Assembly: GCF_003122215.1 (NCBI RefSeq)
Contig: NZ_QEYD01000005.1
Coordinates: 248,001-312,000 of the forward strand
Direction: 5' to 3'
DNA from: Pararhodobacter marinus
GTDB taxonomy: Bacteria > Pseudomonadota > Alphaproteobacteria > Rhodobacterales > Rhodobacteraceae
DNA: 64,000 nt
Both the position numbers and the translations under genes were made by a program. Below the pieces are notes generated by a model. That model saw only the letters and a program-made list of their open reading frames with translations. It ran no database searches and had not been told where the DNA came from. The stretch's first letter is position 1; every line of letters begins with the position of its first letter. Of the stretch, positions 1-64,000 are shown in pieces.

Positions 1-158
1 GATAAAGCCCGGCACGCAGCCGGAGGGTCCGCCTTTATGTGCCGCTCTGCCCAGCGATAATCAAGACACGAGCCCGTCAAGGCCCAAAGCTCGCAGGGCA
101 GCGCGACCCGTTTGCAACGCCGGTGGCACCGCAAGATTGGCCCTGCCGCCCGGACCGA

Positions 159-1733
159 TCAGCCCAGCGGCGCCTCGGCGCGGGCGATGCAGAGGGCAAG
201 CTGCGCGGGGGCCTGCGCCATGAAATAGGCGGCTTCGGGCCGGTCCGCGATGCGTACCGACATCCAGGCCTGCAGCGCGACCCAGCCCGCGCGCATCACC
301 CCGTCGGCCATGCCCGCCTGCCGCTCGCGATCGGTTTCGGCCATGGCGCGGGTCATGAAGGCGGCGAAATCCTCGATCACCTGCGCCTGCGCGGGATGAT
401 CGGCGCATTCGGCGCGCGCACGATCGAGGAACACGCCCAGCCCCTTGCCCCCGTCGCCCAGCGTCTGGCGCAGGAAGAAATCCTGCCCCTGCATGCCGGT
501 CGTGCCCTCGTAGATCGCGAAGACGCGGCTGTCGCGCAGCGATTGCTCCAGCGGGTAATCCTTGGTAAAGCCCGACCCGCCCAGCACCATGATCGCCTTG
601 CCCGCCGTGTCGAAGCCCAGCTCGGCACCGAAATTCTTGATCAGCGGCAGCATCCAGGCGTTGAGGCGGCGCAGATCGTCGTCCTCGGCCGACAAATCGG
701 CCGAGGTCGCCGCTTCCAGCATCGCCAGCCGGTAGAGGTCGATCGCGGATTTCAGGTCGATGAGCTGACGGCGGACATCGGGGTGATTGATGATCGCGAC
801 CGGCGGCTCATTGGGATTGCCGCCCTGCATCCGGTCCTGCGCATGGGTGGCGGCGATATCGTAGCATTTCAGCGCCGTGCCCAGCCCCTGGCAGGCGACC
901 GTCAGGCGCATGTGGCGGATCATGGTGAAAAGCTGGGCCAGACCGCGCCCTTCCTCGCCGATGAGCTTGCCCTCGGCCCGGTCGAATTGCAGCGCGCAGG
1001 TGGGCGAGCCGTGCAGGCCCAGCTTTTCTTCGATCCGCTCGCAGGTGACACCGGGGCCGCGCTCGACCAGGAACAGCGACAGGCCGCGCGTGCCGGGCTC
1101 GGTTCCCGTGCGCGCCAGCAGGCAATGGCCGATGCGCTCGCGCAGGTCATGGTCGCCGAAGCTGATCCAGATCTTCTGCCCGCTGATCCGCCACGTTTCG
1201 CCGTCCTTTTCGGCCCGCGTGCGGATGCGTCCCACATCCGAGCCCGCGCCGGGTTCGGAAATGCAGATCGTCGCGCAGCGCTCGCCCGCGATCATCGCGG
1301 GAACCCAGTCGTCGCGGATCTCGGGTGCGGCCCATTCGGTCAACAACAGCGCCGCCGAGCGGGTGCCGCCCACCGCCATCATGAAAGCAGGGGCCGCGCG
1401 TTCGAAAAGCGGGTTGGCGGCGGCGAACAGGCTCAGCGGCATCCCCATGCCGCCGTATTCCTCGGCCTGTTCCAGTCCCATCCATCCGCCCTCGGCCACG
1501 GCGTCGAAGGCCGCGTGATAGACCTCGGGGACGCGGACCCTGCCGCCTTCATGCACCGCGCCGATGCGGTCGGCGGGGATGTCCACCGGCGCCACCACGC
1601 TTTCGGCCACCTTGGCTGCCTCGGACAGGATCGAGGTCAGGGTCTCGTCATCGACCGCGCCCCGCACGCGCGCCCAGTTGGGCGTGCGGTTGAGCGCGTC
1701 GATCATCGCATCGGCATCGGATTGGTAGGTCAC
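159..1733 (-). CDS. Acyl-CoA dehydrogenase (DmdC-like subfamily)
   Basis: Flavin acyl-CoA dehydrogenase of 524 residues, introducing an alpha,beta double bond into an acyl-CoA. The middle domain carries CISEPGAGSDVG and GQKIWISFGDHD, and the likely catalytic glutamate is in IYEGTTGMQ. A long C-terminal extension places it in the subfamily that includes DmdC (3-methylmercaptopropionyl-CoA dehydrogenase), although DmdC is usually near 590 residues. Its start overlaps the TRAP large permease stop by 4 bases (ATGA), so it closes the TRAP operon. Next to hydroxycinnamate genes it may act on a phenylpropanoyl-CoA; that substrate is inference. The 158 bases beyond it to the window edge hold nothing I can identify. 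Confidence 0.88.
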   Translation of the reverse strand: MTYQSDADAMIDALNRTPNWARVRGAVDDETLTSILSEAAKVAESVVAPVDIPADRIGAVHEGGRVRVPEVYHAAFDAVAEGGWMGLEQAEEYGGMGMPLSLFAAANPLFERAAPAFMMAVGGTRSAALLLTEWAAPEIRDDWVPAMIAGERCATICISEPGAGSDVGRIRTRAEKDGETWRISGQKIWISFGDHDLRERIGHCLLARTGTEPGTRGLSLFLVERGPGVTCERIEEKLGLHGSPTCALQFDRAEGKLIGEEGRGLAQLFTMIRHMRLTVACQGLGTALKCYDIAATHAQDRMQGGNPNEPPVAIINHPDVRRQLIDLKSAIDLYRLAMLEAATSADLSAEDDDLRRLNAWMLPLIKNFGAELGFDTAGKAIMVLGGSGFTKDYPLEQSLRDSRVFAIYEGTTGMQGQDFFLRQTLGDGGKGLGVFLDRARAECADHPAQAQVIEDFAAFMTRAMAETDRERQAGMADGVMRAGWVALQAWMSVRIADRPEAAYFMAQAPAQLALCIARAEAPLG

Positions 1734-3031
1734 ATCAGGCTCGGCAGATAAAGAACGAAGGCAGGGAAGGCGATGGTCAGGAACACCACCACCAGATCGG
1801 CGGCGAGGAACGGCACCACGCCCCGGAAGATCTGCGTGACGGTCGCGTATTTCGCCGCGACGTTTCGGATGACGAAGACGTTCATGCCGACGGGCGGCGT
1901 GATCATCCCCACTTCCAGTAGCTTGACCAGCAGCACGCCGAACCAGACGAGGTCGATGCCTTCCTGGCGGAAGATCGGCAGAAGCACCGGCAGCGTGACC
2001 ATCATCGCGCCGAAGGGTTCCATGAACATGCCGAGGATCAGGTAGATCACCACGACGATCAGCATGAGCTGCCAGTATTCCAGCTCAGCCCCGGCGACGA
2101 AGTTCGACAGGAAGCCCGACAGGCCGGTCATGCCCAGGAAGCGGGTGAACATCGCCGCGCCGATGCCGATGATGAACAGCGAGGCCGCCGTTTGCAGCGT
2201 CTCGATCATCGAGGTGCGGAAGATCGGGAAGGTCAGCCGCCGCGTGGCCAGCCCGATGAGCAGCGCGCCCAAGGCGCCGACGGCGCCCGCTTCGGTGGCG
2301 GTGAAGAAGCCCGAGAACAGGCCGCCGAAGACCACGAACATCAGCAAAAGCACCGGCCAGATGTTCAGAAGGGCCTTCTTCGTGTCCAGATCGTCGGCGT
2401 CGAGCGGGCGACGCGGTGCGATGTCCGGGCGTAGCCAGCAGGTCAGAAGAACGATGATCGAATAGCTGATCGCGGTGACGATGCCGATGGTGATGCCGCC
2501 CACGAAGACCTGCGTGATCGAGGTCTCGGCAAAGACGCCGTAGACGATCATCAGGATCGAGGGCGGGATCAGCGCGCCGATCGTGCCCCCGGCCGCGATC
2601 GAGCCCGAGGCGAAGCTGGGCGAATAGCCCGAGCGCACCATTTCCGGGATGGCGATCCGGCCCATGGCGGCGGCGGTGGCCAGCGACGAGCCGCAGACGG
2701 CGGCAAAGCCCGAACAGGCGAAGATCGACGAGATCGCCAGCGCGCCCGGGATCCGGCGCAGCACCGCCTTTGCGGCTTCGAACAGGCCGGCGGTCAGGCC
2801 GGCGTGATAGCTGATGAAGCCCATCAGCAGGAACATCGGCACCGCCGACAGGGTCCAGCTGGCAATGAAGCTGAAGGGCGTGTTGGCGATGATGCCGATG
2901 GCGGGCGTCAGGCCCAGCATCCAGGCGACACCGCCGAAGGACACGCCGATCAGCGCGATGGCCACCGGCACGCGCAGGGCCAGCAGGACGAACAGGGCGG
3001 CGACGCCGACGAAACCGACGGTGATACTCAT
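1730..3031 (-). CDS. TRAP transporter large permease (DctM family)
   Basis: Multi-spanning inner-membrane subunit of a tripartite ATP-independent periplasmic transporter, 433 residues, the usual DctM length. Hydrophobic helices run throughout, with typical motifs GSSLATAAAMG and GGTIGALIPPSILM. It couples ion flux to import of an organic acid delivered by the binding protein. It overlaps the small permease and the acyl-CoA dehydrogenase by 4 bases each, indicating one transcript. The context suggests an aromatic or phenylpropanoid acid as substrate (inference). Confidence 0.93.
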   Translation of the reverse strand: MSITVGFVGVAALFVLLALRVPVAIALIGVSFGGVAWMLGLTPAIGIIANTPFSFIASWTLSAVPMFLLMGFISYHAGLTAGLFEAAKAVLRRIPGALAISSIFACSGFAAVCGSSLATAAAMGRIAIPEMVRSGYSPSFASGSIAAGGTIGALIPPSILMIVYGVFAETSITQVFVGGITIGIVTAISYSIIVLLTCWLRPDIAPRRPLDADDLDTKKALLNIWPVLLLMFVVFGGLFSGFFTATEAGAVGALGALLIGLATRRLTFPIFRTSMIETLQTAASLFIIGIGAAMFTRFLGMTGLSGFLSNFVAGAELEYWQLMLIVVVIYLILGMFMEPFGAMMVTLPVLLPIFRQEGIDLVWFGVLLVKLLEVGMITPPVGMNVFVIRNVAAKYATVTQIFRGVVPFLAADLVVVFLTIAFPAFVLYLPSLM

Positions 3032-3537
3032 GCTTCAGTGTCCTTGACGCGCGGATCGCGGATCGGGGAAATCAACCGGATGAAGACCACGAGCGCGGCA
3101 AGCCCGAAGCCCAGCGGCGGGATCCAGTAGGCGGGCCATGTCAGCACCCGCGTCTGGTTGGCCATCAGGAAGCTGCCGCGCGCCATGTTGGTCAGCGCAG
3201 TCTGTAGCGTGACCCAGGCCAGAAGGGCATAGACCAGCGTGGTGACAAGCGAAACGAGCCGGTCCGAGACGCGGCGGGTGCGCGGGCTCAGGAAGCCGTC
3301 GATGAACTCGACCGAGATCATGCCGCCCGATTTCTCGACCCAGGCAAGCGGGATGAAGGCCAGCGAGACCATGTAGTAATGCGTGACCACCTCGAAAGTG
3401 GCGGGGATCGGGCTGTTGAAGAGGTTGCGCAGGGTGATGTCCAGCGCCACATGCGCCATCAGCGCCAGTGTCGCGATCGCACCCAGAAACGCCAGCAGCG
3501 CCAGCGCCGAGTCTTGGATTTGTTCCAGACGGTTCAT
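3028..3537 (-). CDS. TRAP transporter small permease (DctQ family)
   Basis: Small four-helix membrane subunit of the TRAP transporter, 169 residues from MNRLEQIQDSA. An upstream in-frame ATG at 3573 exists, but the one at 3537 has GGAG five bases before it and fits the family length. Contains NTTLRN-like features such as LDITLRNLFNSPIPATFEV. It sits between the binding protein (92-base gap) and the large permease (4-base overlap). Confidence 0.9.
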   Translation of the reverse strand: MNRLEQIQDSALALLAFLGAIATLALMAHVALDITLRNLFNSPIPATFEVVTHYYMVSLAFIPLAWVEKSGGMISVEFIDGFLSPRTRRVSDRLVSLVTTLVYALLAWVTLQTALTNMARGSFLMANQTRVLTWPAYWIPPLGFGLAALVVFIRLISPIRDPRVKDTEA

Positions 3538-3629
3538 CGGGGATCTCCGCAGAGCGGGCAGGGGGCTCTGCAAGGATGAGGGCAGAGGGGGACCGCCGGG
3601 CGCAAGCGCCCCCGGCGGTCCGGGTGAGA

Positions 3630-4754
3630 TTACTGGCCGTAGGTCGAGAAATCGACGTTCGCCCAGACCTCGTCATAGACGCGCTGCGCCATGGCTTCGG
3701 GCTCGTTGTTCACCTCGGTGGCGACGCCTTCCCAGTAGCTGTAGAGCTCCTGGAAGCGGGCGACGCGCTCGGCGGCGTCTTCGATGCCGTAGCGCTCGGC
3801 CGAGACTTCGGCCGCGGTTTCGGCTTCGGTCGCCACGAATTCCTGAACCGCGGCGATGAATTCCGGGCTGGCTTCGTGCAGGTTGATGCCCGCCTCGCGC
3901 GCCGCGGCTTCCGCCTCTTCCGGCATCGAGCGGCCCCAGCGGTCGGTGAAGTCCGCGTTCGCGCGGTTCGCCGCACGCGCCATGGCCTGACGGTCTTCCA
4001 GCGACAGGCTGGCCCAGGTGACGCCCGAGGTGTGGAAGTTCGAGGTCGCCTGATACAGGCCCAGCGGCAGGAAGGTCACGTCGGTGATGACGTCGACCAG
4101 ACGGAACGAGATCAGGTCGGCGATCGAGGCCATCGAGCCGTCGACGACGCCCTGGCTGATCGATTCGAACGTGTCGTTGACCGAGATCTGCGCGGGCACG
4201 GCGCCGAAATGCTCGGCGAAACGGGCCCAGGGCGCACCGCCCGACCGCAGGCGCAGGCCGTTCAGGTCCTCGACCGAGAGCACCGGACGGGTCGACAGGA
4301 TCTCGTAGACGTCCGACGCGCCCGACCCCAGATAGACGAAGCCGAAATCGGTCATTTCCTGCTGGCAGGGCTCGCATTCGACCATGAACTGGGTCATCGC
4401 GGCCGCTGCCGCCTGGCTGTTGCCCGAGGTGAGCGACAGCTCACCGGCGAGCGACATGTAGGGCAGCTCGGCGGGGAAATAGAGCGGAAGGAAGTTGCCG
4501 ACTTCGGCGACCTGGCTGAGCAGGGCGTCCTTCATCTGGCCAAGGTTCACCACTTCCGGGCCCAGCATCTGGGTGCCCAGACGGCCTTCGGATTCTTCAG
4601 GCAGATACTCGGCGAAGTTGGTGTAGAGAACGCCGTTCGCCGGGTGGGCAGGCGGCGCGGCGGGGGCGATGCGCAGGACGCGGTCCTGGGCAGCGGCGCT
4701 GAACGCGAGGACGGACGCGGCAAGCGTCAGGCCAGCGATTCGGGTCAGTTTCAT
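3630..4754 (-). CDS. TRAP transporter substrate-binding protein (DctP family)
   Basis: Periplasmic solute receptor of 374 residues with a signal peptide (MKLTRIAGLTLAASVLAFSAAAQ). The start at 4754 is chosen because AGGAGG lies just upstream; a more distal in-frame ATG at 4775 would spoil the signal peptide. DctP features include the central GLRLRSGGAP segment and VVDGSMASI in the part that usually carries the substrate-contacting arginine. It is the first gene of the transporter set. The 278 bases upstream, to the amidohydrolase stop, hold no gene and probably the promoter. Confidence 0.92.
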   Translation of the reverse strand: MKLTRIAGLTLAASVLAFSAAAQDRVLRIAPAAPPAHPANGVLYTNFAEYLPEESEGRLGTQMLGPEVVNLGQMKDALLSQVAEVGNFLPLYFPAELPYMSLAGELSLTSGNSQAAAAAMTQFMVECEPCQQEMTDFGFVYLGSGASDVYEILSTRPVLSVEDLNGLRLRSGGAPWARFAEHFGAVPAQISVNDTFESISQGVVDGSMASIADLISFRLVDVITDVTFLPLGLYQATSNFHTSGVTWASLSLEDRQAMARAANRANADFTDRWGRSMPEEAEAAAREAGINLHEASPEFIAAVQEFVATEAETAAEVSAERYGIEDAAERVARFQELYSYWEGVATEVNNEPEAMAQRVYDEVWANVDFSTYGQ

Positions 4755-5032
4755 GGTTCTTCCTCCTCTGAACACCCTGGGTGCCGGTTCCGGGATCTTG
4801 GGGCCCCGGTCCGTGCGTTTCAGAACAAGCGGGTGCAGCCTGTCCGTTCTGTGGCCGCGTGGCCCGGAAGGTTTCCCGGGCGTGCGGTCCGGCGTCTTGG
4901 GGTCGACGGACCTGCGGCATGTTCCTCACAATCTCTGGCCAGAGCGACGGTGACAGCGGCACGGTGCGGCGCGATCTGCGTCTGCGGTCCCGTCACGGCT
5001 GTCACTCCTTGCCCGTTGCTCAGGCCCTCTCG

Positions 5033-5914
5033 TTACATCTCCAGAAGCCGCCGGGCATTCTCTTTCAGGATCAGCGGCTTCACGTCTTCCTTGAACTCTG
5101 CCTTGTCGAAATCCGACAACCAGCGATCGGGCGTGATCGCGGGCCAGTCCGATCCGAACAGCATCTTCTTGCGCAGCATCGAATTGGCATATTGCACAAG
5201 GATCTTGGGGAAGTATTTCGGCGACCAGCCCGACAGGTCGATATACACGTTGGGCTTGTGCATCGCGACCGACAGCGCCTCTTCCTGCCACGGGAACGAG
5301 GGGTGGGCGGCAATGATCTTAAGATCCGGGAAATCGACCGCGACATCGTCCAGGTACATCGGGTTCGAGTATTTCAGCCGCATCCCCATGCCGCCCCGCA
5401 TCCCCGAGCCGACGCCCGTCTGGCCGGTATGGAACAGCGCGATGGCGCCTTCGTCCTGGATGGCCTCGTACATGCCATAAGCCATGCGGTCGTTGGGATA
5501 GAAGCCCTGGAAGGTCGGGTGGAACTTGAACCCCTTGATGCCGAAATCCCGTACCAGACGGCGCACTTCGCGCACGCCCATCTTGCCCTTGTGCGGATCG
5601 ATCGAGGCGAAGGGGATGAGGATGTCGTCATTGGCCGCGGCGATCTGGGCCACTTCCTCGTTGTGGTAGCGCCGGAAGCCGGTCTCGCGCTCGGCATCGA
5701 CGGGGAAGATCACCGCCGCGATCTTGCGTTCGCGGTAATACTCAGCCGTCTGCTCGATGGTGGGGAGCATCCCTTCGACCCCGGCGGGGTTCTTGAAATA
5801 CCGCGCCATGCCCGCCTGGAACTCGTTGTAGCCATCGTCGCGGCAGGTGTCGCAGGGTTCCTCGGCATGGGTATGGATGTCGATGGCGACGATTTCGTCC
5901 ATGTTCACGGGCAT
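5033..5914 (-). CDS. Amidohydrolase-2 family hydrolase, CouO-like
   Basis: Metal-dependent TIM-barrel hydrolase of 293 residues. Metal-ligand motifs are in order: IDIHTH near residue 12, LFHTGQTG, AAHPSFPW and the late GSDWPAITPD. A small CDTC cysteine pair follows the first histidines. The start at 5914 has AGAGG upstream and overlaps the MarR stop by 10 bases. In Rhodococcus, CouO, an amidohydrolase of hydroxycinnamate catabolism, hydrolyses 4-hydroxyphenyl-beta-ketoacyl-CoA; the neighbours here (CoA ligase, crotonase, SDR, MarR) fit that role. The substrate is inference; a decarboxylase or lactonase of the same fold is the main alternative. Confidence 0.75.
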   Translation of the reverse strand: MPVNMDEIVAIDIHTHAEEPCDTCRDDGYNEFQAGMARYFKNPAGVEGMLPTIEQTAEYYRERKIAAVIFPVDAERETGFRRYHNEEVAQIAAANDDILIPFASIDPHKGKMGVREVRRLVRDFGIKGFKFHPTFQGFYPNDRMAYGMYEAIQDEGAIALFHTGQTGVGSGMRGGMGMRLKYSNPMYLDDVAVDFPDLKIIAAHPSFPWQEEALSVAMHKPNVYIDLSGWSPKYFPKILVQYANSMLRKKMLFGSDWPAITPDRWLSDFDKAEFKEDVKPLILKENARRLLEM

Positions 5915-6387
5915 TCGGGAGCCTCTTCGAAATTGAGTTTGTTGAGAAGCGCCAGCAGGGTGGCCATCTCGGCGTCGCTGAGACCGACGCGCTCGGCTTT
6001 GTGGACCGCGAGAAAACGCTCGCGGTAACGGTTCAGATAGTCGCGCCCCGATGCGGTCAGGTGCAGCCGGATCGAGCGGCGATCCTCGGGCGGGACGCGC
6101 CGTTCGACATAACCCGCCTTCACCAGCCGCTGGACCAGCTTCGTCATATGCGCGGGCTTGATGTTGAGGGTGCGGCCTACATTGCCCTGTTTCAACCCCG
6201 GATTCAGGTCCAGAACCCACAGCAGGGTGATCACGCCGGGCGTGACATCCGTTGACAGGAACTCCTGGAAGAACTGGTCGTAGGCACGGGTCTGGCACAT
6301 CCGCAGCATGAACCCCACCGACCCGGTCAGCGCGCCGAGTTCGACGGGCTCTTCCGTTTTGGAATCGGTGGGGAAAGGAGCGTTCAC
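5905..6387 (-). CDS. MarR-family regulator of the hydroxycinnamate genes
   Basis: Winged-helix repressor of 160 residues starting at GTG 6387. The helix-turn-helix is GNVGRTLNIKPAHMTKLVQ and the wing is PPEDRRSIRLHL. MarR proteins of this setting (CouR, FerC type) bind hydroxycinnamoyl-CoA and release DNA. It lies 13 bases after the crotonase and overlaps the amidohydrolase, so it is part of the leftward operon and probably autoregulated through the repeats at 7231-7300. Ligand and target are inferred from context. Confidence 0.85.
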   Translation of the reverse strand: MNAPFPTDSKTEEPVELGALTGSVGFMLRMCQTRAYDQFFQEFLSTDVTPGVITLLWVLDLNPGLKQGNVGRTLNIKPAHMTKLVQRLVKAGYVERRVPPEDRRSIRLHLTASGRDYLNRYRERFLAVHKAERVGLSDAEMATLLALLNKLNFEEAPECP

Positions 6388-6400
6388 GCCGGGCGCCCTG

Positions 6401-7174
6401 TCACGCGTTGGGGTTGCTGACCTTGCCCACGCGCTTTTCGAGGAACGCGTTGAGCCGTGCCTCGGCCTCGGGGCTGGTCTGGGTGAAGGACGCGATCAGG
6501 CTTTCGACCCACAGGCCGTCATCGGTCGCCATGTCGTTGATGCGCGGCAGGGCGTGGATGATTGCGTAGTTCGACAATTCGGCATTGGTGGCGGCCTTCG
6601 CGGCCATCTTCACCGCCTCTTCCAGCGCGGTGCCCGCGTCGACGACGTAGTTGACGGTGCCCCAGCGTTCGGCCGTGTCGGCGTCGATCGAGCGGCCGGT
6701 CATCATCAGGTCCATCATCCGCGACACACCCATCAGCCGCGCCGTGCGGGCCGAGGCGCCGCCGCCGACGAAAATGCCGCGCTGGCCTTCGGGCAGGGCG
6801 AAGAACGCCGTCTTGTCGGCCACGCGCACATGCACCGACGAGGCCAGTTCAAGCCCGCCGCCGACGACCGCGCCGTGAAGCGCTGCGAACCACGGCAATT
6901 TGCCGCGCTGGATCCGGGCGAAGACCTGATGCCAGCGGCGCGAGCCCTGGACGCCTTCGAAGGGCGTTTTCTTGACATGCTCGGCAAGGTCCAGCCCGGC
7001 GCAGAAATGCGGACCGTGGCCGTGGATCACGCCGGCTTTGGCCTTGGCTTCCACCTGGGTGATGACGTCGTCGAATTCCTCGATGAACGCATCCGAGATC
7101 GCATTGCGCTTCGACGGACGATTGAGGCCGACGATGCCGACATCACCGGAAAATTCGAGTGTAAGGTAGTCCAT
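6401..7174 (-). CDS. Enoyl-CoA hydratase/isomerase (crotonase) family protein
   Basis: Crotonase of 257 residues. The oxyanion-hole segments HFCAGLDL and VVGGGLELA are present, and both hydratase glutamates appear in place (GGGLELA and ALPEGQRG). It should hydrate a cinnamoyl-type CoA ester to the 3-hydroxyacyl-CoA. Having both glutamates, with a dehydrogenase and CouO-like hydrolase beside it, favours a beta-oxidative route over hydratase/lyase cleavage. First gene of the leftward operon, divergent from the CoA ligase. Confidence 0.87.
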   Translation of the reverse strand: MDYLTLEFSGDVGIVGLNRPSKRNAISDAFIEEFDDVITQVEAKAKAGVIHGHGPHFCAGLDLAEHVKKTPFEGVQGSRRWHQVFARIQRGKLPWFAALHGAVVGGGLELASSVHVRVADKTAFFALPEGQRGIFVGGGASARTARLMGVSRMMDLMMTGRSIDADTAERWGTVNYVVDAGTALEEAVKMAAKAATNAELSNYAIIHALPRINDMATDDGLWVESLIASFTQTSPEAEARLNAFLEKRVGKVSNPNA

Positions 7175-7230
7175 AGATGACCCTGCCGCTGATAGAGAGC
7201 GAACCGCCCCTCCCGGCCGATTCAGGCGGA

Positions 7231-7300
7231 AGTATCCATAGAAAAAGTATCCGTGTAAACAAAAATTCTCTATCCGAGGAAAAAGTATCTATGTAAACAA
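7231..7300. promoter_or_regulatory. Divergent control region with direct repeats, probable MarR operator
   Basis: AT-rich stretch in the 145-base gap between the divergent crotonase and CoA ligase. Two 22-base near-identical units at 7241-7262 and 7279-7300 share the core AGTATCYRTGTAAACAA (38-base period), and a third partial unit (AGTATCCATAG) starts at 7231. Both promoters must lie here. The repeats are seen; assignment to the MarR protein at 5905-6387 is inference. Confidence 0.6.
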
Positions 7301-7319
7301 TCGAACAGAGGAGGACGTC

Positions 7320-9152
7320 ATGACAGAATCACCGTTGCGCAAAGTCAAACTCTGGCAGCCGGATATCGACTGGGAGCGCCGCAAGGATGGCACCATCCTG
7401 GTGTGGCAGAACGGCACCCTCAATGATTACCCCGAAAAGCTTTCCGTCAAGATCCATGAATGGGCGAAGAAGACGCCCGACACCACATGGATGGCCGAAC
7501 GCGGACCCGATGGCGACTGGCAGCGCGTCAGCTTCGCGCAGATGCTGGCGCATATCCGCGCGATCGGGCAGGCGCTTCTGGACCTGAACCTGTCGGTCGA
7601 GCGACCGCTGGTCATCCTGTCGGCCAATTCGGTCGGCCACGCGCTGATGGCGCTTGGCGCACAATATGTGGGCGTCCCCTCGGCCGCCATCGCGCCGGCC
7701 TATGCGCTGGCCTCGGGCGAATACGGCAAGCTCGTCTCGGTGCGCGACCAGATCACGCCGGGCGCGGTCTATGCCGAGGATACCACCCCCTTCGCCCCCG
7801 CCATCGCCGAGGTCTTCGCGGGCCTGCCGGTGCTGGGCAAGGCGGGCGAGGGGCGCGCGATGGACTGGGAGGCGCTGCTGGCGACCCCGGTCACCGACGC
7901 CGTGGACAAGGCGAATGCCGCGGTCGGGCTCGACACGATTGCCAAGTTCCTCTTCACCTCGGGCACCACGGGCAGCCCCAAGGCGGTGATCCAGACCCAG
8001 CGCATGATGTGCGCGAACATGGAACAGGTGACGGATTGCTACGCCTTCCTGCGCGACGAGCCGCCGATCATCCTGGACTGGGCGCCGTGGAACCATGTCG
8101 CGGCCGGTAACCTCGTGTTCAACGCGGCGATCTGGAACGGCGGCACCTTCTATATCGACGGCGGGCGCCCCACACCGCAGATGATGCCCGAAACCATCCG
8201 CAACCTGCGCGAGGTCGGCACCAACTGGTATTTCAACGTGCCCTTCGGCTACGAGATGCTGGTCGAGGCGATGGAAGAGGACGAGGAACTGGCGAAAGCC
8301 TTCTTCGGCAATCTGAAGCTGAAATATTATGCCGGCGCCGCGATGGCGACGCATACCTGGGAGGCGCTCGATCGTCTGGCCGTGCGCACCACCGGCGAGC
8401 GGATCCAGCTGGCGACCGGGCTCGGGGCGACCGAAACCGCGCCTTTCGCGATCTTCAACACCGATCCGGACGCCGCGCCCGGCAATCTGGGGGTGCCGGC
8501 CAAGGAAGTGATCCTGAAACTGGTCCCGACCGAAGGCAAATGGGAAGCCCGCGTGAAGGGGCCGAACGTCACGCCGGGCTATTGGCGCCAGCCCCAGCTG
8601 ACCGCTGACGCGTTCGACGAGGAAGGCTTCTATTGCCTTGGCGACGCGCTGAAATTCGCCGACCCCGAGGATCCGTCGAAGGGCTTCTTCTTCGACGGGC
8701 GGGTGGCCGAGAACTTCAAGCTGTCGACGGGAACTTGGGTCGGCGTGGGCGCGCTGCGGGCGAAGCTGACGGATGCGCTGGGCGGCTATGTGCGCGACGC
8801 GGTGATCGTGGGCGAGGGCGAGGATTATCTCGGCGCGCTGCTGGTGCCGTTCCGGCCCGCCATCGAAAAGCTGGTGCCGGGCGGCGAAGAGCTGCGCGAC
8901 GATCTGCTGTTCGGCCACGAGGTGCTGCACAAGGAACTGGCCAGGCGCCTCAAGGCCTATAATCAGACCGCGACCGGATCGTCGCTGCGGGTGCCGCGCG
9001 CGCTGATGATGCTGGAGCCGCTCAGCATCGAGAAGGGCGAGGTGACGGATAAGGGGTCGGTCAACCAGCGCGCCGTGCGCGCGCAGCGGCAGGACCTGGT
9101 CGCCGCGATCTACGACGGCGACAAGCGCGTCATCGACAGCACCAAGGAGTGA
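7320..9152 (+). CDS. fcs: Feruloyl-CoA synthetase-type acyl-CoA ligase
   Basis: AMP-forming CoA ligase of 610 residues that would activate ferulate, p-coumarate or a related acid. The P-loop is FTSGTTGSPKAVI, a second core motif is GLGATETAPF, and RVAENFKLSTGTWV is the C-terminal signature typical of the feruloyl-CoA synthase branch. AGAGGAGG lies upstream of the ATG. It opens a rightward operon with the SDR four bases after its stop. Which cinnamic acid it prefers cannot be read from sequence. Confidence 0.87.
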   Translation: MTESPLRKVKLWQPDIDWERRKDGTILVWQNGTLNDYPEKLSVKIHEWAKKTPDTTWMAERGPDGDWQRVSFAQMLAHIRAIGQALLDLNLSVERPLVILSANSVGHALMALGAQYVGVPSAAIAPAYALASGEYGKLVSVRDQITPGAVYAEDTTPFAPAIAEVFAGLPVLGKAGEGRAMDWEALLATPVTDAVDKANAAVGLDTIAKFLFTSGTTGSPKAVIQTQRMMCANMEQVTDCYAFLRDEPPIILDWAPWNHVAAGNLVFNAAIWNGGTFYIDGGRPTPQMMPETIRNLREVGTNWYFNVPFGYEMLVEAMEEDEELAKAFFGNLKLKYYAGAAMATHTWEALDRLAVRTTGERIQLATGLGATETAPFAIFNTDPDAAPGNLGVPAKEVILKLVPTEGKWEARVKGPNVTPGYWRQPQLTADAFDEEGFYCLGDALKFADPEDPSKGFFFDGRVAENFKLSTGTWVGVGALRAKLTDALGGYVRDAVIVGEGEDYLGALLVPFRPAIEKLVPGGEELRDDLLFGHEVLHKELARRLKAYNQTATGSSLRVPRALMMLEPLSIEKGEVTDKGSVNQRAVRAQRQDLVAAIYDGDKRVIDSTKE

Positions 9153-9156
9153 GCCC

Positions 9157-9951
9157 ATGCAGATCGACGGAATTTCGGCGCTGGTGACCGGTGGCGGCTC
9201 GGGGCTGGGCGAGGCCACGGCGCGGATGCTGGCCGCGCGCGGGGCTAAGGTGACGATCCTCGACCGCGATGCCGACAAGGGCGCGGCAGTGGCGCAAGAG
9301 ATCGGCGGCGCCTCGGCGGCGGGCGACGTGACGTCGGAAGCCGATGTGAACGCGGCGCTCGACGTGGCCACCAAGGCGCATGGCGTGCCGCGCATCGTCG
9401 TCAACTGCGCCGGCATCGGCACGGCGGGGCGGGTGCTGGGCCGCGAGGGGCCGCTGCCGCTCGAGGATTTCCAGCGCACGATCACCATCAACCTTGTCGG
9501 CACGTTCAACGTGATGCGCCTGTCGGCGGCGCGGATGGCCGAGGCCGACCCCATGGAGGACGGCGAGCGCGGCGTGGTGATCAACACCGCCTCGGTCGCG
9601 GCATTCGACGGGCAGATCGGGCAGGCGGCCTATTCGGCCTCGAAGGGCGGGATCGTGGCGATGTCGCTGCCGGTCGCGCGCGAGCTTGCGCGGGTGGGCG
9701 TGCGGGTCAACGTGATCGCGCCGGGGATCTTTCTGACGCCGCTTCTCTACACGCTGCCCGACGAGGCGCAAAAGGCGCTGGCCGCGGGCATTCCCTTCCC
9801 GCAGCGGCTGGGCGATCCGGCGGAATTTGCCGATACCGTCTGCTTCATGGCGCAGAACCGCTATATCAACGGCGAATGCGTGCGGCTGGACGGCTCGGCC
9901 CGGCGGGCTGCCGCCCGCACCTGCTTCAGGCGGGGGCGGGCCCCCTCCTGA
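9157..9951 (+). CDS. Short-chain dehydrogenase, 3-hydroxyacyl-CoA dehydrogenase type
   Basis: Classical SDR of 264 residues, resembling type II 3-hydroxyacyl-CoA dehydrogenase (HSD17B10-like). Cofactor motif TGGGSGLG, NCAGIG and the catalytic YSASKGG are present. It would oxidise the 3-hydroxyacyl-CoA made by the crotonase before the CouO-like step. The C-terminus is odd: after NGECVRLDG, where relatives end within a few residues, it runs on into an arginine/alanine-rich tail (SARRAAARTCFRRGRAPS) encoded by a GC-rich hairpin-prone stretch. Confidence 0.85.
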   Translation: MQIDGISALVTGGGSGLGEATARMLAARGAKVTILDRDADKGAAVAQEIGGASAAGDVTSEADVNAALDVATKAHGVPRIVVNCAGIGTAGRVLGREGPLPLEDFQRTITINLVGTFNVMRLSAARMAEADPMEDGERGVVINTASVAAFDGQIGQAAYSASKGGIVAMSLPVARELARVGVRVNVIAPGIFLTPLLYTLPDEAQKALAAGIPFPQRLGDPAEFADTVCFMAQNRYINGECVRLDGSARRAAARTCFRRGRAPS

Positions 9952-10057
9952 AAACCTCCCCCTGGCGCCCTCTGAGGAGCGCTCGCCCGGAACGCCGGGT
10001 GGATTTTCCACGCAAAGAGCCGGAAGGTAACGTGCGGGGTTTGCGTGGCGCGCGAAT

Positions 10058-10080
10058 ATGTATACATTGATTGTATACAT
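10058..10080. promoter_or_regulatory. Perfect inverted-repeat operator at the GntR gene
   Basis: ATGTATACA, five bases TTGAT, then TGTATACAT: a perfect 9+5+9 inverted repeat made of two GTATAC boxes, as expected for a GntR/FadR-family site. It sits just ahead of, or overlapping, the GntR start, which fits autorepression. Confidence 0.75.
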
Positions 10081-10090
10081 GGGGGAGGCC

Positions 10091-10837
10091 ATGGGCGAAT
10101 CCAAAAGCGTAAACCTGACCAAGCGCGCCACTTACGAGCTGCGCCAGCGTATCATCCACGGCGGACTTCCCGGCGGCACGCGGCTTTACGAAGTCGCGCT
10201 GTCCGAGGATCTGCAGATTTCCCGCACCCCGGTCCGCGAGGCGATGTCGCGGCTCGCCGAGGAAGGGCTGCTCGAGCGCGCGCCGGGCGGCGGCTTCCAG
10301 GTGCGCGGCTTCACCCTGAGCGATGTCACCGATTCGATCGAGCTGCGCGGCGTGCTGGAAGGCATGGCGGCGCGGCTGGCGGCCGAGCGCGGCGCGGAGG
10401 CGGCCTCGCTGGACGAGATCGGGGTGATTCTGGACCGGCTCGATTCCTGTTTTGCGGGCGTGTCGCTCGATCAGGTGGATTTCGACCGCTATGCCGAGCT
10501 CAACGGCCAGTTCCACGAACGCCTCGCCGATCTGTGCGGCAGCGCGGTGGTGCTGCGCGAGCTGGAGCGGGTCAAGTCGCTGCCCTTCGCCTCGCCCTCG
10601 GCCTTCGTGATGGGGTCGGACAACGAGGGGGGCCCCGACCGCGCGCTGCGGTCGCTGATCGTCGCGCAGGCGCAGCACCGGGCGCTGATGCAGGCGATCC
10701 GGCGACGCGAGGGGGCCCGGGCCGAGGCGATCGCGCGCGAACATGCACGCATCGCGCGGGGGAATCTGGAGGCGTCGCTGGTCGCCGATCCCGATGTCTC
10801 GGGCGGCATGCCGGGCATGGCGCTGATCGTGCGCTGA
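10091..10837 (+). CDS. GntR-family (FadR/FCD subfamily) transcriptional regulator
   Basis: Regulator of 248 residues with an N-terminal winged helix (TYELRQRIIHG, then SEDLQISRTPVREAMSRLAEEGLL) and an all-helical FCD ligand domain. In-frame ATGs at 10058 and 10079 fall inside the perfect operator, so MGESKS at 10091 is taken as the start; the GGGGGAGG upstream is unusually close (2 bases). It probably senses an aromatic acid and controls the O-demethylase/ring-cleavage genes to its right, where the same box recurs. That regulon is inference. Confidence 0.83.
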   Translation: MGESKSVNLTKRATYELRQRIIHGGLPGGTRLYEVALSEDLQISRTPVREAMSRLAEEGLLERAPGGGFQVRGFTLSDVTDSIELRGVLEGMAARLAAERGAEAASLDEIGVILDRLDSCFAGVSLDQVDFDRYAELNGQFHERLADLCGSAVVLRELERVKSLPFASPSAFVMGSDNEGGPDRALRSLIVAQAQHRALMQAIRRREGARAEAIAREHARIARGNLEASLVADPDVSGGMPGMALIVR

Positions 10838-10860
10838 TATCCGGCTGAGAGCGCTACCGC

Positions 10861-10945
10861 ATGCATACATCCATCGGCTGAATCTGGCCCGGCGAGGGGG
10901 ATTTTGCTTGCATCCGGGCGATCACTTGGCCATACGTGTATACAT
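10861..10945. promoter_or_regulatory. Further GTATAC boxes upstream of the O-demethylase gene
   Basis: In the 140-base gap between the GntR gene and the O-demethylase, TGTATACAT recurs exactly at 10937-10945, 33 bases before the ATG, and a one-mismatch copy ATGCATACAT lies at 10861-10870. They match the arms of the operator at 10058-10080, so the GntR protein probably controls this promoter too. Confidence 0.55.
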
Positions 10946-10977
10946 TATGACTTGTTGCCCTTGGGAGGAGAATCGAA

Positions 10978-12390
10978 ATGGCTGCTACCAGTCTTGAAGG
11001 CCTGATCGCGGAGCACGGCGGTAACCCCGTCGACATCCTGCGCAATTCGAAAATCGGCATGTATGTCTATCCGGTCGTGGCGCCGGAATTCTCGAACTGG
11101 CGTTCGGAGCAGAACGCCTGGCGCGATTCCGCCGTGCTGTTCGACCAGTCGCACCACATGGACGAGGTCATCGTCGAAGGCCCGCAGGCCACCGAGTTCC
11201 TCGCCTATCACGGCATCAACGCGTTCGGGAATTTCGACCTGAACCGCGCCAAGCACTACGTTCCCGTGACCCCGGCGGGCCACGTGATCGGTGACCACAT
11301 CATCTTCCGCGAGCGTGAAGACAAGTACATCCTGGTGGGCCGCGCCCCGACCTCGAACTGGCTGATGTTCGCCGCGTCCTACGGCAAATGGAACGTGCGT
11401 CTGCGCTACGACCCCCGTTCGCCCAGCCGTCCCGAGGGCGAGCGCGTCCTGCGCGAGCATTACCGCTTCCAGATCCAGGGCCCCGAGGCCGGCAAGATCT
11501 TCGAGAAGATGAACGGCGGCCCGATCCCGGACATCAAGTTCTTCCACGTCGACTGGATCAATATCGGTTCGAAAAAGGTGCAGGCGCTGCGTCACGGCAT
11601 GTCCGGCGCGCCGGGTCTGGAAATCTGGGGTCCCTACAAGGACAAGGATTACATCCACTCGACCATCATGCAGGCCGCCCGCGACGCCGGCGTCAACCTG
11701 GTGCAGTGCGGTTCGCGCGCCTACTCGACCAACACGCTGGAATCGGGCTGGATCCCGTCGCCGCTGCCGGGCATCTATACCGGCGACGGCATGACCAAGG
11801 CGTTCCGCGAATGGGTCGGTGTCGACATGTATGAATCGGCCGGTGCCATCGGCGGTTCGTTCGTGTCGGACAACATCGAGGACTACTACGTCAACCCGTT
11901 CGAAATCGGCTATGACTTCTACATCGGCTGGAAGAAAGACGACTTCGTCGGCAAGGCCGCGCTGGAGAAGATCAAGGCCGAAGGTCCGAAGCGCAAGAAA
12001 GTCACGTTCGAATGGAACCGCGACGACGTGCTGAAGGTCATCGCCTCGTCGTTCGAGCAGGGCACGCCCTACAAGTGGATCGACTTCCCGCAGCCGAACT
12101 ATGCCTCGTCCTCGGCGGACATGGTCTGCAAGGAAGACGGCACCATGGTCGGCATGTCGATGTTCAACGGCTACTCGTTCAACGAGCGCTGCCTGCTGAG
12201 CCTCGGCGTCGTTTCGACCGACGTTCAGATCGGCGACGTGCTGACGCTGAAATGGGGCGAGCCGGAAACCACCGGCAAGACCTCGACCGAGCCGCACAAG
12301 CAGGCCGATATCCGCGTGCGCGTCTCGCCGACGCCGTACTCGGCGGAAGCCCGCACCAACTACGCCGACAGCTGGCGGACCCGCAGCTGA
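10978..12390 (+). CDS. ligM: Tetrahydrofolate-dependent aryl O-demethylase (LigM/DesA family)
   Basis: 470-residue aminomethyltransferase-fold enzyme (GcvT relative) that moves the methyl group of a methoxylated aromatic acid such as vanillate, syringate or 3-O-methylgallate to THF. Length matches LigM of Sphingobium SYK-6 (about 470). Residues reported as important in LigM appear conserved: His60 in DQSHHMDEV, Arg122 in LVGRAPTS, and a tyrosine at 249 in SRAYSTNTLESGW near LigM Tyr247. AGGAG precedes the ATG. Downstream LigAB and MetF-like genes fit conversion of vanillate to protocatechuate. The substrate could equally be syringate. Confidence 0.9.
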   Translation: MAATSLEGLIAEHGGNPVDILRNSKIGMYVYPVVAPEFSNWRSEQNAWRDSAVLFDQSHHMDEVIVEGPQATEFLAYHGINAFGNFDLNRAKHYVPVTPAGHVIGDHIIFREREDKYILVGRAPTSNWLMFAASYGKWNVRLRYDPRSPSRPEGERVLREHYRFQIQGPEAGKIFEKMNGGPIPDIKFFHVDWINIGSKKVQALRHGMSGAPGLEIWGPYKDKDYIHSTIMQAARDAGVNLVQCGSRAYSTNTLESGWIPSPLPGIYTGDGMTKAFREWVGVDMYESAGAIGGSFVSDNIEDYYVNPFEIGYDFYIGWKKDDFVGKAALEKIKAEGPKRKKVTFEWNRDDVLKVIASSFEQGTPYKWIDFPQPNYASSSADMVCKEDGTMVGMSMFNGYSFNERCLLSLGVVSTDVQIGDVLTLKWGEPETTGKTSTEPHKQADIRVRVSPTPYSAEARTNYADSWRTRS

Positions 12391-12604
12391 TCGGCTGACG
12401 CGACAGCGGGAGGGGCGGCTTGAGGAATGCCGCCCCGCCCACGACCCGGGCGGAGACCGGACTGGGACACGACGTCGCGCAGATCGCGAAAGCGGCTTTG
12501 CGTGGCGTCGAAACCCGTCATACTGGCCGGGTTGCATGTCGCGGCGACCGCCGCGACCCCTGACTTCGCGGGCGCGAAAACGCCCTTAACCTGGGAGGTA
12601 CTAC

Positions 12605-13594
12605 ATGTTCGATTTCTCCAATATCCGGGCCGCGGGTGCGGTTGCCGCAGCGACGGCCGTGCTGGCTGCGCCGGTCGGCGCGACCGAACTGCGCTTCGCC
12701 CATTGGGTGCCGCCGCAGCACACGCTGACCGCCTCGACCATCGAGCCGCTTCAGGCAGCCGTGGCCGATGCCGGCGTCGAAATCCGGGTTTATCCCGGTG
12801 GCGAGCTGGGCGCCGGTCCGCTGGAGCAATATGTCCGCGCCGTCACCGGCACCGCCGACATCGTCTGGGGTCTGCAGGGCTACACCTCGACCCAGTTCCC
12901 GCGCACCATGATCTCGGAACTGCCGGGCGCCCAGCCCGAGGGCATGACCGGCTACGACATGATCTGGAACGCCTATGACGCGGGCCTGCTGGCCGACGAG
13001 TTCCCGGGCACCGTGCCGCTGGCGCTGTGGCTGTCCGAGCCTAACGTGTTCATCATGCGCGACCACGACATCCGCACGCCCGCCGACCTGGCCGGGTTGA
13101 AGATCCGCGTTTCGGGCTCGGCCGCCGGCGCGACCATCGAGGCGCTGGGTGCAACCCCGGTGCAGATGCCCGCGGGCGAGATCTACAATGCGCTGCAGAC
13201 CGGCCTGATCGACGGCGTCGTCACCGGCGCTTCGGCGATCGGCGATTTCCGGCTGGACGAAGTGGCCAACAGCTACACCTACGGCGCGGATCTGGGGCAC
13301 ATCTCGTTCTACGTGGTGATGAACCAGGGCGCCTATGACGCGCTGTCGGACGAAGAGCGCGCGGCACTTGATTCCATCGCGGGTCGCGAACTGTCGCGGT
13401 CGGCCGAAGAAGGCTGGCTGGCGCGCGCCGAAAGCGTCACCGAGTCGATCCAGGCCACCGGCGACAACACCGTGATCTTCCTGACCGACGAAGAAGCGGC
13501 GGCCTTCGACGAGATCACCTTCCCGGTCCGCGACCAAGTGATTTCGGGCGTCGATGGCGGCGAGGAAGTCCTTGCCACGATGCAGGGCGAGTAA
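12605..13594 (+). CDS. TRAP transporter substrate-binding protein (DctP family)
   Basis: Periplasmic receptor of 329 residues with signal peptide (AGAVAAATAVLAAPVGA region) and mature start near TELRFAHWVPP. The conserved core LAGLKIRVSGSAAG and NALQTGLIDGVVTG identify DctP. GGGAGG precedes the ATG. The 214-base gap after the O-demethylase shows no gene and may hold a promoter. Sitting between O-demethylase and LigAB, it probably binds an aromatic acid (inference). Confidence 0.92.
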   Translation: MFDFSNIRAAGAVAAATAVLAAPVGATELRFAHWVPPQHTLTASTIEPLQAAVADAGVEIRVYPGGELGAGPLEQYVRAVTGTADIVWGLQGYTSTQFPRTMISELPGAQPEGMTGYDMIWNAYDAGLLADEFPGTVPLALWLSEPNVFIMRDHDIRTPADLAGLKIRVSGSAAGATIEALGATPVQMPAGEIYNALQTGLIDGVVTGASAIGDFRLDEVANSYTYGADLGHISFYVVMNQGAYDALSDEERAALDSIAGRELSRSAEEGWLARAESVTESIQATGDNTVIFLTDEEAAAFDEITFPVRDQVISGVDGGEEVLATMQGE

Positions 13595-13595
13595 C

Positions 13596-14105
13596 GTGCT
13601 GCGCACGCTTGATAAAGTTGCGGCCGGGGTTATTGCCCTGGCCGCGATCGTCGGCACGATCGGATTGATCGCCGAGGTCGTCGTGATCCTGATCGACGTG
13701 ATCGGGCGCTATTTCGGCACGCCGCTCAGAGGCGCGCAGGACATTACCCAGATGGGCATGGTGGTGCTGGTCTTCGGCGGCATGGCGTTGTGCGACCGCC
13801 TCAACGGGCATATCGCGGTCGACCTGTTCGAACGCGCCTTCCCGACCTGGCTCATCCGTCTGACCGACATTCTCGCCGCCGCCTCGGGCGTGGCGATCTT
13901 TCTGGGCATCGCCTGGAACATGTGGAAATCGGCCGCGATCTCGCAGATGCTGAATCTCTCCACCAATATCATCAATCTTCCCAAGGACTGGTTCCAGTAT
14001 TTCGTCGTCGTCTGCTGTGTCATCACAGCGGCGGGCATGCTGCTGCGATTGATCTCGCTGTTGCTGGGCGGACCGCTGCGGCAGGCTGAAGGTCACGCAT
14101 CATGA
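13596..14105 (+). CDS. TRAP transporter small permease (DctQ family)
   Basis: Small membrane subunit of about 169 residues with four hydrophobic helices and the motif VIGRYFGTPLRGAQDI. The GTG at 13596 directly after the receptor stop is preferred; an in-frame ATG at 13554 would overlap the receptor gene by 41 bases. Its stop overlaps the large permease start by 4 bases. Confidence 0.88.
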   Translation: MLRTLDKVAAGVIALAAIVGTIGLIAEVVVILIDVIGRYFGTPLRGAQDITQMGMVVLVFGGMALCDRLNGHIAVDLFERAFPTWLIRLTDILAAASGVAIFLGIAWNMWKSAAISQMLNLSTNIINLPKDWFQYFVVVCCVITAAGMLLRLISLLLGGPLRQAEGHAS

Positions 14106-15406
14106 GCAGTTTCGACGTCGGCTTGATCGGGATGGGCGCGCTTTTCGTGCTGCTCGCCTTTCGTATACCCGTGGCTTTCGCCATGTTCGTCGTGGGCTTC
14201 CTGGGGATCTGGAACCTGCACAGCCTGAACGCGGCGATGAACTACCTCGCCTCGGAAAGCTTCACCATCGCGTCCTCGGCCGAACTGGTCGTGGTGCCCT
14301 TGTTCATCCTGATGGGCAACGTCGCCACCGAGACCGGCATGTCGCGCAGGCTCTATGACGCGGCCTATGCGATGATCGGTTCGATCCGCGGCGGCCTCGC
14401 CTCGGCCACGATCATCGGCTGCGGCGGTTTCGCGGCGCTGTCGGGGTCGTCCGTGGCGTCCGCGCTGACGATGGGCAAGGTCTCACTGGGCGAGATGGAG
14501 CGTTTCAATTACGACCACCGCCTGTCCACCGGCGCCGTCGCGGCGGGCGGTACGCTGGGCATCCTGATCCCGCCCTCGACCGGCTTCGTGATCTACGCGA
14601 TCCTGACGCAGGAATCGATCGGCCGGCTGTTCCTTGCGGGCGTGCTGCCGGGGCTTCTGCTGCTGTTCATGTTCGTGCTGACGGTCACGGTGCAATGCTG
14701 GCTCAAGCCCGAGATGGGCCCGGCCGGTCCGCGCACCACGGCGGGCGAGAAAGCCCGCGCCATGGTCGGCGCGCTGCCGATCCTGACGGTGATCCTGCTG
14801 ACCATCGGCGGCATCTATACCGGCATCTTCTCGCCCACCGAGGCCTCGGCCGTCGGTGCGGGTCTGATCATCATCATCGGCCTCGTGTCGCGCAAGCTGA
14901 CGCTGAGCGCGTTCTGGGCGGCCGCGAAATCCTCGGTCGTGACCACGGCCACGGTGATGTTCATCCTGATCGGCGCGCATATGCTGATCCCGTTCCTGGC
15001 GCTCAGCCACATCCCGCAGGAAGTGGGCGCGTTCCTCGAAGGGCTGAACGTGCATTCGCTGGTGATCCTGGCGCTGATCCTTGCCTGCTACCTGGTCCTG
15101 GGCTGCTTCCTGGAAGGCTTCGCCATGCTGGTGCTGACGATGCCGATCTTCTTCCCGGTGATCCAGCAGCTGGGCTTCGACCCGATCTGGTTCGGCGTGC
15201 TGGTCGTGCTGACCCTGGAAATGGGCCTGATCTCACCGCCCGTCGGGGTGAACGTGTTCATCGTGAAATCGGTGGCCCAGCACGTGCCGCTGGGGACGAT
15301 CTTCCGTGGCGTGATCCCGTTCTGGCTGGCGATGATCGCCACGCTGATCCTGCTGGTCGCCTTCCCGCAGATCTCGCTGCTTCTGCCCAATACGATGATC
15401 AACTGA
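14102..15406 (+). CDS. TRAP transporter large permease (DctM family)
   Basis: Multi-helix DctM subunit of 434 residues with GSSVASALTMG and GGTLGILIPPSTGF. It forms the second TRAP system of the window with the two preceding genes. Its TGA shares one base with the ATG of the alpha/beta hydrolase, so import and degradation genes are translationally coupled. Confidence 0.93.
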   Translation: MSSFDVGLIGMGALFVLLAFRIPVAFAMFVVGFLGIWNLHSLNAAMNYLASESFTIASSAELVVVPLFILMGNVATETGMSRRLYDAAYAMIGSIRGGLASATIIGCGGFAALSGSSVASALTMGKVSLGEMERFNYDHRLSTGAVAAGGTLGILIPPSTGFVIYAILTQESIGRLFLAGVLPGLLLLFMFVLTVTVQCWLKPEMGPAGPRTTAGEKARAMVGALPILTVILLTIGGIYTGIFSPTEASAVGAGLIIIIGLVSRKLTLSAFWAAAKSSVVTTATVMFILIGAHMLIPFLALSHIPQEVGAFLEGLNVHSLVILALILACYLVLGCFLEGFAMLVLTMPIFFPVIQQLGFDPIWFGVLVVLTLEMGLISPPVGVNVFIVKSVAQHVPLGTIFRGVIPFWLAMIATLILLVAFPQISLLLPNTMIN

Positions 15407-16086
15407 TGACGACGACGCTTCTGATCCCCGGCCTTCTGTGCGACGGCTATTGCTGGACGGCGGTTACCGAGCGGCTCGATGCCGCGGTGGCCGACCTGTC
15501 CACGCAGGACAACCTGACCCGGATGGCCGAGGATCTGCTCGCGCGCCATCCCGGCCCCCTGCGGGTGGCCGGGCATTCGATGGGCGCGCGGGTGACGATC
15601 GAGATGCTGCGTCTCGCGCCCGAGCGGATCGAGAAAGCGGCGCTTCTGGATACCGGGATCCATCCGCTCAAACCCGGCGAGCGCGAGAAACGCGCCGAGA
15701 TCGTGCAATTCGCCTATGACAACGGGATGCAGGCGCTGGCCGAACGCTGGCTGCCGCCGATGGTCTGGGAAGAGAACCGCAAGAATACCCGCCTGATGGC
15801 CGACCTTACGGCCATGGTGCTGCGCATGAACCCCGATCTTCACGCGCGCCAGATCAAGGCGCTGGTCGACCGGCCCGACGCGGAAGCGGTGCTGCCCAGT
15901 GTCCGCTGTCCGCTTCTGGTGATGGTGGGCCGGCAGGACGCATGGTCGCCCGTCGCGCAGCATGAGGACATCGTTGCGCTGGCGCCCGACGCCCGGCTCG
16001 AGATCATCGAGAATGCGGGCCATTTCGCCCCGGTCGAGCAACCTCAGGCGGTGGCCGACCTTCTGGTGCCGTTTCTGAAGGACTGA
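15406..16086 (+). CDS. Alpha/beta hydrolase family protein
   Basis: Cytoplasmic hydrolase of 226 residues: N-terminal LIPGLLCDGYCW oxyanion region, nucleophile elbow GHSMGA (serine), acid in GRQDAWSP and late histidine in NAGHFAPVEQP complete a catalytic triad. Sandwiched between the TRAP permease and ligA with overlapping or nearly touching ends. It could cleave an aromatic ester or a ring-cleavage product; nothing in the sequence decides. Confidence 0.82.
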   Translation: MTTTLLIPGLLCDGYCWTAVTERLDAAVADLSTQDNLTRMAEDLLARHPGPLRVAGHSMGARVTIEMLRLAPERIEKAALLDTGIHPLKPGEREKRAEIVQFAYDNGMQALAERWLPPMVWEENRKNTRLMADLTAMVLRMNPDLHARQIKALVDRPDAEAVLPSVRCPLLVMVGRQDAWSPVAQHEDIVALAPDARLEIIENAGHFAPVEQPQAVADLLVPFLKD

Positions 16087-16090
16087 CCCA

Positions 16091-16450
16091 ATGTCTGCAC
16101 GCAAGCCTGCACCCATCCCCGACACGCCGCTCTTCGATCGCGCGGGCTCGCATCGCGGCTACGAGCTGAACAAGATGGCGATGTCGCTGGTCTCGGCTGC
16201 CAACCGCGAGGCGTTCGCCGCCGATGAAGAGGCCTATCTCGACCGCTACAAGCTCAGCCCCGAGCAACGCGCGGCGGTGCTGGCGCGCGACTGGCAGGGC
16301 ATGATCCGGCTGGGCGGCAACATTTTCTACATCCTGAAGATCTCGGCGCTGGACCCGATGCCGGTCACGGCCATCGGCGCGGCGCAGGTCGGCATGGATC
16401 ACGAGGATTTCCTCGTCGAGCGCCTTGGAAAGGAACGCAGGAATGGCTGA
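16091..16450 (+). CDS. ligA: Protocatechuate 4,5-dioxygenase alpha subunit
   Basis: Small helical subunit of 119 residues that caps the catalytic LigB. Characteristic stretches are GYELNKMAMSL, EAYLDRYKLSPEQRAAVLARD and GMIRLGGNIFYILK, closely like SYK-6 LigA. Starts 4 bases after the hydrolase stop and overlaps ligB by 8 bases. Confidence 0.92.
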   Translation: MSARKPAPIPDTPLFDRAGSHRGYELNKMAMSLVSAANREAFAADEEAYLDRYKLSPEQRAAVLARDWQGMIRLGGNIFYILKISALDPMPVTAIGAAQVGMDHEDFLVERLGKERRNG

Positions 16451-17306
16451 ACTCATCGGAGGTTGCGGCACCTCGCATGTCCCGTCCATCGGCATCGCGC
16501 TGGACCGGGGCCTGCAGGACACGCCCGACTGGAAACCCTTTTTCGACGGCTACATCCCCGCGAAGGAATGGATCGCCGAGCAGAAACCCGACATCGCCGT
16601 GGTCATCTTCAACGATCACGGCAATGCCTTTTTCCTGGACCGGGTGCCGACGCTGGCGCTTGGCGTGGCCGAGGATTACCAGATCATCGACGAAGGCTGG
16701 GGCAAGCGCGACATCCCGCCCTTCAAGGGCGCCGCTGATTTCAGCTGGCATCTGGCCGACGCGATGGTCGAGGGGCATTTCGATCCGCTGATCTGCCGCG
16801 AGATCGAACTCGACCATGGTATCCAGGTGCCGATGGAGCTGTTCTTCGGCCGGCCCGAGGCATGGCCCGTGAAGATCGTGCCGATCTTCGTCAACACCGT
16901 GCAATACCCGATCCCCACGCCGCAGCGCATGTGGGAACTGGGCCAGCTTCTGCGGCGCGCCATCGAAAGCTGGCCGGGGGACGAGCGGATCGTGGTGTTC
17001 GGCACCGGCGGCCTGACGCACCAGTTGCAGGGCGCGCGCGCGGGCTTCATGAACCGCGACGCCGACAAGGCTTGGCTGGCCGAGATCGGCCCGAACCCGG
17101 AAAAGTACCGCGACTGGACGCGCGAGCAATTCGTCGAGACCTTCGGATCCGAAGGCGCCGAGCTGATCATGTGGCTGGTGATGCGCGGCGCGATGGATGC
17201 CGATGTGCGGACCGTCATGTCGCATTACTACGCCCCGGCCTCAATGACCGGCGCGGGGATGGTGGTTCTGGAAAACGAGGTCCACGCGACCGAGGAGGCC
17301 GCCTGA
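16443..17306 (+). CDS. ligB: Protocatechuate 4,5-dioxygenase beta (catalytic) subunit
   Basis: Class III extradiol dioxygenase of 287 residues opening protocatechuate between C4 and C5. Compared with SYK-6 LigB, iron ligands are His12 (GCGTSHVPS), His59 (FNDHGNA, LigB His61) and the glutamate in EGAELIMWLVMRG (LigB Glu242); the catalytic histidine is in GGLTHQLQG (LigB His195). MAELIGG is the start, overlapping ligA; an upstream in-frame ATG at 16425 is less likely. Gallate or 3-O-methylgallate are alternative substrates, but the separate alpha subunit favours protocatechuate. Confidence 0.92.
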   Translation: MAELIGGCGTSHVPSIGIALDRGLQDTPDWKPFFDGYIPAKEWIAEQKPDIAVVIFNDHGNAFFLDRVPTLALGVAEDYQIIDEGWGKRDIPPFKGAADFSWHLADAMVEGHFDPLICREIELDHGIQVPMELFFGRPEAWPVKIVPIFVNTVQYPIPTPQRMWELGQLLRRAIESWPGDERIVVFGTGGLTHQLQGARAGFMNRDADKAWLAEIGPNPEKYRDWTREQFVETFGSEGAELIMWLVMRGAMDADVRTVMSHYYAPASMTGAGMVVLENEVHATEEAA

Positions 17307-17620
17307 TGTTCGTCCTCATGCGCTGCCTGCACAAACCCGGCGCCGATGCCGAGCGCGACGCGCTACGCCCCACGCACCGTGACTGGAACAAGTCGGGCGG
17401 CGAGGGGCTCGTGTCGGTGATCACCGGCTCGGCGCTCTGGGCCCCGGACGGCACGGCGATCGGCCATTGGGGCATCCTGGAGGCCGAGAGCCTCGACAAG
17501 GCCCGCGCCTATATCGACGGCGATCCCTTCACCCGTTCGGGCATCGTCACCGACATCGAACTGACCCGCATGGCCGACGGTTTCGCCGCCGACCGCATCA
17601 ATCCCCGTATTACCGGCTGA
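17306..17620 (+). CDS. YciI-like small protein
   Basis: 104-residue protein of the YCII-related (dimeric ferredoxin-like) fold: starts MFVLMRCLHKPGADAERDALRPTHRDW, and ends with a region matching the family (ESLDKARAYIDGDPF). The ATG overlaps the ligB stop (ATGA). YciI-like proteins in aromatic operons may act on ring-cleavage intermediates or muconolactone-type products; here the role is unknown. Confidence 0.8.
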   Translation: MFVLMRCLHKPGADAERDALRPTHRDWNKSGGEGLVSVITGSALWAPDGTAIGHWGILEAESLDKARAYIDGDPFTRSGIVTDIELTRMADGFAADRINPRITG

Positions 17621-17633
17621 GGGAGGAGACACC

Positions 17634-18527
17634 ATGGCCCTGTTCAATCTGCGCAAAGGCGCGAGCACCGAGGCGAAGCCCGAAAACCTGGCGGCGCTGC
17701 TGCAGGGGGCGTCGATCGAAGTCATGCCGCGCACCGCGGCCAAGGTCGAAAGCTTCCGCGAGATCCTGCCCGAAGGCACGCGCGTCTATGTCGCGCATAT
17801 CGAGGGCACGCCCATCGACGAGATGGTCGCCACCGTGAAGCGCATCACCGACGAAGGCTATCCGGCGATGCCGCACCTGCCCGCGCGCATCATCGACAGC
17901 CGCGCGACGCTGGAAACCTGGCTCAAGCGCTACCGCGAGGAAGCGGGCGCCGAACAGGCGCTGGTTCTGGCGGGCGGCGTGCCGACCGTGGCGGGCGAGT
18001 TCACCTCGGCCATCGACCTGCTGAAAACCGGCCTGTTCGACGAGCTGGGCTACAAGCGCCTGCATGTCGCCGGGCACCCGGAAGGGAACAAGGACATCGA
18101 CGCCAAGGGCGGCACCAAGCTGGTCGACGAGGCGGTGATGTGGAAGCAGGGCTTCTCCGAGCAGACCGATGCCGAAATGGCCATCGCCACGCAATTCGCC
18201 TTCGAGGCCGGTCCGATCATCGCCTGGGCCGAGCGGCTGCAGGCGATGGGTGTGACGCTGCCGATCCATCTGGGCGTCGCGGGTCCGACCAAGCTGCAGA
18301 CGCTGATCAAGTTCGCCATCGCCTGCGGTGTCGGCCCGTCGCTGGGCGTGTTGCAGAAGCGCGCGATGGACCTGTCGAAACTGTTGCTGCCCTTCACGCC
18401 GACTGAGCTGCTGGGCGAGATCGCGGCCTACAAATCGGCGCATCCCGACAGCCTGATCGAGAAGATCCACATCTTCCCGCTGGGCGGGATCAAGACCTCG
18501 GCCACCTGGCTGAACGAGCATAACTGA
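17634..18527 (+). CDS. metF: Methylenetetrahydrofolate reductase-like protein (MetF family)
   Basis: 297-residue TIM-barrel protein of the MTHFR superfamily. It shows VYVAHIEGTPIDEM, AGGVPTVAGEFTSAIDLL, LHVAGHPEGNKD and LPIHLGVAGPTKL, all family regions. GGGAGGAG precedes the ATG 13 bases after the YciI-like gene. A dedicated MetF beside LigM would re-oxidise the 5-methyl-THF produced by O-demethylation, as with metF-ligM in SYK-6. No formyl-THF ligase is in the window. Confidence 0.85.
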   Translation: MALFNLRKGASTEAKPENLAALLQGASIEVMPRTAAKVESFREILPEGTRVYVAHIEGTPIDEMVATVKRITDEGYPAMPHLPARIIDSRATLETWLKRYREEAGAEQALVLAGGVPTVAGEFTSAIDLLKTGLFDELGYKRLHVAGHPEGNKDIDAKGGTKLVDEAVMWKQGFSEQTDAEMAIATQFAFEAGPIIAWAERLQAMGVTLPIHLGVAGPTKLQTLIKFAIACGVGPSLGVLQKRAMDLSKLLLPFTPTELLGEIAAYKSAHPDSLIEKIHIFPLGGIKTSATWLNEHN

Positions 18528-18560
18528 GGGAAGCGGGGGGCCAGCGCCCCGTACCCCCCG

Positions 18561-18586
18561 CCAAGGGGGAGCACGCTCCCCCTTGG
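18561..18586. terminator. Strong hairpin between convergent genes
   Basis: CCAAGGGGGAG, loop CACG, CTCCCCCTTGG: a perfect 11-bp stem in the 88-base gap between the MetF-like gene and the convergent hydroxypyruvate isomerase-like gene. No clear T-run follows, so it may act bidirectionally or be a GC-rich intergenic repeat. Confidence 0.6.
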
Positions 18587-18615
18587 GACCCCCGTTTGGT
18601 CCCGCTTGAGTATTT

Positions 18616-19356
18616 TCAGCAGCGTGAAAGTGCGGGGAGCCACGACAGGCTGGCATCAGTCGGGCCGTTCGGACGGTATTCCGCGCCGAAGGGGCCGGGC
18701 CAGTCGAGTTTCGGCAGGAGCGCCGCGTAATCGACCGTGCCATGGTCGGGCGCGCCGCGATCGGGAACCGCGGCGAGCTGGACATGGCCGATGAGGGCGC
18801 GGTGGCGTTGATAGGTTGCCAGCACGTCGCCCTCGGTGCGGCCGACATGGTAGCAATCGACCATCAGTTTCAGGTTGGGAGAGCCGAGGGCGGTGCAGGT
18901 CTGCGCCGCCTTTTCCTGGCTGTTCAGATGGTAGCCCGGCACGTCATGGGGATTGAGCGCCTCGATCAGGATCGTCAGGTCGGGCGCGGCGTTGCAGGCA
19001 TGGGTGAGGCTGGCGCGAAAGGTCTCCTCGTCCCCGTCTTTGCCCGCCATCACATGCACAGCACTTGTCCTCGTGGCGCGCGCATAGGCGATGGCCTCGT
19101 CGATGGCGGCGCGGGCCTCGTCTTCGCGGCCTTTCAGGGCGGCGAGGCCGAATTCTCCCGGCCCGCCGGGGCGGGTGTTGAGCGAGAGCATCGGCAGGCC
19201 TGTCTCGGCCAGCGCGCGGGCGACGGTGTCGGGCGGCGTGTCATAGGGCCAGTGGCATTCGACCGCCCGAAACCCCGCATCGGCGGCGGCGCGGATCGCG
19301 TCTTGCAGCGGCAGCTCGGTCCACAGGAAGCCGAGATTGGCCGAAAAGGCCCTCAC
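18616..19356 (-). CDS. hyi: Hydroxypyruvate isomerase-like TIM-barrel protein
   Basis: 246-residue sugar-isomerase-like barrel. Family segments are AFSANLGFLWTELP at the start, VECHWPYDTP, ILIEALNPHDVPGYHL and the late FGAEYRPNG; the two glutamates in the last two match the metal-binding pair. The GTG at 19356 overlaps the DUF1513 stop (GTGA), so it is translationally coupled to the iron locus. Exact substrate uncertain (hydroxypyruvate or another keto-sugar). Confidence 0.82.
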   Translation of the reverse strand: MRAFSANLGFLWTELPLQDAIRAAADAGFRAVECHWPYDTPPDTVARALAETGLPMLSLNTRPGGPGEFGLAALKGREDEARAAIDEAIAYARATRTSAVHVMAGKDGDEETFRASLTHACNAAPDLTILIEALNPHDVPGYHLNSQEKAAQTCTALGSPNLKLMVDCYHVGRTEGDVLATYQRHRALIGHVQLAAVPDRGAPDHGTVDYAALLPKLDWPGPFGAEYRPNGPTDASLSWLPALSRC

Positions 19357-20399
19357 AGCGTCACGATGTGATTGTCCCAGGCGCGCGGGCGCAGGCCCAG
19401 CGGGCGGGCCTGGCCCCCGGTGACGCGCAGCACGCCGCCGCCGCCATCGGTGGTCAGGAAACCGCCGGGGCAGGGGGCAAGGCCGCAGATATCGGCCCGG
19501 GGCGTGGCGCCGAGAAAGGCGCCCCGCGCGTCGAAGCGGTGTAGCCGCCCGCCCCGCGGCGAGGTGATCGCGACTTCGCCCTGCGAAAAGGCGACCGAGC
19601 CCGCATAGCCCTGCATCAGCGCCTGTTCGGGGCCGGGCGCCGAGGCGAGGATCGGTGCCGCGCCGCGCCGGTGCAGGCCCAGAAGCGGCACGACCTGTCC
19701 GGCGGGGCCTTCCCATTGCATGGCGAAGGCCAGCGTGCCGTCTTCGTGGGCGAGATGGCGGATCGAGGCGAAATGCAGCGCGGGGTCGAGCGTGACCTCT
19801 TCGGCGATCGCATCGTCTTCGACATAGACCAGCGAGGGCGCCATGTCGGGCAGGTTCAGCTTTGTGCGGTCGGCGGGATCGGTGGCGATGCCGCCATTCG
19901 CCACGGCGAAGCCGCCACCCGGAAGGCGCAGCATTTCATGCGGACCGATGCCGCCGGTTTCGATCTGGCCGATGCGGCGATAGGCGCTGTCCCAGATCCC
20001 GAGGAAACCCCGGCTGTCCGTGGCTCTTTGTTCAACGGTATAAAGGATGTCGCCTTCCGCCGTAAACGCGCCATGGCCGTTGAACTGCATCCCGTCCGGC
20101 GGTGTCAGGTCGCGGATGAGCGCGCCCGTGGCACAATCGAGCACCAGCGCGAAGGCGCCGGGGCGGCGGGCGAAGGCCACCGCTTCGGGGCGCGTGGGAT
20201 GCGCGGCGCCGGCATGGCCGCGCGCGGGCAGGGGCAGGCGGAACGTGTCTGCGCCGTCGGCGGCAAGGCCGAACAGCGCGTAGGCGCCATCGGCCTCGCG
20301 CGCGCAGGCGAGCCAGCGCGGGCTGCCTGCATCGGCCCAGGACGGTTTCGGCGCGGCGACGGCCATCAGCCCGGCGAGAAAGGCGCGGCGAGAGGTCAT
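19353..20399 (-). CDS. DUF1513 beta-propeller-like protein, exported
   Basis: 348 residues with a twin-arginine signal (TSRRAFLAGLMAVA). The rest is a repeated beta-rich protein with FNGHGAFTAEGDILYTVEQ and IGPHEMLRLPGGGFAVANGG, typical of DUF1513. It is the fourth member of the standard imelysin / di-heme oxidase / imelysin / DUF1513 iron-regulated set, three bases after the second imelysin. Molecular function is not established. Confidence 0.85.
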   Translation of the reverse strand: MTSRRAFLAGLMAVAAPKPSWADAGSPRWLACAREADGAYALFGLAADGADTFRLPLPARGHAGAAHPTRPEAVAFARRPGAFALVLDCATGALIRDLTPPDGMQFNGHGAFTAEGDILYTVEQRATDSRGFLGIWDSAYRRIGQIETGGIGPHEMLRLPGGGFAVANGGIATDPADRTKLNLPDMAPSLVYVEDDAIAEEVTLDPALHFASIRHLAHEDGTLAFAMQWEGPAGQVVPLLGLHRRGAAPILASAPGPEQALMQGYAGSVAFSQGEVAITSPRGGRLHRFDARGAFLGATPRADICGLAPCPGGFLTTDGGGGVLRVTGGQARPLGLRPRAWDNHIVTL

Positions 20400-20402
20400 G
20401 GT

Positions 20403-21404
20403 TCAGTCTCCGTCGAGCGCGTTGAAGCCCGGCGCGATGCCCATCGCCTCGCCGATGGCGAGGCTCAGCGCGTCGCCCACCATGCGAATCTGGCCTTGCA
20501 GCGATTCCAGCCGGACATGGGCGGCGGGGTCGGTGACATCCTGAAAGGCCGGGTCCTCGATCCCTTCGGCAAAATAGGCCACGGCATCGAAGGCCTCGTC
20601 GACGGCGGGGACGGGCCCTTCGGCCAGCGCGCGGGCCATGCGGTGCAGCGCTTCCATCGACAGGGTCAGGTTGCGCAGGCTGCGTCCCGAGCGCCAGGTC
20701 TCGGCGCGGGCGGGCACCGGCCGCCCGGGCGTGCCCAGGACCTGCCCCAGCCGCTGATCGGCGTTGAACTCGACCCCGCCGTGAAGCTGGGTGAAAAGCG
20801 CGCGCTCGGCCTCGGCCTCGGACAGGAAGAGCGCGTTGTCGGGTTCGCCGGCATGACGCAGTTCGGGCGCGAATTTGCGCCGCCAGGCGCCGTCGAGATC
20901 GCCGGCCTGTTCGGCCAGGTCCTCGGTCATGACCTGCACCAGACGGCATTCGTAGCTGTCTGCCGCGTAGCCGCTGAATTGCGGGTCATAGAGCATGGTT
21001 TCCAGCGCGTAGAGCCCGCGCGCGGCGGCCGAGACCTGCGCGAAGTCTTCCGCATCCGTGCCCAGCGGGTCTTCGCTTTCGATCACCCGCGCCAGCGTGC
21101 GGCGGCCGGAATTGCGGCTGTCGGGCCAGAAGGCGATGGTAAGCGCCGCCTGCTCCTGCGGTCCCAGGCGCAGATGGCCGATCCCCATCCACGCATCCAT
21201 CGCCGCGTTCCAGGCGGGTTGCACATGCTCGGGGCGGCAATCGGCGGCGGCGCTGGTCTCAAGCGCCTGCGCGGCTTCGGCGAAAGCGGCGGTGCCGGGC
21301 AGGATATGGGTGTCGAGCACGGCCTCGACATCGGCCAGCGCGGGCGTGGTCAGGGCGGGGGTGGCGGCCAGAAACAGGCCGAAGGCAAGGGACAGACGCA
21401 TCAC
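20403..21404 (-). CDS. Imelysin family (peptidase M75-like) periplasmic protein
   Basis: 333 residues with signal peptide ([24 protein letters not shown]). Helical imelysin domain, with WNAAMDAWMGIGHLRLGP near the start and GLYALETMLYD at the place of the family GxHxxE motif, so the histidine is replaced by tyrosine. Overlaps the di-heme gene by 4 bases. Imelysins are thought to bind iron rather than to be peptidases; this copy may have altered metal binding. Confidence 0.85.
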   Translation of the reverse strand: MMRLSLAFGLFLAATPALTTPALADVEAVLDTHILPGTAAFAEAAQALETSAAADCRPEHVQPAWNAAMDAWMGIGHLRLGPQEQAALTIAFWPDSRNSGRRTLARVIESEDPLGTDAEDFAQVSAAARGLYALETMLYDPQFSGYAADSYECRLVQVMTEDLAEQAGDLDGAWRRKFAPELRHAGEPDNALFLSEAEAERALFTQLHGGVEFNADQRLGQVLGTPGRPVPARAETWRSGRSLRNLTLSMEALHRMARALAEGPVPAVDEAFDAVAYFAEGIEDPAFQDVTDPAAHVRLESLQGQIRMVGDALSLAIGEAMGIAPGFNALDGD

Positions 21405-22975
21405 AGGCTCCTCAGGAAGCGCAGAAGGGCGGCGCGGTCGTCGGGGGCAAGCCCGACCACGGTGTCACGGGCGGATTGCGCTTCGCCGCCATGCCACAAG
21501 ATCGCCTCGAGCAGGCTGCGGGCACGGCCGTCATGCAGGTAGCTGCCCCGACCGCTGACCTGTTCTGTCAGCCCGATCCCCCAGAGCGGCGGCGTGCGCC
21601 ATTCGCGGCCCGTCGCGCGGGCTTCGGCAAAGCCGTCGGCCAGACCCTCGCCCATGTCGTGCAGCAGGAAATCGGAATAGGGCCAGATCAGCTGAAAGGA
21701 ATGCTGCACGCGGTCTTCATTCAGCGTGCGGGTCACGAAAGACGGGCGGTGACAGGCGGCACAGCCGGCCTCGCGGAAGATCGCGCGCCCGCGCAGGACT
21801 TCCGGATCGCCGACGTCGCGCCGGGCGGGAACGCCGAGATTGGTGATGAAGAAAGTCACCAGCCCCAGCGCGGTGTCGCTGATCTCGTGCCCGTCATGCT
21901 GCGGATCGCCGCCATCGGGGGCCTGGCGGCAGGCCGCCTGCGGTTCGGTGCAATCGCCCCAGCCCTGCGGGAACAGCGACGAGGACAGGCCGACATCGTG
22001 GAAAAACGCGCTGGCGGATTGTTCGCGCACGGTGGGCATCCCGGCCTTGAGTCCGAAGCGGCCCAGCATCGGTGCGTCGAACTCGCGCGACCAGACGATA
22101 TTGGCGCGGCCTGAAATCCCGTCGCCATCGGCGTCGTCTGGATCGGCCAGGGCCAGGATATCGTCGGTGGCGATGGTTTCGATCAGCCCCAGCCCGATCA
22201 ACGGCGGCGCCACGCGGGGGCTGAGCATCGCGGCCTCGTGCAGCGGGCCGAAGCCCGGATCGGCGGCCTGCCAGTCGGGGCGGCGCAGCGTGACCGTCTC
22301 GCCGCCTTCCAGCGTGACGGGGATGTCCTCCCACGACACGGCAAGCCGGTATTCGGTCAGTTGCCCCTGGATCGCGTCATCCTGCAACTGGTCGCCATAG
22401 ACCGGGTCGGGCAGGGTGGAGATGTACTCGGCGATACCCTCGGGCGTAGGCGTGCCCTCGGGCGCGGGGATCGCCACGCGCAGGAACATGCCGGGGCGAG
22501 AGGGCGCTTCGGGATCGGAATCGGGCGGGCCGGCGCGGCCGCCATTCGGGTGACAATCGGCGCAGGCGCGGGCGTTGAAGAGCGGGCCCAGCCCGTCCGA
22601 CGCGGTGGTCGAGGCCGGGGCCGAGGCCCAGGGCCGCGAGAACAGCGCCTCGCCCAGCTCGAAGGTCATGCCCTGTTCCAGCGTCAGGTTCGCGGCGGGC
22701 TGTGCGAAAGCGTCGACGGTGGAGCGTGCGCGCACCGTTCCCGCGCCGCCCGAGCGCAACTCGAAGCGCTGTGGGCGCGACGGATCTTCGGGCGGACCCA
22801 GCACCAGCGCGGCGCGGGCGCTTTCCTGTTCGGTACGCGGAAGGGCGTTCAGGTGCAGGTCGCCGAGATCCTGCGCATGGCCGGGAAAGGCCGCGAAGGG
22901 CAGGGCCAGGATCAGCCCCGCCCGGCGCAGGCTGTTACTCGGCTTCGTCCATCGGCGCGGCGTTGAGCAGCGCAT
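21401..22975 (-). CDS. Di-heme oxidoreductase (DUF1111, putative thiol oxidoreductase)
   Basis: About 524 residues with two c-type heme motifs, CADCHPNGG and CAACHRP, so a periplasmic di-heme cytochrome of the DUF1111/CcP-like group. A signal-like segment ([20 protein letters not shown]) follows an N-terminal basic stretch. The ATG at 22975 lies inside the bacterioferritin gene (41-base overlap) with GGGAG 9 bases before it. In this conserved cluster it may oxidise or reduce iron or a peptide-bound metal for the imelysins. Confidence 0.85.
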
Positions 22976-23420
22976 AGCGTTCGTCTCCCAGACGGGCATA
23001 GAGATCGAGCTGGGTCTCAAGGAAGTCGATATGCCCTTCCTCGTCGGTCAGAAGCTCCTGGAACAGCTCCATCGACACGAAATCGTTGACCGACTGACAA
23101 TAGGCGCGCGCTTCGCGGTAGAGGGCGGCGGCTTCCTGTTCCGCGGCCAGATCGGATTCCAGCGTTTCCTTGGGGTTTTCGCCGATCCTGAGCGGGTCGA
23201 GTTTCTGCAGGTTCGGATGGCCGCCGAGAAAGATGATCCGGTCGATCAGCTTGTCCGCGTGATGCATCTCCTCGATGCTTTCCTCGCGGCTTTTCTTGGC
23301 CATTTTCGCCAGACCCCAATCGGCCTGCAGGCGGTAGTGAAGCCAGTACTGGCTGACCGCCGTGAGCTCCGAGCGCAAGGCTTTGTTCAGGTATTCAATG
23401 ACTTTCTCATCGCCCTTCAT
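22935..23420 (-). CDS. bfr: Bacterioferritin
   Basis: 161-residue iron-storage subunit. Ferroxidase ligands are all in place: Glu18, Glu51, His54, Glu94, Glu127, His130, and the inter-subunit heme ligand Met52 ([12 protein letters not shown]). Forms a 24-mer with heme. Upstream and overlapping (14 bases) is its ferredoxin; downstream the di-heme gene starts within its 3' end. Confidence 0.96.
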
Positions 23421-23664
23421 GGTCCGGTCTCCTTGTTGACTGCGCGCGCAGGTTGCGCAGTTCCATGGGGACCTGAGTATTCGGATTGGACCGCATGGTC
23501 GAGAGAAAAAGCTTCATGCACCCGCCGCAATCGGCGGTCTTGCCGAGGGCGCGGTAGACCTTGCCGGGGGTGATGATCGTCCACGGATCGGACTGTCGCA
23601 TCCAGTCGACCGCGGCGTGAATGTCGCGGTCCGAGATGTTTTCGCACGAGCAGACGATCATCAC
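23407..23664 (-). CDS. bfd: Bacterioferritin-associated ferredoxin
   Basis: 85-residue [2Fe-2S] protein with CSC near the N-terminus and CGGC about 38 residues later, the Bfd cluster pattern. It reduces bacterioferritin to mobilise iron. Starts 9 bases after the upstream imelysin stop and overlaps bfr by 14 bases. Confidence 0.93.
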
Positions 23665-23673
23665 CAGTCTCCG

Positions 23674-24933
23674 TTACTGGAATACGGCCGAGGGGTCGTC
23701 GAGGCTGTCGGACCCTTCCAGCTCGATACCCGACAAATCCAACGCGGCGATGACACGTTCGATGTCGCGGGTCTGATCCACCAGCGCATCCACCGCGCCC
23801 ATGATCACCGCCTCGCCCTCGTCATTGCCGGGGGCGAGCATCATGTCATAGGACATGCCGCCCTCGGCGGTGTCGACCATGGTCTGAAGCGCCGAGACCG
23901 AGGCGTCGAGTTTCGCGCGCAGCGCCTCGTCGAGATCGGCGTGGTTCTCGGCCACGTAATCCGACAGGCTGGGCCCCGAGACGACCGAACCGTCGACGCG
24001 GGTATATTCGCCGACATAGACGTTCCGGATGCCGACCGCGTCATAGTAATGGCTGTAATGGGTGTTGTCCGAGAAGCAGTCATGCTCTTCCTCGGGGTCG
24101 TTCAGCATCAGGCCCAGCCGGATCCGCTCGCCGGCGAGCTCGCCATAGGACAGGCTGCCCATGCCGGTCAGGATGGCCGAGATCCCGGCGGCCTCGTCGG
24201 CCATCACGGCTTCGCGCGCTTCGCCGTCTTCGGACCATGCATCGGCCATTTCCTGCAGATCGGCGATCAGCAGCTCGGTCGCGGCGGTCAGGTATTGCGC
24301 GCGGCGGTCGCAGTTGCCGTTGGTGCACGCGTCGCCCTGCGCGTAATCGGTCCAAGGACGCTCGCCCGCGCCGGCATCGGTGCCGTTCAGGTCCTGGCCC
24401 CAGAGCAGGAATTCGATGGCGTGATAGCCGGTGGCGACATTGGCTTCGACGGTGTCGGCCTCGTGCAGAACATCCTGCAGCAGCGCCGTGTCGATGGTCG
24501 AGGCGTCGATTTCGGTCCCGCCCAGCGTGAAGTTCGGCGTGGCGATCACGTTGAGATTGGCCGCCGGGTTGTCGTCGCCGCCCATATAGCTGCGGCTGGT
24601 ATAGTCGATCAGCCCCTCATCCAGCGGCCAGGCATTCACGCGGCCTTCCCAGTCGTCGACAATCGGGTTGCCGAAGCGGAAGGCCTCGGTCTGCTGGTAA
24701 GGGACGCGCGCGGCGATCCACGCTTCGCGCGCGGCGGCCAGACCTTCGGCCGACGGGGCGGCGAGGAAATCCTCGATCGTGGCCTGCAGTGTCTGCGCGG
24801 TGGTCACGCTGTCGGAATACCCGGCTTCGGCAATGTCGGCATAGGTGGTCAGGACTTCGGCCTGGGTGACGGCGAAGCCGGCCGAGGGCAGCGCGATGGC
24901 GGCGGCGAGCATAAGGGGCGTGATACGGCGCAT
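23674..24933 (-). CDS. Imelysin family iron-regulated periplasmic protein (IrpA-like)
   Basis: 419 residues with signal peptide (MRRITPLMLAAAIALPSAGFA). The intact family motif GYHAIEFLLWG gives GxHxxE, and paired imelysin repeats follow, with VPYQQTEAFRFGNP near residue 75. The ATG at 24933 has AGAGGA upstream; the open frame upstream to 25059 lacks a signal peptide. First gene of the leftward iron operon, so its promoter probably drives bfd, bfr and the rest. Confidence 0.9.
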   Translation of the reverse strand: MRRITPLMLAAAIALPSAGFAVTQAEVLTTYADIAEAGYSDSVTTAQTLQATIEDFLAAPSAEGLAAAREAWIAARVPYQQTEAFRFGNPIVDDWEGRVNAWPLDEGLIDYTSRSYMGGDDNPAANLNVIATPNFTLGGTEIDASTIDTALLQDVLHEADTVEANVATGYHAIEFLLWGQDLNGTDAGAGERPWTDYAQGDACTNGNCDRRAQYLTAATELLIADLQEMADAWSEDGEAREAVMADEAAGISAILTGMGSLSYGELAGERIRLGLMLNDPEEEHDCFSDNTHYSHYYDAVGIRNVYVGEYTRVDGSVVSGPSLSDYVAENHADLDEALRAKLDASVSALQTMVDTAEGGMSYDMMLAPGNDEGEAVIMGAVDALVDQTRDIERVIAALDLSGIELEGSDSLDDPSAVFQ

Positions 24934-25057
24934 GAGTTCCTCTGACGGTACGGTCTGCGCGGCGACGGGGCCGCACGGAAATGTCGCGCCGGGCTCGACC
25001 GCCCGCAGCGCGCGAAACGCAGACACGCGCCGCCGGAAGGCTTGGCTAGGCAGGCGC

Positions 25058-25087
25058 ACCCTAGGGGAAGGCGCCCGTGTAAGTCAA
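25058..25087 (-). promoter_or_regulatory. Possible promoter of the iron operon
   Basis: On the minus strand TTGACT (25087-25082), an 18-base gap, then TAGGGT (25063-25058), about 125 bases before the imelysin ATG. The -10 match is weak and I see no convincing Fur, Irr or RirA box, so iron control is only expected from the gene content. Confidence 0.3.
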
Positions 25088-25147
25088 TCCTGATTTCTTT
25101 GCTAGGGTATTCGGCGGCGGCCGTGGCTGCTTGCCCGGAGCGCCGCT

Positions 25148-25585
25148 TCAGGCCAGCAGATGCACCATGTGCCGCATCGCCAGCGCATAGCCATGAATGC
25201 CGAAACCCGCCATCACCGCATCCGCGCGGTGGCTGACATAGGAATGGTGGCGGAAGGCTTCGCGCTTGTGGACCTGGCTGATATGCACCTCGATCACCGG
25301 GCCCTCGAAGGTGTTGAGCGCGTCGAGCACCGCCACCGAGGTATGCGTCAGCGCCGCCGGGTTGATGATGATCCCCGCCGCCGTTTCGCGTGCCTCGTGG
25401 ATCCAGTCGACGATCTGGCCTTCCCAGTTCGATTGCCGCATCACCGTTTCGATCCCGGCTGCCTGCGCGATCCCGGCGCATTGGGCGGCGACGTCTTCAA
25501 GCGTGTCATGGCCGTAGATCTCGGGCTGGCGCTTGCCCAGAAGGTTCAGGTTCGGGCCGTTGAGGATATGGATCGTCAGGGTCAT
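25148..25585 (-). CDS. aroQ: Type II 3-dehydroquinate dehydratase
   Basis: 145-residue dodecameric shikimate-pathway enzyme. Motifs: [19 protein letters not shown] with the catalytic arginine and tyrosine, [16 protein letters not shown], and [17 protein letters not shown] with the catalytic histidine. A stand-alone gene; link to quinate use and protocatechuate is possible but unsupported. Confidence 0.95.
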
Positions 25586-25780
25586 GGGCTCGCTTGCGCC
25601 TCGGTTGGGGTGGTCCGAACTTACGCTGCCCTTGCGCGCGTTTCCAGAGCCGCGCGACAGGGGCGCCGACCTGCCGACCGGCGGAGCTCACACGCAATTG
25701 TTTCTCGCCCCCGCTTGGCCGCGCGCCCCGGGGCGCGTAGGCTGCGCGGCGATGACCCAGCAGCCGGATCCGCCGCCCCC

Positions 25781-27145
25781 ATGCGCAGCCTCGATACCTT
25801 CACCGCCCTGAACCGCTTCGGTCTCGGTGCCGGGCCGGGCGACGATGCGCGGGTGGGCGACGATCCGCGCGGCTGGCTTCTGGACCAGATCCGCCCGGGG
25901 CAGGCGCTGCCGCCCGGCCTGCGCCGGTTTCGCAGCGCGGCCGAGATCCGGGCCGAGATCGCGCGCGCCGGGCGGGAAAGCAACGAGGCCCGCACCCGCA
26001 CCGTGCGCCGCGCGATGAACCGCGATTTCCGGCAAGAGGTGATGGCGCGTCTGCGCTACGAGATCCGCACCCCCGAGGTGCTGCCCGAGAGGATGGTGCG
26101 CTTCTGGGCGAACCATTTCACCGCCTCGCTGTCGCGCGGGTCGCGCGACGGGGTGACGATCCCGGCTTACGAGCGCGAGGCGATCCGCCCGCATGTCTTC
26201 GGCCGGTTCCGCGACATGCTGCACGCGGCGGCGCGGAACCCAACGCTTCTGACCTATCTCGACAACGTGTCCTCGGTCGGTCCGGACTCGCCCGCCGGGC
26301 AGAACCGGCAGCGCAACCGCCCCACCGCGACCACGCTCAACGAGAATTTCGCCCGCGAGTTGCTGGAGCTGCACACGCTGGGCGTCGATGGCGGCTACAC
26401 GCAGGACGACATCATCGAGGCGGCGAAGATCTTCACCGGCTGGGGCCATGGCGGCTATCGGCGCGGCGGCGACGAGCCGATCCATGGCAATTTCCAGTTC
26501 GTCCGCCGTCAGCATCAGCCCGGCCCCAAGACCGTGCTGGGCCGCGTCTACGAAGAGGCGGGCGAGGAAGAAGGCCTGCGCCTGCTCGACGATCTGGCGC
26601 GGCATCCGTCCACGGCCCGCCATATCGCTACCAAGCTGGTGCGGCATTTCGTGGCCGATATCCCGCCGCCCGATGCTGTCGCGCGCATCGAGCAGGTGTT
26701 TCGAGACACCGAGGGCGATCTGGCCGAAGTGACGCGGGCGCTGGTCCTGCTGGATGCCGCCTGGGCCGATCCGCTGGCCAAGGTGAAGACGCCGCATGAA
26801 TTCGTCGTCGCCTGTTTCCGGGCCACCGGCTCATTGCCCGAGAACCAGCCCGATTACTTCCAGCCAATGCGCCTGTTGGCGATGATGCCGCATTCCGCGC
26901 CATCGCCTGCCGGCTGGAGCGATCGCGCCGCCGACTGGCTGGGCCCCGAGGCGCTGATGATCCGGCTCGAATGGGCGCGGGGTTTCGCCGCGCGCCAGCC
27001 CGGCACGCTGATCCCGGCCGAGATACTCGATCGCTCCATCGGCGCCGCCGCGCGCGAGGTGACGACGACCTGGGTCGAGCGCGCGCCCTCGGGCGATGCG
27101 GCGCTTGCGATGATCCTTGCCAGCCCCGAATTCCAGAGGAGATGA
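25781..27145 (+). CDS. DUF1800 family protein
   Basis: 454 residues. Typical DUF1800 segments: TALNRFGLGAGPGD at the start, RMVRFWANHFTAS, LNENFARELLELHTLG, GGYTQDDIIEAAKIFTGW and a C-terminal ILASPEFQRR. Function unknown; always paired with DUF1501, as here (stop 2 bases before the next ATG). No clear signal peptide from this start. Upstream is a 195-base gap from divergent aroQ. Confidence 0.87.
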   Translation: MRSLDTFTALNRFGLGAGPGDDARVGDDPRGWLLDQIRPGQALPPGLRRFRSAAEIRAEIARAGRESNEARTRTVRRAMNRDFRQEVMARLRYEIRTPEVLPERMVRFWANHFTASLSRGSRDGVTIPAYEREAIRPHVFGRFRDMLHAAARNPTLLTYLDNVSSVGPDSPAGQNRQRNRPTATTLNENFARELLELHTLGVDGGYTQDDIIEAAKIFTGWGHGGYRRGGDEPIHGNFQFVRRQHQPGPKTVLGRVYEEAGEEEGLRLLDDLARHPSTARHIATKLVRHFVADIPPPDAVARIEQVFRDTEGDLAEVTRALVLLDAAWADPLAKVKTPHEFVVACFRATGSLPENQPDYFQPMRLLAMMPHSAPSPAGWSDRAADWLGPEALMIRLEWARGFAARQPGTLIPAEILDRSIGAAAREVTTTWVERAPSGDAALAMILASPEFQRR

Positions 27146-27147
27146 CG

Positions 27148-28305
27148 ATGCTGGACCGACGCCTGTTCCTGAAGCTGGGGGGCGCGGGGCTGGCCGCGGC
27201 GCTGGCCTCGTCGCGCGTGGCCTTTGCCTCGGCGCCGACCGACAAGCGGTTCATCTTCGTCTTCCTGCGCGGCGGGCTCGACGGGCTTCATGCGCTCGTG
27301 CCCTATGCCGATGCCGATTATCGCCGCTTGCGCCCCTCGCTGGCGCTGGGACGCGACGCGGTGCTGGATCTCGACGGCTATTTCGGGCTGCATGACGCGC
27401 TGGGCCCGCTGATGCCGCTATGGCGCGCGGGCGAGCTGGCCTTCGTTCCCGCCGCCACGACGCGCTATCGCAACCGCTCGCATTTCGACGGGCAGAACCT
27501 TCTGGAAAACGGCACCGCCCGCCCGCGCGGCGCGCGCGACGGCTGGCTCAACCGGGCGATTCTGGGCCTGAACGGTGGGGACGACCGGCTGGCGCTGTCG
27601 CTGGGGCCCGCCGTGCCGCTGATCTTGCAGGGCGCGGCGCCGGTACAGGCCTGGTCGAACGAGCAATTGCCCGATCTGAACGACGATTTTCTGGAACGGC
27701 TGGCCATCGTCTATCGCGACGACCCGCTGTTCCACGCGGCCCTGACCGGCGCCACCGGCATGACCGAACCCGACATGTCGGACGATGCGCCGACCAACGA
27801 CAATTTCCTGATCTCCTCGCGCGCTGCCGCCGACATCCTGCGCGCGCCGCAGGGGCCGCGCATCGGCGTCCTGGAACTGGGCGGCTGGGACACGCATAAC
27901 GGCCAGCCCTATCGCCTGCGCCGCCTGTTCGAGCGGCTGTCCCAGGGGCTTCTGGCCCTGCGCGAGGGGCTGGGCCCGGTCTGGTCGGAGACGGTGGTGA
28001 TGGTGGCGTCCGAGTTCGGGCGCACGGCCGCCGAGAACGGCAACCGGGGCACCGATCACGGCACTGGCGGGCTGGCGATGCTGGCGGGGGGCGCGGTGCG
28101 CGGCGGGCAGGTCGCGGGCGACTGGCCCGGCCTGTCGCCCCGCGCGCTGTTCGAGGAACGCGACGTGCTGGCGGTCAATGCCTATGAAGCGATCTTCAAG
28201 GCGCTTCTGATCGGGCATATGGGCCTTGATCCGGCCTATGCCGAGCGCGTGGTCTTCCCCGAAAGCCGGGCGCTGGAACCCTTTACGGGGCTTCTGCGCG
28301 CCTGA
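27148..28305 (+). CDS. DUF1501 family protein, Tat-exported
   Basis: 385 residues with twin-arginine signal (LDRRLFLKLGGAGLAAAL). Sulfatase/phosphatase-like fold features of DUF1501: FVFLRGGLDGLH, NRSHFDGQNLLENG, LGGWDTHNGQ and SEFGRTAAENG followed by GTDHGTGG, which are metal-ligand-like. The second ATG (27148) is preferred because AGGAG sits 6 bases before it; the first (27142) abuts the AGGAG. Role unknown. Confidence 0.87.
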   Translation: MLDRRLFLKLGGAGLAAALASSRVAFASAPTDKRFIFVFLRGGLDGLHALVPYADADYRRLRPSLALGRDAVLDLDGYFGLHDALGPLMPLWRAGELAFVPAATTRYRNRSHFDGQNLLENGTARPRGARDGWLNRAILGLNGGDDRLALSLGPAVPLILQGAAPVQAWSNEQLPDLNDDFLERLAIVYRDDPLFHAALTGATGMTEPDMSDDAPTNDNFLISSRAAADILRAPQGPRIGVLELGGWDTHNGQPYRLRRLFERLSQGLLALREGLGPVWSETVVMVASEFGRTAAENGNRGTDHGTGGLAMLAGGAVRGGQVAGDWPGLSPRALFEERDVLAVNAYEAIFKALLIGHMGLDPAYAERVVFPESRALEPFTGLLRA

Positions 28306-28383
28306 CGGGTTCCCGTTACAGGCCGCGTGTACAGGCGACAGGGACGGGCGGCCGGGTGTTGCCCGCCCGCCCGGGAGACGGCC

Positions 28384-31300
28384 TCAGGCCTTGTCTTCCA
28401 CGGGAGTCTGATCCCCGCCGAAAACCTTCGACAGCAGCCAGCGAAGCCGGTCCTTCAGCCCCTCCATGACGCTGAAGACCGACGGCACGAACAACAGCGA
28501 CAGGACCGTCGACAGAAGCAGCCCGCCGATCACCGCGATGGCCATCGGCGCACGGAACTCGCCGCCCGTCGAATGCGCCATGGCCGACGGCACCATGCCC
28601 GCCGACATCGCCAGCGTGGTCATGATGATCGGGCGCGCGCGCTTGTGGCCTGCGTCGATCATGGCGCTGGCGCGGTCCATGCCGTCCTTCACGCCTTCCA
28701 GCGCGAATTCGACCAGCATGATCGCGTTCTTCGTCACGATCCCCATCAGCATCAGGAAACCGATCACCACCGACAGGCCGATCCCGGAGCCGTAGATGTA
28801 AAGCGCGAAGATCGCGCCGCCGATGGCCAGCGGCAGGGACAGCATGATGGTCAGCGGCGTGACGAAGCTGTTGAACAGCAAGACCAGCACGACATAGACC
28901 AGCATCAGCCCCGCCCCCATCGCCAGCGCGAACGAGCTGAAGATCTCGCCCATCGTCTCGACATCGCCCGAGGGCTGGATCTCGGCCCCTTCGGGCATGT
29001 CGGTGGCGGCGGGCAGGGCATAGATCGCCTCGGTCGCCGGTCCCAGATAGACGCCGGGCGCCAGATCCGCCTCGATCGAGACCAGATATCGGCGGTCGTA
29101 GCGTTCGATCACCGACACGCCCGAGGCGATGCGCACCTCGGCCACCGCCGACAAGGGCACCATCTCGCCCGACGAGGAGGGCACGCGGAAGCCCGCCAGC
29201 CGGGTGATGTCGGTGCGCGCCTCTTCGTTCAGGCGCACGCGGACCGGGATGCGCTCTTCGCCCGCGTCGAACTGCGCCAGGTTGGCGTCGCTGTCGCCGA
29301 TCGTCGCCACCCGAACCGCCGAGGCCAGCGCGCCCGCCGTCACGCCCAGCTCGGCGGCGCGTTCCGGATCGGGGATGATCTGGATCTCGGGGCGCAGAAG
29401 CGCCGCTTCCGACGCCACGCCGCGCAGCTCGGGCAGGGCGCGCATCTGGTGCAACAGCGCGGTCGCGGCTTCGGCGGCGCCGGCCTGCGTATCGGCCAGC
29501 ACGTTGATCGTCACGTCGCGCTGTCCCTCGGCCCCCAGCACGAAGACGCGCATGTCGGGAAGATCGGCCAGGCGGGATTCGATGTCGGCGTTGATCTCGG
29601 TCCAGGACCGCTCGCGGTCGGATTTGTCGCCGTAATTCACCTGGATGCTCAACGAGGTCGCGGATTGCCCGTCGACGAAGGCGCGCTGCACTTCGGGCAC
29701 CGTGAGGATGCGCTCGGTGATGGTCTGCGCGGCGCTGCGGGCCTCGGGCAGGGTGGTGCCGGGGGGCAGGTCGACCATGACGACCGACCGGCCGGCATCG
29801 GTGGGGGGCACGAATTCCTGCGGCAGCAGCGTCGCGGAATAGATCGACCCCGCGAAGATCGCCAGACCCGCCAGAAGCGTGATCGTGCGGTTGCGCAATG
29901 TCCAGCGCAGCACCGACAGATACCCGCGCATGATCGCGCCGTCCTTGGCTTCGGCCTTGTGATCGTGGGGTTTCGAGCGCATGAAATAGGCCGCGAACAT
30001 CGGCGTGATCAGCCGCGCGACGGCCAGCGAGAACAACACCGCCACGGCCACGGTCAACCCGAATTGCTTGAAGAACTCGCCCGCGATCCCGCCCATGAAA
30101 CTGACCGGCGCAAAAACCGCGACGATGGTCAGCGAAATGGCGATCACCGTGGTGCCGATCTCGGTCGCGGCCTCGATCGCCGCCTGAAAGGCGGGGCGTC
30201 CCATCTCGATATGCCGGTCGATATTCTCGATCTCGACGATGGCGTCATCGACAAGGATCCCGACCACCAGAGTGATCCCCAGAAGGCTGATCGTGTTGAG
30301 CGAGAAGCCCAGCAGATCCATGACGATGAAGGTCGGAATGGCCGAGAGCGGCAGCGCCACGAAGGCCACGACCGTCGCGCGCCAGTTGCGCAGGAACAGG
30401 AACACCACGATGATCGCCAGAAGCGCGCCCTCGTAGAGCGTGTCCATGGCGGAATGGAACGTGGCCTCGGTATAGATCGTCGCGTCGTCGATCAGCTCGA
30501 ACTCGGTATCGGGATACAGCTCGCGCAGGGCGTCGAGCCGCTCGCGCGCGCCTTCGGCAGCGACCAGATCCGAGGCTCCGGTCGCGCGGAACACGCCGAA
30601 CGCCACCACCGGCCGGCCATTGAACAGCGCGAAGGTATCGGATTCGCCCGCGCCGTCGGTGACGGTGCCCAGCTGGTTCAGCGGCACCGTCTGCCCCGAG
30701 GGCAGCCGGATCGGTGTCTGCGCCAATTGCTCGAGCGTCTGCGCCGATCCCAGCGCGCGGATCACGTATTCCGACCCGAACAGGTCGCCTTCGCCGCCGC
30801 CCTGATCGAGATTCGTTTGCGCCAGTTGCTGGCTGACGCTGGTGGCGCTGAGGCTCAGCGCAAGCAGGCGGTCGGGGTCCAGATCGACGCGGATCTCGCG
30901 CTCGGCGCCGCCCAGACGGCTGACGCTCCCGACGCCGTCGGCGCCCTGCAATTCGCGCGCGACGACATCGTCGACGAAGCTTGACAGCTCTTCGATGGAG
31001 CGGGTCGTGTCGGCCACGGCATAGGTCAGGATCGGGCGGCCGGTGAAATCCAGCCGCTGCACGATCGGGTCCGAGGCGGTATCGGGCATCTGTTCGCGCG
31101 CGGCGGTGACGGCGTCCTTGACGTCGTTGAGCGCGCGGTCGGTATTGGTGCCCATCTCGAACTGGATGGTCAGCTGTCCGACACTGTCCTGCGCCGAGGC
31201 TTCGACATGGCGCAGGCCGGTGATATCGCTGATTTCATCCTCGATCGGCTGGATCACCTGAGAGGCGATCTCGGACGGCGCCGTGCCCGAAGCCGGAACC

Positions 31301-31443
31301 GTGACCAGCACGACGGGCAGGTCGACATTCGGCATTTCGGTCACGGGCAGCCGCGCGAAGCTGACAAGCCCCGCGATGCACAGCACCAGAAAGGCGGCAA
31401 TCGGCGGGACCGGATTGCGGATGGCCCAGGTCGACAGGTTCAT
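28384..31443 (-). CDS. RND-family efflux pump inner-membrane permease
   Basis: 1019-residue AcrB-type proton antiporter, N-terminal helix MNLSTWAIRNPVPPIAAF, two large periplasmic loops and 12 helices. The proton-relay aspartates are in GILVDDAIVEIENIDRH. Overlaps the adaptor gene by 4 bases. No outer-membrane channel gene is adjacent, so a TolC encoded elsewhere is likely. Substrate unknown; the neighbouring regulator suggests it is inducible. Confidence 0.94.
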   Translation of the reverse strand: MNLSTWAIRNPVPPIAAFLVLCIAGLVSFARLPVTEMPNVDLPVVLVTVPASGTAPSEIASQVIQPIEDEISDITGLRHVEASAQDSVGQLTIQFEMGTNTDRALNDVKDAVTAAREQMPDTASDPIVQRLDFTGRPILTYAVADTTRSIEELSSFVDDVVARELQGADGVGSVSRLGGAEREIRVDLDPDRLLALSLSATSVSQQLAQTNLDQGGGEGDLFGSEYVIRALGSAQTLEQLAQTPIRLPSGQTVPLNQLGTVTDGAGESDTFALFNGRPVVAFGVFRATGASDLVAAEGARERLDALRELYPDTEFELIDDATIYTEATFHSAMDTLYEGALLAIIVVFLFLRNWRATVVAFVALPLSAIPTFIVMDLLGFSLNTISLLGITLVVGILVDDAIVEIENIDRHIEMGRPAFQAAIEAATEIGTTVIAISLTIVAVFAPVSFMGGIAGEFFKQFGLTVAVAVLFSLAVARLITPMFAAYFMRSKPHDHKAEAKDGAIMRGYLSVLRWTLRNRTITLLAGLAIFAGSIYSATLLPQEFVPPTDAGRSVVMVDLPPGTTLPEARSAAQTITERILTVPEVQRAFVDGQSATSLSIQVNYGDKSDRERSWTEINADIESRLADLPDMRVFVLGAEGQRDVTINVLADTQAGAAEAATALLHQMRALPELRGVASEAALLRPEIQIIPDPERAAELGVTAGALASAVRVATIGDSDANLAQFDAGEERIPVRVRLNEEARTDITRLAGFRVPSSSGEMVPLSAVAEVRIASGVSVIERYDRRYLVSIEADLAPGVYLGPATEAIYALPAATDMPEGAEIQPSGDVETMGEIFSSFALAMGAGLMLVYVVLVLLFNSFVTPLTIMLSLPLAIGGAIFALYIYGSGIGLSVVIGFLMLMGIVTKNAIMLVEFALEGVKDGMDRASAMIDAGHKRARPIIMTTLAMSAGMVPSAMAHSTGGEFRAPMAIAVIGGLLLSTVLSLLFVPSVFSVMEGLKDRLRWLLSKVFGGDQTPVEDKA

Positions 31444-32684
31444 TCCGACACCCCGTCTTCGCCGGTCTGCGCCTCGGACGCGGATCCGGCCTGTGCCAGA
31501 TCCGACGGATCCGCGTCGGCATCGAGCGGCCGCACCCGGTCGCCATCGGCGAAGAAGGCACCCGCCCGCGCGACCACGCGCTCCCCCGCGCTCAGCCCGT
31601 CGGTGATTTCCTGCAGACCGTCCCAGGCCAGCCCGAGCGACACGTCGCGATGCGCCAGCACGTTGTCGTCGCCCAGGACCAGCACATAGCTGCCCTCAGA
31701 ATCGCGCAGCACGGCGGTCAGCGGCACGGCCAGCCCTTCACGGTCGGCGACGATCACCTGTCCGCTCACGAACAGACCGGGACGCAGCCCCGCGCTGTCC
31801 CCGAGCGAAATCCGCACTTCGCCCAGCCGGGTGGTGGCGCTGACGACCGGCGCGACCAGCCGCACGGCGCCCGTCACCTCGGGCAGGCCCGCGATCTGCA
31901 GCCGCGCGGGCTGGCCCCGTTCCAGAAGCACCAGTTCGGTCTCGATCACCTCGGCCGAGACCTCGACCTCGCCGTCCTCGATCAGGCGGAAGATCGGCTC
32001 GCCGCCGGTCGCGGCGATGGCGCCGATCTGGCCGTTGCGGGCGCTGACGATCCCGTCGACGGGGGCGACAATGGCCGCGTTCCGATAATCCAGCTGCGCG
32101 ACTTCCAGCGATGCGCGCGCCTGTTCCAGCGCGGCACTCGCCGCCTGAACGCCGTCGCGCGCCGAGGCGAGCGCGGCTTCGGCGCTCAGTTGCGCGGTCT
32201 GCGCCTCGTCCAGCGCGGATTGGGTGGCGGCCCCGCTCGAGCGCAGGCTCTGCATCCGCGTCAGCACCTGATCGGCCTGCTGCAACTGCGCCTCGTTCGC
32301 GGCGACCTGGCTTTCCGCCTGACGGCGCGCGGCCTCGGCATTGGCCAGCTGCGCCTCGGCCTGCGTCACCCGCAGCCGCAGCGTGCGGTCGTCGATCCGT
32401 GCCAGCACGTCGCCCGCCGAAACGCGGTCGCCCATCTCGGCATTCAGTTCAGTGATCGCGAAGCCGCCAGTATGCGGAAACACCAGAACCTCGTTGCGCG
32501 GGATCAGCGTGCCCGACACCGTGACCACCTGCCGCAGCGGCGCCGTGCGGGCGGTGGCGGCGGTGACGGCGGGCACATGGGCGCTGTCTTGGGCCTGCGC
32601 GGGCAGGGAGACGGGCGCGAGGAGCGCGAGCGCGGCGGCGATCACGACCAGAGCGCGCGACGAAATGGGGGGCAGGATTCGCAT
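31440..32684 (-). CDS. RND efflux periplasmic adaptor (membrane fusion protein)
   Basis: 414 residues with signal peptide (RALVVIAAALALLAPVSLPAQAQ), lipoyl-like halves (GTLIPRNEVLVFPHTGG and APVDGIVSARNGQIG) around a long coiled-coil hairpin rich in Ala/Glu/Gln (about residues 95-200), then beta-barrel. It links the permease to an outer-membrane channel. First gene of the pump operon, with a strong predicted promoter just upstream. Confidence 0.93.
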   Translation of the reverse strand: MRILPPISSRALVVIAAALALLAPVSLPAQAQDSAHVPAVTAATARTAPLRQVVTVSGTLIPRNEVLVFPHTGGFAITELNAEMGDRVSAGDVLARIDDRTLRLRVTQAEAQLANAEAARRQAESQVAANEAQLQQADQVLTRMQSLRSSGAATQSALDEAQTAQLSAEAALASARDGVQAASAALEQARASLEVAQLDYRNAAIVAPVDGIVSARNGQIGAIAATGGEPIFRLIEDGEVEVSAEVIETELVLLERGQPARLQIAGLPEVTGAVRLVAPVVSATTRLGEVRISLGDSAGLRPGLFVSGQVIVADREGLAVPLTAVLRDSEGSYVLVLGDDNVLAHRDVSLGLAWDGLQEITDGLSAGERVVARAGAFFADGDRVRPLDADADPSDLAQAGSASEAQTGEDGVSE

Positions 32685-32722
32685 CCGGGGCCTCCGGCTG
32701 GGGCGCCGGGGCGCCGATTTTT

Positions 32723-32770
32723 GTTCAGTTCGAATTGAACGCAGATAGGTGTGCAGCGACCACGCGTCAA
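32723..32770 (-). promoter_or_regulatory. RND operon promoter with adjoining operator
   Basis: Minus-strand TTGACG (32770-32765), exactly 17 bases, TATCTG (32747-32742), followed at once by the near-perfect dyad GTTCAGTTCGAATTGAAC (32723-32740, 16 of 18 symmetrical). The dyad covers the expected transcription start, a classic repressor site, probably for the divergent GbsR/MarR protein. Confidence 0.65.
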
Positions 32771-32845
32771 GATGCGTTCCGGCTTGAATGCCCCCGCACG
32801 CGGTTTACGATAGCGCCAGTCAAGCCACGGGTCCATGAAAGCCGC

Positions 32846-33316
32846 ATGTCAGACACGATTTCCACCATTCGCAGCGACTTCATAACCCTGATGGGGCAAA
32901 TGGTGGAATCGCACGGGCTGTCGCCGATCTCGGGCCGGATCATGGGTCTTCTGATCTTCGACGGCGAGGCGCGGTCGTTTTCCGATCTGGCGACCGAGCT
33001 GGGCGTGAGCCGGGGCAGCATCAGCGCCAATGCCCGCCTGCTGGTCGCGCGCGGCAGCATCATGAAGGAAAACCGGCCCGGCGACCGGCAGGATTATTTC
33101 CGCATCTCGGACCAGAGCTTCGACGTCATGCTGCAGACCCTGATGCAGCGGATGCTCGACATGTCCGGGCGTGTGCGCGAACTGTCCGACAGACTGCCCG
33201 CGGACGACGCCGAGGGCGACGGCCCGCGCCGGCGCCTGGGCGGGCTGTCGCAATTCTATGCCGCGATGGCGCTGGGCATGCGGCAGGCGCAGGATCACCT
33301 GACCGGCGACGAGTAG
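32846..33316 (+). CDS. GbsR/MarR-family transcriptional regulator
   Basis: 156-residue winged-helix protein: SPISGRIMGLLIFDG, FSDLATELGVSRGSISANARLL as helix-turn-helix, NRPGDRQDYFRIS as wing. The ATG at 32846 gives the usual short N-terminus. Divergent from the RND pump and likely its repressor. The frame is open upstream to 32735 but those residues look non-coding. Confidence 0.82.
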   Translation: MSDTISTIRSDFITLMGQMVESHGLSPISGRIMGLLIFDGEARSFSDLATELGVSRGSISANARLLVARGSIMKENRPGDRQDYFRISDQSFDVMLQTLMQRMLDMSGRVRELSDRLPADDAEGDGPRRRLGGLSQFYAAMALGMRQAQDHLTGDE

Positions 33317-33335
33317 CGCCCGGTTTCCGGCGGTC

Positions 33336-34628
33336 TCAGCCCGCCTCGGCGACGGTATCGGCGGGGGCAGGGCGGACCTTCGCCCCCTCGGGCAGTCGGG
33401 CCGGGGCGGCGTTCAGCGCCTCGATGGCAAAACCCGCGGCCTTCTTGTAGCCCGCCATGAACTCGGCCCGCTCGGCCGCCGGAATCACGTCGTCAATGGC
33501 GTCGAATTCGCCGCCACAGCGGTCGTTGACCATGTTCAGAAGCCCGAAAGGCCCGGCTCCCCGGTTGCGCAGGATCAGCGCCGAGACGGGGCCGCAGAAC
33601 GCGGTGTCGAACGCGGCAAGCGCCGCCTCGGTTGCGCCGTGACCGACCATCGCCACGCCCAGCTCGCGCGCATCGACGATCGCCTGCGACGCGCCGTTCG
33701 ACCCGGTCGGGTACATCGCATGCGCCGCGTCGCCCAGCAACAGCACGCGCCCGTCGCGCCAGGTCTCGACCGGGTCGCGGTCGATCATCGGATTTTCATA
33801 GGCGATCTCGGCGCCCCGGATCAGCGCCGGCACGTCCAGCCAGTCATAGGTCCAGCCGTCGAAATGATGGGCGAAATCCTCGATCCCCACCTGCCGGAAC
33901 CAGCCGGTATTCTCGCGCGCCGAGGGGTCGTCATAGGTGACTTCGGCAATCCAGTTGATCGCGGCCAGCCCGTCCGCATCGGGATGCGAGATCGGGTAGA
34001 TCACCATCCTGTGCCGATGCGTGCCCAGCCCCACGAAGCTCGACCCGGTGCGGATGGGCTTCGCGCGGGTCACGCCGCGCCACATCACCGCGCCGCCCCA
34101 GTGGATCGGCGGCTGGTCGGGATGCATCTGCGCGCGGATCGCCGAGTGGATTCCGTCCGCGCCGATCAGCAGGCTGCCGCGTTCCTCGCGCCCGTCGTCC
34201 AGAAGCGCCGTCACGCCGTCCGCATCCTGCCGGTAGCCGGTGATCCGCGCGCCCAGCCGGACGCTGTCGGGACCCAGACGCTCCAGCACCGTGCGGTAAA
34301 GCAGCATGTGGAAATCGCCGCGATGGACGGCGTATTGCGGCCAGTTATAGCCGGCCTCGATCCCGCGCGGTTCGGCGTAGATGTCGTTGCCGTTGAGCCC
34401 CACCAGCGCCCATTCGCGCGCGGGCACGCCCACGCTGTCCAGCGCCTCGGCCCCGAGGCCCAGCTCGTAGAGTTCGCGCACCGCGTTCGGCTGCAGATTG
34501 ATGCCGACGCCCAGCGGTTTGAGGTCACGGACGGATTCGAAGACCGTGCAGGGGACGCCGATCTGGTGCAGGGTCAGGGCCGTGGTCAGCCCGGCGATGC
34601 CGCCGCCGGCAATCAGAACGCGCGTCAT
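33336..34628 (-). CDS. FAD-dependent aromatic monooxygenase (salicylate hydroxylase-like), copy 1
   Basis: 430-residue class A flavoprotein hydroxylase: FAD-binding LIAGGGIAGLTTAL, DG motif LLIGADGIHSAIR, GD motif VLLLGDAAHAMYPTGSNGAS. It would hydroxylate an aromatic or related ring using NAD(P)H and O2. Start at 34628 has GAGAGG upstream. Close paralogue of the next gene; last of the leftward run after the P450s, separated by a 303-base gap, so it may have its own promoter. Confidence 0.86.
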   Translation of the reverse strand: MTRVLIAGGGIAGLTTALTLHQIGVPCTVFESVRDLKPLGVGINLQPNAVRELYELGLGAEALDSVGVPAREWALVGLNGNDIYAEPRGIEAGYNWPQYAVHRGDFHMLLYRTVLERLGPDSVRLGARITGYRQDADGVTALLDDGREERGSLLIGADGIHSAIRAQMHPDQPPIHWGGAVMWRGVTRAKPIRTGSSFVGLGTHRHRMVIYPISHPDADGLAAINWIAEVTYDDPSARENTGWFRQVGIEDFAHHFDGWTYDWLDVPALIRGAEIAYENPMIDRDPVETWRDGRVLLLGDAAHAMYPTGSNGASQAIVDARELGVAMVGHGATEAALAAFDTAFCGPVSALILRNRGAGPFGLLNMVNDRCGGEFDAIDDVIPAAERAEFMAGYKKAAGFAIEALNAAPARLPEGAKVRPAPADTVAEAG

Positions 34629-34931
34629 GGAAAACCTCTCGTGCCTCGACCGTCGCGGGCCTTCTGGCAAACAATCCGCCGCAGGGCAAGCCGCGCGTGC
34701 GGGCGCGCTGCAACAGGCGCGCGCGATTTCGGGGTCGCGTCAGGGATCTGCGCGGCGCGTTCCGGGGGCTGGGTGCGTGCCGAGCGCTGCTCGTTTGGCG
34801 CATGCGCTCCATCGACGTCCTCCCCTTCCGGGCCGCCCGCGCCGGACGCCCAAAGATAGACCGGTGGATGAGGCCCCGCGCGCGAAATGGGCCGTCGGGC
34901 CGCGCCGCGAACCGGGTGCCCGTCAGGCCTG
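34629..34931. other. Intergenic gap of 303 bases with no recognised feature
   Basis: Lies between the two tandem flavin monooxygenases. Very GC-rich; I found no convincing gene, promoter pair or hairpin. Short open frames here look like GC-driven noise. Confidence 0.5.
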
Positions 34932-36197
34932 TCAGGCGACGGCGGCGCGCGCGCCGGGGGCGATGATCGGTGGCGCGTTGTTCAGCATCTCGGCCGCGAA
35001 TTCCGTCGCGCGGGTGTAGCGCAGCATGAAATCCTCGCGCTCGCGCGGGGGGACGACGCTGTCGAGATCCGTGAAGGAGCCGCCGCAGCGCTCGTGCACG
35101 ATGCGCAACAGCTCGAAGCGGCCTTCGACGCGATTGCGCTCGACCAGCGCCGAGACGGGCGCGCAGAGCATGTCGTCATAGGCGTGCAGCGCCGCCGGTG
35201 TCACGCCCGCTTCGATCATGCTGGCGCCCAGCACGCGCGCGTCGATGATCGCCTGCGAGGCCCCGGTCGCGGCGGTCGGATACATCGGATGCGCGGCGTC
35301 GCCCAAGAGAACGACGCGCCCCCGATGCCACGAGCGCAGGGCCGGGCGGTCGACCAGTGGCGTTTCATAGGCATGGGCCGAGGCGGCCATCATCGCGTGC
35401 ACGTCGATCCACAGCTCGCGCCAGCTTTCGAAAAAGGGCAGGATCGCCCGCGTCGGCACCTTGCGCAGCCAGCGGTCCGAGGCGCGCGACGGATGGTCAT
35501 CCACCTGAGCGACCGCGACCCAGTGGATCATCGCCTTGCCGTCGCGGCCGGGATGGGAGATCGGGTAGAACAGGAAATGCCGGTCGGCCATCCCCATGGC
35601 GACATAGCTCGACCCCGTGCGCAGGGGGCGGGCGCGCGTCACACCGCGCCACAGAACCGCCCGGCCCCAGTTGAGCGGGCCTTCGTCGGGAAACATCTGC
35701 GCGCGGATGGTCGAATAAAGCCCGTCCGCCGCGATCAACAGCGCGCCCCTTGCCTGTCGGCCGTTTCCCAGAAACAGCGTGACGCCGTCTGCGTCCTGCT
35801 CGTAGCCGGTGACGGGGCTGTCCATGACAAGGCAGTGATGGCCCAGGCGGCGCTGGGCGGTGCGGTGCAAGAGCGCGTGCAAAAGCCCCCGGTCGACCGA
35901 GAATTGCGGCCAGTGAAAGCCCGCATCCATGCCGCGCCCCTCGGAATAGATGTCGCGCCCGTTCAGGCTGACCAGCGCCCATTCGCGCAGCGGAATCCCG
36001 ACGCTGTTGAGCGCCGCGCCGCCGATCCCCAGCTCGTAGAGTTCGCGCACCGCGTTAGGCTGCAGGTTCATGCCCACCCCGCGCGGCGTCGCGTCGGGGA
36101 AGGTTTCGAACACGGTACAGCGCACGCCGATCTGGTGCAGCGTCAGCGCCGTCACCAGCCCCGCGATGCCGCCTCCTGCGATGAGCACCTCTGACAT
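34932..36197 (-). CDS. FAD-dependent aromatic monooxygenase (salicylate hydroxylase-like), copy 2
   Basis: 421 residues, FAD motif LIAGGGIAGLVTAL, DG motif LLIAADGLYSTIR, GD motif VVLLGDAAHPMYPTAATGAS. Highly similar in layout and many segments to copy 1 (shared NLQPNAVRELYELG, REWALV, WRGVTRA, FYPISHP), so a tandem duplication that has diverged. Its start is 30 bases after the P450 stop, consistent with one operon. Confidence 0.87.
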   Translation of the reverse strand: MSEVLIAGGGIAGLVTALTLHQIGVRCTVFETFPDATPRGVGMNLQPNAVRELYELGIGGAALNSVGIPLREWALVSLNGRDIYSEGRGMDAGFHWPQFSVDRGLLHALLHRTAQRRLGHHCLVMDSPVTGYEQDADGVTLFLGNGRQARGALLIAADGLYSTIRAQMFPDEGPLNWGRAVLWRGVTRARPLRTGSSYVAMGMADRHFLFYPISHPGRDGKAMIHWVAVAQVDDHPSRASDRWLRKVPTRAILPFFESWRELWIDVHAMMAASAHAYETPLVDRPALRSWHRGRVVLLGDAAHPMYPTAATGASQAIIDARVLGASMIEAGVTPAALHAYDDMLCAPVSALVERNRVEGRFELLRIVHERCGGSFTDLDSVVPPREREDFMLRYTRATEFAAEMLNNAPPIIAPGARAAVA

Positions 36198-36204
36198 GTT
36201 CCCT

Positions 36205-36242
36205 CCGGTCGGTCTGACCGGACGCTATCAGCGGGGTGTCAA
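36205..36242 (-). promoter_or_regulatory. Possible internal promoter and inverted repeat
   Basis: CCGGTC, five bases, GACCGG: perfect 6+5+6 inverted repeat at 36205-36221, with a minus-strand TTGACA at 36242-36237 overlapping the end of the P450 gene. No good -10 is visible, so this is tentative. Confidence 0.3.
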
Positions 36243-37406
36243 CACAAGGTGAACGGAGAGCGGCCCGTATTCCGGCCAGCGGGTCATTTCGGGTTCCGCC
36301 GTCAGGGTCAGGCGGGCGGTCTTTTGTGTAAGCTGTTCAAGCGTTTCGGCCAGCAACAGCCGGGCCAGCGGGGCGCCCGGGCACATATGCGGGCCGCGCC
36401 CGAAAGTCACCAGATCCGTTTCGCCCCGGTCCAGCCGGTAGGTATCGGCCTCGGGGAAAACGGCCTCGTCGCGGTTGCCCGAGGTAAAGACCACGGCCAG
36501 CGGGTCGCCCGCCCGGATCGTCTTGCCGCCCAGTTCGACATCGTGGCGCGCGGTGCGCGCGAAGCCGCGATAGGGGGTGTAAAGCCGCAACAGCTCTTCC
36601 AGCGCGACGGGGACCAGATCGGGGCGTTCCGTCAGCTCGGCATGATGCTCGGGATGGCGGGCGAGATGGATCGCCATCGAACCGATGAAGGTGGTGGGCG
36701 CGATGATCCCCACCAGCAGGAATTGCCGCAAGGCGCCCAGGATCTTGTCGTCGGGCAGCGCCTCACCGTCGACCCGGACGGCCAGCAGGTTCGAGACCGG
36801 GTCCTGATCTGGGTCCTGCGGGTTGGCCTTGCGATCCTCGATCAGGCGCGCGGCAATGGCATAGAGCGCGTCCGACCGCTCGCGCAACATGTCGAAATCC
36901 TGCCGTTGCAGCGCCATGTTGAATTCGGCCCCGACGCGGCGGATCTCCTCGGCATCCTTAGGGTTGAGGCGGAAGAACGCGGCCAAGAGCGCGATGGGCA
37001 GAACGAACGAGAAATCCTCGCAGATATCGCCCTTGCCCTGCGCGATGTAGCGGTCGAGATGCTCGGCCACCATCGCGCGCACCATGGGTTTCCAGCCTTC
37101 GATGCGCGCGGGGCTCAGAAAGCGCAGGATCGCGTTGCGATAGGGGATGTTGCCCGGCGGGTCCAGATGCAGCGGCGGGCGGCGCTGGGTGGTGGCGACG
37201 CGGGGGACGACATTCTGCACCGTGGTGGTGAAGGTCTTCCAGTCGGTCAGCACGCGGCAGATATCTTCGTGCTTCGTGACCGCCCAGAAACCGCCCATTT
37301 CCTCGGCCCAGGCGACGGGACAGCGTCCGCGCAGCTCTTTGAACAGGGCGTGGGGGCTGTCGAAATCCTCGGTTTCGGGGACGACGAAATCGGGGTCGTG
37401 GGTCAT
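36228..37406 (-). CDS. Cytochrome P450, copy A (atypical I-helix)
   Basis: 392-residue soluble bacterial P450. Heme-binding loop FGRGPHMCPG with the cysteine ligand, K-helix ELLR within ALEELLRLYTP, and PERF-like region present. The I-helix, however, reads LLVGIIAPTTFIGS: where most P450s have an acid-threonine pair there is Ala-Pro. The start at 37406 overlaps the other P450 (ATGA). No ferredoxin or reductase gene is in this cluster. Confidence 0.9.
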   Translation of the reverse strand: MTHDPDFVVPETEDFDSPHALFKELRGRCPVAWAEEMGGFWAVTKHEDICRVLTDWKTFTTTVQNVVPRVATTQRRPPLHLDPPGNIPYRNAILRFLSPARIEGWKPMVRAMVAEHLDRYIAQGKGDICEDFSFVLPIALLAAFFRLNPKDAEEIRRVGAEFNMALQRQDFDMLRERSDALYAIAARLIEDRKANPQDPDQDPVSNLLAVRVDGEALPDDKILGALRQFLLVGIIAPTTFIGSMAIHLARHPEHHAELTERPDLVPVALEELLRLYTPYRGFARTARHDVELGGKTIRAGDPLAVVFTSGNRDEAVFPEADTYRLDRGETDLVTFGRGPHMCPGAPLARLLLAETLEQLTQKTARLTLTAEPEMTRWPEYGPLSVHLVLTPR

Positions 37407-38578
37407 GTGAAATCCAGTCCCAGCCGGGTCACGCCGTATTCCGTCCAGCGCGCCCATTGCACCGGCTCGCCCAGCCGGAAAGGGGGCAGGGCGGCCAGCG
37501 TGTCGAGCGCGATGCGCGCCTGCAGCTTCGCCACCGACTGGCCGATGCACATATGCGGGCCGATGCCGAAAGCGATGTGACGGTTGGGCGAGCGGGTCTC
37601 GTCAAAGCGCATCGGGTCGTCGAAGACATCCGCGTCGCGATTGGCCGACAGGAAATTCAGCGCGACGGGGCAGCCTTCGGGGATCGCGGTGCCGCGCATC
37701 TCGGTGTCGTGCGTCGCCACCCGTACCAGTGCCTGATTGGGCGCGTAGCAGCGCAGCATTTCCTCGATCAAAAGGCGCTGATCCACCGCGCCTTGCCGCA
37801 GCCGCGCCTGCAGGTCCGGATCCTGCGCCAGATGCCACGCCATCGAGCACAGGAAATTGCGCGGCACGACATGGCCGCCGATCAGCATCAGCCGCACCAT
37901 GCCGGCCAGTTCCTCGAAGGAATAGGGCCCGCCTTCGGGCTCGTGCGCCATCAGGCCGGAAACGATATCGGTTTCGGGATCGCGCGGGTTGGCCATCCGG
38001 TCCTCGACCAGCCTCAGCGCGAAGCCGTCGATCTGCCGGCTGATCCCGCCCGCCGTGGACAGGTCCTGGCGCTGGACGGCGGCGACGTAATCGTGGCCGA
38101 GCTGGCCAAGCTCTTCGGATTCCGACAGGTCCATCCCGGCAAGGATGCACAGCGACCCCACGGTGAAGGGCGCGGCGAAGCCCTCGCCGAATTCGGGCGC
38201 CTCGCTGGTGCGCAACGCCTGCGCCAGATCCTCCGCCAGCGCGCGCAAGGGGGCTTCGATCGCGCGGATGCGGTTTTCCTTGAAGAACAGGTTCAGCCCC
38301 TTGCGGTAGCGCAGCGCCTCGGGCGGGTCTTTCTGCAACGGCAGCCGGGGCAGGCCCGCGCGGGGCGACGTCGGGATGACCGTCTGCCGGGTGGCGGTGA
38401 AGGTTTCGAAATCCTTCGAGGCCTGCACGACGTCGTCGTATTTCGTCAGCGTGTAGAACCCGCCCCAGTTCTGCGACCCGGCGACCGGGCATTGCGCGCG
38501 CAGGCGCGCCAGCTCGGCCTGGGGATCGGCAAGCGTCTGTTCGCCATGCGGGTCCCAGTCGTGGGGAATGGATTTCAT
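37403..38578 (-). CDS. Cytochrome P450, copy B (atypical I-helix)
   Basis: 391-residue P450 with heme loop FGIGPHMCIG and K-helix EMLR (IEEMLRCYAP). The I-helix is LMLIGGHVVPRNFLCS, lacking the conserved acid-alcohol pair (Val-Val/Pro instead). Start at 38578 overlaps the TRAP permease stop by 4 bases, so transport and oxidation are co-expressed. Only moderately similar to copy A, so not a recent duplicate. Confidence 0.9.
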   Translation of the reverse strand: MKSIPHDWDPHGEQTLADPQAELARLRAQCPVAGSQNWGGFYTLTKYDDVVQASKDFETFTATRQTVIPTSPRAGLPRLPLQKDPPEALRYRKGLNLFFKENRIRAIEAPLRALAEDLAQALRTSEAPEFGEGFAAPFTVGSLCILAGMDLSESEELGQLGHDYVAAVQRQDLSTAGGISRQIDGFALRLVEDRMANPRDPETDIVSGLMAHEPEGGPYSFEELAGMVRLMLIGGHVVPRNFLCSMAWHLAQDPDLQARLRQGAVDQRLLIEEMLRCYAPNQALVRVATHDTEMRGTAIPEGCPVALNFLSANRDADVFDDPMRFDETRSPNRHIAFGIGPHMCIGQSVAKLQARIALDTLAALPPFRLGEPVQWARWTEYGVTRLGLDFT

Positions 38579-39855
38579 CGGTCGAAGACCATCGTCGGCA
38601 GCCATAGCGAGACCTCCGGGACATAGGTGACAAGGATCAGGAAGCCGAGCATCGCCGCCACGAAGGGCAGCACGCCACGGATCGCTTCCGAGAGGGGCGC
38701 GCGGGCGATGGACGACAGCACGAAGAGATTGAGCCCGATGGGCGGCGTGAGGAACGCGATCTCCATGTTGACGATCAGCAGGATGCCGAAATGGATCGGG
38801 TCGATGCCAAGGATCGGCAGCAGCGGCAGCACGATGGGCGTGACGATCAAGAGCACCGCGACGGCATCCAGGAACATCCCCATCACCAGCATGATGAGAT
38901 TGAGCGCGATCAGGAACTGCCACGGCTCCAGCCCGGTCGCGGTGGCCCATCGCACGAGATGCGTGGGAATGCCGGATCCGGTGATCCAATGCGCGAACAG
39001 CATCGCGAACATGACGATGAAGGTCACGGCCGAGGCCGCTTTCATCGCTTCGGCGGTCATGCTGAACACGTCTTTCCAACCGACCTCGCGGTAGACCAGC
39101 ACCGCGATCAGCACCGACGAGATCGCCGCCACACCGGCGGATTCCGTTACCGTGGTGATGCCCGAATAGATGCCCACGAAGACCGAGATCGGGATGAACA
39201 GGGCGGGCAGCGCGCGCAGGTTGCGGCGCGTGAATTCCTGCCGCGACAGCCGCTCGCCCGACGCATAGCCGCGCTTTCGCGAGATGATCATCACCACCGT
39301 CGCCAGGATCGCGGCCTGGATCAGCCCCGGCACGACGCCTGCCAGGAACAGGCGCGGCACCGATTCCTCGGCAATGAGGCCGAACAGGATCATCGACAGC
39401 GAGGGCGGGATCAGCATCCCCAGCGTCCCCGAGGCGCCGACCGTGCCGAGCGCGAAGGGCCGGTGATAGCCGCGCGCGACCATGGCGGGGATCAGGAAGG
39501 TGCCCATCGCCATCGCCGTGACCACCGACGAGCCCGAGATCGCCGCGAACAGCGTCGTCGCCAGCACGCAGACCAGCCCCAGCCCGCCGCGGAAATGCCC
39601 GACCCAGGCCTCGGCCGCGTCGATGATGATCCGCGCGATGCCGCCCCGCTGCATGAAGGTCGCGGCCATGACGAAGAACGGCACGGCAAGGAAGGTGGTC
39701 GAGTTGATGCCCGAGACCGAGGTCATCGCGGCATCGAAAAGGGGCCGGCCCTCGAAGGCCAGCATGACCAAAGCGGCGACACCCAGCGCCACGAAAATCG
39801 GCGCCCCCAGCGCCATCAGCGCCAGCATCCCGCCCAGTCCGATTACCGCTTCCAT
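38575..39855 (-). CDS. TRAP transporter large permease (DctM family)
   Basis: 426-residue DctM with GSSVVTAMAMG and GASGTLGMLIPPSLSM. Third TRAP system of the window. Follows the small permease by one base and overlaps the first P450 of the oxidation cassette, implying that the imported compound is the P450 substrate or a precursor. Confidence 0.93.
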   Translation of the reverse strand: MEAVIGLGGMLALMALGAPIFVALGVAALVMLAFEGRPLFDAAMTSVSGINSTTFLAVPFFVMAATFMQRGGIARIIIDAAEAWVGHFRGGLGLVCVLATTLFAAISGSSVVTAMAMGTFLIPAMVARGYHRPFALGTVGASGTLGMLIPPSLSMILFGLIAEESVPRLFLAGVVPGLIQAAILATVVMIISRKRGYASGERLSRQEFTRRNLRALPALFIPISVFVGIYSGITTVTESAGVAAISSVLIAVLVYREVGWKDVFSMTAEAMKAASAVTFIVMFAMLFAHWITGSGIPTHLVRWATATGLEPWQFLIALNLIMLVMGMFLDAVAVLLIVTPIVLPLLPILGIDPIHFGILLIVNMEIAFLTPPIGLNLFVLSSIARAPLSEAIRGVLPFVAAMLGFLILVTYVPEVSLWLPTMVFDR

Positions 39856-39856
39856 G

Positions 39857-40387
39857 TCATTCGGCCTTTTTCGTGAAGTCCGCCGTTTCGGCGGGTTCCG
39901 GGCTGGTCGTGATCCCGCGCCCGGCGAAGGCCAGAAGGATCATCTTCAGCACCATCAGCCCCATGCCCGTGGGCAGGGCCAGGAACAGGAACCATGCCTG
40001 CGGCGTGCGCAGGCTCGAAGCCGAGCGGTCATCGAGCATCCGCGAGAATTCGAACGCCTCCCAGCCCAGCCACGCCATGACGGCGCAGAAAACCAGCGTC
40101 AGCGCGAAGGTGAACACGGCGGCGGCGCGGCGCTTGCGGTCGGACAGGCCTCCGACGATGATCTCGGTATTGATGTGGCGCCCCTCGGCGGCCAGCGTCG
40201 ACCCGGCGATGACCGAGGCCCAGACGATGAAGTAAAGCGCCACCTCGTCGGCCCAGTCGACGGCATGCTGCGGCGTCAGCACCCGCACCGCCGCGCCGCC
40301 CATGAAGGTGAACAGCGCGCAAAGCACGAGAAGGCCGATCAGCACGGTCTCGATCCGGGACCAGATGCGCAGGATCGTGTCGGTCAT
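39857..40387 (-). CDS. TRAP transporter small permease (DctQ family)
   Basis: 176 residues, four hydrophobic helices; starts MTDTILRIWSRIETVLIGLL at 40387 (the frame is open further to 40486 but that part looks non-coding). WADEVALYFIVWASVIAGS is the typical DctQ core. Lies 52 bases after the receptor. Confidence 0.9.
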   Translation of the reverse strand: MTDTILRIWSRIETVLIGLLVLCALFTFMGGAAVRVLTPQHAVDWADEVALYFIVWASVIAGSTLAAEGRHINTEIIVGGLSDRKRRAAAVFTFALTLVFCAVMAWLGWEAFEFSRMLDDRSASSLRTPQAWFLFLALPTGMGLMVLKMILLAFAGRGITTSPEPAETADFTKKAE

Positions 40388-40439
40388 GAATCCGTCCGTT
40401 CCGGGAAGGCGGCGGGGGCAGGGGCCCCCGCGCGCCGGT

Positions 40440-41459
40440 TCATGCGCCTTGCAGCGCCTCGGCCACGCGGGCCACGAAATCGGCATTCATGCCCGAGGCA
40501 TCGACGATATCGTCCTGCACCGCCAGCATCCGCTCGCGCATCTCGCTCACCGCCTCGTCCGAGGGATCGGCATAGGTGATGCCATTCTCCTCGTTGGTCG
40601 CGCGCGCATGGGCCAGTTCCTCGGCCGCGTAGTCGCGCGCCCAGCCCACGGTCTGCGACCAGGCGTCGTCGATGATCTGGCGCTGTTCGTCGGTCAGCCC
40701 GTTCATCACGCGCGCCGACATCAGCGGGATGTAGACGCCCCAGCCGGCATTGTCGTTGAAGGCATGGGCGATGCCCGCCTCCCACAGTCGCCCGCCCGAG
40801 ATGGTCAGATCGGTGACCGAGCCCATCCCCTCGATCTGGCCCTGCGTCAGCTGCAGCACGATCTCGGTCCGGGGCGTGGCAACGCCGTTGATGTTCATCG
40901 CGTTCATGATCGCCACCACGACCGGGCTGGGCGGCGTGGCCAGCGTCCGGCCTTCGAGCGCGGCGTAGCTGTCGGCCGGCTCGACCGTGTAGGCGGTGTT
41001 GTTGGGGGCGAACTCGAAATGCCCGCCCGACGGCACCATGATGCCCCGGCTTTCCAGCATCGCCCACAGCTCGTCGCCCAGATCGCCGTCCAGGATCCCG
41101 CGCACATCCTCGGCGCTGGCGCCGAAGAACATCGGCAGGGTGATGACGCTCAGATTGGGCTCGAGCCGGCTGAGCGTGGGCGAGGCCTGGATCGACAGGT
41201 CCAGCGCGCCCGAGGCCAGCGCCCGGATCGCATCGGCCGAGTTATAGAGCTGCCCCGCCGGGAAGATCTCGACCGCGATGTCGCCGCCCGACAGTTCGCC
41301 GATGGTTTCGGCCCAGCGTTCGGCGGCCAGGTTGCGCACATGGCCCGGCGGGGTTTCCACCGACAGCCGCAGGTTGACGGATTGCGCCGAGACAGCAGTC
41401 GCGGCGGCCATGACCGCGCCGATCAGCGCAGATCCCAGCAAGTTCGTTCTCATTCCCAT
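40440..41459 (-). CDS. TRAP transporter substrate-binding protein (DctP family)
   Basis: 339 residues with signal peptide (MRTNLLGSALIGAVMAAATAVSAQ). DctP core: LEGRTLATPPSPVVVA, LTQGQIEGMGSVTD. AGGAGG lies 7 bases before the ATG at 41459. Starts 24 bases after the CoA-transferase stop, so it belongs to that transcript. Ligand unknown, presumably a carboxylic acid. Confidence 0.92.
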   Translation of the reverse strand: MGMRTNLLGSALIGAVMAAATAVSAQSVNLRLSVETPPGHVRNLAAERWAETIGELSGGDIAVEIFPAGQLYNSADAIRALASGALDLSIQASPTLSRLEPNLSVITLPMFFGASAEDVRGILDGDLGDELWAMLESRGIMVPSGGHFEFAPNNTAYTVEPADSYAALEGRTLATPPSPVVVAIMNAMNINGVATPRTEIVLQLTQGQIEGMGSVTDLTISGGRLWEAGIAHAFNDNAGWGVYIPLMSARVMNGLTDEQRQIIDDAWSQTVGWARDYAAEELAHARATNEENGITYADPSDEAVSEMRERMLAVQDDIVDASGMNADFVARVAEALQGA

Positions 41460-41483
41460 TGGTCTTCCTCCTCCCGTTATTCG

Positions 41484-42626
41484 TCACGATGTCGCATGTC
41501 GTCCCGCGCCCAGTTCCGGCGCCGGACAGGCAATGCCCGGCCCCCCCTCCTTGAACCGGAACCCGGCATTCAGGATACGCTGCCGCCCGCCATGGCGCGC
41601 GGGCAGGTCCAGAAACAGATCGCGCCCGGCCAGATGAGGCATCGCCACCGCATCGGCCAGATCCTGCACCCGCGCCGCAGGGACGCCGCAGGCGCGCAAG
41701 GCGTCTTCCCAATGCGCGGCGGGGCGGGTCTTCAGCACCGCGCCCATCGCTCCGGCCATCGCATCGGCATTCGTGGCCCGTGCCCGGCGGTCGACAAAGC
41801 GCGGATCGTCGAGCAGCGCCTCAAGCCCCAGAACCGCCAGCACCTTTGCCACATGCGCGTCCTCGACCGCGCCGATGGTGATCGCGCTGTTCCCGGCGCA
41901 GGAAAACGTATCCGAGGTCGGCGCGCGGCTGAAGCCCCGGTTGCCCGTGCGTACCGGCGTCTCGCCCGCAATCAGCAGCGGATTGACCACCGACAGCATC
42001 ATCACCAGAGCCGCGTCCAGCATCGCTACGTCGATTTCCTGCCCCGCGCACAACCCGCGCTCGCGTTGCAGCAGGGCGGTCTGGATCGCAAAGGCGGCCA
42101 GCAGGCCGGTGAAAGTATCGACCACCGGAAAGCCCACGCGCATCGCCGGATCCTCGGGCAGGCCCGACAGCGACATCAGGCCCGACAGGCTCTGGATGAT
42201 CTGGTCCATCGCCGCGACATCGGCCAAAGGCCCGGTCTGCCCGAAGCCCGAGATCGCGCACCAGACCAGATGCGGATGGCGCGCGCGCATCTCGGCAGCG
42301 CCCAGGCCCAACCGCGCCATCACGCCGGGGCGGAAATTCTCGACCACCACGTCCGAGGCGGCGATGATCGCTTCGGCCTCGGCGCGGCCCTCGGGTGTCT
42401 TCAGGTCCAAAACCACCGAGCCCTTGCCCGCATTGATCCCGGCAAAGGCGGGCGACAGGCCGCGCTGGGCCGGGTCGAGCGTGTAATTGCGCAGGTTGTC
42501 GCCACGGGGGGATTCGATCTTGGTCACCTCGGCGCCGTTGAGCGCGAGGAAATGCGTGGCCAGCGGTCCGGCCACGACATGGCTGAAATCGGCGACCCTG
42601 ATTCCGGTCAACGCGCGCTGCGTCAT
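41484..42626 (-). CDS. CaiB/BaiF-type (family III) CoA-transferase
   Basis: About 380 residues. Family III features: VADFSHVVAGPLATHFLALNG, GADVTKIE-like GAEVTKIESP, LDLKTPEGRA, VVENFRPGVMARLGLG and the likely catalytic aspartate in FPVVDTFTG. It would move CoA between an acyl-CoA and the acid taken up by the neighbouring TRAP system. The second ATG (42626) is preferred since GGAGG is 6 bases before it and touches the first (42632). Confidence 0.9.
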   Translation of the reverse strand: MTQRALTGIRVADFSHVVAGPLATHFLALNGAEVTKIESPRGDNLRNYTLDPAQRGLSPAFAGINAGKGSVVLDLKTPEGRAEAEAIIAASDVVVENFRPGVMARLGLGAAEMRARHPHLVWCAISGFGQTGPLADVAAMDQIIQSLSGLMSLSGLPEDPAMRVGFPVVDTFTGLLAAFAIQTALLQRERGLCAGQEIDVAMLDAALVMMLSVVNPLLIAGETPVRTGNRGFSRAPTSDTFSCAGNSAITIGAVEDAHVAKVLAVLGLEALLDDPRFVDRRARATNADAMAGAMGAVLKTRPAAHWEDALRACGVPAARVQDLADAVAMPHLAGRDLFLDLPARHGGRQRILNAGFRFKEGGPGIACPAPELGAGRHATS

Positions 42627-42642
42627 CGACATCCTCCCTATG

Positions 42643-42676
42643 GTTCATAGAATGAACTAAATTGGGAGTCTGTCAA
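42643..42676 (-). promoter_or_regulatory. Promoter and MarR-type operator of the CoA-transferase/TRAP/P450 operon
   Basis: Minus-strand TTGACA (42676-42671), an 18-base spacer ending in AATTTAGTTCA, then TTCTAT as -10. Overlapping the -10 is the perfect inverted repeat GTTCAT-AGA-ATGAAC (42643-42657). The -35 lies in the last codons of the upstream dehydratase-like gene. The same arrangement occurs at 44850-44883, so both are probably controlled by the MarR protein at 44928. Confidence 0.72.
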
Positions 42677-43947
42677 CGACCTTTTGCGCGCCGTCCTTCC
42701 GTCACCCGGTCGATTCCGGCCTGAACCCGTGCGCGGGCTTCGGTGCCGTCCCAGCCCCGCGCATCGACCATGTCCGCGTCCAGCATGACCGTCGCCACGC
42801 CCGCTTCCTCGAGCGCCCGCGCGATGAAGCGTGTCCCGTAGCCCGAAGGCCGGTCCGCCGAGGGCACGATGATCACCGCAAGGTCGATGCGGTTCGCCCG
42901 CGCTTCCTTGACATGCCACGCGCCCGCCCAGGGCGGCTGGTGCAGATGCTCGTTGATGTCGCTCACCCGCGCGGCCAGCGCCCGCACCGGGTCGCCGTGA
43001 TCCGCGCGGATATAGCCATCGGCGGCGAAGGGCAGGTACATCGACCAGGCGAAGACCGCGCCCTGGTGCTCGAACGCGGTGTAGAAGCCGGTATCGAACC
43101 ACAGGCCCGCGCCGATCCACATCATGCGCACCCGCTCGTCCGGGCAGACCGCCGCGCCCGAGGCGATCTGCGCGGCCAGTGCGTCGCGGAAGCGTTCGGC
43201 ATGGGCCAGCGCCCAGTCGCTGCCCCGGTGCCATTGCGGGATCATCACGTTGGGGATCATCTCGGAAATCCGCACGGGCAGGCGCGGGGCGTCCGCGATC
43301 ATCCGCGCGCAGTCTTCGAAAATCCGCTCCTGCCGGTCGATCCGCTCCATGAGCTGCGCCAGCGCGCCATCGGGCGTGCGGCGGCCCGCCACCTGTTCGG
43401 CCATCTCGGTCAGTTCAGCGATCTCGCCCGCCATCAGGTCCAGCCGGTCCGCGCCCACCGTGTCCTCCCAGTCGCGGCGCAGCGGCGTCCACCAGTCGGG
43501 CTGAGGGTCCGGATGGCCCGGCGCGCTGAGGATCTTCAGCGGCGCGCCGGTCAGTCGCGCCCATTCGGCAAAGATCAGCGGGTGATCGTCGGCCGAGGCC
43601 CGCGCGCAAAGCAAACCCGGCACGGGCAGGCCGCCCCATGGCTGCGTTTCGGGCCGGCCATCCATCGCGGCGAAAAGCGGCAGGGCGGAATACTTGGCCA
43701 GCCGGGCGTGGAAGCCCATCGCCTCGGATGCGTCCAGATGCAGACCGCTCAGCTTCTTCGCGGCGATGACCGAGGACCACCATTGATTGACCACGACCGG
43801 CATGTCGAGCGCGTGGAACACCTCCATCGGCGTGTCGGCATTGGCAAAGGCATAGGCCTCGCCCCCGGCCAGCCGGGCGCGCAGGCTCTTGGCCCAGTCG
43901 CGCTGATAGGCGGCAGCCTCGGCGGAGCAGGGCAAAGCGGGGGTCAT
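42673..43947 (-). CDS. 2-hydroxyacyl-CoA dehydratase family protein, large subunit-like
   Basis: 424 residues of the HgdB/BcrC/FldBC superfamily. Supporting regions: MEVFHALDMPVVVNQWW, GLHLDASEAMGFHARLAK, GLLCARASADDHPLI and the C-terminal RANRIDLAVIIVPSADRPSGYG followed by FIARALEEAGV. Members normally bind a [4Fe-4S] cluster and act anaerobically. Here one cysteine (GLLCARA) is at a canonical place, but the expected later cysteine sites look substituted (AWSMYLP; PSADRPS). Overlaps the next gene by 4 bases. Substrate unknown. Confidence 0.72.
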   Translation of the reverse strand: MTPALPCSAEAAAYQRDWAKSLRARLAGGEAYAFANADTPMEVFHALDMPVVVNQWWSSVIAAKKLSGLHLDASEAMGFHARLAKYSALPLFAAMDGRPETQPWGGLPVPGLLCARASADDHPLIFAEWARLTGAPLKILSAPGHPDPQPDWWTPLRRDWEDTVGADRLDLMAGEIAELTEMAEQVAGRRTPDGALAQLMERIDRQERIFEDCARMIADAPRLPVRISEMIPNVMIPQWHRGSDWALAHAERFRDALAAQIASGAAVCPDERVRMMWIGAGLWFDTGFYTAFEHQGAVFAWSMYLPFAADGYIRADHGDPVRALAARVSDINEHLHQPPWAGAWHVKEARANRIDLAVIIVPSADRPSGYGTRFIARALEEAGVATVMLDADMVDARGWDGTEARARVQAGIDRVTEGRRAKGR

Positions 43948-44828
43948 GCGGCGGGCTCCGGCAGGGAAGGGGGCAGGTCCGAGGGGGTGGGCCAGCTGGG
44001 CACGAAGCCCAGATCGACGAACGCGACCCCCGCCGCCGCGCAGTCGCGCGCGACCTGCGGCTTGCGCCAGCCATGCAGATCGTCCTGCGGATCGACCTGC
44101 CAGACGAGCGTGTCGATCCGATAGGTTTTCAGAAGATCGGGCAGGGCCCCCTGCGGTGCATCCGGCCCCTGCAGGTCCAGCACCAGCGCCCCCTGCGCAT
44201 CGAGCCAGCGGTGCAGCCCGTCCCCGCCCAAGGGCGCGCCCGCCAGCGCCAGACGCGGCCCGTTGCGTGCCGGTGTTCCCGGGCCGGCATCGACCGTCAA
44301 GCCGCCGGCGCGCGCGGCGAGGCGGCGGGCAAAGGCTTCGGCCCCGGAAATCCGGCCCTCTGCCTGCTTCCGTTGCAACGCGGCCAGCGGGCCCGCCCGG
44401 TCGGCCACCGCGCCGCGCGGCACCCCGGCCAGCGCCCGTGTCAGCCGCGCGACCTGTCTGGCATCGAAGGCCCGCGCCGCCGCGCCGGTGCTGTCGGCCC
44501 GCGACCACAGGAACAGGGGCGGGCCGGCGGGCAACAGGCCGAGCCGCCGGAACTCGGCTGCATAGCGATAGGCATGCAGCGCGCCGGGACCGGCGCGCCA
44601 GATCACGATCGCCGTGGCGTCGTCGAACGCCCCCGCTTCGAGCCCGAACAGGAAGCGGCGCACGAACGGGTCCAGGAACGGCTCGAGCAGCGGCGCAAGG
44701 GCGCTGGGCACAAGCGGCTCATGCGCCACGCGCGTCACGTCTCGCACCGGCAGCCCTGCCAGCGCGGGATGATCCAGCGGCGCATCATGGCCGAACATCA
44801 CGAGAAACGAAGGGGTGGGAACGGGCAA
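43944..44828 (-). CDS. 2-hydroxyacyl-CoA dehydratase family-like protein, small subunit
   Basis: About 294 residues; remote similarity to the second subunit of 2-hydroxyacyl-CoA dehydratases: RLALAGAPLGGDGLHRWLDA and DTLVWQVDPQDDLHGWRKP followed by a Rossmann-like LGF end. Nearly cysteine-free, so it cannot bind its own cluster. The start is uncertain: TTG at 44828 has GGAG 6 bases upstream; TTG 44867 and an internal ATG near 44798 are alternatives. First gene of the leftward run, divergent from the MarR regulator. Confidence 0.6.
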   Translation of the reverse strand: MPVPTPSFLVMFGHDAPLDHPALAGLPVRDVTRVAHEPLVPSALAPLLEPFLDPFVRRFLFGLEAGAFDDATAIVIWRAGPGALHAYRYAAEFRRLGLLPAGPPLFLWSRADSTGAAARAFDARQVARLTRALAGVPRGAVADRAGPLAALQRKQAEGRISGAEAFARRLAARAGGLTVDAGPGTPARNGPRLALAGAPLGGDGLHRWLDAQGALVLDLQGPDAPQGALPDLLKTYRIDTLVWQVDPQDDLHGWRKPQVARDCAAAGVAFVDLGFVPSWPTPSDLPPSLPEPAA

Positions 44829-44849
44829 TCGGGTCTCCGCAGCTATGAA

Positions 44850-44883
44850 GTTAATTTTATGAACCAAATTCGCCCCCCGTCAA
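44850..44883 (-). promoter_or_regulatory. Promoter and MarR-type operator of the dehydratase-like genes
   Basis: Minus-strand TTGACG (44883-44878), an 18-base spacer ending AATTTGGTTCA, then TAAAAT (44859-44854). Over the -10 is GTTCAT-AAA-ATTAAC on the minus strand (44850-44864), one mismatch from perfect symmetry and near-identical to the site at 42643-42657. It also lies in front of the divergent MarR gene, suggesting autoregulation. Confidence 0.72.
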
Positions 44884-44927
44884 ACAGAAGTCTTGCGCCA
44901 CGCGGGGGGCGGGGGCAGATTGTGGCG

Positions 44928-45503
44928 ATGAACAAGGACAGCCTCTCAGCGTCTATCGATCCTGTCCCGACACAGGGCCGCGCGCAGGCCCCGGCGCCGG
45001 GCGACCGGGCGTTTCGCTTCAAGTCCGGCTCGGTGATCCGCGCGGGCTGGCTGGCCGAGGACCTGCCCTTTCTCAATCGCTCGCTGCGCTATCTTCTGCG
45101 CGGTCAGGGCGGCGAGTTGCGGCAGGAATTCGGGCTGGAGAGCGGCGATATCGGCGTGCTGGGCGTGCTGCAATCCAATCCGGGCGTGACCCAGAACGAC
45201 CTTGCGGCCTCGTTGGTACTTAAGAAATCGGCGGTCACGCGGGTCGTTCAGCGGCTGGAGGCGCGCGGCCTTCTGACCCGCGCGCGCAGTCCGCTCGACC
45301 GGCGGGCCAATATCCTGAACCTGACCGAGGCGGGCGCGGATCTGGCGCAGCGGGTGCGCGCGGCGGCGGCGGCGCGCCATGCCGACTGGTTCACCGGGAT
45401 CAGCGCGGAAGAGCGCGCGGTGTTCTTCGACGTGCTGTTCCGGCTGGTGGACCGCCTGGCCGAGACCCATCCCGCCGATCCGGGCGAGGACGACGACGAT
45501 TAG
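44928..45503 (+). CDS. MarR-family transcriptional regulator of the CoA/P450 cluster
   Basis: 191 residues with a longer than usual N-terminal tail (about 45 residues, Pro/Ala-rich) and an acidic C-terminus (DPGEDDDD). Winged helix: TQNDLAASLVLKKSAVTRVVQ and wing SPLDRRANILNLTEAG. Divergent from the dehydratase-like genes, with a MarR-type operator in the 99-base gap. Likely a ligand-released repressor of both promoters in this cluster. Confidence 0.86.
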   Translation: MNKDSLSASIDPVPTQGRAQAPAPGDRAFRFKSGSVIRAGWLAEDLPFLNRSLRYLLRGQGGELRQEFGLESGDIGVLGVLQSNPGVTQNDLAASLVLKKSAVTRVVQRLEARGLLTRARSPLDRRANILNLTEAGADLAQRVRAAAAARHADWFTGISAEERAVFFDVLFRLVDRLAETHPADPGEDDDD

Positions 45504-45524
45504 GCGCCGCCCGCCCGCCGGGTA

Positions 45525-48098
45525 TCAGTCCCGCCGCGGGCCGGGCGGCAATGTCGCCAGACCCTTGGACAGCGATTCGAGGGTGAAGGGCTTGGCGATC
45601 ACCGTCGATTGCGGATACCGCGCCAGCGACCCGTCATTGGACCCGTAGCCGCTGGCCAGGAGGAAAGGCACGTTCTGCGCGGCCAGAACCTGCGCGACCG
45701 GCAAGCTGGTTTCCGCCCCCAGATTGACGTCCAGCACCGCCAGCGACAGCGTATTCGACTCGGCCACGCGCAGCGCCTCGGCGACCGAGCCCGCGATATG
45801 CACGGTCTGCACGCCCAGCGTCTCCAGAATGTCGGCGGCATCCATGGCGATGATCATGTTGTCCTCGACCACCATCGCGACGCCCGACAGCGAGAGCGGC
45901 GCCAGAGCCTGCGCCGGTGCGGCGGCGGCGGGTTCGGGCGTGTCGGGCATGAGGGTGATGAAACGCTCGGGGATCGTGAAGGTCGCCTCGAACCCGGTCA
46001 CCGCGAACCGCGTCTCGGCGGTGCCTTTCAGCTCGAAGGGAATGGAGCGCTCGATGATCGTCGTGCCGAAGCCGCGCCGCTCGGGCGCGCGCACGGCCGG
46101 ACCGCCGGTTTCGGACCAGTGCAGGCGCGTATTGCCGTCGGGCATCGGCGTTATCTCGATCGTCACGCGCCCCGCCGGCACCGACAGCGCGCCGTATTTG
46201 ACCGAGTTCGTCACCAGTTCGTGGAAGACCAGCGCGATGCTGCTGAAGGCTTCGGGCGAGAGCAGGATGCGCGGGCCCAGGACCGAAACGCGGTCGCGTT
46301 CGCTGGCGATATAGGCGTCGAGCTCCTTGTAAAGCAGATCGCGGAAGGCGACCGGCGTCCATTCGGTCCGCGTCAGCTGATCATGGGCCTGCGCCAGCGC
46401 ATGGATGCGGCCGTCGATGGCGGCGGTGAAATCCTCCATCGAGGTGGCGGTGCGGCGCGACTGGCTGACCAGCGACCGGATGAGACCCAGCACGTTGCGT
46501 ACCCGGTGGTTGAGCTCGGCAATCAGCAATTCCTGCTGGTCCTGCGCGCGCTTGCGCTCGGCATTCACCTCGTCCGACAGCTTGAGCACGACTTCGAGCA
46601 GGGTGATGCGGATCGCCTCGGCCGCGCGCAGGGCCGTGACCGACCATTGCTCGGACCGGTTGCCGACATCCTGCTTCCAGGTCTCGAAGCTCTTGCGCGG
46701 GGTCAGGCGCGCCCCGTTCGGGCCCAGCTCGACGGGTTTCTCGGGGTTTCCGGCCCATTTCACCTGCCGGACCACTTCCGATCGGAACAGCACGATGTAA
46801 TCGCGCGGCGTACGCGAGATCGGGATCGCCAGGATCCCCGCCGCGACATCGGCATGCCCGGCCATCGCGGGCAGCCGCGCCGTCAGGTTGTCGGTCGCAT
46901 AGACCCGGCTGGCCGCGGCGGTATTGAGGAACCGCGCAATCCCCTCGAATTGCGACTGCGTGGGCACGGCCCCGCGCGTCAGGTATGTGCCATCGGAATA
47001 AACCGCGATGCCATCGTAATCGACCACCTTGGCGATTTCCTCGGCAATGGTGGGAAAGACCTGTTCCAGCCGCTCGCCCGAGCTGAGCCGCACCATCAGC
47101 CGGTCGTGCAGGCGCTGCGCGCGGCCCGATGCGTCCGACACCGCGCGCGCTTCCTGCCGTTCGATCTCGTAGGCGAAGAACTGCGCCAGAAGCTCGACGG
47201 CGGTGCGGCGCTGGTAATCGATATGGATCGGCTGGCGGTGGTGGCAGGCGAAGAGGCCCCACAATTCGCCCTTTTGCAGGATCGACACCGACATCGACCC
47301 GCGCACATTCATGTTGCGCAGGTATTCCAGGTGGATGGGCGAGACCGCGCGGCTGATCGACATCGACAGGTCCAGCGGCATGCCTTCGGGGCTGAGCTGC
47401 GGCACGATGGGCGAGACGGTGTCGTCGACATCCATGATCAGGCGGATCAGGTTGCGCTTGTACAGCTCGCGCGCCTGGCGCGGAATGTCCGAGGCCGGGA
47501 AATGCAGGCCCAGATAGGATTCGGAATCGGCTTCGTCGCGGGCTTCGGCGATCACCGTGCCGTCGCCCTCGGCGCCGAACCGGTAGACCATCACCCGGTC
47601 GAACCCGGTCAGCCCGCGCAATTGCTCGGCCGCGGCCTGCGCCACGCTTTGCGTATCGGACTGGTTCGATACCTTGCGCAGCATCGCCGAGACCAGCGAC
47701 ATCTCGTCATGGCCCGCCGCGCGCTCGCCCGGTTCGAATTCGAAGATGAAGCTGTTCTGCGTCATGTGGCTGGCGATGTCGAAACGCCGCCCGTCGCCCA
47801 GAAGATCGACGCCGAAAGCCCGCACCACCGAGTTTTCATTCGTGGCCGTGCCGATCATGGCGCTGAGCCTCTGCATCGTGTCGCGCGGCAGGCCGTCGCT
47901 CAGGGGCAGCCCGATCAGGTCGTCGGCGCGCAAGCCAAGCAGCTTGTCCACGTTTTCAGAGGCATGCTGCACGATCCAGTCGGCCGAGATCGCGATCAGG
48001 GCGCCGAAGCTCTGGACGTGACCCAGGATGTGGATCGGTTCGCGGTCGCAATTGGTCAGGTCGACGGGGGTGTCGGTCGAAATGAAGTTGTCCGCCAT
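45525..48098 (-). CDS. bphP: Bacteriophytochrome hybrid histidine kinase (PAS-GAF-PHY-HWE/HisKA2-receiver)
   Basis: 857-residue red/far-red photoreceptor. Cys17 (DLTNCDREPIHILGHVQSFG) is the expected biliverdin attachment site; GAF has PASDIPRQARELYK; the PHY tongue has PRKSFETW. The kinase is of the HWE/HisKA_2 type (ELNHRVRNVLGLIRSL) with an HATPase part (HELVTNSVKYGAL). A C-terminal receiver follows (VVEDNMIIAMDAADIL, phospho-Asp in AVLDVNLG, lysine in VIAKPF). One base separates its ATG from the heme oxygenase stop. Confidence 0.92.
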   Translation of the reverse strand: MADNFISTDTPVDLTNCDREPIHILGHVQSFGALIAISADWIVQHASENVDKLLGLRADDLIGLPLSDGLPRDTMQRLSAMIGTATNENSVVRAFGVDLLGDGRRFDIASHMTQNSFIFEFEPGERAAGHDEMSLVSAMLRKVSNQSDTQSVAQAAAEQLRGLTGFDRVMVYRFGAEGDGTVIAEARDEADSESYLGLHFPASDIPRQARELYKRNLIRLIMDVDDTVSPIVPQLSPEGMPLDLSMSISRAVSPIHLEYLRNMNVRGSMSVSILQKGELWGLFACHHRQPIHIDYQRRTAVELLAQFFAYEIERQEARAVSDASGRAQRLHDRLMVRLSSGERLEQVFPTIAEEIAKVVDYDGIAVYSDGTYLTRGAVPTQSQFEGIARFLNTAAASRVYATDNLTARLPAMAGHADVAAGILAIPISRTPRDYIVLFRSEVVRQVKWAGNPEKPVELGPNGARLTPRKSFETWKQDVGNRSEQWSVTALRAAEAIRITLLEVVLKLSDEVNAERKRAQDQQELLIAELNHRVRNVLGLIRSLVSQSRRTATSMEDFTAAIDGRIHALAQAHDQLTRTEWTPVAFRDLLYKELDAYIASERDRVSVLGPRILLSPEAFSSIALVFHELVTNSVKYGALSVPAGRVTIEITPMPDGNTRLHWSETGGPAVRAPERRGFGTTIIERSIPFELKGTAETRFAVTGFEATFTIPERFITLMPDTPEPAAAAPAQALAPLSLSGVAMVVEDNMIIAMDAADILETLGVQTVHIAGSVAEALRVAESNTLSLAVLDVNLGAETSLPVAQVLAAQNVPFLLASGYGSNDGSLARYPQSTVIAKPFTLESLSKGLATLPPGPRRD

Positions 48099-48099
48099 G

Positions 48100-48681
48100 T
48101 CAGCTTGCCTGCGCCAGCAGGGTCTCCTGCGCATCGAGCATCAGGATCCGGTCCGCGGCTGCGGCAAAGATGGCGAAAGCGCGGTTCGCATCGGACAGGA
48201 TGCGCGCGGCTTCGGGCGTGGTGCTGTCGATTCCGCCCATCCGTTTGCAGAAGGCCCGCCAGGCCTCCATATCGGGCTCTTGCCCGAAATAGCCGGTCTG
48301 CTGATCCTCGGGCAGGCCCCGGCGCATCATCTCGGTGCCCATCTGCGAGCCCAGCACCAGATAGGCAACCGCATCGGGATGCAGGCGCGGCGCAGGCAGG
48401 GGGGCGTCGGGCGCCGTATCGCACAGACCCTCGTCCAGAACGGTCAGGATGCGGCGCAGCGCACCGGTCGCCTCGGCCGCCTGTCCACCGCAGGCGGCCC
48501 TGAGCGTGGAGAAACCCAGCCGGTGAATGCGGCAGAAGGCGTCGCGGCGTTCGGCAATCAGGAGGTTCAGAGGCGAGATCCGCATATCCAGGGCCTCGTG
48601 GGCGGGCCGGGTATCGGAACGAAGGGCGGCGCGCAGGCTGGGCGCTGCGGCATCCGTCGAAGCAGTCACGGGATCGAGCAA
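48100..48681 (-). CDS. bphO: Heme oxygenase (biliverdin-forming)
   Basis: 193-residue bacterial heme oxygenase; proximal histidine in TRPAHEALD, AYLVLGSQMGTEMM corresponds to the distal helix. It makes biliverdin, the chromophore of the phytochrome encoded directly downstream. Start uncertain: TTG at 48681 or GTG at 48669; neither has a clear ribosome binding site. Confidence 0.88.
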   Translation of the reverse strand: MLDPVTASTDAAAPSLRAALRSDTRPAHEALDMRISPLNLLIAERRDAFCRIHRLGFSTLRAACGGQAAEATGALRRILTVLDEGLCDTAPDAPLPAPRLHPDAVAYLVLGSQMGTEMMRRGLPEDQQTGYFGQEPDMEAWRAFCKRMGGIDSTTPEAARILSDANRAFAIFAAAADRILMLDAQETLLAQAS

Positions 48682-48810
48682 ATTATTTCGCCATCATGTC
48701 AGAAACAGGCACCCGCGAGGTCGGATGTCCCGGGTGAACGCACACAGCAGGATCGGGTTCCGTTCGAAAAGAATAAATTTCAAAAATGGTTAACGGAGGT
48801 CGCGCCGTGC

Positions 48811-49695
48811 TCAGTCCGCCTCGATGGCCACGCTCAGCACCTGCCGGTAGGGGCGCTCGGGGCTGGCCAGGACAGAGGGAAAGCCGGGGACGTTCACCGC
48901 GTTCGGATAGCCCGATGGCTCCAGGCACAACCCGTCGCGCGGGGTGAAGGGGGCGCCCAGATTGTGCCCGCTGTAAAGCTGCGCGCCCGGCTGGTCGGAC
49001 CACATCCGCATCCGCAGACCGTCGCCGCGAAGCTCTGCCACCGGCGCATCGGGGTCGCGTGCCTTTTCGAACACCAGGAAATCGTCGGCCGCCACCGGCA
49101 GGCTTCCGCCTTCGCGCAAGTCCAGAGGCCCGGCGGGCAGCACATCGCCGCCCATGATCCCCGCGCCGTCGCGCGCCAGTCGCCGGTCCGCGCAGATCCG
49201 GCCCCGGGGCGCGGTGCCCAGACGGTAGTAATTGTGCTGGGCCAGCGAGACAGGCGTTTCACGATCGGGCAGGGCGCGCATGTCATAGGTCAGCCGCATT
49301 CCGTCCAGCGTGACAGTGACGGTGAAATCGACCGTTCCGGGGAAGCCCATCTCGCCCTCGGGCGAACGATAGGAAAACCGCGCGCGCCGGGGGCCCTCGG
49401 CCTCGAGCCGCCAGTTCACCGCCCAAAGCCCGCCGGGCCCGCCATGCAGCTGATGCGGCCCGTCATTGGCGACAAGCCTGTGCCCGTCATAGGCGGCGCC
49501 GCCGATGCGGTTCGCCACCCGCCCGACGATGGCCCCCAGGAAATAGGGGTCGCGGCGATAGGCGTCGGGATCGGCATGGCCCAGGATCACCGGACGCGGC
49601 CCGGCGGGCGTGGCCAGCGTCCAGTCCTGCGTGCGCGCCCCCAGGGACAGAAGCGAAACTCGGGTTTCGCCGTCTTCTAGCACAACGCGCTGCAT
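48811..49695 (-). CDS. Aldose 1-epimerase (galactose mutarotase) family protein
   Basis: 294 residues, beta-sandwich mutarotase. Landmarks: VILGHADPDAYRRDPYFLG, VGRVANRIGG, GPHQLHGGPGG (first histidine), AQHNYYRLG (second, usually NHTYFNL-like) and GLCLEPSGYPNAVN with the catalytic glutamate. AGGAG precedes the ATG at 49695. Monocistronic; sugar unknown. Confidence 0.9.
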   Translation of the reverse strand: MQRVVLEDGETRVSLLSLGARTQDWTLATPAGPRPVILGHADPDAYRRDPYFLGAIVGRVANRIGGAAYDGHRLVANDGPHQLHGGPGGLWAVNWRLEAEGPRRARFSYRSPEGEMGFPGTVDFTVTVTLDGMRLTYDMRALPDRETPVSLAQHNYYRLGTAPRGRICADRRLARDGAGIMGGDVLPAGPLDLREGGSLPVAADDFLVFEKARDPDAPVAELRGDGLRMRMWSDQPGAQLYSGHNLGAPFTPRDGLCLEPSGYPNAVNVPGFPSVLASPERPYRQVLSVAIEAD

Positions 49696-49869
49696 GATCT
49701 GCTCCTGTTCGCGGGTTCCCGTGGCGTTGTTCTCGCTTGCCGGGACACGAAAGACCAGTGGCCGCCCCTGTCCCCCGCTGCCCGATTTCGCCGCCTTTTC
49801 CTGTCGGGTTGCGCAACGGGACGGCGCAATCGCAAGACCAGCATTGTCGGGGGCGGACGCGATCGTTGC

Positions 49870-49883
49870 TATTTGATCAAATA
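49870..49883. promoter_or_regulatory. Perfect 14-base palindrome upstream of the amidohydrolase/ABC operon
   Basis: TATTTGATCAAATA is perfectly symmetrical and lies 47 bases before the amidohydrolase start in an AT-rich patch of a GC-rich 234-base gap. TTTGATCAAA-type sites are common for GntR or LacI regulators; no matching regulator gene is adjacent. Confidence 0.5.
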
Positions 49884-49929
49884 ATTGCTCAACTGAGTCG
49901 CATCGACGGGTTTCGCAAGACGGGGAAGC

Positions 49930-51591
49930 ATGGGTCTGGCAACATTGATCGTGATTAACGGGCGCGTCCTGACCATGGACGACACCCGGCCTCGCGCCGA
50001 AGCCGTCGCGCTTCAGGCAGAACGCATCCTCGCGCTGGGTGACAACGACACGATCCGCGAACTGGCCGGGCGCGGCTGCCGGATCATCGACGCGCAGGGC
50101 GCCACCATCCTGCCCGGCTTCATCGAAAGCCACCTGCATCTGTTCATGGGCGGCAACGAGCTGGCCCATCTGCAATTGCTGGGCGTGCACGGCCCCGAGG
50201 CGCTGGCCAAGGCGCTGACCGACTACGCCGCCGCGCATCCCGATGCGCCGATGTTGCTGGGGCAGGGCTGCGATTACGGCATCTACGACCGCTCGCTCAC
50301 CCGCCACGACATCGACGCGATCATCGCCGACCGGCCGGTCCTGTTCACGGCGCCCGACCATCACACCGCCTGGGCCAATACCAGGGCGCTGGAAATGGCG
50401 GGGATCCTGAACGGGCGCGACTTGCCGACCGGCAACGAGATCGTCATGGCCGAGGACGGCACCGCGACCGGAGAGCTGCGCGAATTCAAGGCCTTCGAGC
50501 CGGTTCTTCAGCTGACAGGGCAGGACCGCATCAATGCCGGCATCGCCACCGGCGAGGAACCCGTGCCGCTGCCCACGCATGACGAGCTGATCGCCGATCT
50601 GGAGCCCATGGAGCGCGGGCTGCAATACTGCGCGCGCCACGGCTTCACGTCGCTCGTGAACATGGACGGCAACCGCTACACGCTGCTCGTGCTGTCCGAG
50701 CTGCGCCGTCAGGGGCGTCTGACCGCGCGCGTGCGCGTTCCCTTTCATTATCGCCCGCACCGCGAGGTCGCGGATCTGGCCGGCGCCACGACGCTCTCGG
50801 CCGAGTTCAACGACGACTGGCTGGCCTCGGGCTTCGTCAAGCTGTTCATGGACGGGGTGATCGACAGCGAAACGGCGGTCTGTCTGGAAGATTATCCCGA
50901 TACCCCCGGCTGGAAGGGCGACCCCCTGCACAGCGCCGAGCGGTTTTCCGAGATCGCCATCGAAGCCGACCGCCGCGGGCTGCAGATCGCCGTTCACGCC
51001 ATCGGCGACGGCGCGGTGCGGCGCGTGCTCGACGGGTACGAGGCCGCGCGCAAGGCCAATGGCCCGCGCGATTCGCGCCACCGGATCGAGCATATCGAAC
51101 TGATCCACCGCGATGACGTGCCCCGGCTGGCCGAGCTCGGCGTCGTCGCCTCGATCCAGCCCTCGCACCCGCCCGGCAGTCTGGATTTCCCGGTCTTCCC
51201 GACGATGGACAAGATCCCGCGCCACCGCTGGAAAGACGCCTATCTGGCGCGCGACCTTGCCGATGCGGGGGCGCATCTGACCTTTGCCTCGGACTGGCCT
51301 GTCGCCGACATCAACCCGCTGCGCTCGATTCAGGCGGCGATCACGCGCCCGGTCTATGACGAAGGCGCGACGGATCAGTCGGTCACGCTGATGGAAGCGC
51401 TCAAAGCCTATACGATCGGCGGCGCGTGGACCGAGCATGCCGAGGATCGCAAGGGGATGCTGAAACCCGGCTATCTGAGCGATCTGGTGATCCTGTCGGG
51501 CGATATCGAAGCGACCGCGCCCGAAAGCATCGGCGCGATGAGCGTTGCCACCACCATTTGCGGCGGTCGCGTCGTCTGGGAGGCCGCATGA
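49930..51591 (+). CDS. Amidohydrolase family protein (YtcJ-like)
   Basis: 553 residues of the YtcJ/exoenzyme-regulatory-like amidohydrolase branch. Metal motifs: [10 protein letters not shown], later [19 protein letters not shown] and [26 protein letters not shown] carries the bridging-lysine position. Its stop overlaps the ABC ATPase start (ATGA). The coupling suggests it hydrolyses an amide imported by this transporter. Confidence 0.9.
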
Positions 51592-52673
51592 GCGCCGAAA
51601 TCGAGATCACCGGGCTGGGCAAGGTCTTTGGTCAGGGGGCGGCCGCGTTCCGGGCGCTGTCGGATATCAACCTGAGCATCGGCACGGGCGAATTCTTTAC
51701 GCTTCTGGGCCCTTCGGGCTGCGGCAAGACCACGCTCTTGCGCGTCATCGCGGGGTTCGAGGCGCCCAGCATGGGCAGCCTGAAGATCAACGGCGACGAG
51801 GTCGCGGCGAAGGGCCCCAATGCCCGGCCCGTCAACACCGTGTTCCAGAACTACGCGCTGTTTCCGCATATGAGCGTGGCGCAGAATATCGGCTTCGGGC
51901 TGAAGATGCTGGGCAAACCCAGGGCCGAGATCGACGCCACCGTGGCCGAGATGCTGCGGCTGGTGCGGATGGAGCCCATGGCCGAGCGCAAGCCGTCGGA
52001 AATCTCGGGCGGTCAGCAACAGCGCGTGGCTTTGGCCCGCGCGCTGGCGCCGCGCCCGCGCGTGCTGTTGCTGGACGAGCCGCTCAGCGCGCTGGACCTG
52101 AAGCTGCGCAAGGAAATGCAGAGCGAACTCAAGCGCCTGCAGGGCGAAACGGGGATCACCTTTGTCTTCGTCACGCATGATCAGGAAGAGGCGCTGACGA
52201 TGTCCGACCGCATCGCGGTGATGAGCGCCGGGCGCATCCTGCAATGCGGCACGCCGCATGACATCTACCACGCGCCGTCCGACCGTTTCGTCGCGGATTT
52301 CATCGGCGACACCAACTTCCTGACCGTCCCCGTCGCGGCGCTCGATGCTCAGGGCGCCACTGTCACGCTGCCCGGCGGCGCGCAGGCCCCGGCGCGGCTG
52401 CCCGAGGGAATGCGCCCCGTCACCGGCGAAGAGGTTACCGCCGTGATCCGCCCCGAACAGGCCACGCTGGCCGAGCCGGGCGCGGGCGATATGGACGGGG
52501 TCGTCGAAACCAGCACTTTCTTCGGCACCGACACGCATATCCATCTGAAACTGGCCGACGGGCAGGGCTTCGTGCTGCGGCGTCAGAACACCGCCGATCT
52601 GGCCGCGCCCGATCCCGGCAGCACGCTGGGCATCGCGCTGGGCGCGGGCACCTTGCGGATCCTGAAGGACTGA
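51588..52673 (+). CDS. potA: Polyamine-type ABC transporter ATPase (PotA family)
   Basis: 361 residues. Walker [11 protein letters not shown]-loop QNYALFPH, signature SGGQQQR, Walker [13 protein letters not shown]-loop VTHD, and a C-terminal TOBE domain (about residues 240-361). Powers import of spermidine/putrescine-like compounds; the substrate here may be a polyamine conjugate. Confidence 0.94.
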
Positions 52674-52677
52674 CGCC

Positions 52678-53616
52678 ATGGCAACGCCCCCCGACAGCGC
52701 AACAGGACCCGATCCCGACCCGCAAAAGGAAAGCCACGGCTGGAAATGGCTGCTCAGCGCGCCCGCGCTTCTGGTGCTTCTGGTCGCGGCATCGGGGCCG
52801 CTGATGATCGTCGCGGTCTATTCGTTCCTCAGCCCCGGCAATGTCGGCGGGGTGGAATGGGATTTCTCGACCGAGGGCTGGTTCCGCGTCTTCTTCTCGC
52901 GCGACATTTTCGACCCCGAGAATGTCAGCTGGAACTGGGCCAATCTCAATGTCTTCTGGCGCACGATCTCGCTGTCTCTGCAGACCACGCTGATCTGCGC
53001 CGTGCTGGGCTTTCCCACCGCCTGGTTCATCGCCACCCGCCCGCCCGAGCGGCGCGCGCTGTGGCTGTTCCTGATCACCATCCCGTTCTGGACCAACCTG
53101 CTGATCCGTACCTTCGCCATTCAGGAACTTCTGCGCGGCAACGGGCTGATCAACACGATCCTGATGGCGACCGGGATCATCGACGAGCCGCTGCAATTGC
53201 TGTTCTCGAACTTCGCCATCCTCTTGGGCATGGCCTATGTCTTCCTGCCGCTGATGGTGCTGCCGCTCTATGCGGCGATGGACAAGCTGGATTTCCGGCT
53301 GGTCGAGGCGGGATACGACCTTTACGCCAGCCGCGTCCGCGTGCTGTGGCATGTCATCCTGCCGCTGGTGAAACCGGGCTTTGTCGCGGGCTCGATCCTT
53401 GTCTTCATCCCGTCGATCGGCGCCTATGTCACGCCGCGCGTGCTGGGCGGCGGGCGCACGATGATGCTGGGCAACCTGATCGCGCTGCAATTCGGACAGG
53501 GACGCAACTGGCCGCTGGGGGCGGCGCTGGCGATGCTGCTTCTGATCATCGTCATGGCCGCGCTGGTCTTTTACCTGCGCGCCGTCAACGGAGAGGAGGG
53601 CAAGCGCCGTGGCTAG
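52678..53616 (+). CDS. potB: Polyamine-type ABC transporter permease (PotB family)
   Basis: 312-residue permease with about six helices; EAA-like loop AGYDLYASRVRVLWHVILPLVKPG contacts the ATPase. Starts 4 bases after potA and overlaps potC by 8 bases. Confidence 0.93.
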   Translation: MATPPDSATGPDPDPQKESHGWKWLLSAPALLVLLVAASGPLMIVAVYSFLSPGNVGGVEWDFSTEGWFRVFFSRDIFDPENVSWNWANLNVFWRTISLSLQTTLICAVLGFPTAWFIATRPPERRALWLFLITIPFWTNLLIRTFAIQELLRGNGLINTILMATGIIDEPLQLLFSNFAILLGMAYVFLPLMVLPLYAAMDKLDFRLVEAGYDLYASRVRVLWHVILPLVKPGFVAGSILVFIPSIGAYVTPRVLGGGRTMMLGNLIALQFGQGRNWPLGAALAMLLLIIVMAALVFYLRAVNGEEGKRRG

Positions 53617-54409
53617 ATCCTATGACGTGCGCCGCCTGCCGGGCTTTGGCGCCATCGCCGTTCTGACCTTCATCCTGCTCTACCTTCCGATCCTCGTTCT
53701 GGTGGTGTTCAGCTTCAATGCCGGCCCGTCGCAATCGGAATGGGACGGGTTTTCGCTGCAATGGTACGTCGCGGCCTTCGGCAACCAGCAGGTGCAGGAC
53801 GTGTCGATCCGGTCCCTGTGGCTGGCCACCGTGGCGGCGGGCATCGCGACCGCGCTGGCGGTGCCGGCGGCGCTGGCCACCACCCGCGTCAGCCGCTTTC
53901 CCGGCCAGACCATGATCTACGCGCTGATCAACCAGCCGCTGATGGTGCCCGAGATCGTCACCGGCATCGCGCTTCTGATCGTCGTGGCCTGGGTCAAGGT
54001 GAATTCGGGCTATTCGGGCATGGCTTATCTGGTGCTGGCGCATACCGCTTTCTGCATTCCCTTCGCCTATCTGCCGATCCGGGCGCGGCTGGAAACGCTG
54101 GACCCGACGCTGGAAACCGCGGCCGCCGATCTCTACGCCAATCCGTGGCAGGCCTTCCGTTACATCACCTTGCCGCTTCTGGTGCCGGGCATCGCGGCGG
54201 GATTCATGTTGGGATTCGTGATTTCCCTCGATACCGTGGTGATCACCGAATTCGTCAAATCGGCCGGGCAGGACACGCTGCCCACCTACATGCTCGGCCA
54301 GTTGCGCCGCGTCATCACGCCCGAGATGAACGCCATCGCAACCCTATTCCTAGCGCTGTCGCTTCTGTTCGTGACGGCGTTCTTCCTGATCACCCGCAAA
54401 CGCGGGTGA
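53609..54409 (+). CDS. potC: Polyamine-type ABC transporter permease (PotC family)
   Basis: 266-residue permease with six helices; EAA-like loop TAAADLYANPWQAFRYITLP. Second half of the heterodimeric channel. 32 bases separate it from the binding protein. Confidence 0.93.
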   Translation: MARSYDVRRLPGFGAIAVLTFILLYLPILVLVVFSFNAGPSQSEWDGFSLQWYVAAFGNQQVQDVSIRSLWLATVAAGIATALAVPAALATTRVSRFPGQTMIYALINQPLMVPEIVTGIALLIVVAWVKVNSGYSGMAYLVLAHTAFCIPFAYLPIRARLETLDPTLETAAADLYANPWQAFRYITLPLLVPGIAAGFMLGFVISLDTVVITEFVKSAGQDTLPTYMLGQLRRVITPEMNAIATLFLALSLLFVTAFFLITRKRG

Positions 54410-54441
54410 TCCAATAAAACCAACCAACTGGGAGCCAACAC

Positions 54442-55470
54442 ATGAAAAAGACACTGGTTTCGACGCTGGCCTTGCTGGCCTCGGCGGGCCTCGCCCATGC
54501 CGACGGGGTGCTCAACATCTATAACTGGGGCAATTACACCAGCCCCGAACTGATCGAGCAATTCACCGCCGATACGGGGATCGAGGTCACGATCACCGAT
54601 TTCGACTCGAATGAAACGGCGCTTGCCCGCATCCGTCAGGGCGGTCATGGCTTCGATATCGTGGTGCCCACCCACAGCTATGTCCCGATCTGGATCGAAG
54701 AGGGGCTGCTGCAGCCGCTCGATCCCGAGATCGTCACCGACCGCGGCAACATCGCGCCGCAATGGGTCGATGTCGATTTCGACCCGGGCCGCGAATACAC
54801 CGTGCCGTGGCAATGGGGCACCACCGGCATCGCCGTGAATACCTCGGTCTATGACGGCGACATCAACACCGCCGACATCATCTTCAATCCGCCCGAATCG
54901 CTGGTTGGCCGCATCAACGTCATCCCCGAGATGTCCGACGTGATGGCGATCGCGATCTATGCGGCGGGCGGCGACGATGTGTGCACCGACGACATGGACG
55001 TCCTGCGCGCCACCCGTGACATGCTGATGGAGGCCAAGCCGAACTGGCTGTCGCTCGATTACGGCACGATCGACAATTACGTCGCCGGCGACATCCTGGC
55101 CGGGATCTACTGGAACGGCGCGACGATGCGCGCGCGGCTGCAGAACCCGGACGTGGCCTATGGCTATCCGGCGACCGGCTACCCGGTCTGGATGGACAAC
55201 GCCGCCGTGCTGGCCGATGCCCAGAACACCGAGAACGCGATGATCTTCATCAACTACATCCTGCAGCCCGAACATGCGGCGATGCTGTCGGATTTCGCGC
55301 GCTACGGTAACGGCATCGCCGGGTCCGAGGAATTCATGGATCCCGAGATGGCCTCCGCCCCCGAAATCTCGATCCCCGAGGAGCTGGTTTCGGCCGGTCG
55401 CTTCAACCCGACCTGCCCGCAGGAGATCCAGGATATCCGCACGCAGATCTGGACCGAGCTTCTGCAGTAA
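54442..55470 (+). CDS. potD: Polyamine-type ABC transporter substrate-binding protein (PotD family)
   Basis: 342 residues with signal peptide (MKKTLVSTLALLASAGLAHA). Mature part begins GVLNIYNWGNYTSPELIEQF and has the PotD core FDIVVPTHSYVPI, PWQWGTTGIAVN and YWNGATMRARL. GGGAGC precedes the ATG. Last gene of the operon; a strong terminator follows. Confidence 0.94.
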   Translation: MKKTLVSTLALLASAGLAHADGVLNIYNWGNYTSPELIEQFTADTGIEVTITDFDSNETALARIRQGGHGFDIVVPTHSYVPIWIEEGLLQPLDPEIVTDRGNIAPQWVDVDFDPGREYTVPWQWGTTGIAVNTSVYDGDINTADIIFNPPESLVGRINVIPEMSDVMAIAIYAAGGDDVCTDDMDVLRATRDMLMEAKPNWLSLDYGTIDNYVAGDILAGIYWNGATMRARLQNPDVAYGYPATGYPVWMDNAAVLADAQNTENAMIFINYILQPEHAAMLSDFARYGNGIAGSEEFMDPEMASAPEISIPEELVSAGRFNPTCPQEIQDIRTQIWTELLQ

Positions 55471-55491
55471 GTCCCGAAGCACACGGACATG

Positions 55492-55515
55492 AACGGGGGC
55501 TTCGGCCCCCGTTTT
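55492..55515 (+). terminator. Rho-independent terminator after the ABC operon
   Basis: AACGGGGGC, loop TTCG, GCCCCCGTT then TT: a 9-bp GC-rich stem with a UUCG-class tetraloop and short T-run, 21 bases after the potD stop. Being nearly symmetrical it may also terminate the convergent serine hydrolase. Confidence 0.85.
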
Positions 55516-55521
55516 CACAGC

Positions 55522-56520
55522 TTACGCCAAAGCCGCGACCGGACCGCGCAACAGGTCCAGCAGCGCGCCGAAATACCCGTCCGAGCGTGCGGGGCGCGCC
55601 GGGTCCGAGGTGATCGCCACCGCCAGTCCCGACCGGGGCAGGGCGGCGATGATCTGCCCGCCATAGCCCCGCGCCAGCACCCAGCCGTCCTCGGTCAGGA
55701 ACCAGCCATAACCGTAATCCAGCCCTGAATAGGGCGAGCGCGTGCGCGGAATGCGACTGGCGATGATCCAGTCGGCGGGCACGACCTGTTCCCCGTCCCA
55801 GCGTCCGCCATCGCGCATCATCACCGCCACCCGCAGCATGGCGCGGGGCGTGAGGCCCATCTCGTTGCCGCCGAAGTAAAAGCCTTGCGGATCGGTCAGC
55901 CAGTCGGGGATGTCGATCCCCAAGGGGTCGCCCAGACGCGCCCGCGCCAGATCGCGCAGGCTGGTGCCCGTGGCCTCGGCCAGCACCGCGCCCAGCAGAT
56001 GCGTGGTGCCGGTCGAATAGATCATCCGGCCGCCATTTTCGGCGATACGCGGCTGGCGCAAGACATAGCTCACCCAGTCGCGGGAATTGACCCAGGCGCC
56101 GTAATCCGCGCCCGAGGTCCCCTGCAGGCCCATCCGCAGCGTGACCAGATCCTCCATCGTCAGATCGCCCACGCCCTCGGTCGCGTCGTCGGGGATGAGG
56201 CCCGGCGCCACGTCGGCCAGCGTCGAGTCCAGCGCGGGGATTTCTCCGCGCTCAAGCGCCGTGCCCAAGAGCAGCGCCAGCAGGCTTTTCGAGCACGACT
56301 TGATGTTGGCGACCTGATCGAGCCCGCGATCACGCGGCGCTTCGGCCACCACAAGCTCGTCCCCGCGCTGCACCATGATCGTGTGAAGCTGGTCCATGCC
56401 GCGTGCCTCGGCGGCGATTTCCTGCGCGGCGGATTGAGCGCGCAAGAGCGCGGGCGCGGCCAGCGGCACGGCAAGGCCGGTCAGCGCAAGGGCGGCGAAA
56501 CGGCGGCGTGTCAGGGGCAT
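55522..56520 (-). CDS. Serine hydrolase (class C beta-lactamase family), Tat-exported
   Basis: 332 residues with a twin-arginine signal (TRRRFAALALTGLAVPLAAP). Active-site SxxK is SCSKSLLALL; the second motif tyrosine is in MIYSTGTTHLLG; the late GYGGQIIAALP is the KTG-like region. Probably an esterase or peptidase; antibiotic hydrolysis is not indicated. Single gene, convergent with the ABC operon. Confidence 0.87.
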   Translation of the reverse strand: MPLTRRRFAALALTGLAVPLAAPALLRAQSAAQEIAAEARGMDQLHTIMVQRGDELVVAEAPRDRGLDQVANIKSCSKSLLALLLGTALERGEIPALDSTLADVAPGLIPDDATEGVGDLTMEDLVTLRMGLQGTSGADYGAWVNSRDWVSYVLRQPRIAENGGRMIYSTGTTHLLGAVLAEATGTSLRDLARARLGDPLGIDIPDWLTDPQGFYFGGNEMGLTPRAMLRVAVMMRDGGRWDGEQVVPADWIIASRIPRTRSPYSGLDYGYGWFLTEDGWVLARGYGGQIIAALPRSGLAVAITSDPARPARSDGYFGALLDLLRGPVAALA

Positions 56521-56636
56521 GGGGATCCTCGGAATCGGTCGTCTTCCGGGACAGATAGCGGCCCCCGCAGTTTAGCGGCAGCACCTCTCACGGCGTCGTG
56601 ACGCTCGGACCCCGCACAGCGCCGTGATCGCCTGCG

Positions 56637-57584
56637 TCAGAGGCGCGCGGCCCGTTTCGCGTGCTCGAAATACGCCTCGAGCCTCGCGGCATGGAACCGC
56701 GCCTGCTCGACCGCCGCGTCGGGGTCAAGCCGGGCGAAATCCAGCGCGTCGCCGGGTCTGAGCTGCGCGAACCCGTCCAGATCGTCGTCGAGCATCGTGG
56801 CGATCTTGGGGTAGCCGCCGGTGGTCTGGTGATCGGCCATCAGCACCGTCGCCACGCCGTCGCCCGCCACCTGGATCGAGCCGCGCAGGATCGGTTCAGA
56901 GGGGATCTGCAACGCGTCGCCCAGCTCCAGCGCCGGGCCTTTCAGCCGCACGCCCATCCGGTCGCCCTGCGGCGTGACATGCCAGGACCCGCTCAGCAGC
57001 GCCTCCAGGGCCTCGGGCCGAAAACACCGGGTCTGTGGGCCCGGCACGACATGCAGATGCGCGCGCGGGCGGGCGGTGACGGGCAGGGGCATCCGGCGGT
57101 CGGGCAAGGTCGCGGTGTCGCGCACCTTGAGCGTGCCGCCGGTTTTCACCATGCCGCCGCCCAGTCCGGACGCCGCGATGGTCGAGGCACTGCCCAGCCA
57201 GCGCGGCGCGTCCAGATCGCCCGCGAAGGCCAGATAGGCCCACGCGCCCCAATGGCCGCGCCGCACCACCAGCCGCTGGCCCGCGCGGATCGTCAGCACG
57301 CCCCAGGGCGCCACCGTCTGGCCGTCCAGCTCGATCACGAAACCGCCGCCGGTGATGGCTAGGCTGACCGCGCCCTCGGTGCAATCGAGCGTCAGCCCGC
57401 CCAGCGATACCTCGATCACCGGCGCGCCAAGCGGGCGACCCACGGCGATATTGGCCAGCGCCAGCGAGCGGCGGTCCATCGCGCCCGAGGCGGGCACGCC
57501 AAAGCGCAAATGCCCCGGACGGCCCGCATCCTGCAGGCTGACAAGCGGACCGGCAAAGGCCACCGAGAATTGCGCCTCAGCCAT
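56637..57584 (-). CDS. pxpC: 5-oxoprolinase subunit C (biotin-dependent carboxyltransferase-like)
   Basis: 315 residues of the KipA/PxpC family: SLQDAGRPGHLRFGVPASGAMD, APVIEVSLGG, GDRMGVRLKGP and ADHQTTGGYPKIA. With PxpA and PxpB it opens 5-oxoproline (pyroglutamate) to glutamate at the cost of ATP. Start 57584 overlaps pxpB by 8 bases. Confidence 0.93.
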   Translation of the reverse strand: MAEAQFSVAFAGPLVSLQDAGRPGHLRFGVPASGAMDRRSLALANIAVGRPLGAPVIEVSLGGLTLDCTEGAVSLAITGGGFVIELDGQTVAPWGVLTIRAGQRLVVRRGHWGAWAYLAFAGDLDAPRWLGSASTIAASGLGGGMVKTGGTLKVRDTATLPDRRMPLPVTARPRAHLHVVPGPQTRCFRPEALEALLSGSWHVTPQGDRMGVRLKGPALELGDALQIPSEPILRGSIQVAGDGVATVLMADHQTTGGYPKIATMLDDDLDGFAQLRPGDALDFARLDPDAAVEQARFHAARLEAYFEHAKRAARL

Positions 57585-58272
57585 GGTTGCGCTCCGTCTG
57601 GCGGTGATACTCGTCCAGCGTGAGCCGGGTGAAGCGAACCCGGTCGCCCACATCGAACAGGAACGGCGCGGCCTCGTCCCCGGTCAGGATCTTCGCGGGC
57701 GAGCGTCCCAGCCGCCACCAGCCGGTGGGCATGGTCAGCGTCGTCACAAGGCATTGCGCGCCCGCGATGATGACGGACCCGTCGGGCACGCCGCGCACGG
57801 GCGCGGTCTTGCGGTCAAGCCGCAGGGCCTCGGGGATCCCCGCCAGATAGGCATAGCCCGGCGCGAAGCCATACATCGTCACGCGGTACTCGGCGCCCAG
57901 ATGCGCGGCGATCACTGCCTCGGGGCTCATGCCCGCACGGTCTGCCACTTCGTCCAGGTCGGGGGCGAGGCTTTCGTCATAGCAAACGCCCACCTCATGC
58001 CGACGCGGCGCGGCGGTCTCGGGCCGGGGGCGGCCCAGAAGCCCCTCGACATGCGCCCGGATGGCGGCGTGATCGCTCGCGCGCGGATCGAAGACGACCA
58101 GAAGGTTGACGATGGCCGGCACCCATTCGCGCAGACCGGGGCAGGGCGCCTGCGACAAGGCGGCGTCCAGCGCCAGCACGGCCTCATGCGCGGCTTCGTC
58201 CTGCGTTTCGGCGAATTCAACGAGCAGCGCGTGATCGGCGACGGGGGTGAAACGGGGAAAGTCTGCGCTCAC
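57577..58272 (-). CDS. pxpB: 5-oxoprolinase subunit B
   Basis: 231 residues of the KipI/PxpB family: VPAIVNLLVVFDP, YGFAPGYAYLAGIP, GSVIIAGAQCLVTTLTMPTGWWRLGR. Overlaps pxpA by 4 bases and pxpC by 8. Confidence 0.94.
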   Translation of the reverse strand: MSADFPRFTPVADHALLVEFAETQDEAAHEAVLALDAALSQAPCPGLREWVPAIVNLLVVFDPRASDHAAIRAHVEGLLGRPRPETAAPRRHEVGVCYDESLAPDLDEVADRAGMSPEAVIAAHLGAEYRVTMYGFAPGYAYLAGIPEALRLDRKTAPVRGVPDGSVIIAGAQCLVTTLTMPTGWWRLGRSPAKILTGDEAAPFLFDVGDRVRFTRLTLDEYHRQTERNHG

Positions 58273-59024
58273 AGGAAGCTCGCGATCTCGACGTTCCGGG
58301 CGGTCAGGGCGCTACGGATCTCGCGCGCCATCGCCACCGCGCCGCGACTGTCGCCATGCACGCAGACCGACTGGGCCCTCAGCGGGATCGGATCTCCGCC
58401 CAACACCGGCATTTTTCCGGTCTCCAGAAAGCGCAGCAGCCGTTCCGCCGCCGCGCCCGCATCGTGGATCATCGCGCCGGGCTGGCTGCGGGGCACGAGC
58501 CGGCCATTGGGCAGATAGCCGCGATCCGCGAAGATCTCGGAGAACACGGTCAGCCCCGCCGCTCGCCCGGCCTCTTCCAGCTCGGTCCCGGAAATTGCCA
58601 GCAGCGCCAGATCGCCGGGCTGCGCCTTGACCGCCGCGACGATGGCATCGGCCATCGCGCGGTCGTCCATCGACACGTTCGACAGCGCGCCATGCGGCTT
58701 GACGTAGCGGATCACGGCCCCGGCCACAGCCGCCACGCCCGCCAGCGCGCCGATCTGCGCGGCCACCATGCGACCGGCCTCGGCGGGGCTCATGGGGATG
58801 ACGCGGCGCCCGAAGCCTTCGCGGTCGGCATAGCCCGGGTGGGCGCCGATCACGACGCCCCGCTCGGCCGCAAGCCGCAGCGTGGTGAACATCGTCTCGG
58901 GATCGCTGGCATGGCCGCCACAGGCGATATTGGCCGAGGTCACGATATCCAGCATCGCCCGGTCGTCGCCCATGGACCAGGGCCCGTAGCTTTCGCCCAG
59001 ATCCGAATTCAGGTCGATCCTCAT
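58269..59024 (-). CDS. pxpA: 5-oxoprolinase subunit A (LamB/YcsF family)
   Basis: 251 residues: IDLNSDLGESYGPW, ANIACGGHASDPETM, GAHPGYADREGFGRR, YVKPHGALSNV, FADRGYLPNGRLVPRS and CVHGDS, all family hallmarks. First gene of the 5-oxoproline operon. Confidence 0.95.
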   Translation of the reverse strand: MRIDLNSDLGESYGPWSMGDDRAMLDIVTSANIACGGHASDPETMFTTLRLAAERGVVIGAHPGYADREGFGRRVIPMSPAEAGRMVAAQIGALAGVAAVAGAVIRYVKPHGALSNVSMDDRAMADAIVAAVKAQPGDLALLAISGTELEEAGRAAGLTVFSEIFADRGYLPNGRLVPRSQPGAMIHDAGAAAERLLRFLETGKMPVLGGDPIPLRAQSVCVHGDSRGAVAMAREIRSALTARNVEIASFL

Positions 59025-59081
59025 GGCCCCTCCGCGCGTTGCGCGTCAAGCCAACCCCGGCGCGCGGGCAAGGTCAAGCCC

Positions 59082-59852
59082 TTAGAACGCCAGCACTTTA
59101 AGCCCCATCCACAGGCCCATGGCCAGCATCATCACGCTTTCGGTCAGCGACACGAATCCCAAGGGCACATTCGACGAGCCGCCGACGCAGGCGCATTTCA
59201 GCTCGCGCCTGTCGATATAGACCGCCTTGAACACGCTGACGGCACCGATCCCGCCGATGAGGATGGCGACGGGCGAGGCCAGCCAGAGCAGCGCGCCCGC
59301 CGTCATCAGGATCCCGGTCCCCGCTTCGAGGAACGGATAGACATAGCCATAGCGCACCCAGCGCTTGGCCAGCAGGTCGTAATTCAGGAACATGGTCGAG
59401 AACTGCTCGACATCCTGCAGCTTCTGGATCGCCAGCACGACCATCGACAGCGAGATGAACCATTCGAACGCCCGCAGCGTGAAGGGCGTGCCGTATTGGT
59501 GCAGCGAAAGCCCCAGCGCCAGAAGCGCGGTGCAGGCGAAGATGGCAATCACCGGCTGGTAGGAGGTGTCGCTCTGTTCTTCCTTGGGCGGGTCCTTGTG
59601 AAAGAACACCCGCAGATCGTCATAGCCGCCGATGCGGTCGCCGGCGATGAAGGTCTGCGGGGTGGTCTCGACACCGTGCTTTTCCATGAAGGCGTCGGTT
59701 TCGTCGCGCGTTTTCAGATGGTGGTCTTCGACCTCGTATCCTGCGCGTTCAAGCAGATCCTTGGATTTCAGGCCGAAGGGGCAGGTATGTTCGGGCATCA
59801 CCATGCGGTAAAGCACGGCCGTTTTCCCGCTCTCGGTTGTGTCGCGTGGCAT
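59082..59852 (-). CDS. Glutaredoxin-MauE/DoxX fusion membrane protein
   Basis: 256 residues. Residues 10-85 are a glutaredoxin-like domain: HTCPFGLKS (single active-site cysteine, CxxG rather than CxxC), cis-proline TTPQTFI and GGYDDLR. The rest is a four-helix MauE/DoxX-type domain (LGLSLHQYG to KVLAF) with a CACVGG cysteine pair near residue 220 facing one membrane side. GGAGG 5 bases before the ATG. It probably passes electrons or thiol equivalents across or within the inner membrane; substrate unknown. Confidence 0.85.
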   Translation of the reverse strand: MPRDTTESGKTAVLYRMVMPEHTCPFGLKSKDLLERAGYEVEDHHLKTRDETDAFMEKHGVETTPQTFIAGDRIGGYDDLRVFFHKDPPKEEQSDTSYQPVIAIFACTALLALGLSLHQYGTPFTLRAFEWFISLSMVVLAIQKLQDVEQFSTMFLNYDLLAKRWVRYGYVYPFLEAGTGILMTAGALLWLASPVAILIGGIGAVSVFKAVYIDRRELKCACVGGSSNVPLGFVSLTESVMMLAMGLWMGLKVLAF

Positions 59853-59949
59853 CGCGGCCTCCGTTTCTCGTGGCGTTCGTTACGGATGCGTCTGCAGGGA
59901 CAACGAGCCTCCTGCGCTGGAAGGTTCCGCACGGGTGGGCAAAAAAAAT

Positions 59950-59980
59950 CCCGATATATCTTGAAAGCCGATATATCGGG
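59950..59980. promoter_or_regulatory. Perfect inverted repeat, probable PadR (NfeR-like) operator
   Basis: CCCGATATATC, nine bases, GATATATCGGG: a perfect 11+9+11 inverted repeat just before the PadR start, preceded by a run of eight A. TATATC-type repeats fit PadR regulators. On the minus strand it would also form a hairpin followed by a T-run, so it might stop antisense read-through. Confidence 0.75.
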
Positions 59981-59995
59981 ATTTAGATCCGGGTC

Positions 59996-60496
59996 ATGGA
60001 AACGACCCCGGACCATGCCTCGACCTGCCCGCCCGGACGCCGGAAAAGCCGGCGTCTGTTCGATTATGGCGAACTGCGGATGCTGATCCTTGCCATGATC
60101 GCCGAGCGTCCGCGCCACGGCTACCAGATCATCAAGGCGATCGAGGACCGTTTCCAGGGCAGCTACACACCCAGCCCCGGCGTGGTCTATCCCGCGCTGA
60201 GCTGGCTGGAAGAGCAGGGCTTCGTCGCCGTCTCGGCGGGCGAGGGTGGGCGCAAGCTGTCCGCCATCACCCCGCAGGGCAAGGCCGCCCTTGCCGCGAA
60301 TGCCGCACTTGTCGCCGATCTGCAGGCGCGCAAGCCGCTGGGCCGTCACGGCCTGCCCGTCGAAGTCGAAGAGGCCATGGACGCCATCAAGGCCGCCCTG
60401 CGCCGGGAATTCTCCGCCAGCCCCTCGCCAGAGCGGATCACCGCCATCGCCGCCACGCTTCACGCCGCGGCCGACAGCCTGAACGACGTGTCGTGA
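59996..60496 (+). CDS. PadR-family regulator (NfeR/YqjI-like)
   Basis: 166 residues. Core DYGELRMLILAMIAERPRHGYQIIKAIEDRFQG then YTPSPGVVYPALSWLEEQG closely follows E. coli NfeR (YqjI), which senses metal and represses a ferric reductase. Here the N-terminal His/Cys-rich metal-binding extension of NfeR is reduced to a few residues (HASTCPP). Overlaps or abuts the ferric reductase-like gene; the perfect repeat upstream implies autoregulation. Confidence 0.85.
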   Translation: METTPDHASTCPPGRRKSRRLFDYGELRMLILAMIAERPRHGYQIIKAIEDRFQGSYTPSPGVVYPALSWLEEQGFVAVSAGEGGRKLSAITPQGKAALAANAALVADLQARKPLGRHGLPVEVEEAMDAIKAALRREFSASPSPERITAIAATLHAAADSLNDVS

Positions 60497-60522
60497 GCGT
60501 CGCCTCTCTACAGGAGCCGGAT

Positions 60523-61278
60523 ATGGAACAAGGCACCCAACCGATCATCACCCGCCACCGCCATGAACTGAAACGTCGCGAACTGACCGTGGACACGGTC
60601 ACGCGCCTGACGCCGCATATGCTGCGCATCGTCTTCAAGGGCGAGGACCTGGCCGATTTCACCAGCCTTGCGCCCGACGACCACGTCAAGCTTTTGCTGC
60701 CGGGCGGCGGTGACGCGCCCGAGATGCGCGAATACACTCCCCGCACCTTCGATCCCGCGCGGCGCGAGCTGGTGGTGGATTTCGCCCTTCACGATGCCGG
60801 TCCCGCCACCGCCTGGGCGCTCGAGGCGCAGCCCGGAGACACGCTGATGGTGGGCGGGCCGCGCGGCTCGGCCGTGGTGGCGCCGGTCTTCGACTGGTGG
60901 ATGCTCATCGCCGACGAGACCGGGCTGCCCGCCATGGGCCGCTGGGTCGAGGAATTGCCCGAGGGCGCGCAGGCCATCACGCTGGGCGCGGTACCCGGGC
61001 CCGAGGACCAGCAAAGCTGGATCACCCCGGCCCGGCATCAGGCCCATTGGGTGCACCGCCCGGTCGCGCAGGCCGCCGAAGCGGCGCCGCTGCTCGATGC
61101 CGCGCAAGCGCTGTCGCTGCCCGAGGGGCGCGGCTTCATCTGGATCGTCGCCGAGGCCAAGGTCGCCCGTGCGCTGCGCGACCATTTCGAAAGCCGTGGC
61201 CATCCGCGTCACCAGATGAAAGCCGCCGGTTACTGGATCATGGGTCAGGCCGACGCCTCGGACAAAGCGCTCGACTGA
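60523..61278 (+). CDS. Siderophore-interacting protein/ferric-chelate reductase (NfeF-like)
   Basis: 251 residues of the SIP family (FAD-binding ferredoxin reductase-like): LTPHMLRIVFKGEDLADF, YTPRTFDPARRELVVDFALH, GDTLMVGGPRGSAVV and LIADETGLPAM, then FIWIVAEAKVARALRDHF. Reduces ferric chelates in the cytoplasm. ATG 60523 has AGGAG 6 bases upstream; a GTG at 60493 overlapping the PadR stop is less likely. Confidence 0.9.
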   Translation: MEQGTQPIITRHRHELKRRELTVDTVTRLTPHMLRIVFKGEDLADFTSLAPDDHVKLLLPGGGDAPEMREYTPRTFDPARRELVVDFALHDAGPATAWALEAQPGDTLMVGGPRGSAVVAPVFDWWMLIADETGLPAMGRWVEELPEGAQAITLGAVPGPEDQQSWITPARHQAHWVHRPVAQAAEAAPLLDAAQALSLPEGRGFIWIVAEAKVARALRDHFESRGHPRHQMKAAGYWIMGQADASDKALD

Positions 61279-61296
61279 CAGCCCGACCGACAGTCG

Positions 61297-62823
61297 TCAG
61301 ACCGTCTCGCCGCGCGACATCCGCTCAAGGAAGGCCTCGGCCTCGTCGAGCACCGTCGCGCGGCGTTTCTCGTCCATCCGCTCCCATGTGCGGTACATCT
61401 GCGCCATGCGCGGATTGCCCTCGAACCGCTCGCGGTGGCGGATCAGGAAAGCCCAGTACAGCAGGTTGAACGGACAGGCCTTGTCGCCCGTCTTCGCCTT
61501 CACGCTATAGGCGCAGTCGCTGCAATAATCCGACATCCGGTCGATGTAATTGCCGCTCGACACATAGGGTTTCGACCCGACGATCCCGCCATCCGCGAAC
61601 TGGCTCATGCCGACGGTATTGGGCGCCTCGACCCATTCGAAGGCGTCGATATAGACGCTCAGATACCATTCGTGCACCTCGGCCGGATTGATCCCGGCGA
61701 TGAGAGCGAAATTCCCGGTGATCATCAGCCGCTGGATGTGATGGGCGTAAGCCTCGTCACGGGTCTGGGCGATGGCGTGACGCAGGCAGTTCATCTTCGT
61801 CTCGGCGCCCCAGTAGAGCGGCGGCAGGCCGCGCTGATGGTTGAGCCGGTTGCGGCGCGGGTAATCGCGGCCCTCGCGGAAATAGATCCCGCGCATGAAT
61901 TCGCGCCAGCCGAGGATCTGGCGGATGAAGCCCTCGGCCGCGTTCAGCGGCGCGTCACCGTCGCGATAGGCTTTCTCGACGCGTTTGCAGACCTCGAGCG
62001 GATCCAGAAGACCGATATTCAGATAGGCCGAGATCAGCGAATGATAGAGGAACCGGTTCCCCGCCAGCATCGCATCCTGGTAATCGCCGAAACAGGGCAG
62101 GGCGTTCTTGATGAAATGGCGCAGGACCTTCTGCGCGCCTTGCCGGTCGGTGGCGAAGGCGAAAGGCTCGAGCCTGCCGAAATTGTCGCCGAAGCGGTCG
62201 GCCACCAGCGCCAGCACCTCCTGCACGGTCTCGTCGGGCTCGACCCGCACGGGTTCGGGCGCGAACAGGTCGTCCGAGGCGGGTTTGCGGTTCTCGTGGT
62301 CGTAATTCCACTGCCCGCCGTCGGGTTCGTCGCCGTCCATCAACAGGCCGGTCTTGCGCCGCATCTCGCGATAGAAATACTCCATCCGCAGCGCCTTGCG
62401 CCCCTCGGCCCAGTCGTCGAACGCCTTGTGGCTGGCGATGAAGCGGTCGTCTTCCAGCATCGTCAGGTCGAGCGGCAGTTCTTCCAGCGCGTCGATCAGC
62501 CGCCACTCGCCCGGCCGTGTGGTGATCACCTCGGACGCGCCGTGCTGGTCGGCCCGCCTGAGCAATTCGCCGGGGATCGAGCCCGCATTGTCGTCGTCAT
62601 CGAGCCGGCTGTAGTCGACCGTCCACCCATCCTCGCGCAGCGCCGCGGCGAATTTGCGCATCGCGGCAAAGATCAGCGCGATCTTCTTGGGGTGGTGGGG
62701 GACGTAGCCCGCCTCGTCCGCGACCTCGGCCATGACCACCCGGTCGCTTGCCTTGTCCGCCGCCTTCAGCGCCGCGACCGAGGGCGTCAGCTGGTCGCCC
62801 AGCACCAGAATCAGCCTCACCAC
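61297..62823 (-). CDS. Iron-sulfur cryptochrome/photolyase (FeS-BCP, PhrB/CryB type)
   Basis: 508 residues, matching the length of Agrobacterium PhrB (about 507). N-terminal LILVLGDQLTPSVAAL antenna-binding half, then helical FAD half with LGWREFMRGIYF and ITGNFALIAGINP. Four cysteines for a [4Fe-4S] cluster: MNCLRHA near 350, YCSDCAY near 437/440 and KACPFN near 452. Repairs (6-4) photoproducts or senses blue light. Overlaps the following SDR gene by 7 bases. Confidence 0.93.
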   Translation of the reverse strand: MVRLILVLGDQLTPSVAALKAADKASDRVVMAEVADEAGYVPHHPKKIALIFAAMRKFAAALREDGWTVDYSRLDDDDNAGSIPGELLRRADQHGASEVITTRPGEWRLIDALEELPLDLTMLEDDRFIASHKAFDDWAEGRKALRMEYFYREMRRKTGLLMDGDEPDGGQWNYDHENRKPASDDLFAPEPVRVEPDETVQEVLALVADRFGDNFGRLEPFAFATDRQGAQKVLRHFIKNALPCFGDYQDAMLAGNRFLYHSLISAYLNIGLLDPLEVCKRVEKAYRDGDAPLNAAEGFIRQILGWREFMRGIYFREGRDYPRRNRLNHQRGLPPLYWGAETKMNCLRHAIAQTRDEAYAHHIQRLMITGNFALIAGINPAEVHEWYLSVYIDAFEWVEAPNTVGMSQFADGGIVGSKPYVSSGNYIDRMSDYCSDCAYSVKAKTGDKACPFNLLYWAFLIRHRERFEGNPRMAQMYRTWERMDEKRRATVLDEAEAFLERMSRGETV

Positions 62824-63476
62824 GCCACCGCCTTGCCCGCCCAGTCGAAGAACCCGCCATTATCGGCCGGCCCCAGACCGTCCAGCACCCCCAGCAGGTT
62901 CGCCGCCGCCTGATCCGGCGCGACCTTGCGATGGCCGGGATAATCCGCGGTGAACGGGGTCTCGACGGTCCCCGGATGCAGCGCCACGACTACCGCCTGC
63001 TTTCGCTTGCGGGCAATCTCGATGGCGGCGGTATGCACGATCTGGTTCGCCGCCGCCTTCGATGCGCGATAGGCATACCAGCCGCCGAGGGCGTTGTCGC
63101 CGATCGACCCCACGCGCGCGGTCAGCACGCCGACCTTGCAGGGCCCCTCGGCCAGAAGCCGGGGCAGGGCGCGCAGAACCAGCGCCGGGCCGATCGCATT
63201 GACCGCCATCACCCGCGCCATGACCTCCGCGTCGATCTCGGACAGCGCCTTTTCGGGGCGGGCGCCCTCGGGGGCCAGGATCCCGCTCGCCACGATCACC
63301 AGATCGAAACCCGGCTCCAGCGCGCCCAGCACCCGCGCGACCGAGTCCGCATCCGTCACATCGAGCCCGTCCTCGCGCCGCGACAGCCCGGTGACCGCCA
63401 CGCCGCGCGCCCCCAGCGCGCGCATCAGCGCCGCGCCGATCCCGCCCGAGGCGCCGATGATCAAGGCCTTGTTCAT
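62817..63476 (-). CDS. Short-chain dehydrogenase/reductase family protein
   Basis: 219 residues: LIIGASGGIGAAL cofactor motif, VASGIL in place of the NAG motif, catalytic YRASKAAANQ, and LHPGTVETPFT. CsgA/C-factor-like subfamily often found next to photolyases in Rhodobacterales. Start at 63476; translationally coupled to the photolyase. Substrate unknown. Confidence 0.88.
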   Translation of the reverse strand: MNKALIIGASGGIGAALMRALGARGVAVTGLSRREDGLDVTDADSVARVLGALEPGFDLVIVASGILAPEGARPEKALSEIDAEVMARVMAVNAIGPALVLRALPRLLAEGPCKVGVLTARVGSIGDNALGGWYAYRASKAAANQIVHTAAIEIARKRKQAVVVALHPGTVETPFTADYPGHRKVAPDQAAANLLGVLDGLGPADNGGFFDWAGKAVAW

Positions 63477-63609
63477 CCCCGACAGGATAGCGCGCGCGCG
63501 ACCTCCGCCAAGGCCGCGCGCGCGCATCTTTGTTCCTCAAATATCCTCGGGGGTGAATGGGCCGCAGGCCCAGAGGGGGCAGACAGCCCCCTTACGCCGC
63601 CCGCGGCTG

Positions 63610-64000
63610 TTACGGCGTCAGCCGCATCAGGCGACCGGGATCGCCGTCCTCGATCAGCCAGACCGCGCCGTCTGGCGCCACCGCGACGTCGCGGATCCGT
63701 GTGCCCATGTCGAAACGCTCGGCCTCGTCGGGCTGGCCCTGCGCGTCGATCTCGACGCGCACCAGCGCCATCCCCGCCAGCGCGCCGATCAGCGCCGAGC
63801 CGTCCCAGTCGGGGAACATCGCGCCGGAATAGAAGGACAGGCCCGACGGCGCGATGACCGGCGTCCAGTAGAGCGCCGGCGCGGCGTATTCTGGCCGGGT
63901 TTCGTGTCCCGGGATGGCCGAGCCGTCGTAATTCGTGCCCTCGGACACGTCCGACCAGCCGTAATTGGCGCCCCGCTCGATGCGGTTGAACTCGTCGCCG
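63610..64000 (-). CDS. PQQ-type sugar dehydrogenase-like protein, 3' part
   Basis: C-terminal about 130 residues of a soluble aldose dehydrogenase-like beta-propeller (YliI/Asd family), cut by the window edge: the frame is open to 64000, reading GDEFNRIERGANYGWSDV, then PALYWTPVIAPSGLSFYSG and IRDVAVAPDGAVWLIEDGD. Would oxidise aldoses in the periplasm with PQQ. The 133-base gap to the SDR start has only GC-rich sequence. Confidence 0.85.
   Translation of the reverse strand, partial: GDEFNRIERGANYGWSDVSEGTNYDGSAIPGHETRPEYAAPALYWTPVIAPSGLSFYSGAMFPDWDGSALIGALAGMALVRVEIDAQGQPDEAERFDMGTRIRDVAVAPDGAVWLIEDGDPGRLMRLTP

Follow-up and report, generated by a model that had tools for sequence, protein, structure and literature searches.

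The window analysed is a stretch of 64,000 nucleotides from the 4.49 Mb genome of Pararhodobacter marinus, and all coordinates are positions within it. A MarR-family regulator on the plus strand (44922..45503; start GTG at 44922 or ATG at 44928; Pfam MarR_2, 3.2e-16) diverges from a run of genes on the minus strand. Closest to the regulator stand D1, a BzdN/HadC-like subunit (43944..44801; start ATG at 44798 or GTG at 44801), and D2, a BzdO/HadB-like subunit (42673..43947), followed by CaiB, a class III CoA-transferase (41484..42632; Pfam CoA_transf_3, 2.4e-106), by a TRAP transporter that is complete according to Pfam – the solute receptor DctP (40440..41459; Pfam DctP, 4e-33), the small permease DctQ (39857..40387; Pfam DctQ, 5.1e-19) and the large permease DctM (38575..39855; Pfam DctM, 4.1e-108) – and by P450b (37403..38578; Pfam p450, 2e-22) and P450a (36228..37406; Pfam p450, 1.5e-15). 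Beyond these lie two PhzS-like flavin monooxygenases, FMO2 (34932..36197) and FMO1 (33336..34628), with a gap of ~300 bases between them. An operator-like palindrome, GTTCA-N5-TGAAC, occurs between MarR and D1 (44850..44864; 9 of 10 bases) and again in the gap between D2 and CaiB (42643..42657; 10 of 10). The original prediction had named all of these genes and had described stop-start overlaps among them: both are borne out by the coordinates, by the Pfam and NCBIfam matches and by three four-base overlaps (D1/D2, DctM/P450b and P450b/P450a). DctQ and DctM are 1 base apart, and the run from D1 to P450a probably constitutes a single operon in this genome.

CaiB carries a full PF02515 domain and, at the catalytic column, the Asp that we take to be the catalytic residue; these features it shares with class III (CaiB/Frc) CoA-transferases, although it scores below the curated NCBIfam cut-offs. 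Sequence comparison of DctP pointed to no clear ligand. FMO1 and FMO2 belong to the same NCBIfam subfamily as PhzS-type flavin monooxygenases (PRK07538; 585 bits for FMO1 and 464 bits for FMO2, cut-off 400), and the best structural matches (PDB 2rgj and 3c96; 4.8e-82 for FMO1 against 2rgj) are PhzS itself; their gene setting, however, is different. Flavin monooxygenases lie behind the P450s in few relatives, and FMO1 and FMO2 look accessory.

D2 matches Pfam HGD-D directly (2.6e-30); the D1 of the window, searched alone, gave no match to this model and was placed in the family by a profile built from its relatives, which matched BzdN at 1e-6. The AF2 model of D1 (pLDDT 94.4) has BzdN as its best Foldseek match (3.5e-9). 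Profile searches with D2 matched MbdO (5.6e-22), BzdO (9.1e-22) and HadB (2.2e-16), and all 20 of its Foldseek matches at E≤0.001 fall within the BCR/HAD superfamily (TM 0.84 to MbdO). D1 and D2 thus share their fold with the subunits of benzoyl-CoA reductases and 2-hydroxyacyl-CoA dehydratases. No match to D2 was found among the viral contigs searched; seven plasmid records matched, each at less than 60% identity.

Members of the BCR/HAD superfamily are iron-sulfur radical enzymes of anoxic metabolism, and the hosts of D1-D2, judging by their oxygenase genes, probably live aerobically. If the pair retained the known chemistry, the ligands of the iron-sulfur cluster should be present. In BzdO, according to PMC11971306, the active-site [4Fe-4S] cluster is ligated by Cys95, Cys128 and Cys380, and the thioester oxygen is held by Tyr97 and Tyr298. 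By alignment to the residues given there, all three cluster ligands are replaced in D2 (by A84, A119 and D365) and Gln274 corresponds to A280; the two tyrosines are retained as Y86 and Y304, each invariant in 88 of 88 D2 rows. Cys is absent from both of the first two positions in 45 of these rows, and in every one of the 45 the third position is Asp, whereas the remaining 43 rows keep the first two cysteines and none has Asp at the third: the loss of cysteine in D2 is, from the alignment, a concerted change across three positions. The cysteine-free D2s form a single group in the tree (support 97/93; cysteine columns were kept in the alignment and row L021 was dropped), drawn nearly entirely from Rhodobacterales and Hyphomicrobiales. 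D1 tells a similar story: at the three partner-subunit cysteine positions tested, Cys fills 1 of 255 cells (85 sequences × 3 positions; 3 gaps), and the D1 of the window has none. The profile of the activase, TIGR00241, had no match in the organism's own genome, and 21 of 26 genomes gave nothing at E≤0.01. With the cluster ligands gone and no activase found, D1-D2 are not expected to function like the known enzymes. The original prediction had identified a 2-hydroxyacyl-CoA dehydratase-family pair, enzymes normally anaerobic, beside oxygenases: fold and family stand, a role as ordinary dehydratases does not, and the likely answer to the puzzle is that D1-D2 cannot run the known radical chemistry. 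Because 43 of the 88 D2s keep the motifs C-x2-C and C-x-C, part of the family may still bind a metal or a cluster.

If these genes serve one process, they are expected to be inherited together. The order D1-D2-CaiB-DctP-DctQ-DctM-P450-P450 recurs unchanged in 12 of 88 rows from several genera, with MarR upstream in 11 of the 12 (L021 and L044 are one record, so that the 12 rows are 11 distinct loci; counts over 88 rows include both). Such conservation of gene order is far beyond chance. Co-occurrence was scored in 394 genomes of the family from the best four candidates per genome (best eight in the hydroxycinnamoyl-CoA hydratase-lyase search described below): D2 is found in 14, P450a in 8 and P450b in the same 8, all of them D2-positive (P=2e-13, kinship ignored). 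Genome G315, whose best D2 match reaches 1.9e-6, was excluded from the D2-positive set before counting; including it leaves 8 of 8 (P=4.8e-13). With the organism's own genus excluded, 6 of 6 P450-bearing genomes are D2-positive (P=2e-10, kinship ignored). In at least two genomes the P450s lie far from D2: one (G202) has the P450 pair and D2 on different large contigs, and in another (G138) ~69 kb separate P450b from D2, while P450a sits on a further contig. P450a and P450b are missing at E≤1e-60 from 6 of the 14 D2-positive genomes and would therefore be dispensable for some D1-D2 pairs; among the 25 type II rows, which have four CaiB paralogues, a P450 of this group lies in the locus in just 6.

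The palindrome extends this link. It precedes both D1 and CaiB in the organism's own genome, it stands before D1 at no fewer than 9 of 10 bases in 12 of 12 type I rows, and it stands before DctP in all five separate TRAP-P450 operons examined (10, 9, 8, 10 and 10 of 10 bases). The extended form of the palindrome at 42643..42657 has no other exact match in the genome; the exact extended form is absent from 5 of 14 other D2-bearing genomes and is present somewhere in 6 of 12 genomes that have no D2. As in a MarR regulon, the regulator is of the winged-helix type and its divergent promoter bears a conserved palindrome, and we infer from these patterns that the genes from D1 to the P450s form a MarR regulon with operator-like GTTCA-N5-TGAAC sites. 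The best-scoring NCBIfam MarR model for the regulator is that of Saro_0803, a MarR protein controlling the stilbene oxygenase gene nov1 (PMC10046596); however, the score is 60 bits against a cut-off of 200, too low to assign orthology with Saro_0803. Gene order, phyletic co-occurrence and the common palindrome together uphold the proposal that import, CoA transfer and oxygenases act as one unit; a lack of co-conservation, which would have refuted the original prediction, was looked for and not seen.

Both P450s have the haem-ligand Cys and the ExxR motif. The I-helix of a standard P450 monooxygenase carries an acid-alcohol pair, and comparison by eye shows that P450a (VGIIAPTT) lacks the usual acid and P450b (IGGHVVPRN) the usual pair, each state being conserved in orthologues; P450a is one residue shorter in this motif, so its Thr could be shifted. 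As to the substrate, a carboxylic acid, perhaps aromatic or terpenoid, had been predicted. The O-demethylase LigM is present in 12 of 14 D2-positive genomes and in 40 of 380 other genomes of the family (kinship ignored), which favours the aromatic alternative, in particular a lignin-type acid, although the association may reflect a shared lifestyle. In the window, LigM and LigAB are encoded at 10.9-17.3 kb. A steroid- or terpenoid-type acid is rather unlikely. In its favour, P450a and P450b both find their closest PDB counterparts among CYP125-type enzymes, and P450b additionally matches CYP142-type P450s; but these matches are distant ones among 397 and 391 P450 chains compared, and the enrichment of LigM speaks against such an acid. 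Annotated neighbours at locus L040 and a translation start inspected by eye at locus L085, which a VanA gene adjoins (Pfam), pointed to hydroxycinnamoyl-CoA hydratase-lyase. A plain ferulate route through this enzyme is unsupported here, since it was not found in the organism's own genome; the L085 query matched 1 of 295 genomes of the family at E≤1e-90 (G087), which is D2-negative.

The reading we prefer, to which we give about an even chance, is a MarR-controlled regulon for an imported carboxylate that undergoes P450 oxidation, conversion to a CoA thioester and a non-radical D1-D2 step; the order of steps, chemistry, regulation and substrate are what we infer from the patterns above. The regulon would combine two modules that are inherited together, D1-D2-CaiB and DctPQM-P450b-P450a, which lie in one gene run here and are separate in some other genera. 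The TRAP transporter would import the acid, P450a and P450b would oxidise it via a non-standard route of proton delivery, and CaiB would attach CoA to the product. D2, with D1, would then hold this CoA ester in the ancestral benzoyl-CoA/hydroxyacyl-CoA pocket to perform an oxygen-compatible elimination, hydration, isomerisation or cleavage in place of iron-sulfur radical chemistry. On appearance of the acid or its CoA ester MarR would leave the GTTCA-N5-TGAAC sites, and in this genus the pair of PhzS-like flavin hydroxylases may contribute at a later stage.

One form of this non-radical step, possible though on balance improbable, is that D1-D2 use a non-redox metal (Zn, Fe(II) or Mg, for example) as a Lewis acid at the old cluster site, with D120, D121, H122 and D365 of D2 – acidic residues having replaced cysteines – as ligands. 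The pair would then genuinely dehydrate a 2-hydroxyacyl-CoA produced by CaiB: the logic of FldABC/HadABC, without radicals. The exclusive presence of Asp at the third D2 position in cysteine-free rows is consistent with such a site, as are the residue following the second ligand position (Asp in 87 of 88 rows, Glu in 1) and the third tested position of D1 (acidic in 84 of 85 sequences, the remaining one being a gap); H122, however, is His in just 36 of 88 rows. Slightly less probable still is that D1-D2 are a pseudo-enzyme, serving CaiB or the P450s as a regulatory scaffold or as a carrier of CoA esters without any catalysis of its own. Loss of the catalytic ligands with retention of the thioester-binding tyrosines fits this, and so does the rapid divergence of D1 (mean column identity 35%), but conservation of D2 is strong, with 63 columns invariant across 42 sequences that span several phyla, seemingly beyond what a scaffold requires. 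An ordinary ATP-activated 2-hydroxyacyl-CoA dehydratase working at low oxygen, its activase encoded elsewhere, is suggested by the Pfam name of D2 and is highly improbable: the cluster ligands and any TIGR00241 match are missing, and of four PF01869 matches in the genome the one over the cut-off is a sugar-kinase-like gene adjoining (by eye) a MurQ-like gene. This explanation was rejected.

BzdNO and MbdNO, class I benzoyl-CoA reductases, share with D1-D2 the fold, the two-subunit layout and the positions of the thioester tyrosines; D1-D2 differ in their replaced cluster cysteines, in the activator, which was not found, and in their P450 and TRAP gene context. In HadABC and FldABC a class III CoA-transferase adjoins the HGD-D pair, a layout that CaiB and D1-D2 reproduce; here, by contrast, a HadI/FldI-type activase was not found, [4Fe-4S] ligands are absent, and TRAP and P450 genes are added. 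Among the literature matches listed, no title or abstract concerns the D1-D2 pair, and neither a described pathway with this gene set nor a characterised relative with a known substrate was found, in keeping with the original claim of novelty; the term 'dehydratase' is absent from PMC12442348 and PMC11705938.

We consider it plausible, at somewhat less than even chance, that D1-D2 represent a new, oxygen-tolerant class of acyl-CoA enzymes, arisen from the BCR/HAD radical family by loss of iron-sulfur ligands and embedded in a novel pathway with two atypical P450s under a single MarR operator. The cluster-free branch was seen in dozens of genomes of Alphaproteobacteria, next to genes for oxygenases or transporters, and would show that the BCR/HAD scaffold has been turned to other chemistry; annotations of '2-hydroxyacyl-CoA dehydratase' in such bacteria may thus be misleading. 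Together, the near-unique palindrome and the fixed pairing with these atypical P450s offer a handle on the substrate: whatever releases MarR.

All the genes named in the original prediction lie where it placed them, together on the reverse strand with the MarR gene (44922-45503) divergent, and the stop-start overlaps that it described are four bases long and occur at D1/D2, DctM/P450b and P450b/P450a. D2 is present in 5/60 relatives, and a search of 394 family genomes matched it in 15 at E<=0.001, 14 of them at E<=4.1e-100; G315 (1.9e-6) was left out, giving 14 D2-positive family genomes. The scan of named genomes yielded 166 relatives, of which the best 80 were retained; judged by D2, the nearest of these are Rhodobacter sp. 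NTK016B (96% identical), Pararhodobacter zhoushanensis and Pararhodobacter sp. CCB-MM2. Genes were called and clustered at 89 loci (L handles; G handles denote genomes), 88 of which carry a D2 long enough for alignment, and three layouts stand out among these 88 rows. Type I, the window's order D1-D2-CaiB-DctP-DctQ-DctM-P450-P450, is conserved in 12 rows (11 distinct loci, L021 and L044 being one record), with MarR upstream in 11 of the 12. Type II (25 rows, Rhodobacterales and Hyphomicrobiales) combines D1-D2 with three CaiB paralogues, another DctPQM and, in every row, a divergent fourth CaiB. The third layout (21 rows, Sphingomonadales and others) has CaiB before D2 and DctP after it; its CaiB is mostly ~700 residues long, and CapA and TonB receptors are often alongside. 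In Acidobacteria and others, D1-D2 is accompanied by CaiB and an MFS-type neighbour. The ~700-residue CaiB, twice the usual length, adjoins D2 in L040, L041, L099 and similar loci; in CaiB family 3, 28/52 sequences have Gly at the catalytic Asp position; and a CapA/PGA_cap-family gene, found in 35/89 loci, recurs near D2 (e.g. L086:11245-12378, L091:13848-14969).

Family membership of the dehydratase-like pair stands by both profile and fold. D2 (42673-43947) matches MbdO (5.6e-22), BzdO (9.1e-22) and HadB (2.2e-16), and its AlphaFold model (pLDDT 92.8) gave 20 fold matches at E<=0.001, all to the same superfamily (top TM 0.84); D1 (43944-44801) matches BzdN by profile (1e-6), and its model (pLDDT 94.4) has BzdN as the best fold match (3.5e-9, TM 0.63). 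The idea that these are ordinary radical dehydratases failed, the cluster ligands being gone and no activase being found in the organism's own genome. In BzdO, the active-site [4Fe-4S] ligands are Cys95, Cys128 and Cys380, and Tyr97, Tyr298 and Gln274 contact the thioester oxygen (PMC11971306). These map to A84, A119 and D365, and to Y86, Y304 and A280, in the window's D2: unlike BzdO, it lacks the three cysteines and the Gln274 equivalent, while both tyrosines are kept. The aligned D2 rows fall into two sets: 43/88 carry Cys at ligand positions one and two and in no case Asp at position three, and the other 45 lack Cys at positions one and two and have Asp at position three throughout; both tyrosine positions are Tyr in 88/88. 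The ligands were thus lost in concert and the CoA-ester contacts retained. D1 has Cys in 1/255 cells (85 sequences by three positions, 3 cells being gaps), whichever of the two D2 groups it accompanies. The cysteine-free D2s, nearly all named as Rhodobacterales or Hyphomicrobiales, form one group (support 97/93; tree of 88 rows with one canonical outgroup); because the outgroup branch is very long, the root, and hence the direction of change, is unsure. In the sister D2s (43/88 rows, e.g. L040, L086, L099), the motifs C-x2-C and C-x-C comprise two of the three canonical ligands and, in nearly all of these rows, two further cysteines, which may make up a metal or cluster site; the third ligand is Cys in only 3 of the 43, and their D1 is practically without cysteines at the tested positions.

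The activase model TIGR00241 has no match in the 4.49 Mb genome, and nothing at E<=0.01 in 21/26 D2-bearing genomes; it scores above cut-off in 3/26. One of these, Mesobacterium pallidum (G194), has a canonical cysteine-bearing pair and the activase on one contig and a cysteine-free D1-D2 on another, a natural within-strain comparison (L128, L137). PF01869 has four matches in the organism's own genome; the one above cut-off was rejected as activase, being sugar-kinase-like and beside a MurQ-like gene (by eye).

P450a (36228-37406) and P450b (37403-38578) occur in the same 8 of 394 genomes, every one D2-positive (E<=1e-60, at most four candidates scored per genome), so that the expected co-conservation with D1-D2 is borne out (P450/D2 table 8/6/0/380, P=2e-13; 6/6/0/380, P=2e-10 without the organism's own genus; kinship ignored in both). 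In three of the eight, the P450s do not adjoin D2. G202 has MarR/DctP-DctQ-DctM-P450b-P450a as a separate operon on another contig than D2, both contigs being large; G138 has MarR/DctP-DctQ-DctM-P450b at a distance of about 69 kb from D2, with P450a on a different contig; the fragmented draft G200 has DctP-DctQ-DctM-P450b, P450a and D2 each on a contig of its own, with MarR not adjoining. The modules are therefore separable yet co-inherited, and linkage alone is an insufficient explanation. Absence of these P450s from 6/14 D2-positive genomes at the same threshold counts against the proposed route. Both P450s retain the haem Cys and ExxR. The usual P450 I-helix motif is an acid-alcohol pair; by eye neither helix fits it, P450a (VGIIAPTT in all type I orthologues compared) being one residue shorter there and P450b reading IGGHVVPRN or VGGHIASRC. 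G-x-x-A-P P450s also occur in 6/25 type II rows and, outside type II, in L040, L098 and L112. In six type I loci, a simple motif search for ferredoxin genes picked out none.

The palindrome GTTCA-N5-TGAAC, scanned from 200 bases before the D1 start to 60 after, is present with at least 9/10 bases in 12/12 type I rows, in 14/30 of type II (11 more have an 8-of-10 variant) and in 1/27 and 0/17 of the remaining two D1 groups. The window has sites at 44850 (9/10, before D1) and 42643 (10/10, before CaiB in the D2-CaiB gap): two at >=9 vs 0.4 expected, and 15 at >=8 vs 9.6 expected (five base shuffles). The palindrome also precedes DctP in five separate TRAP-P450 operons, away from D2 in L139 (10 of 10), L140 (9) and L142 (8) and beside type II D1-D2 in L048 and L061 (10 each). 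An extended exact form matches the organism's own genome at a single place, the D2-CaiB gap, against no match for its reversed control. The extended form also occurs exactly in 9 of 14 further D2-bearing genomes, at 17 distinct places (overlapping forward and reverse matches merged): 11 at D1-D2 or TRAP-P450 loci and six elsewhere. Twelve genomes without D2 gave eight places in six genomes, the chance level of about one per two genomes. The pattern looks like that of a dedicated local regulon.

We infer a route in which the TRAP transporter (DctP 40440-41459, DctQ 39857-40387, DctM 38575-39855) would import an acid, the P450s would oxidise it before or after the CoA step, CaiB (41484-42632; catalytic Asp present) would transfer CoA, D1-D2 would carry out a non-radical step on the CoA ester, and the acid or its ester would release MarR. 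The PhzS-like FMO1 (33336-34628) and FMO2 (34932-36197) follow the type I genes in the window, L044, L045 and L023, and are absent there in L090/L022; FMO-family genes also occur in L107 and L121. They look like additions in few lineages and could act on an aromatic product, hydroxylating it and perhaps decarboxylating it as well. Just beyond them lie an RND pump, a HlyD-type adaptor and a second MarR (28384-33316), a region retained next to the operon in L021 and L023 of the same genus. On the other side, a bacteriophytochrome with HWE kinase and response-regulator domains (45525-48098) adjoins MarR, and in L021 and L022 a homologue likewise lies close to the operon; the small gene after the window's copy (48100-48681) may, at a guess by eye, encode its haem oxygenase.

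A steroid- or terpenoid-type acid is a less likely substrate than an aromatic one. L040 and L085 adjoin hydroxycinnamate-type genes, and the L085 hydratase-lyase, used as query, was not found in the organism's own genome. A second aromatic-catabolism region (159-18527) carries LigM, a vanillate/3-O-methylgallate O-demethylase (10978-12390; 624 bits, cut-off 580), a LigA/LigB-type extradiol dioxygenase, a MetF-like gene, a CoA ligase (PRK12582), a crotonase (PRK08150), an acyl-CoA dehydrogenase, a MarR and, by eye, two TRAP-like gene sets; the operon's product may feed into this region. LigM occurs in 52/394 family genomes: 12/14 D2-positive vs 40/380 others (P=6e-10, kinship ignored). As an association, this points to the bearers of D2 being users of methoxylated aromatics.
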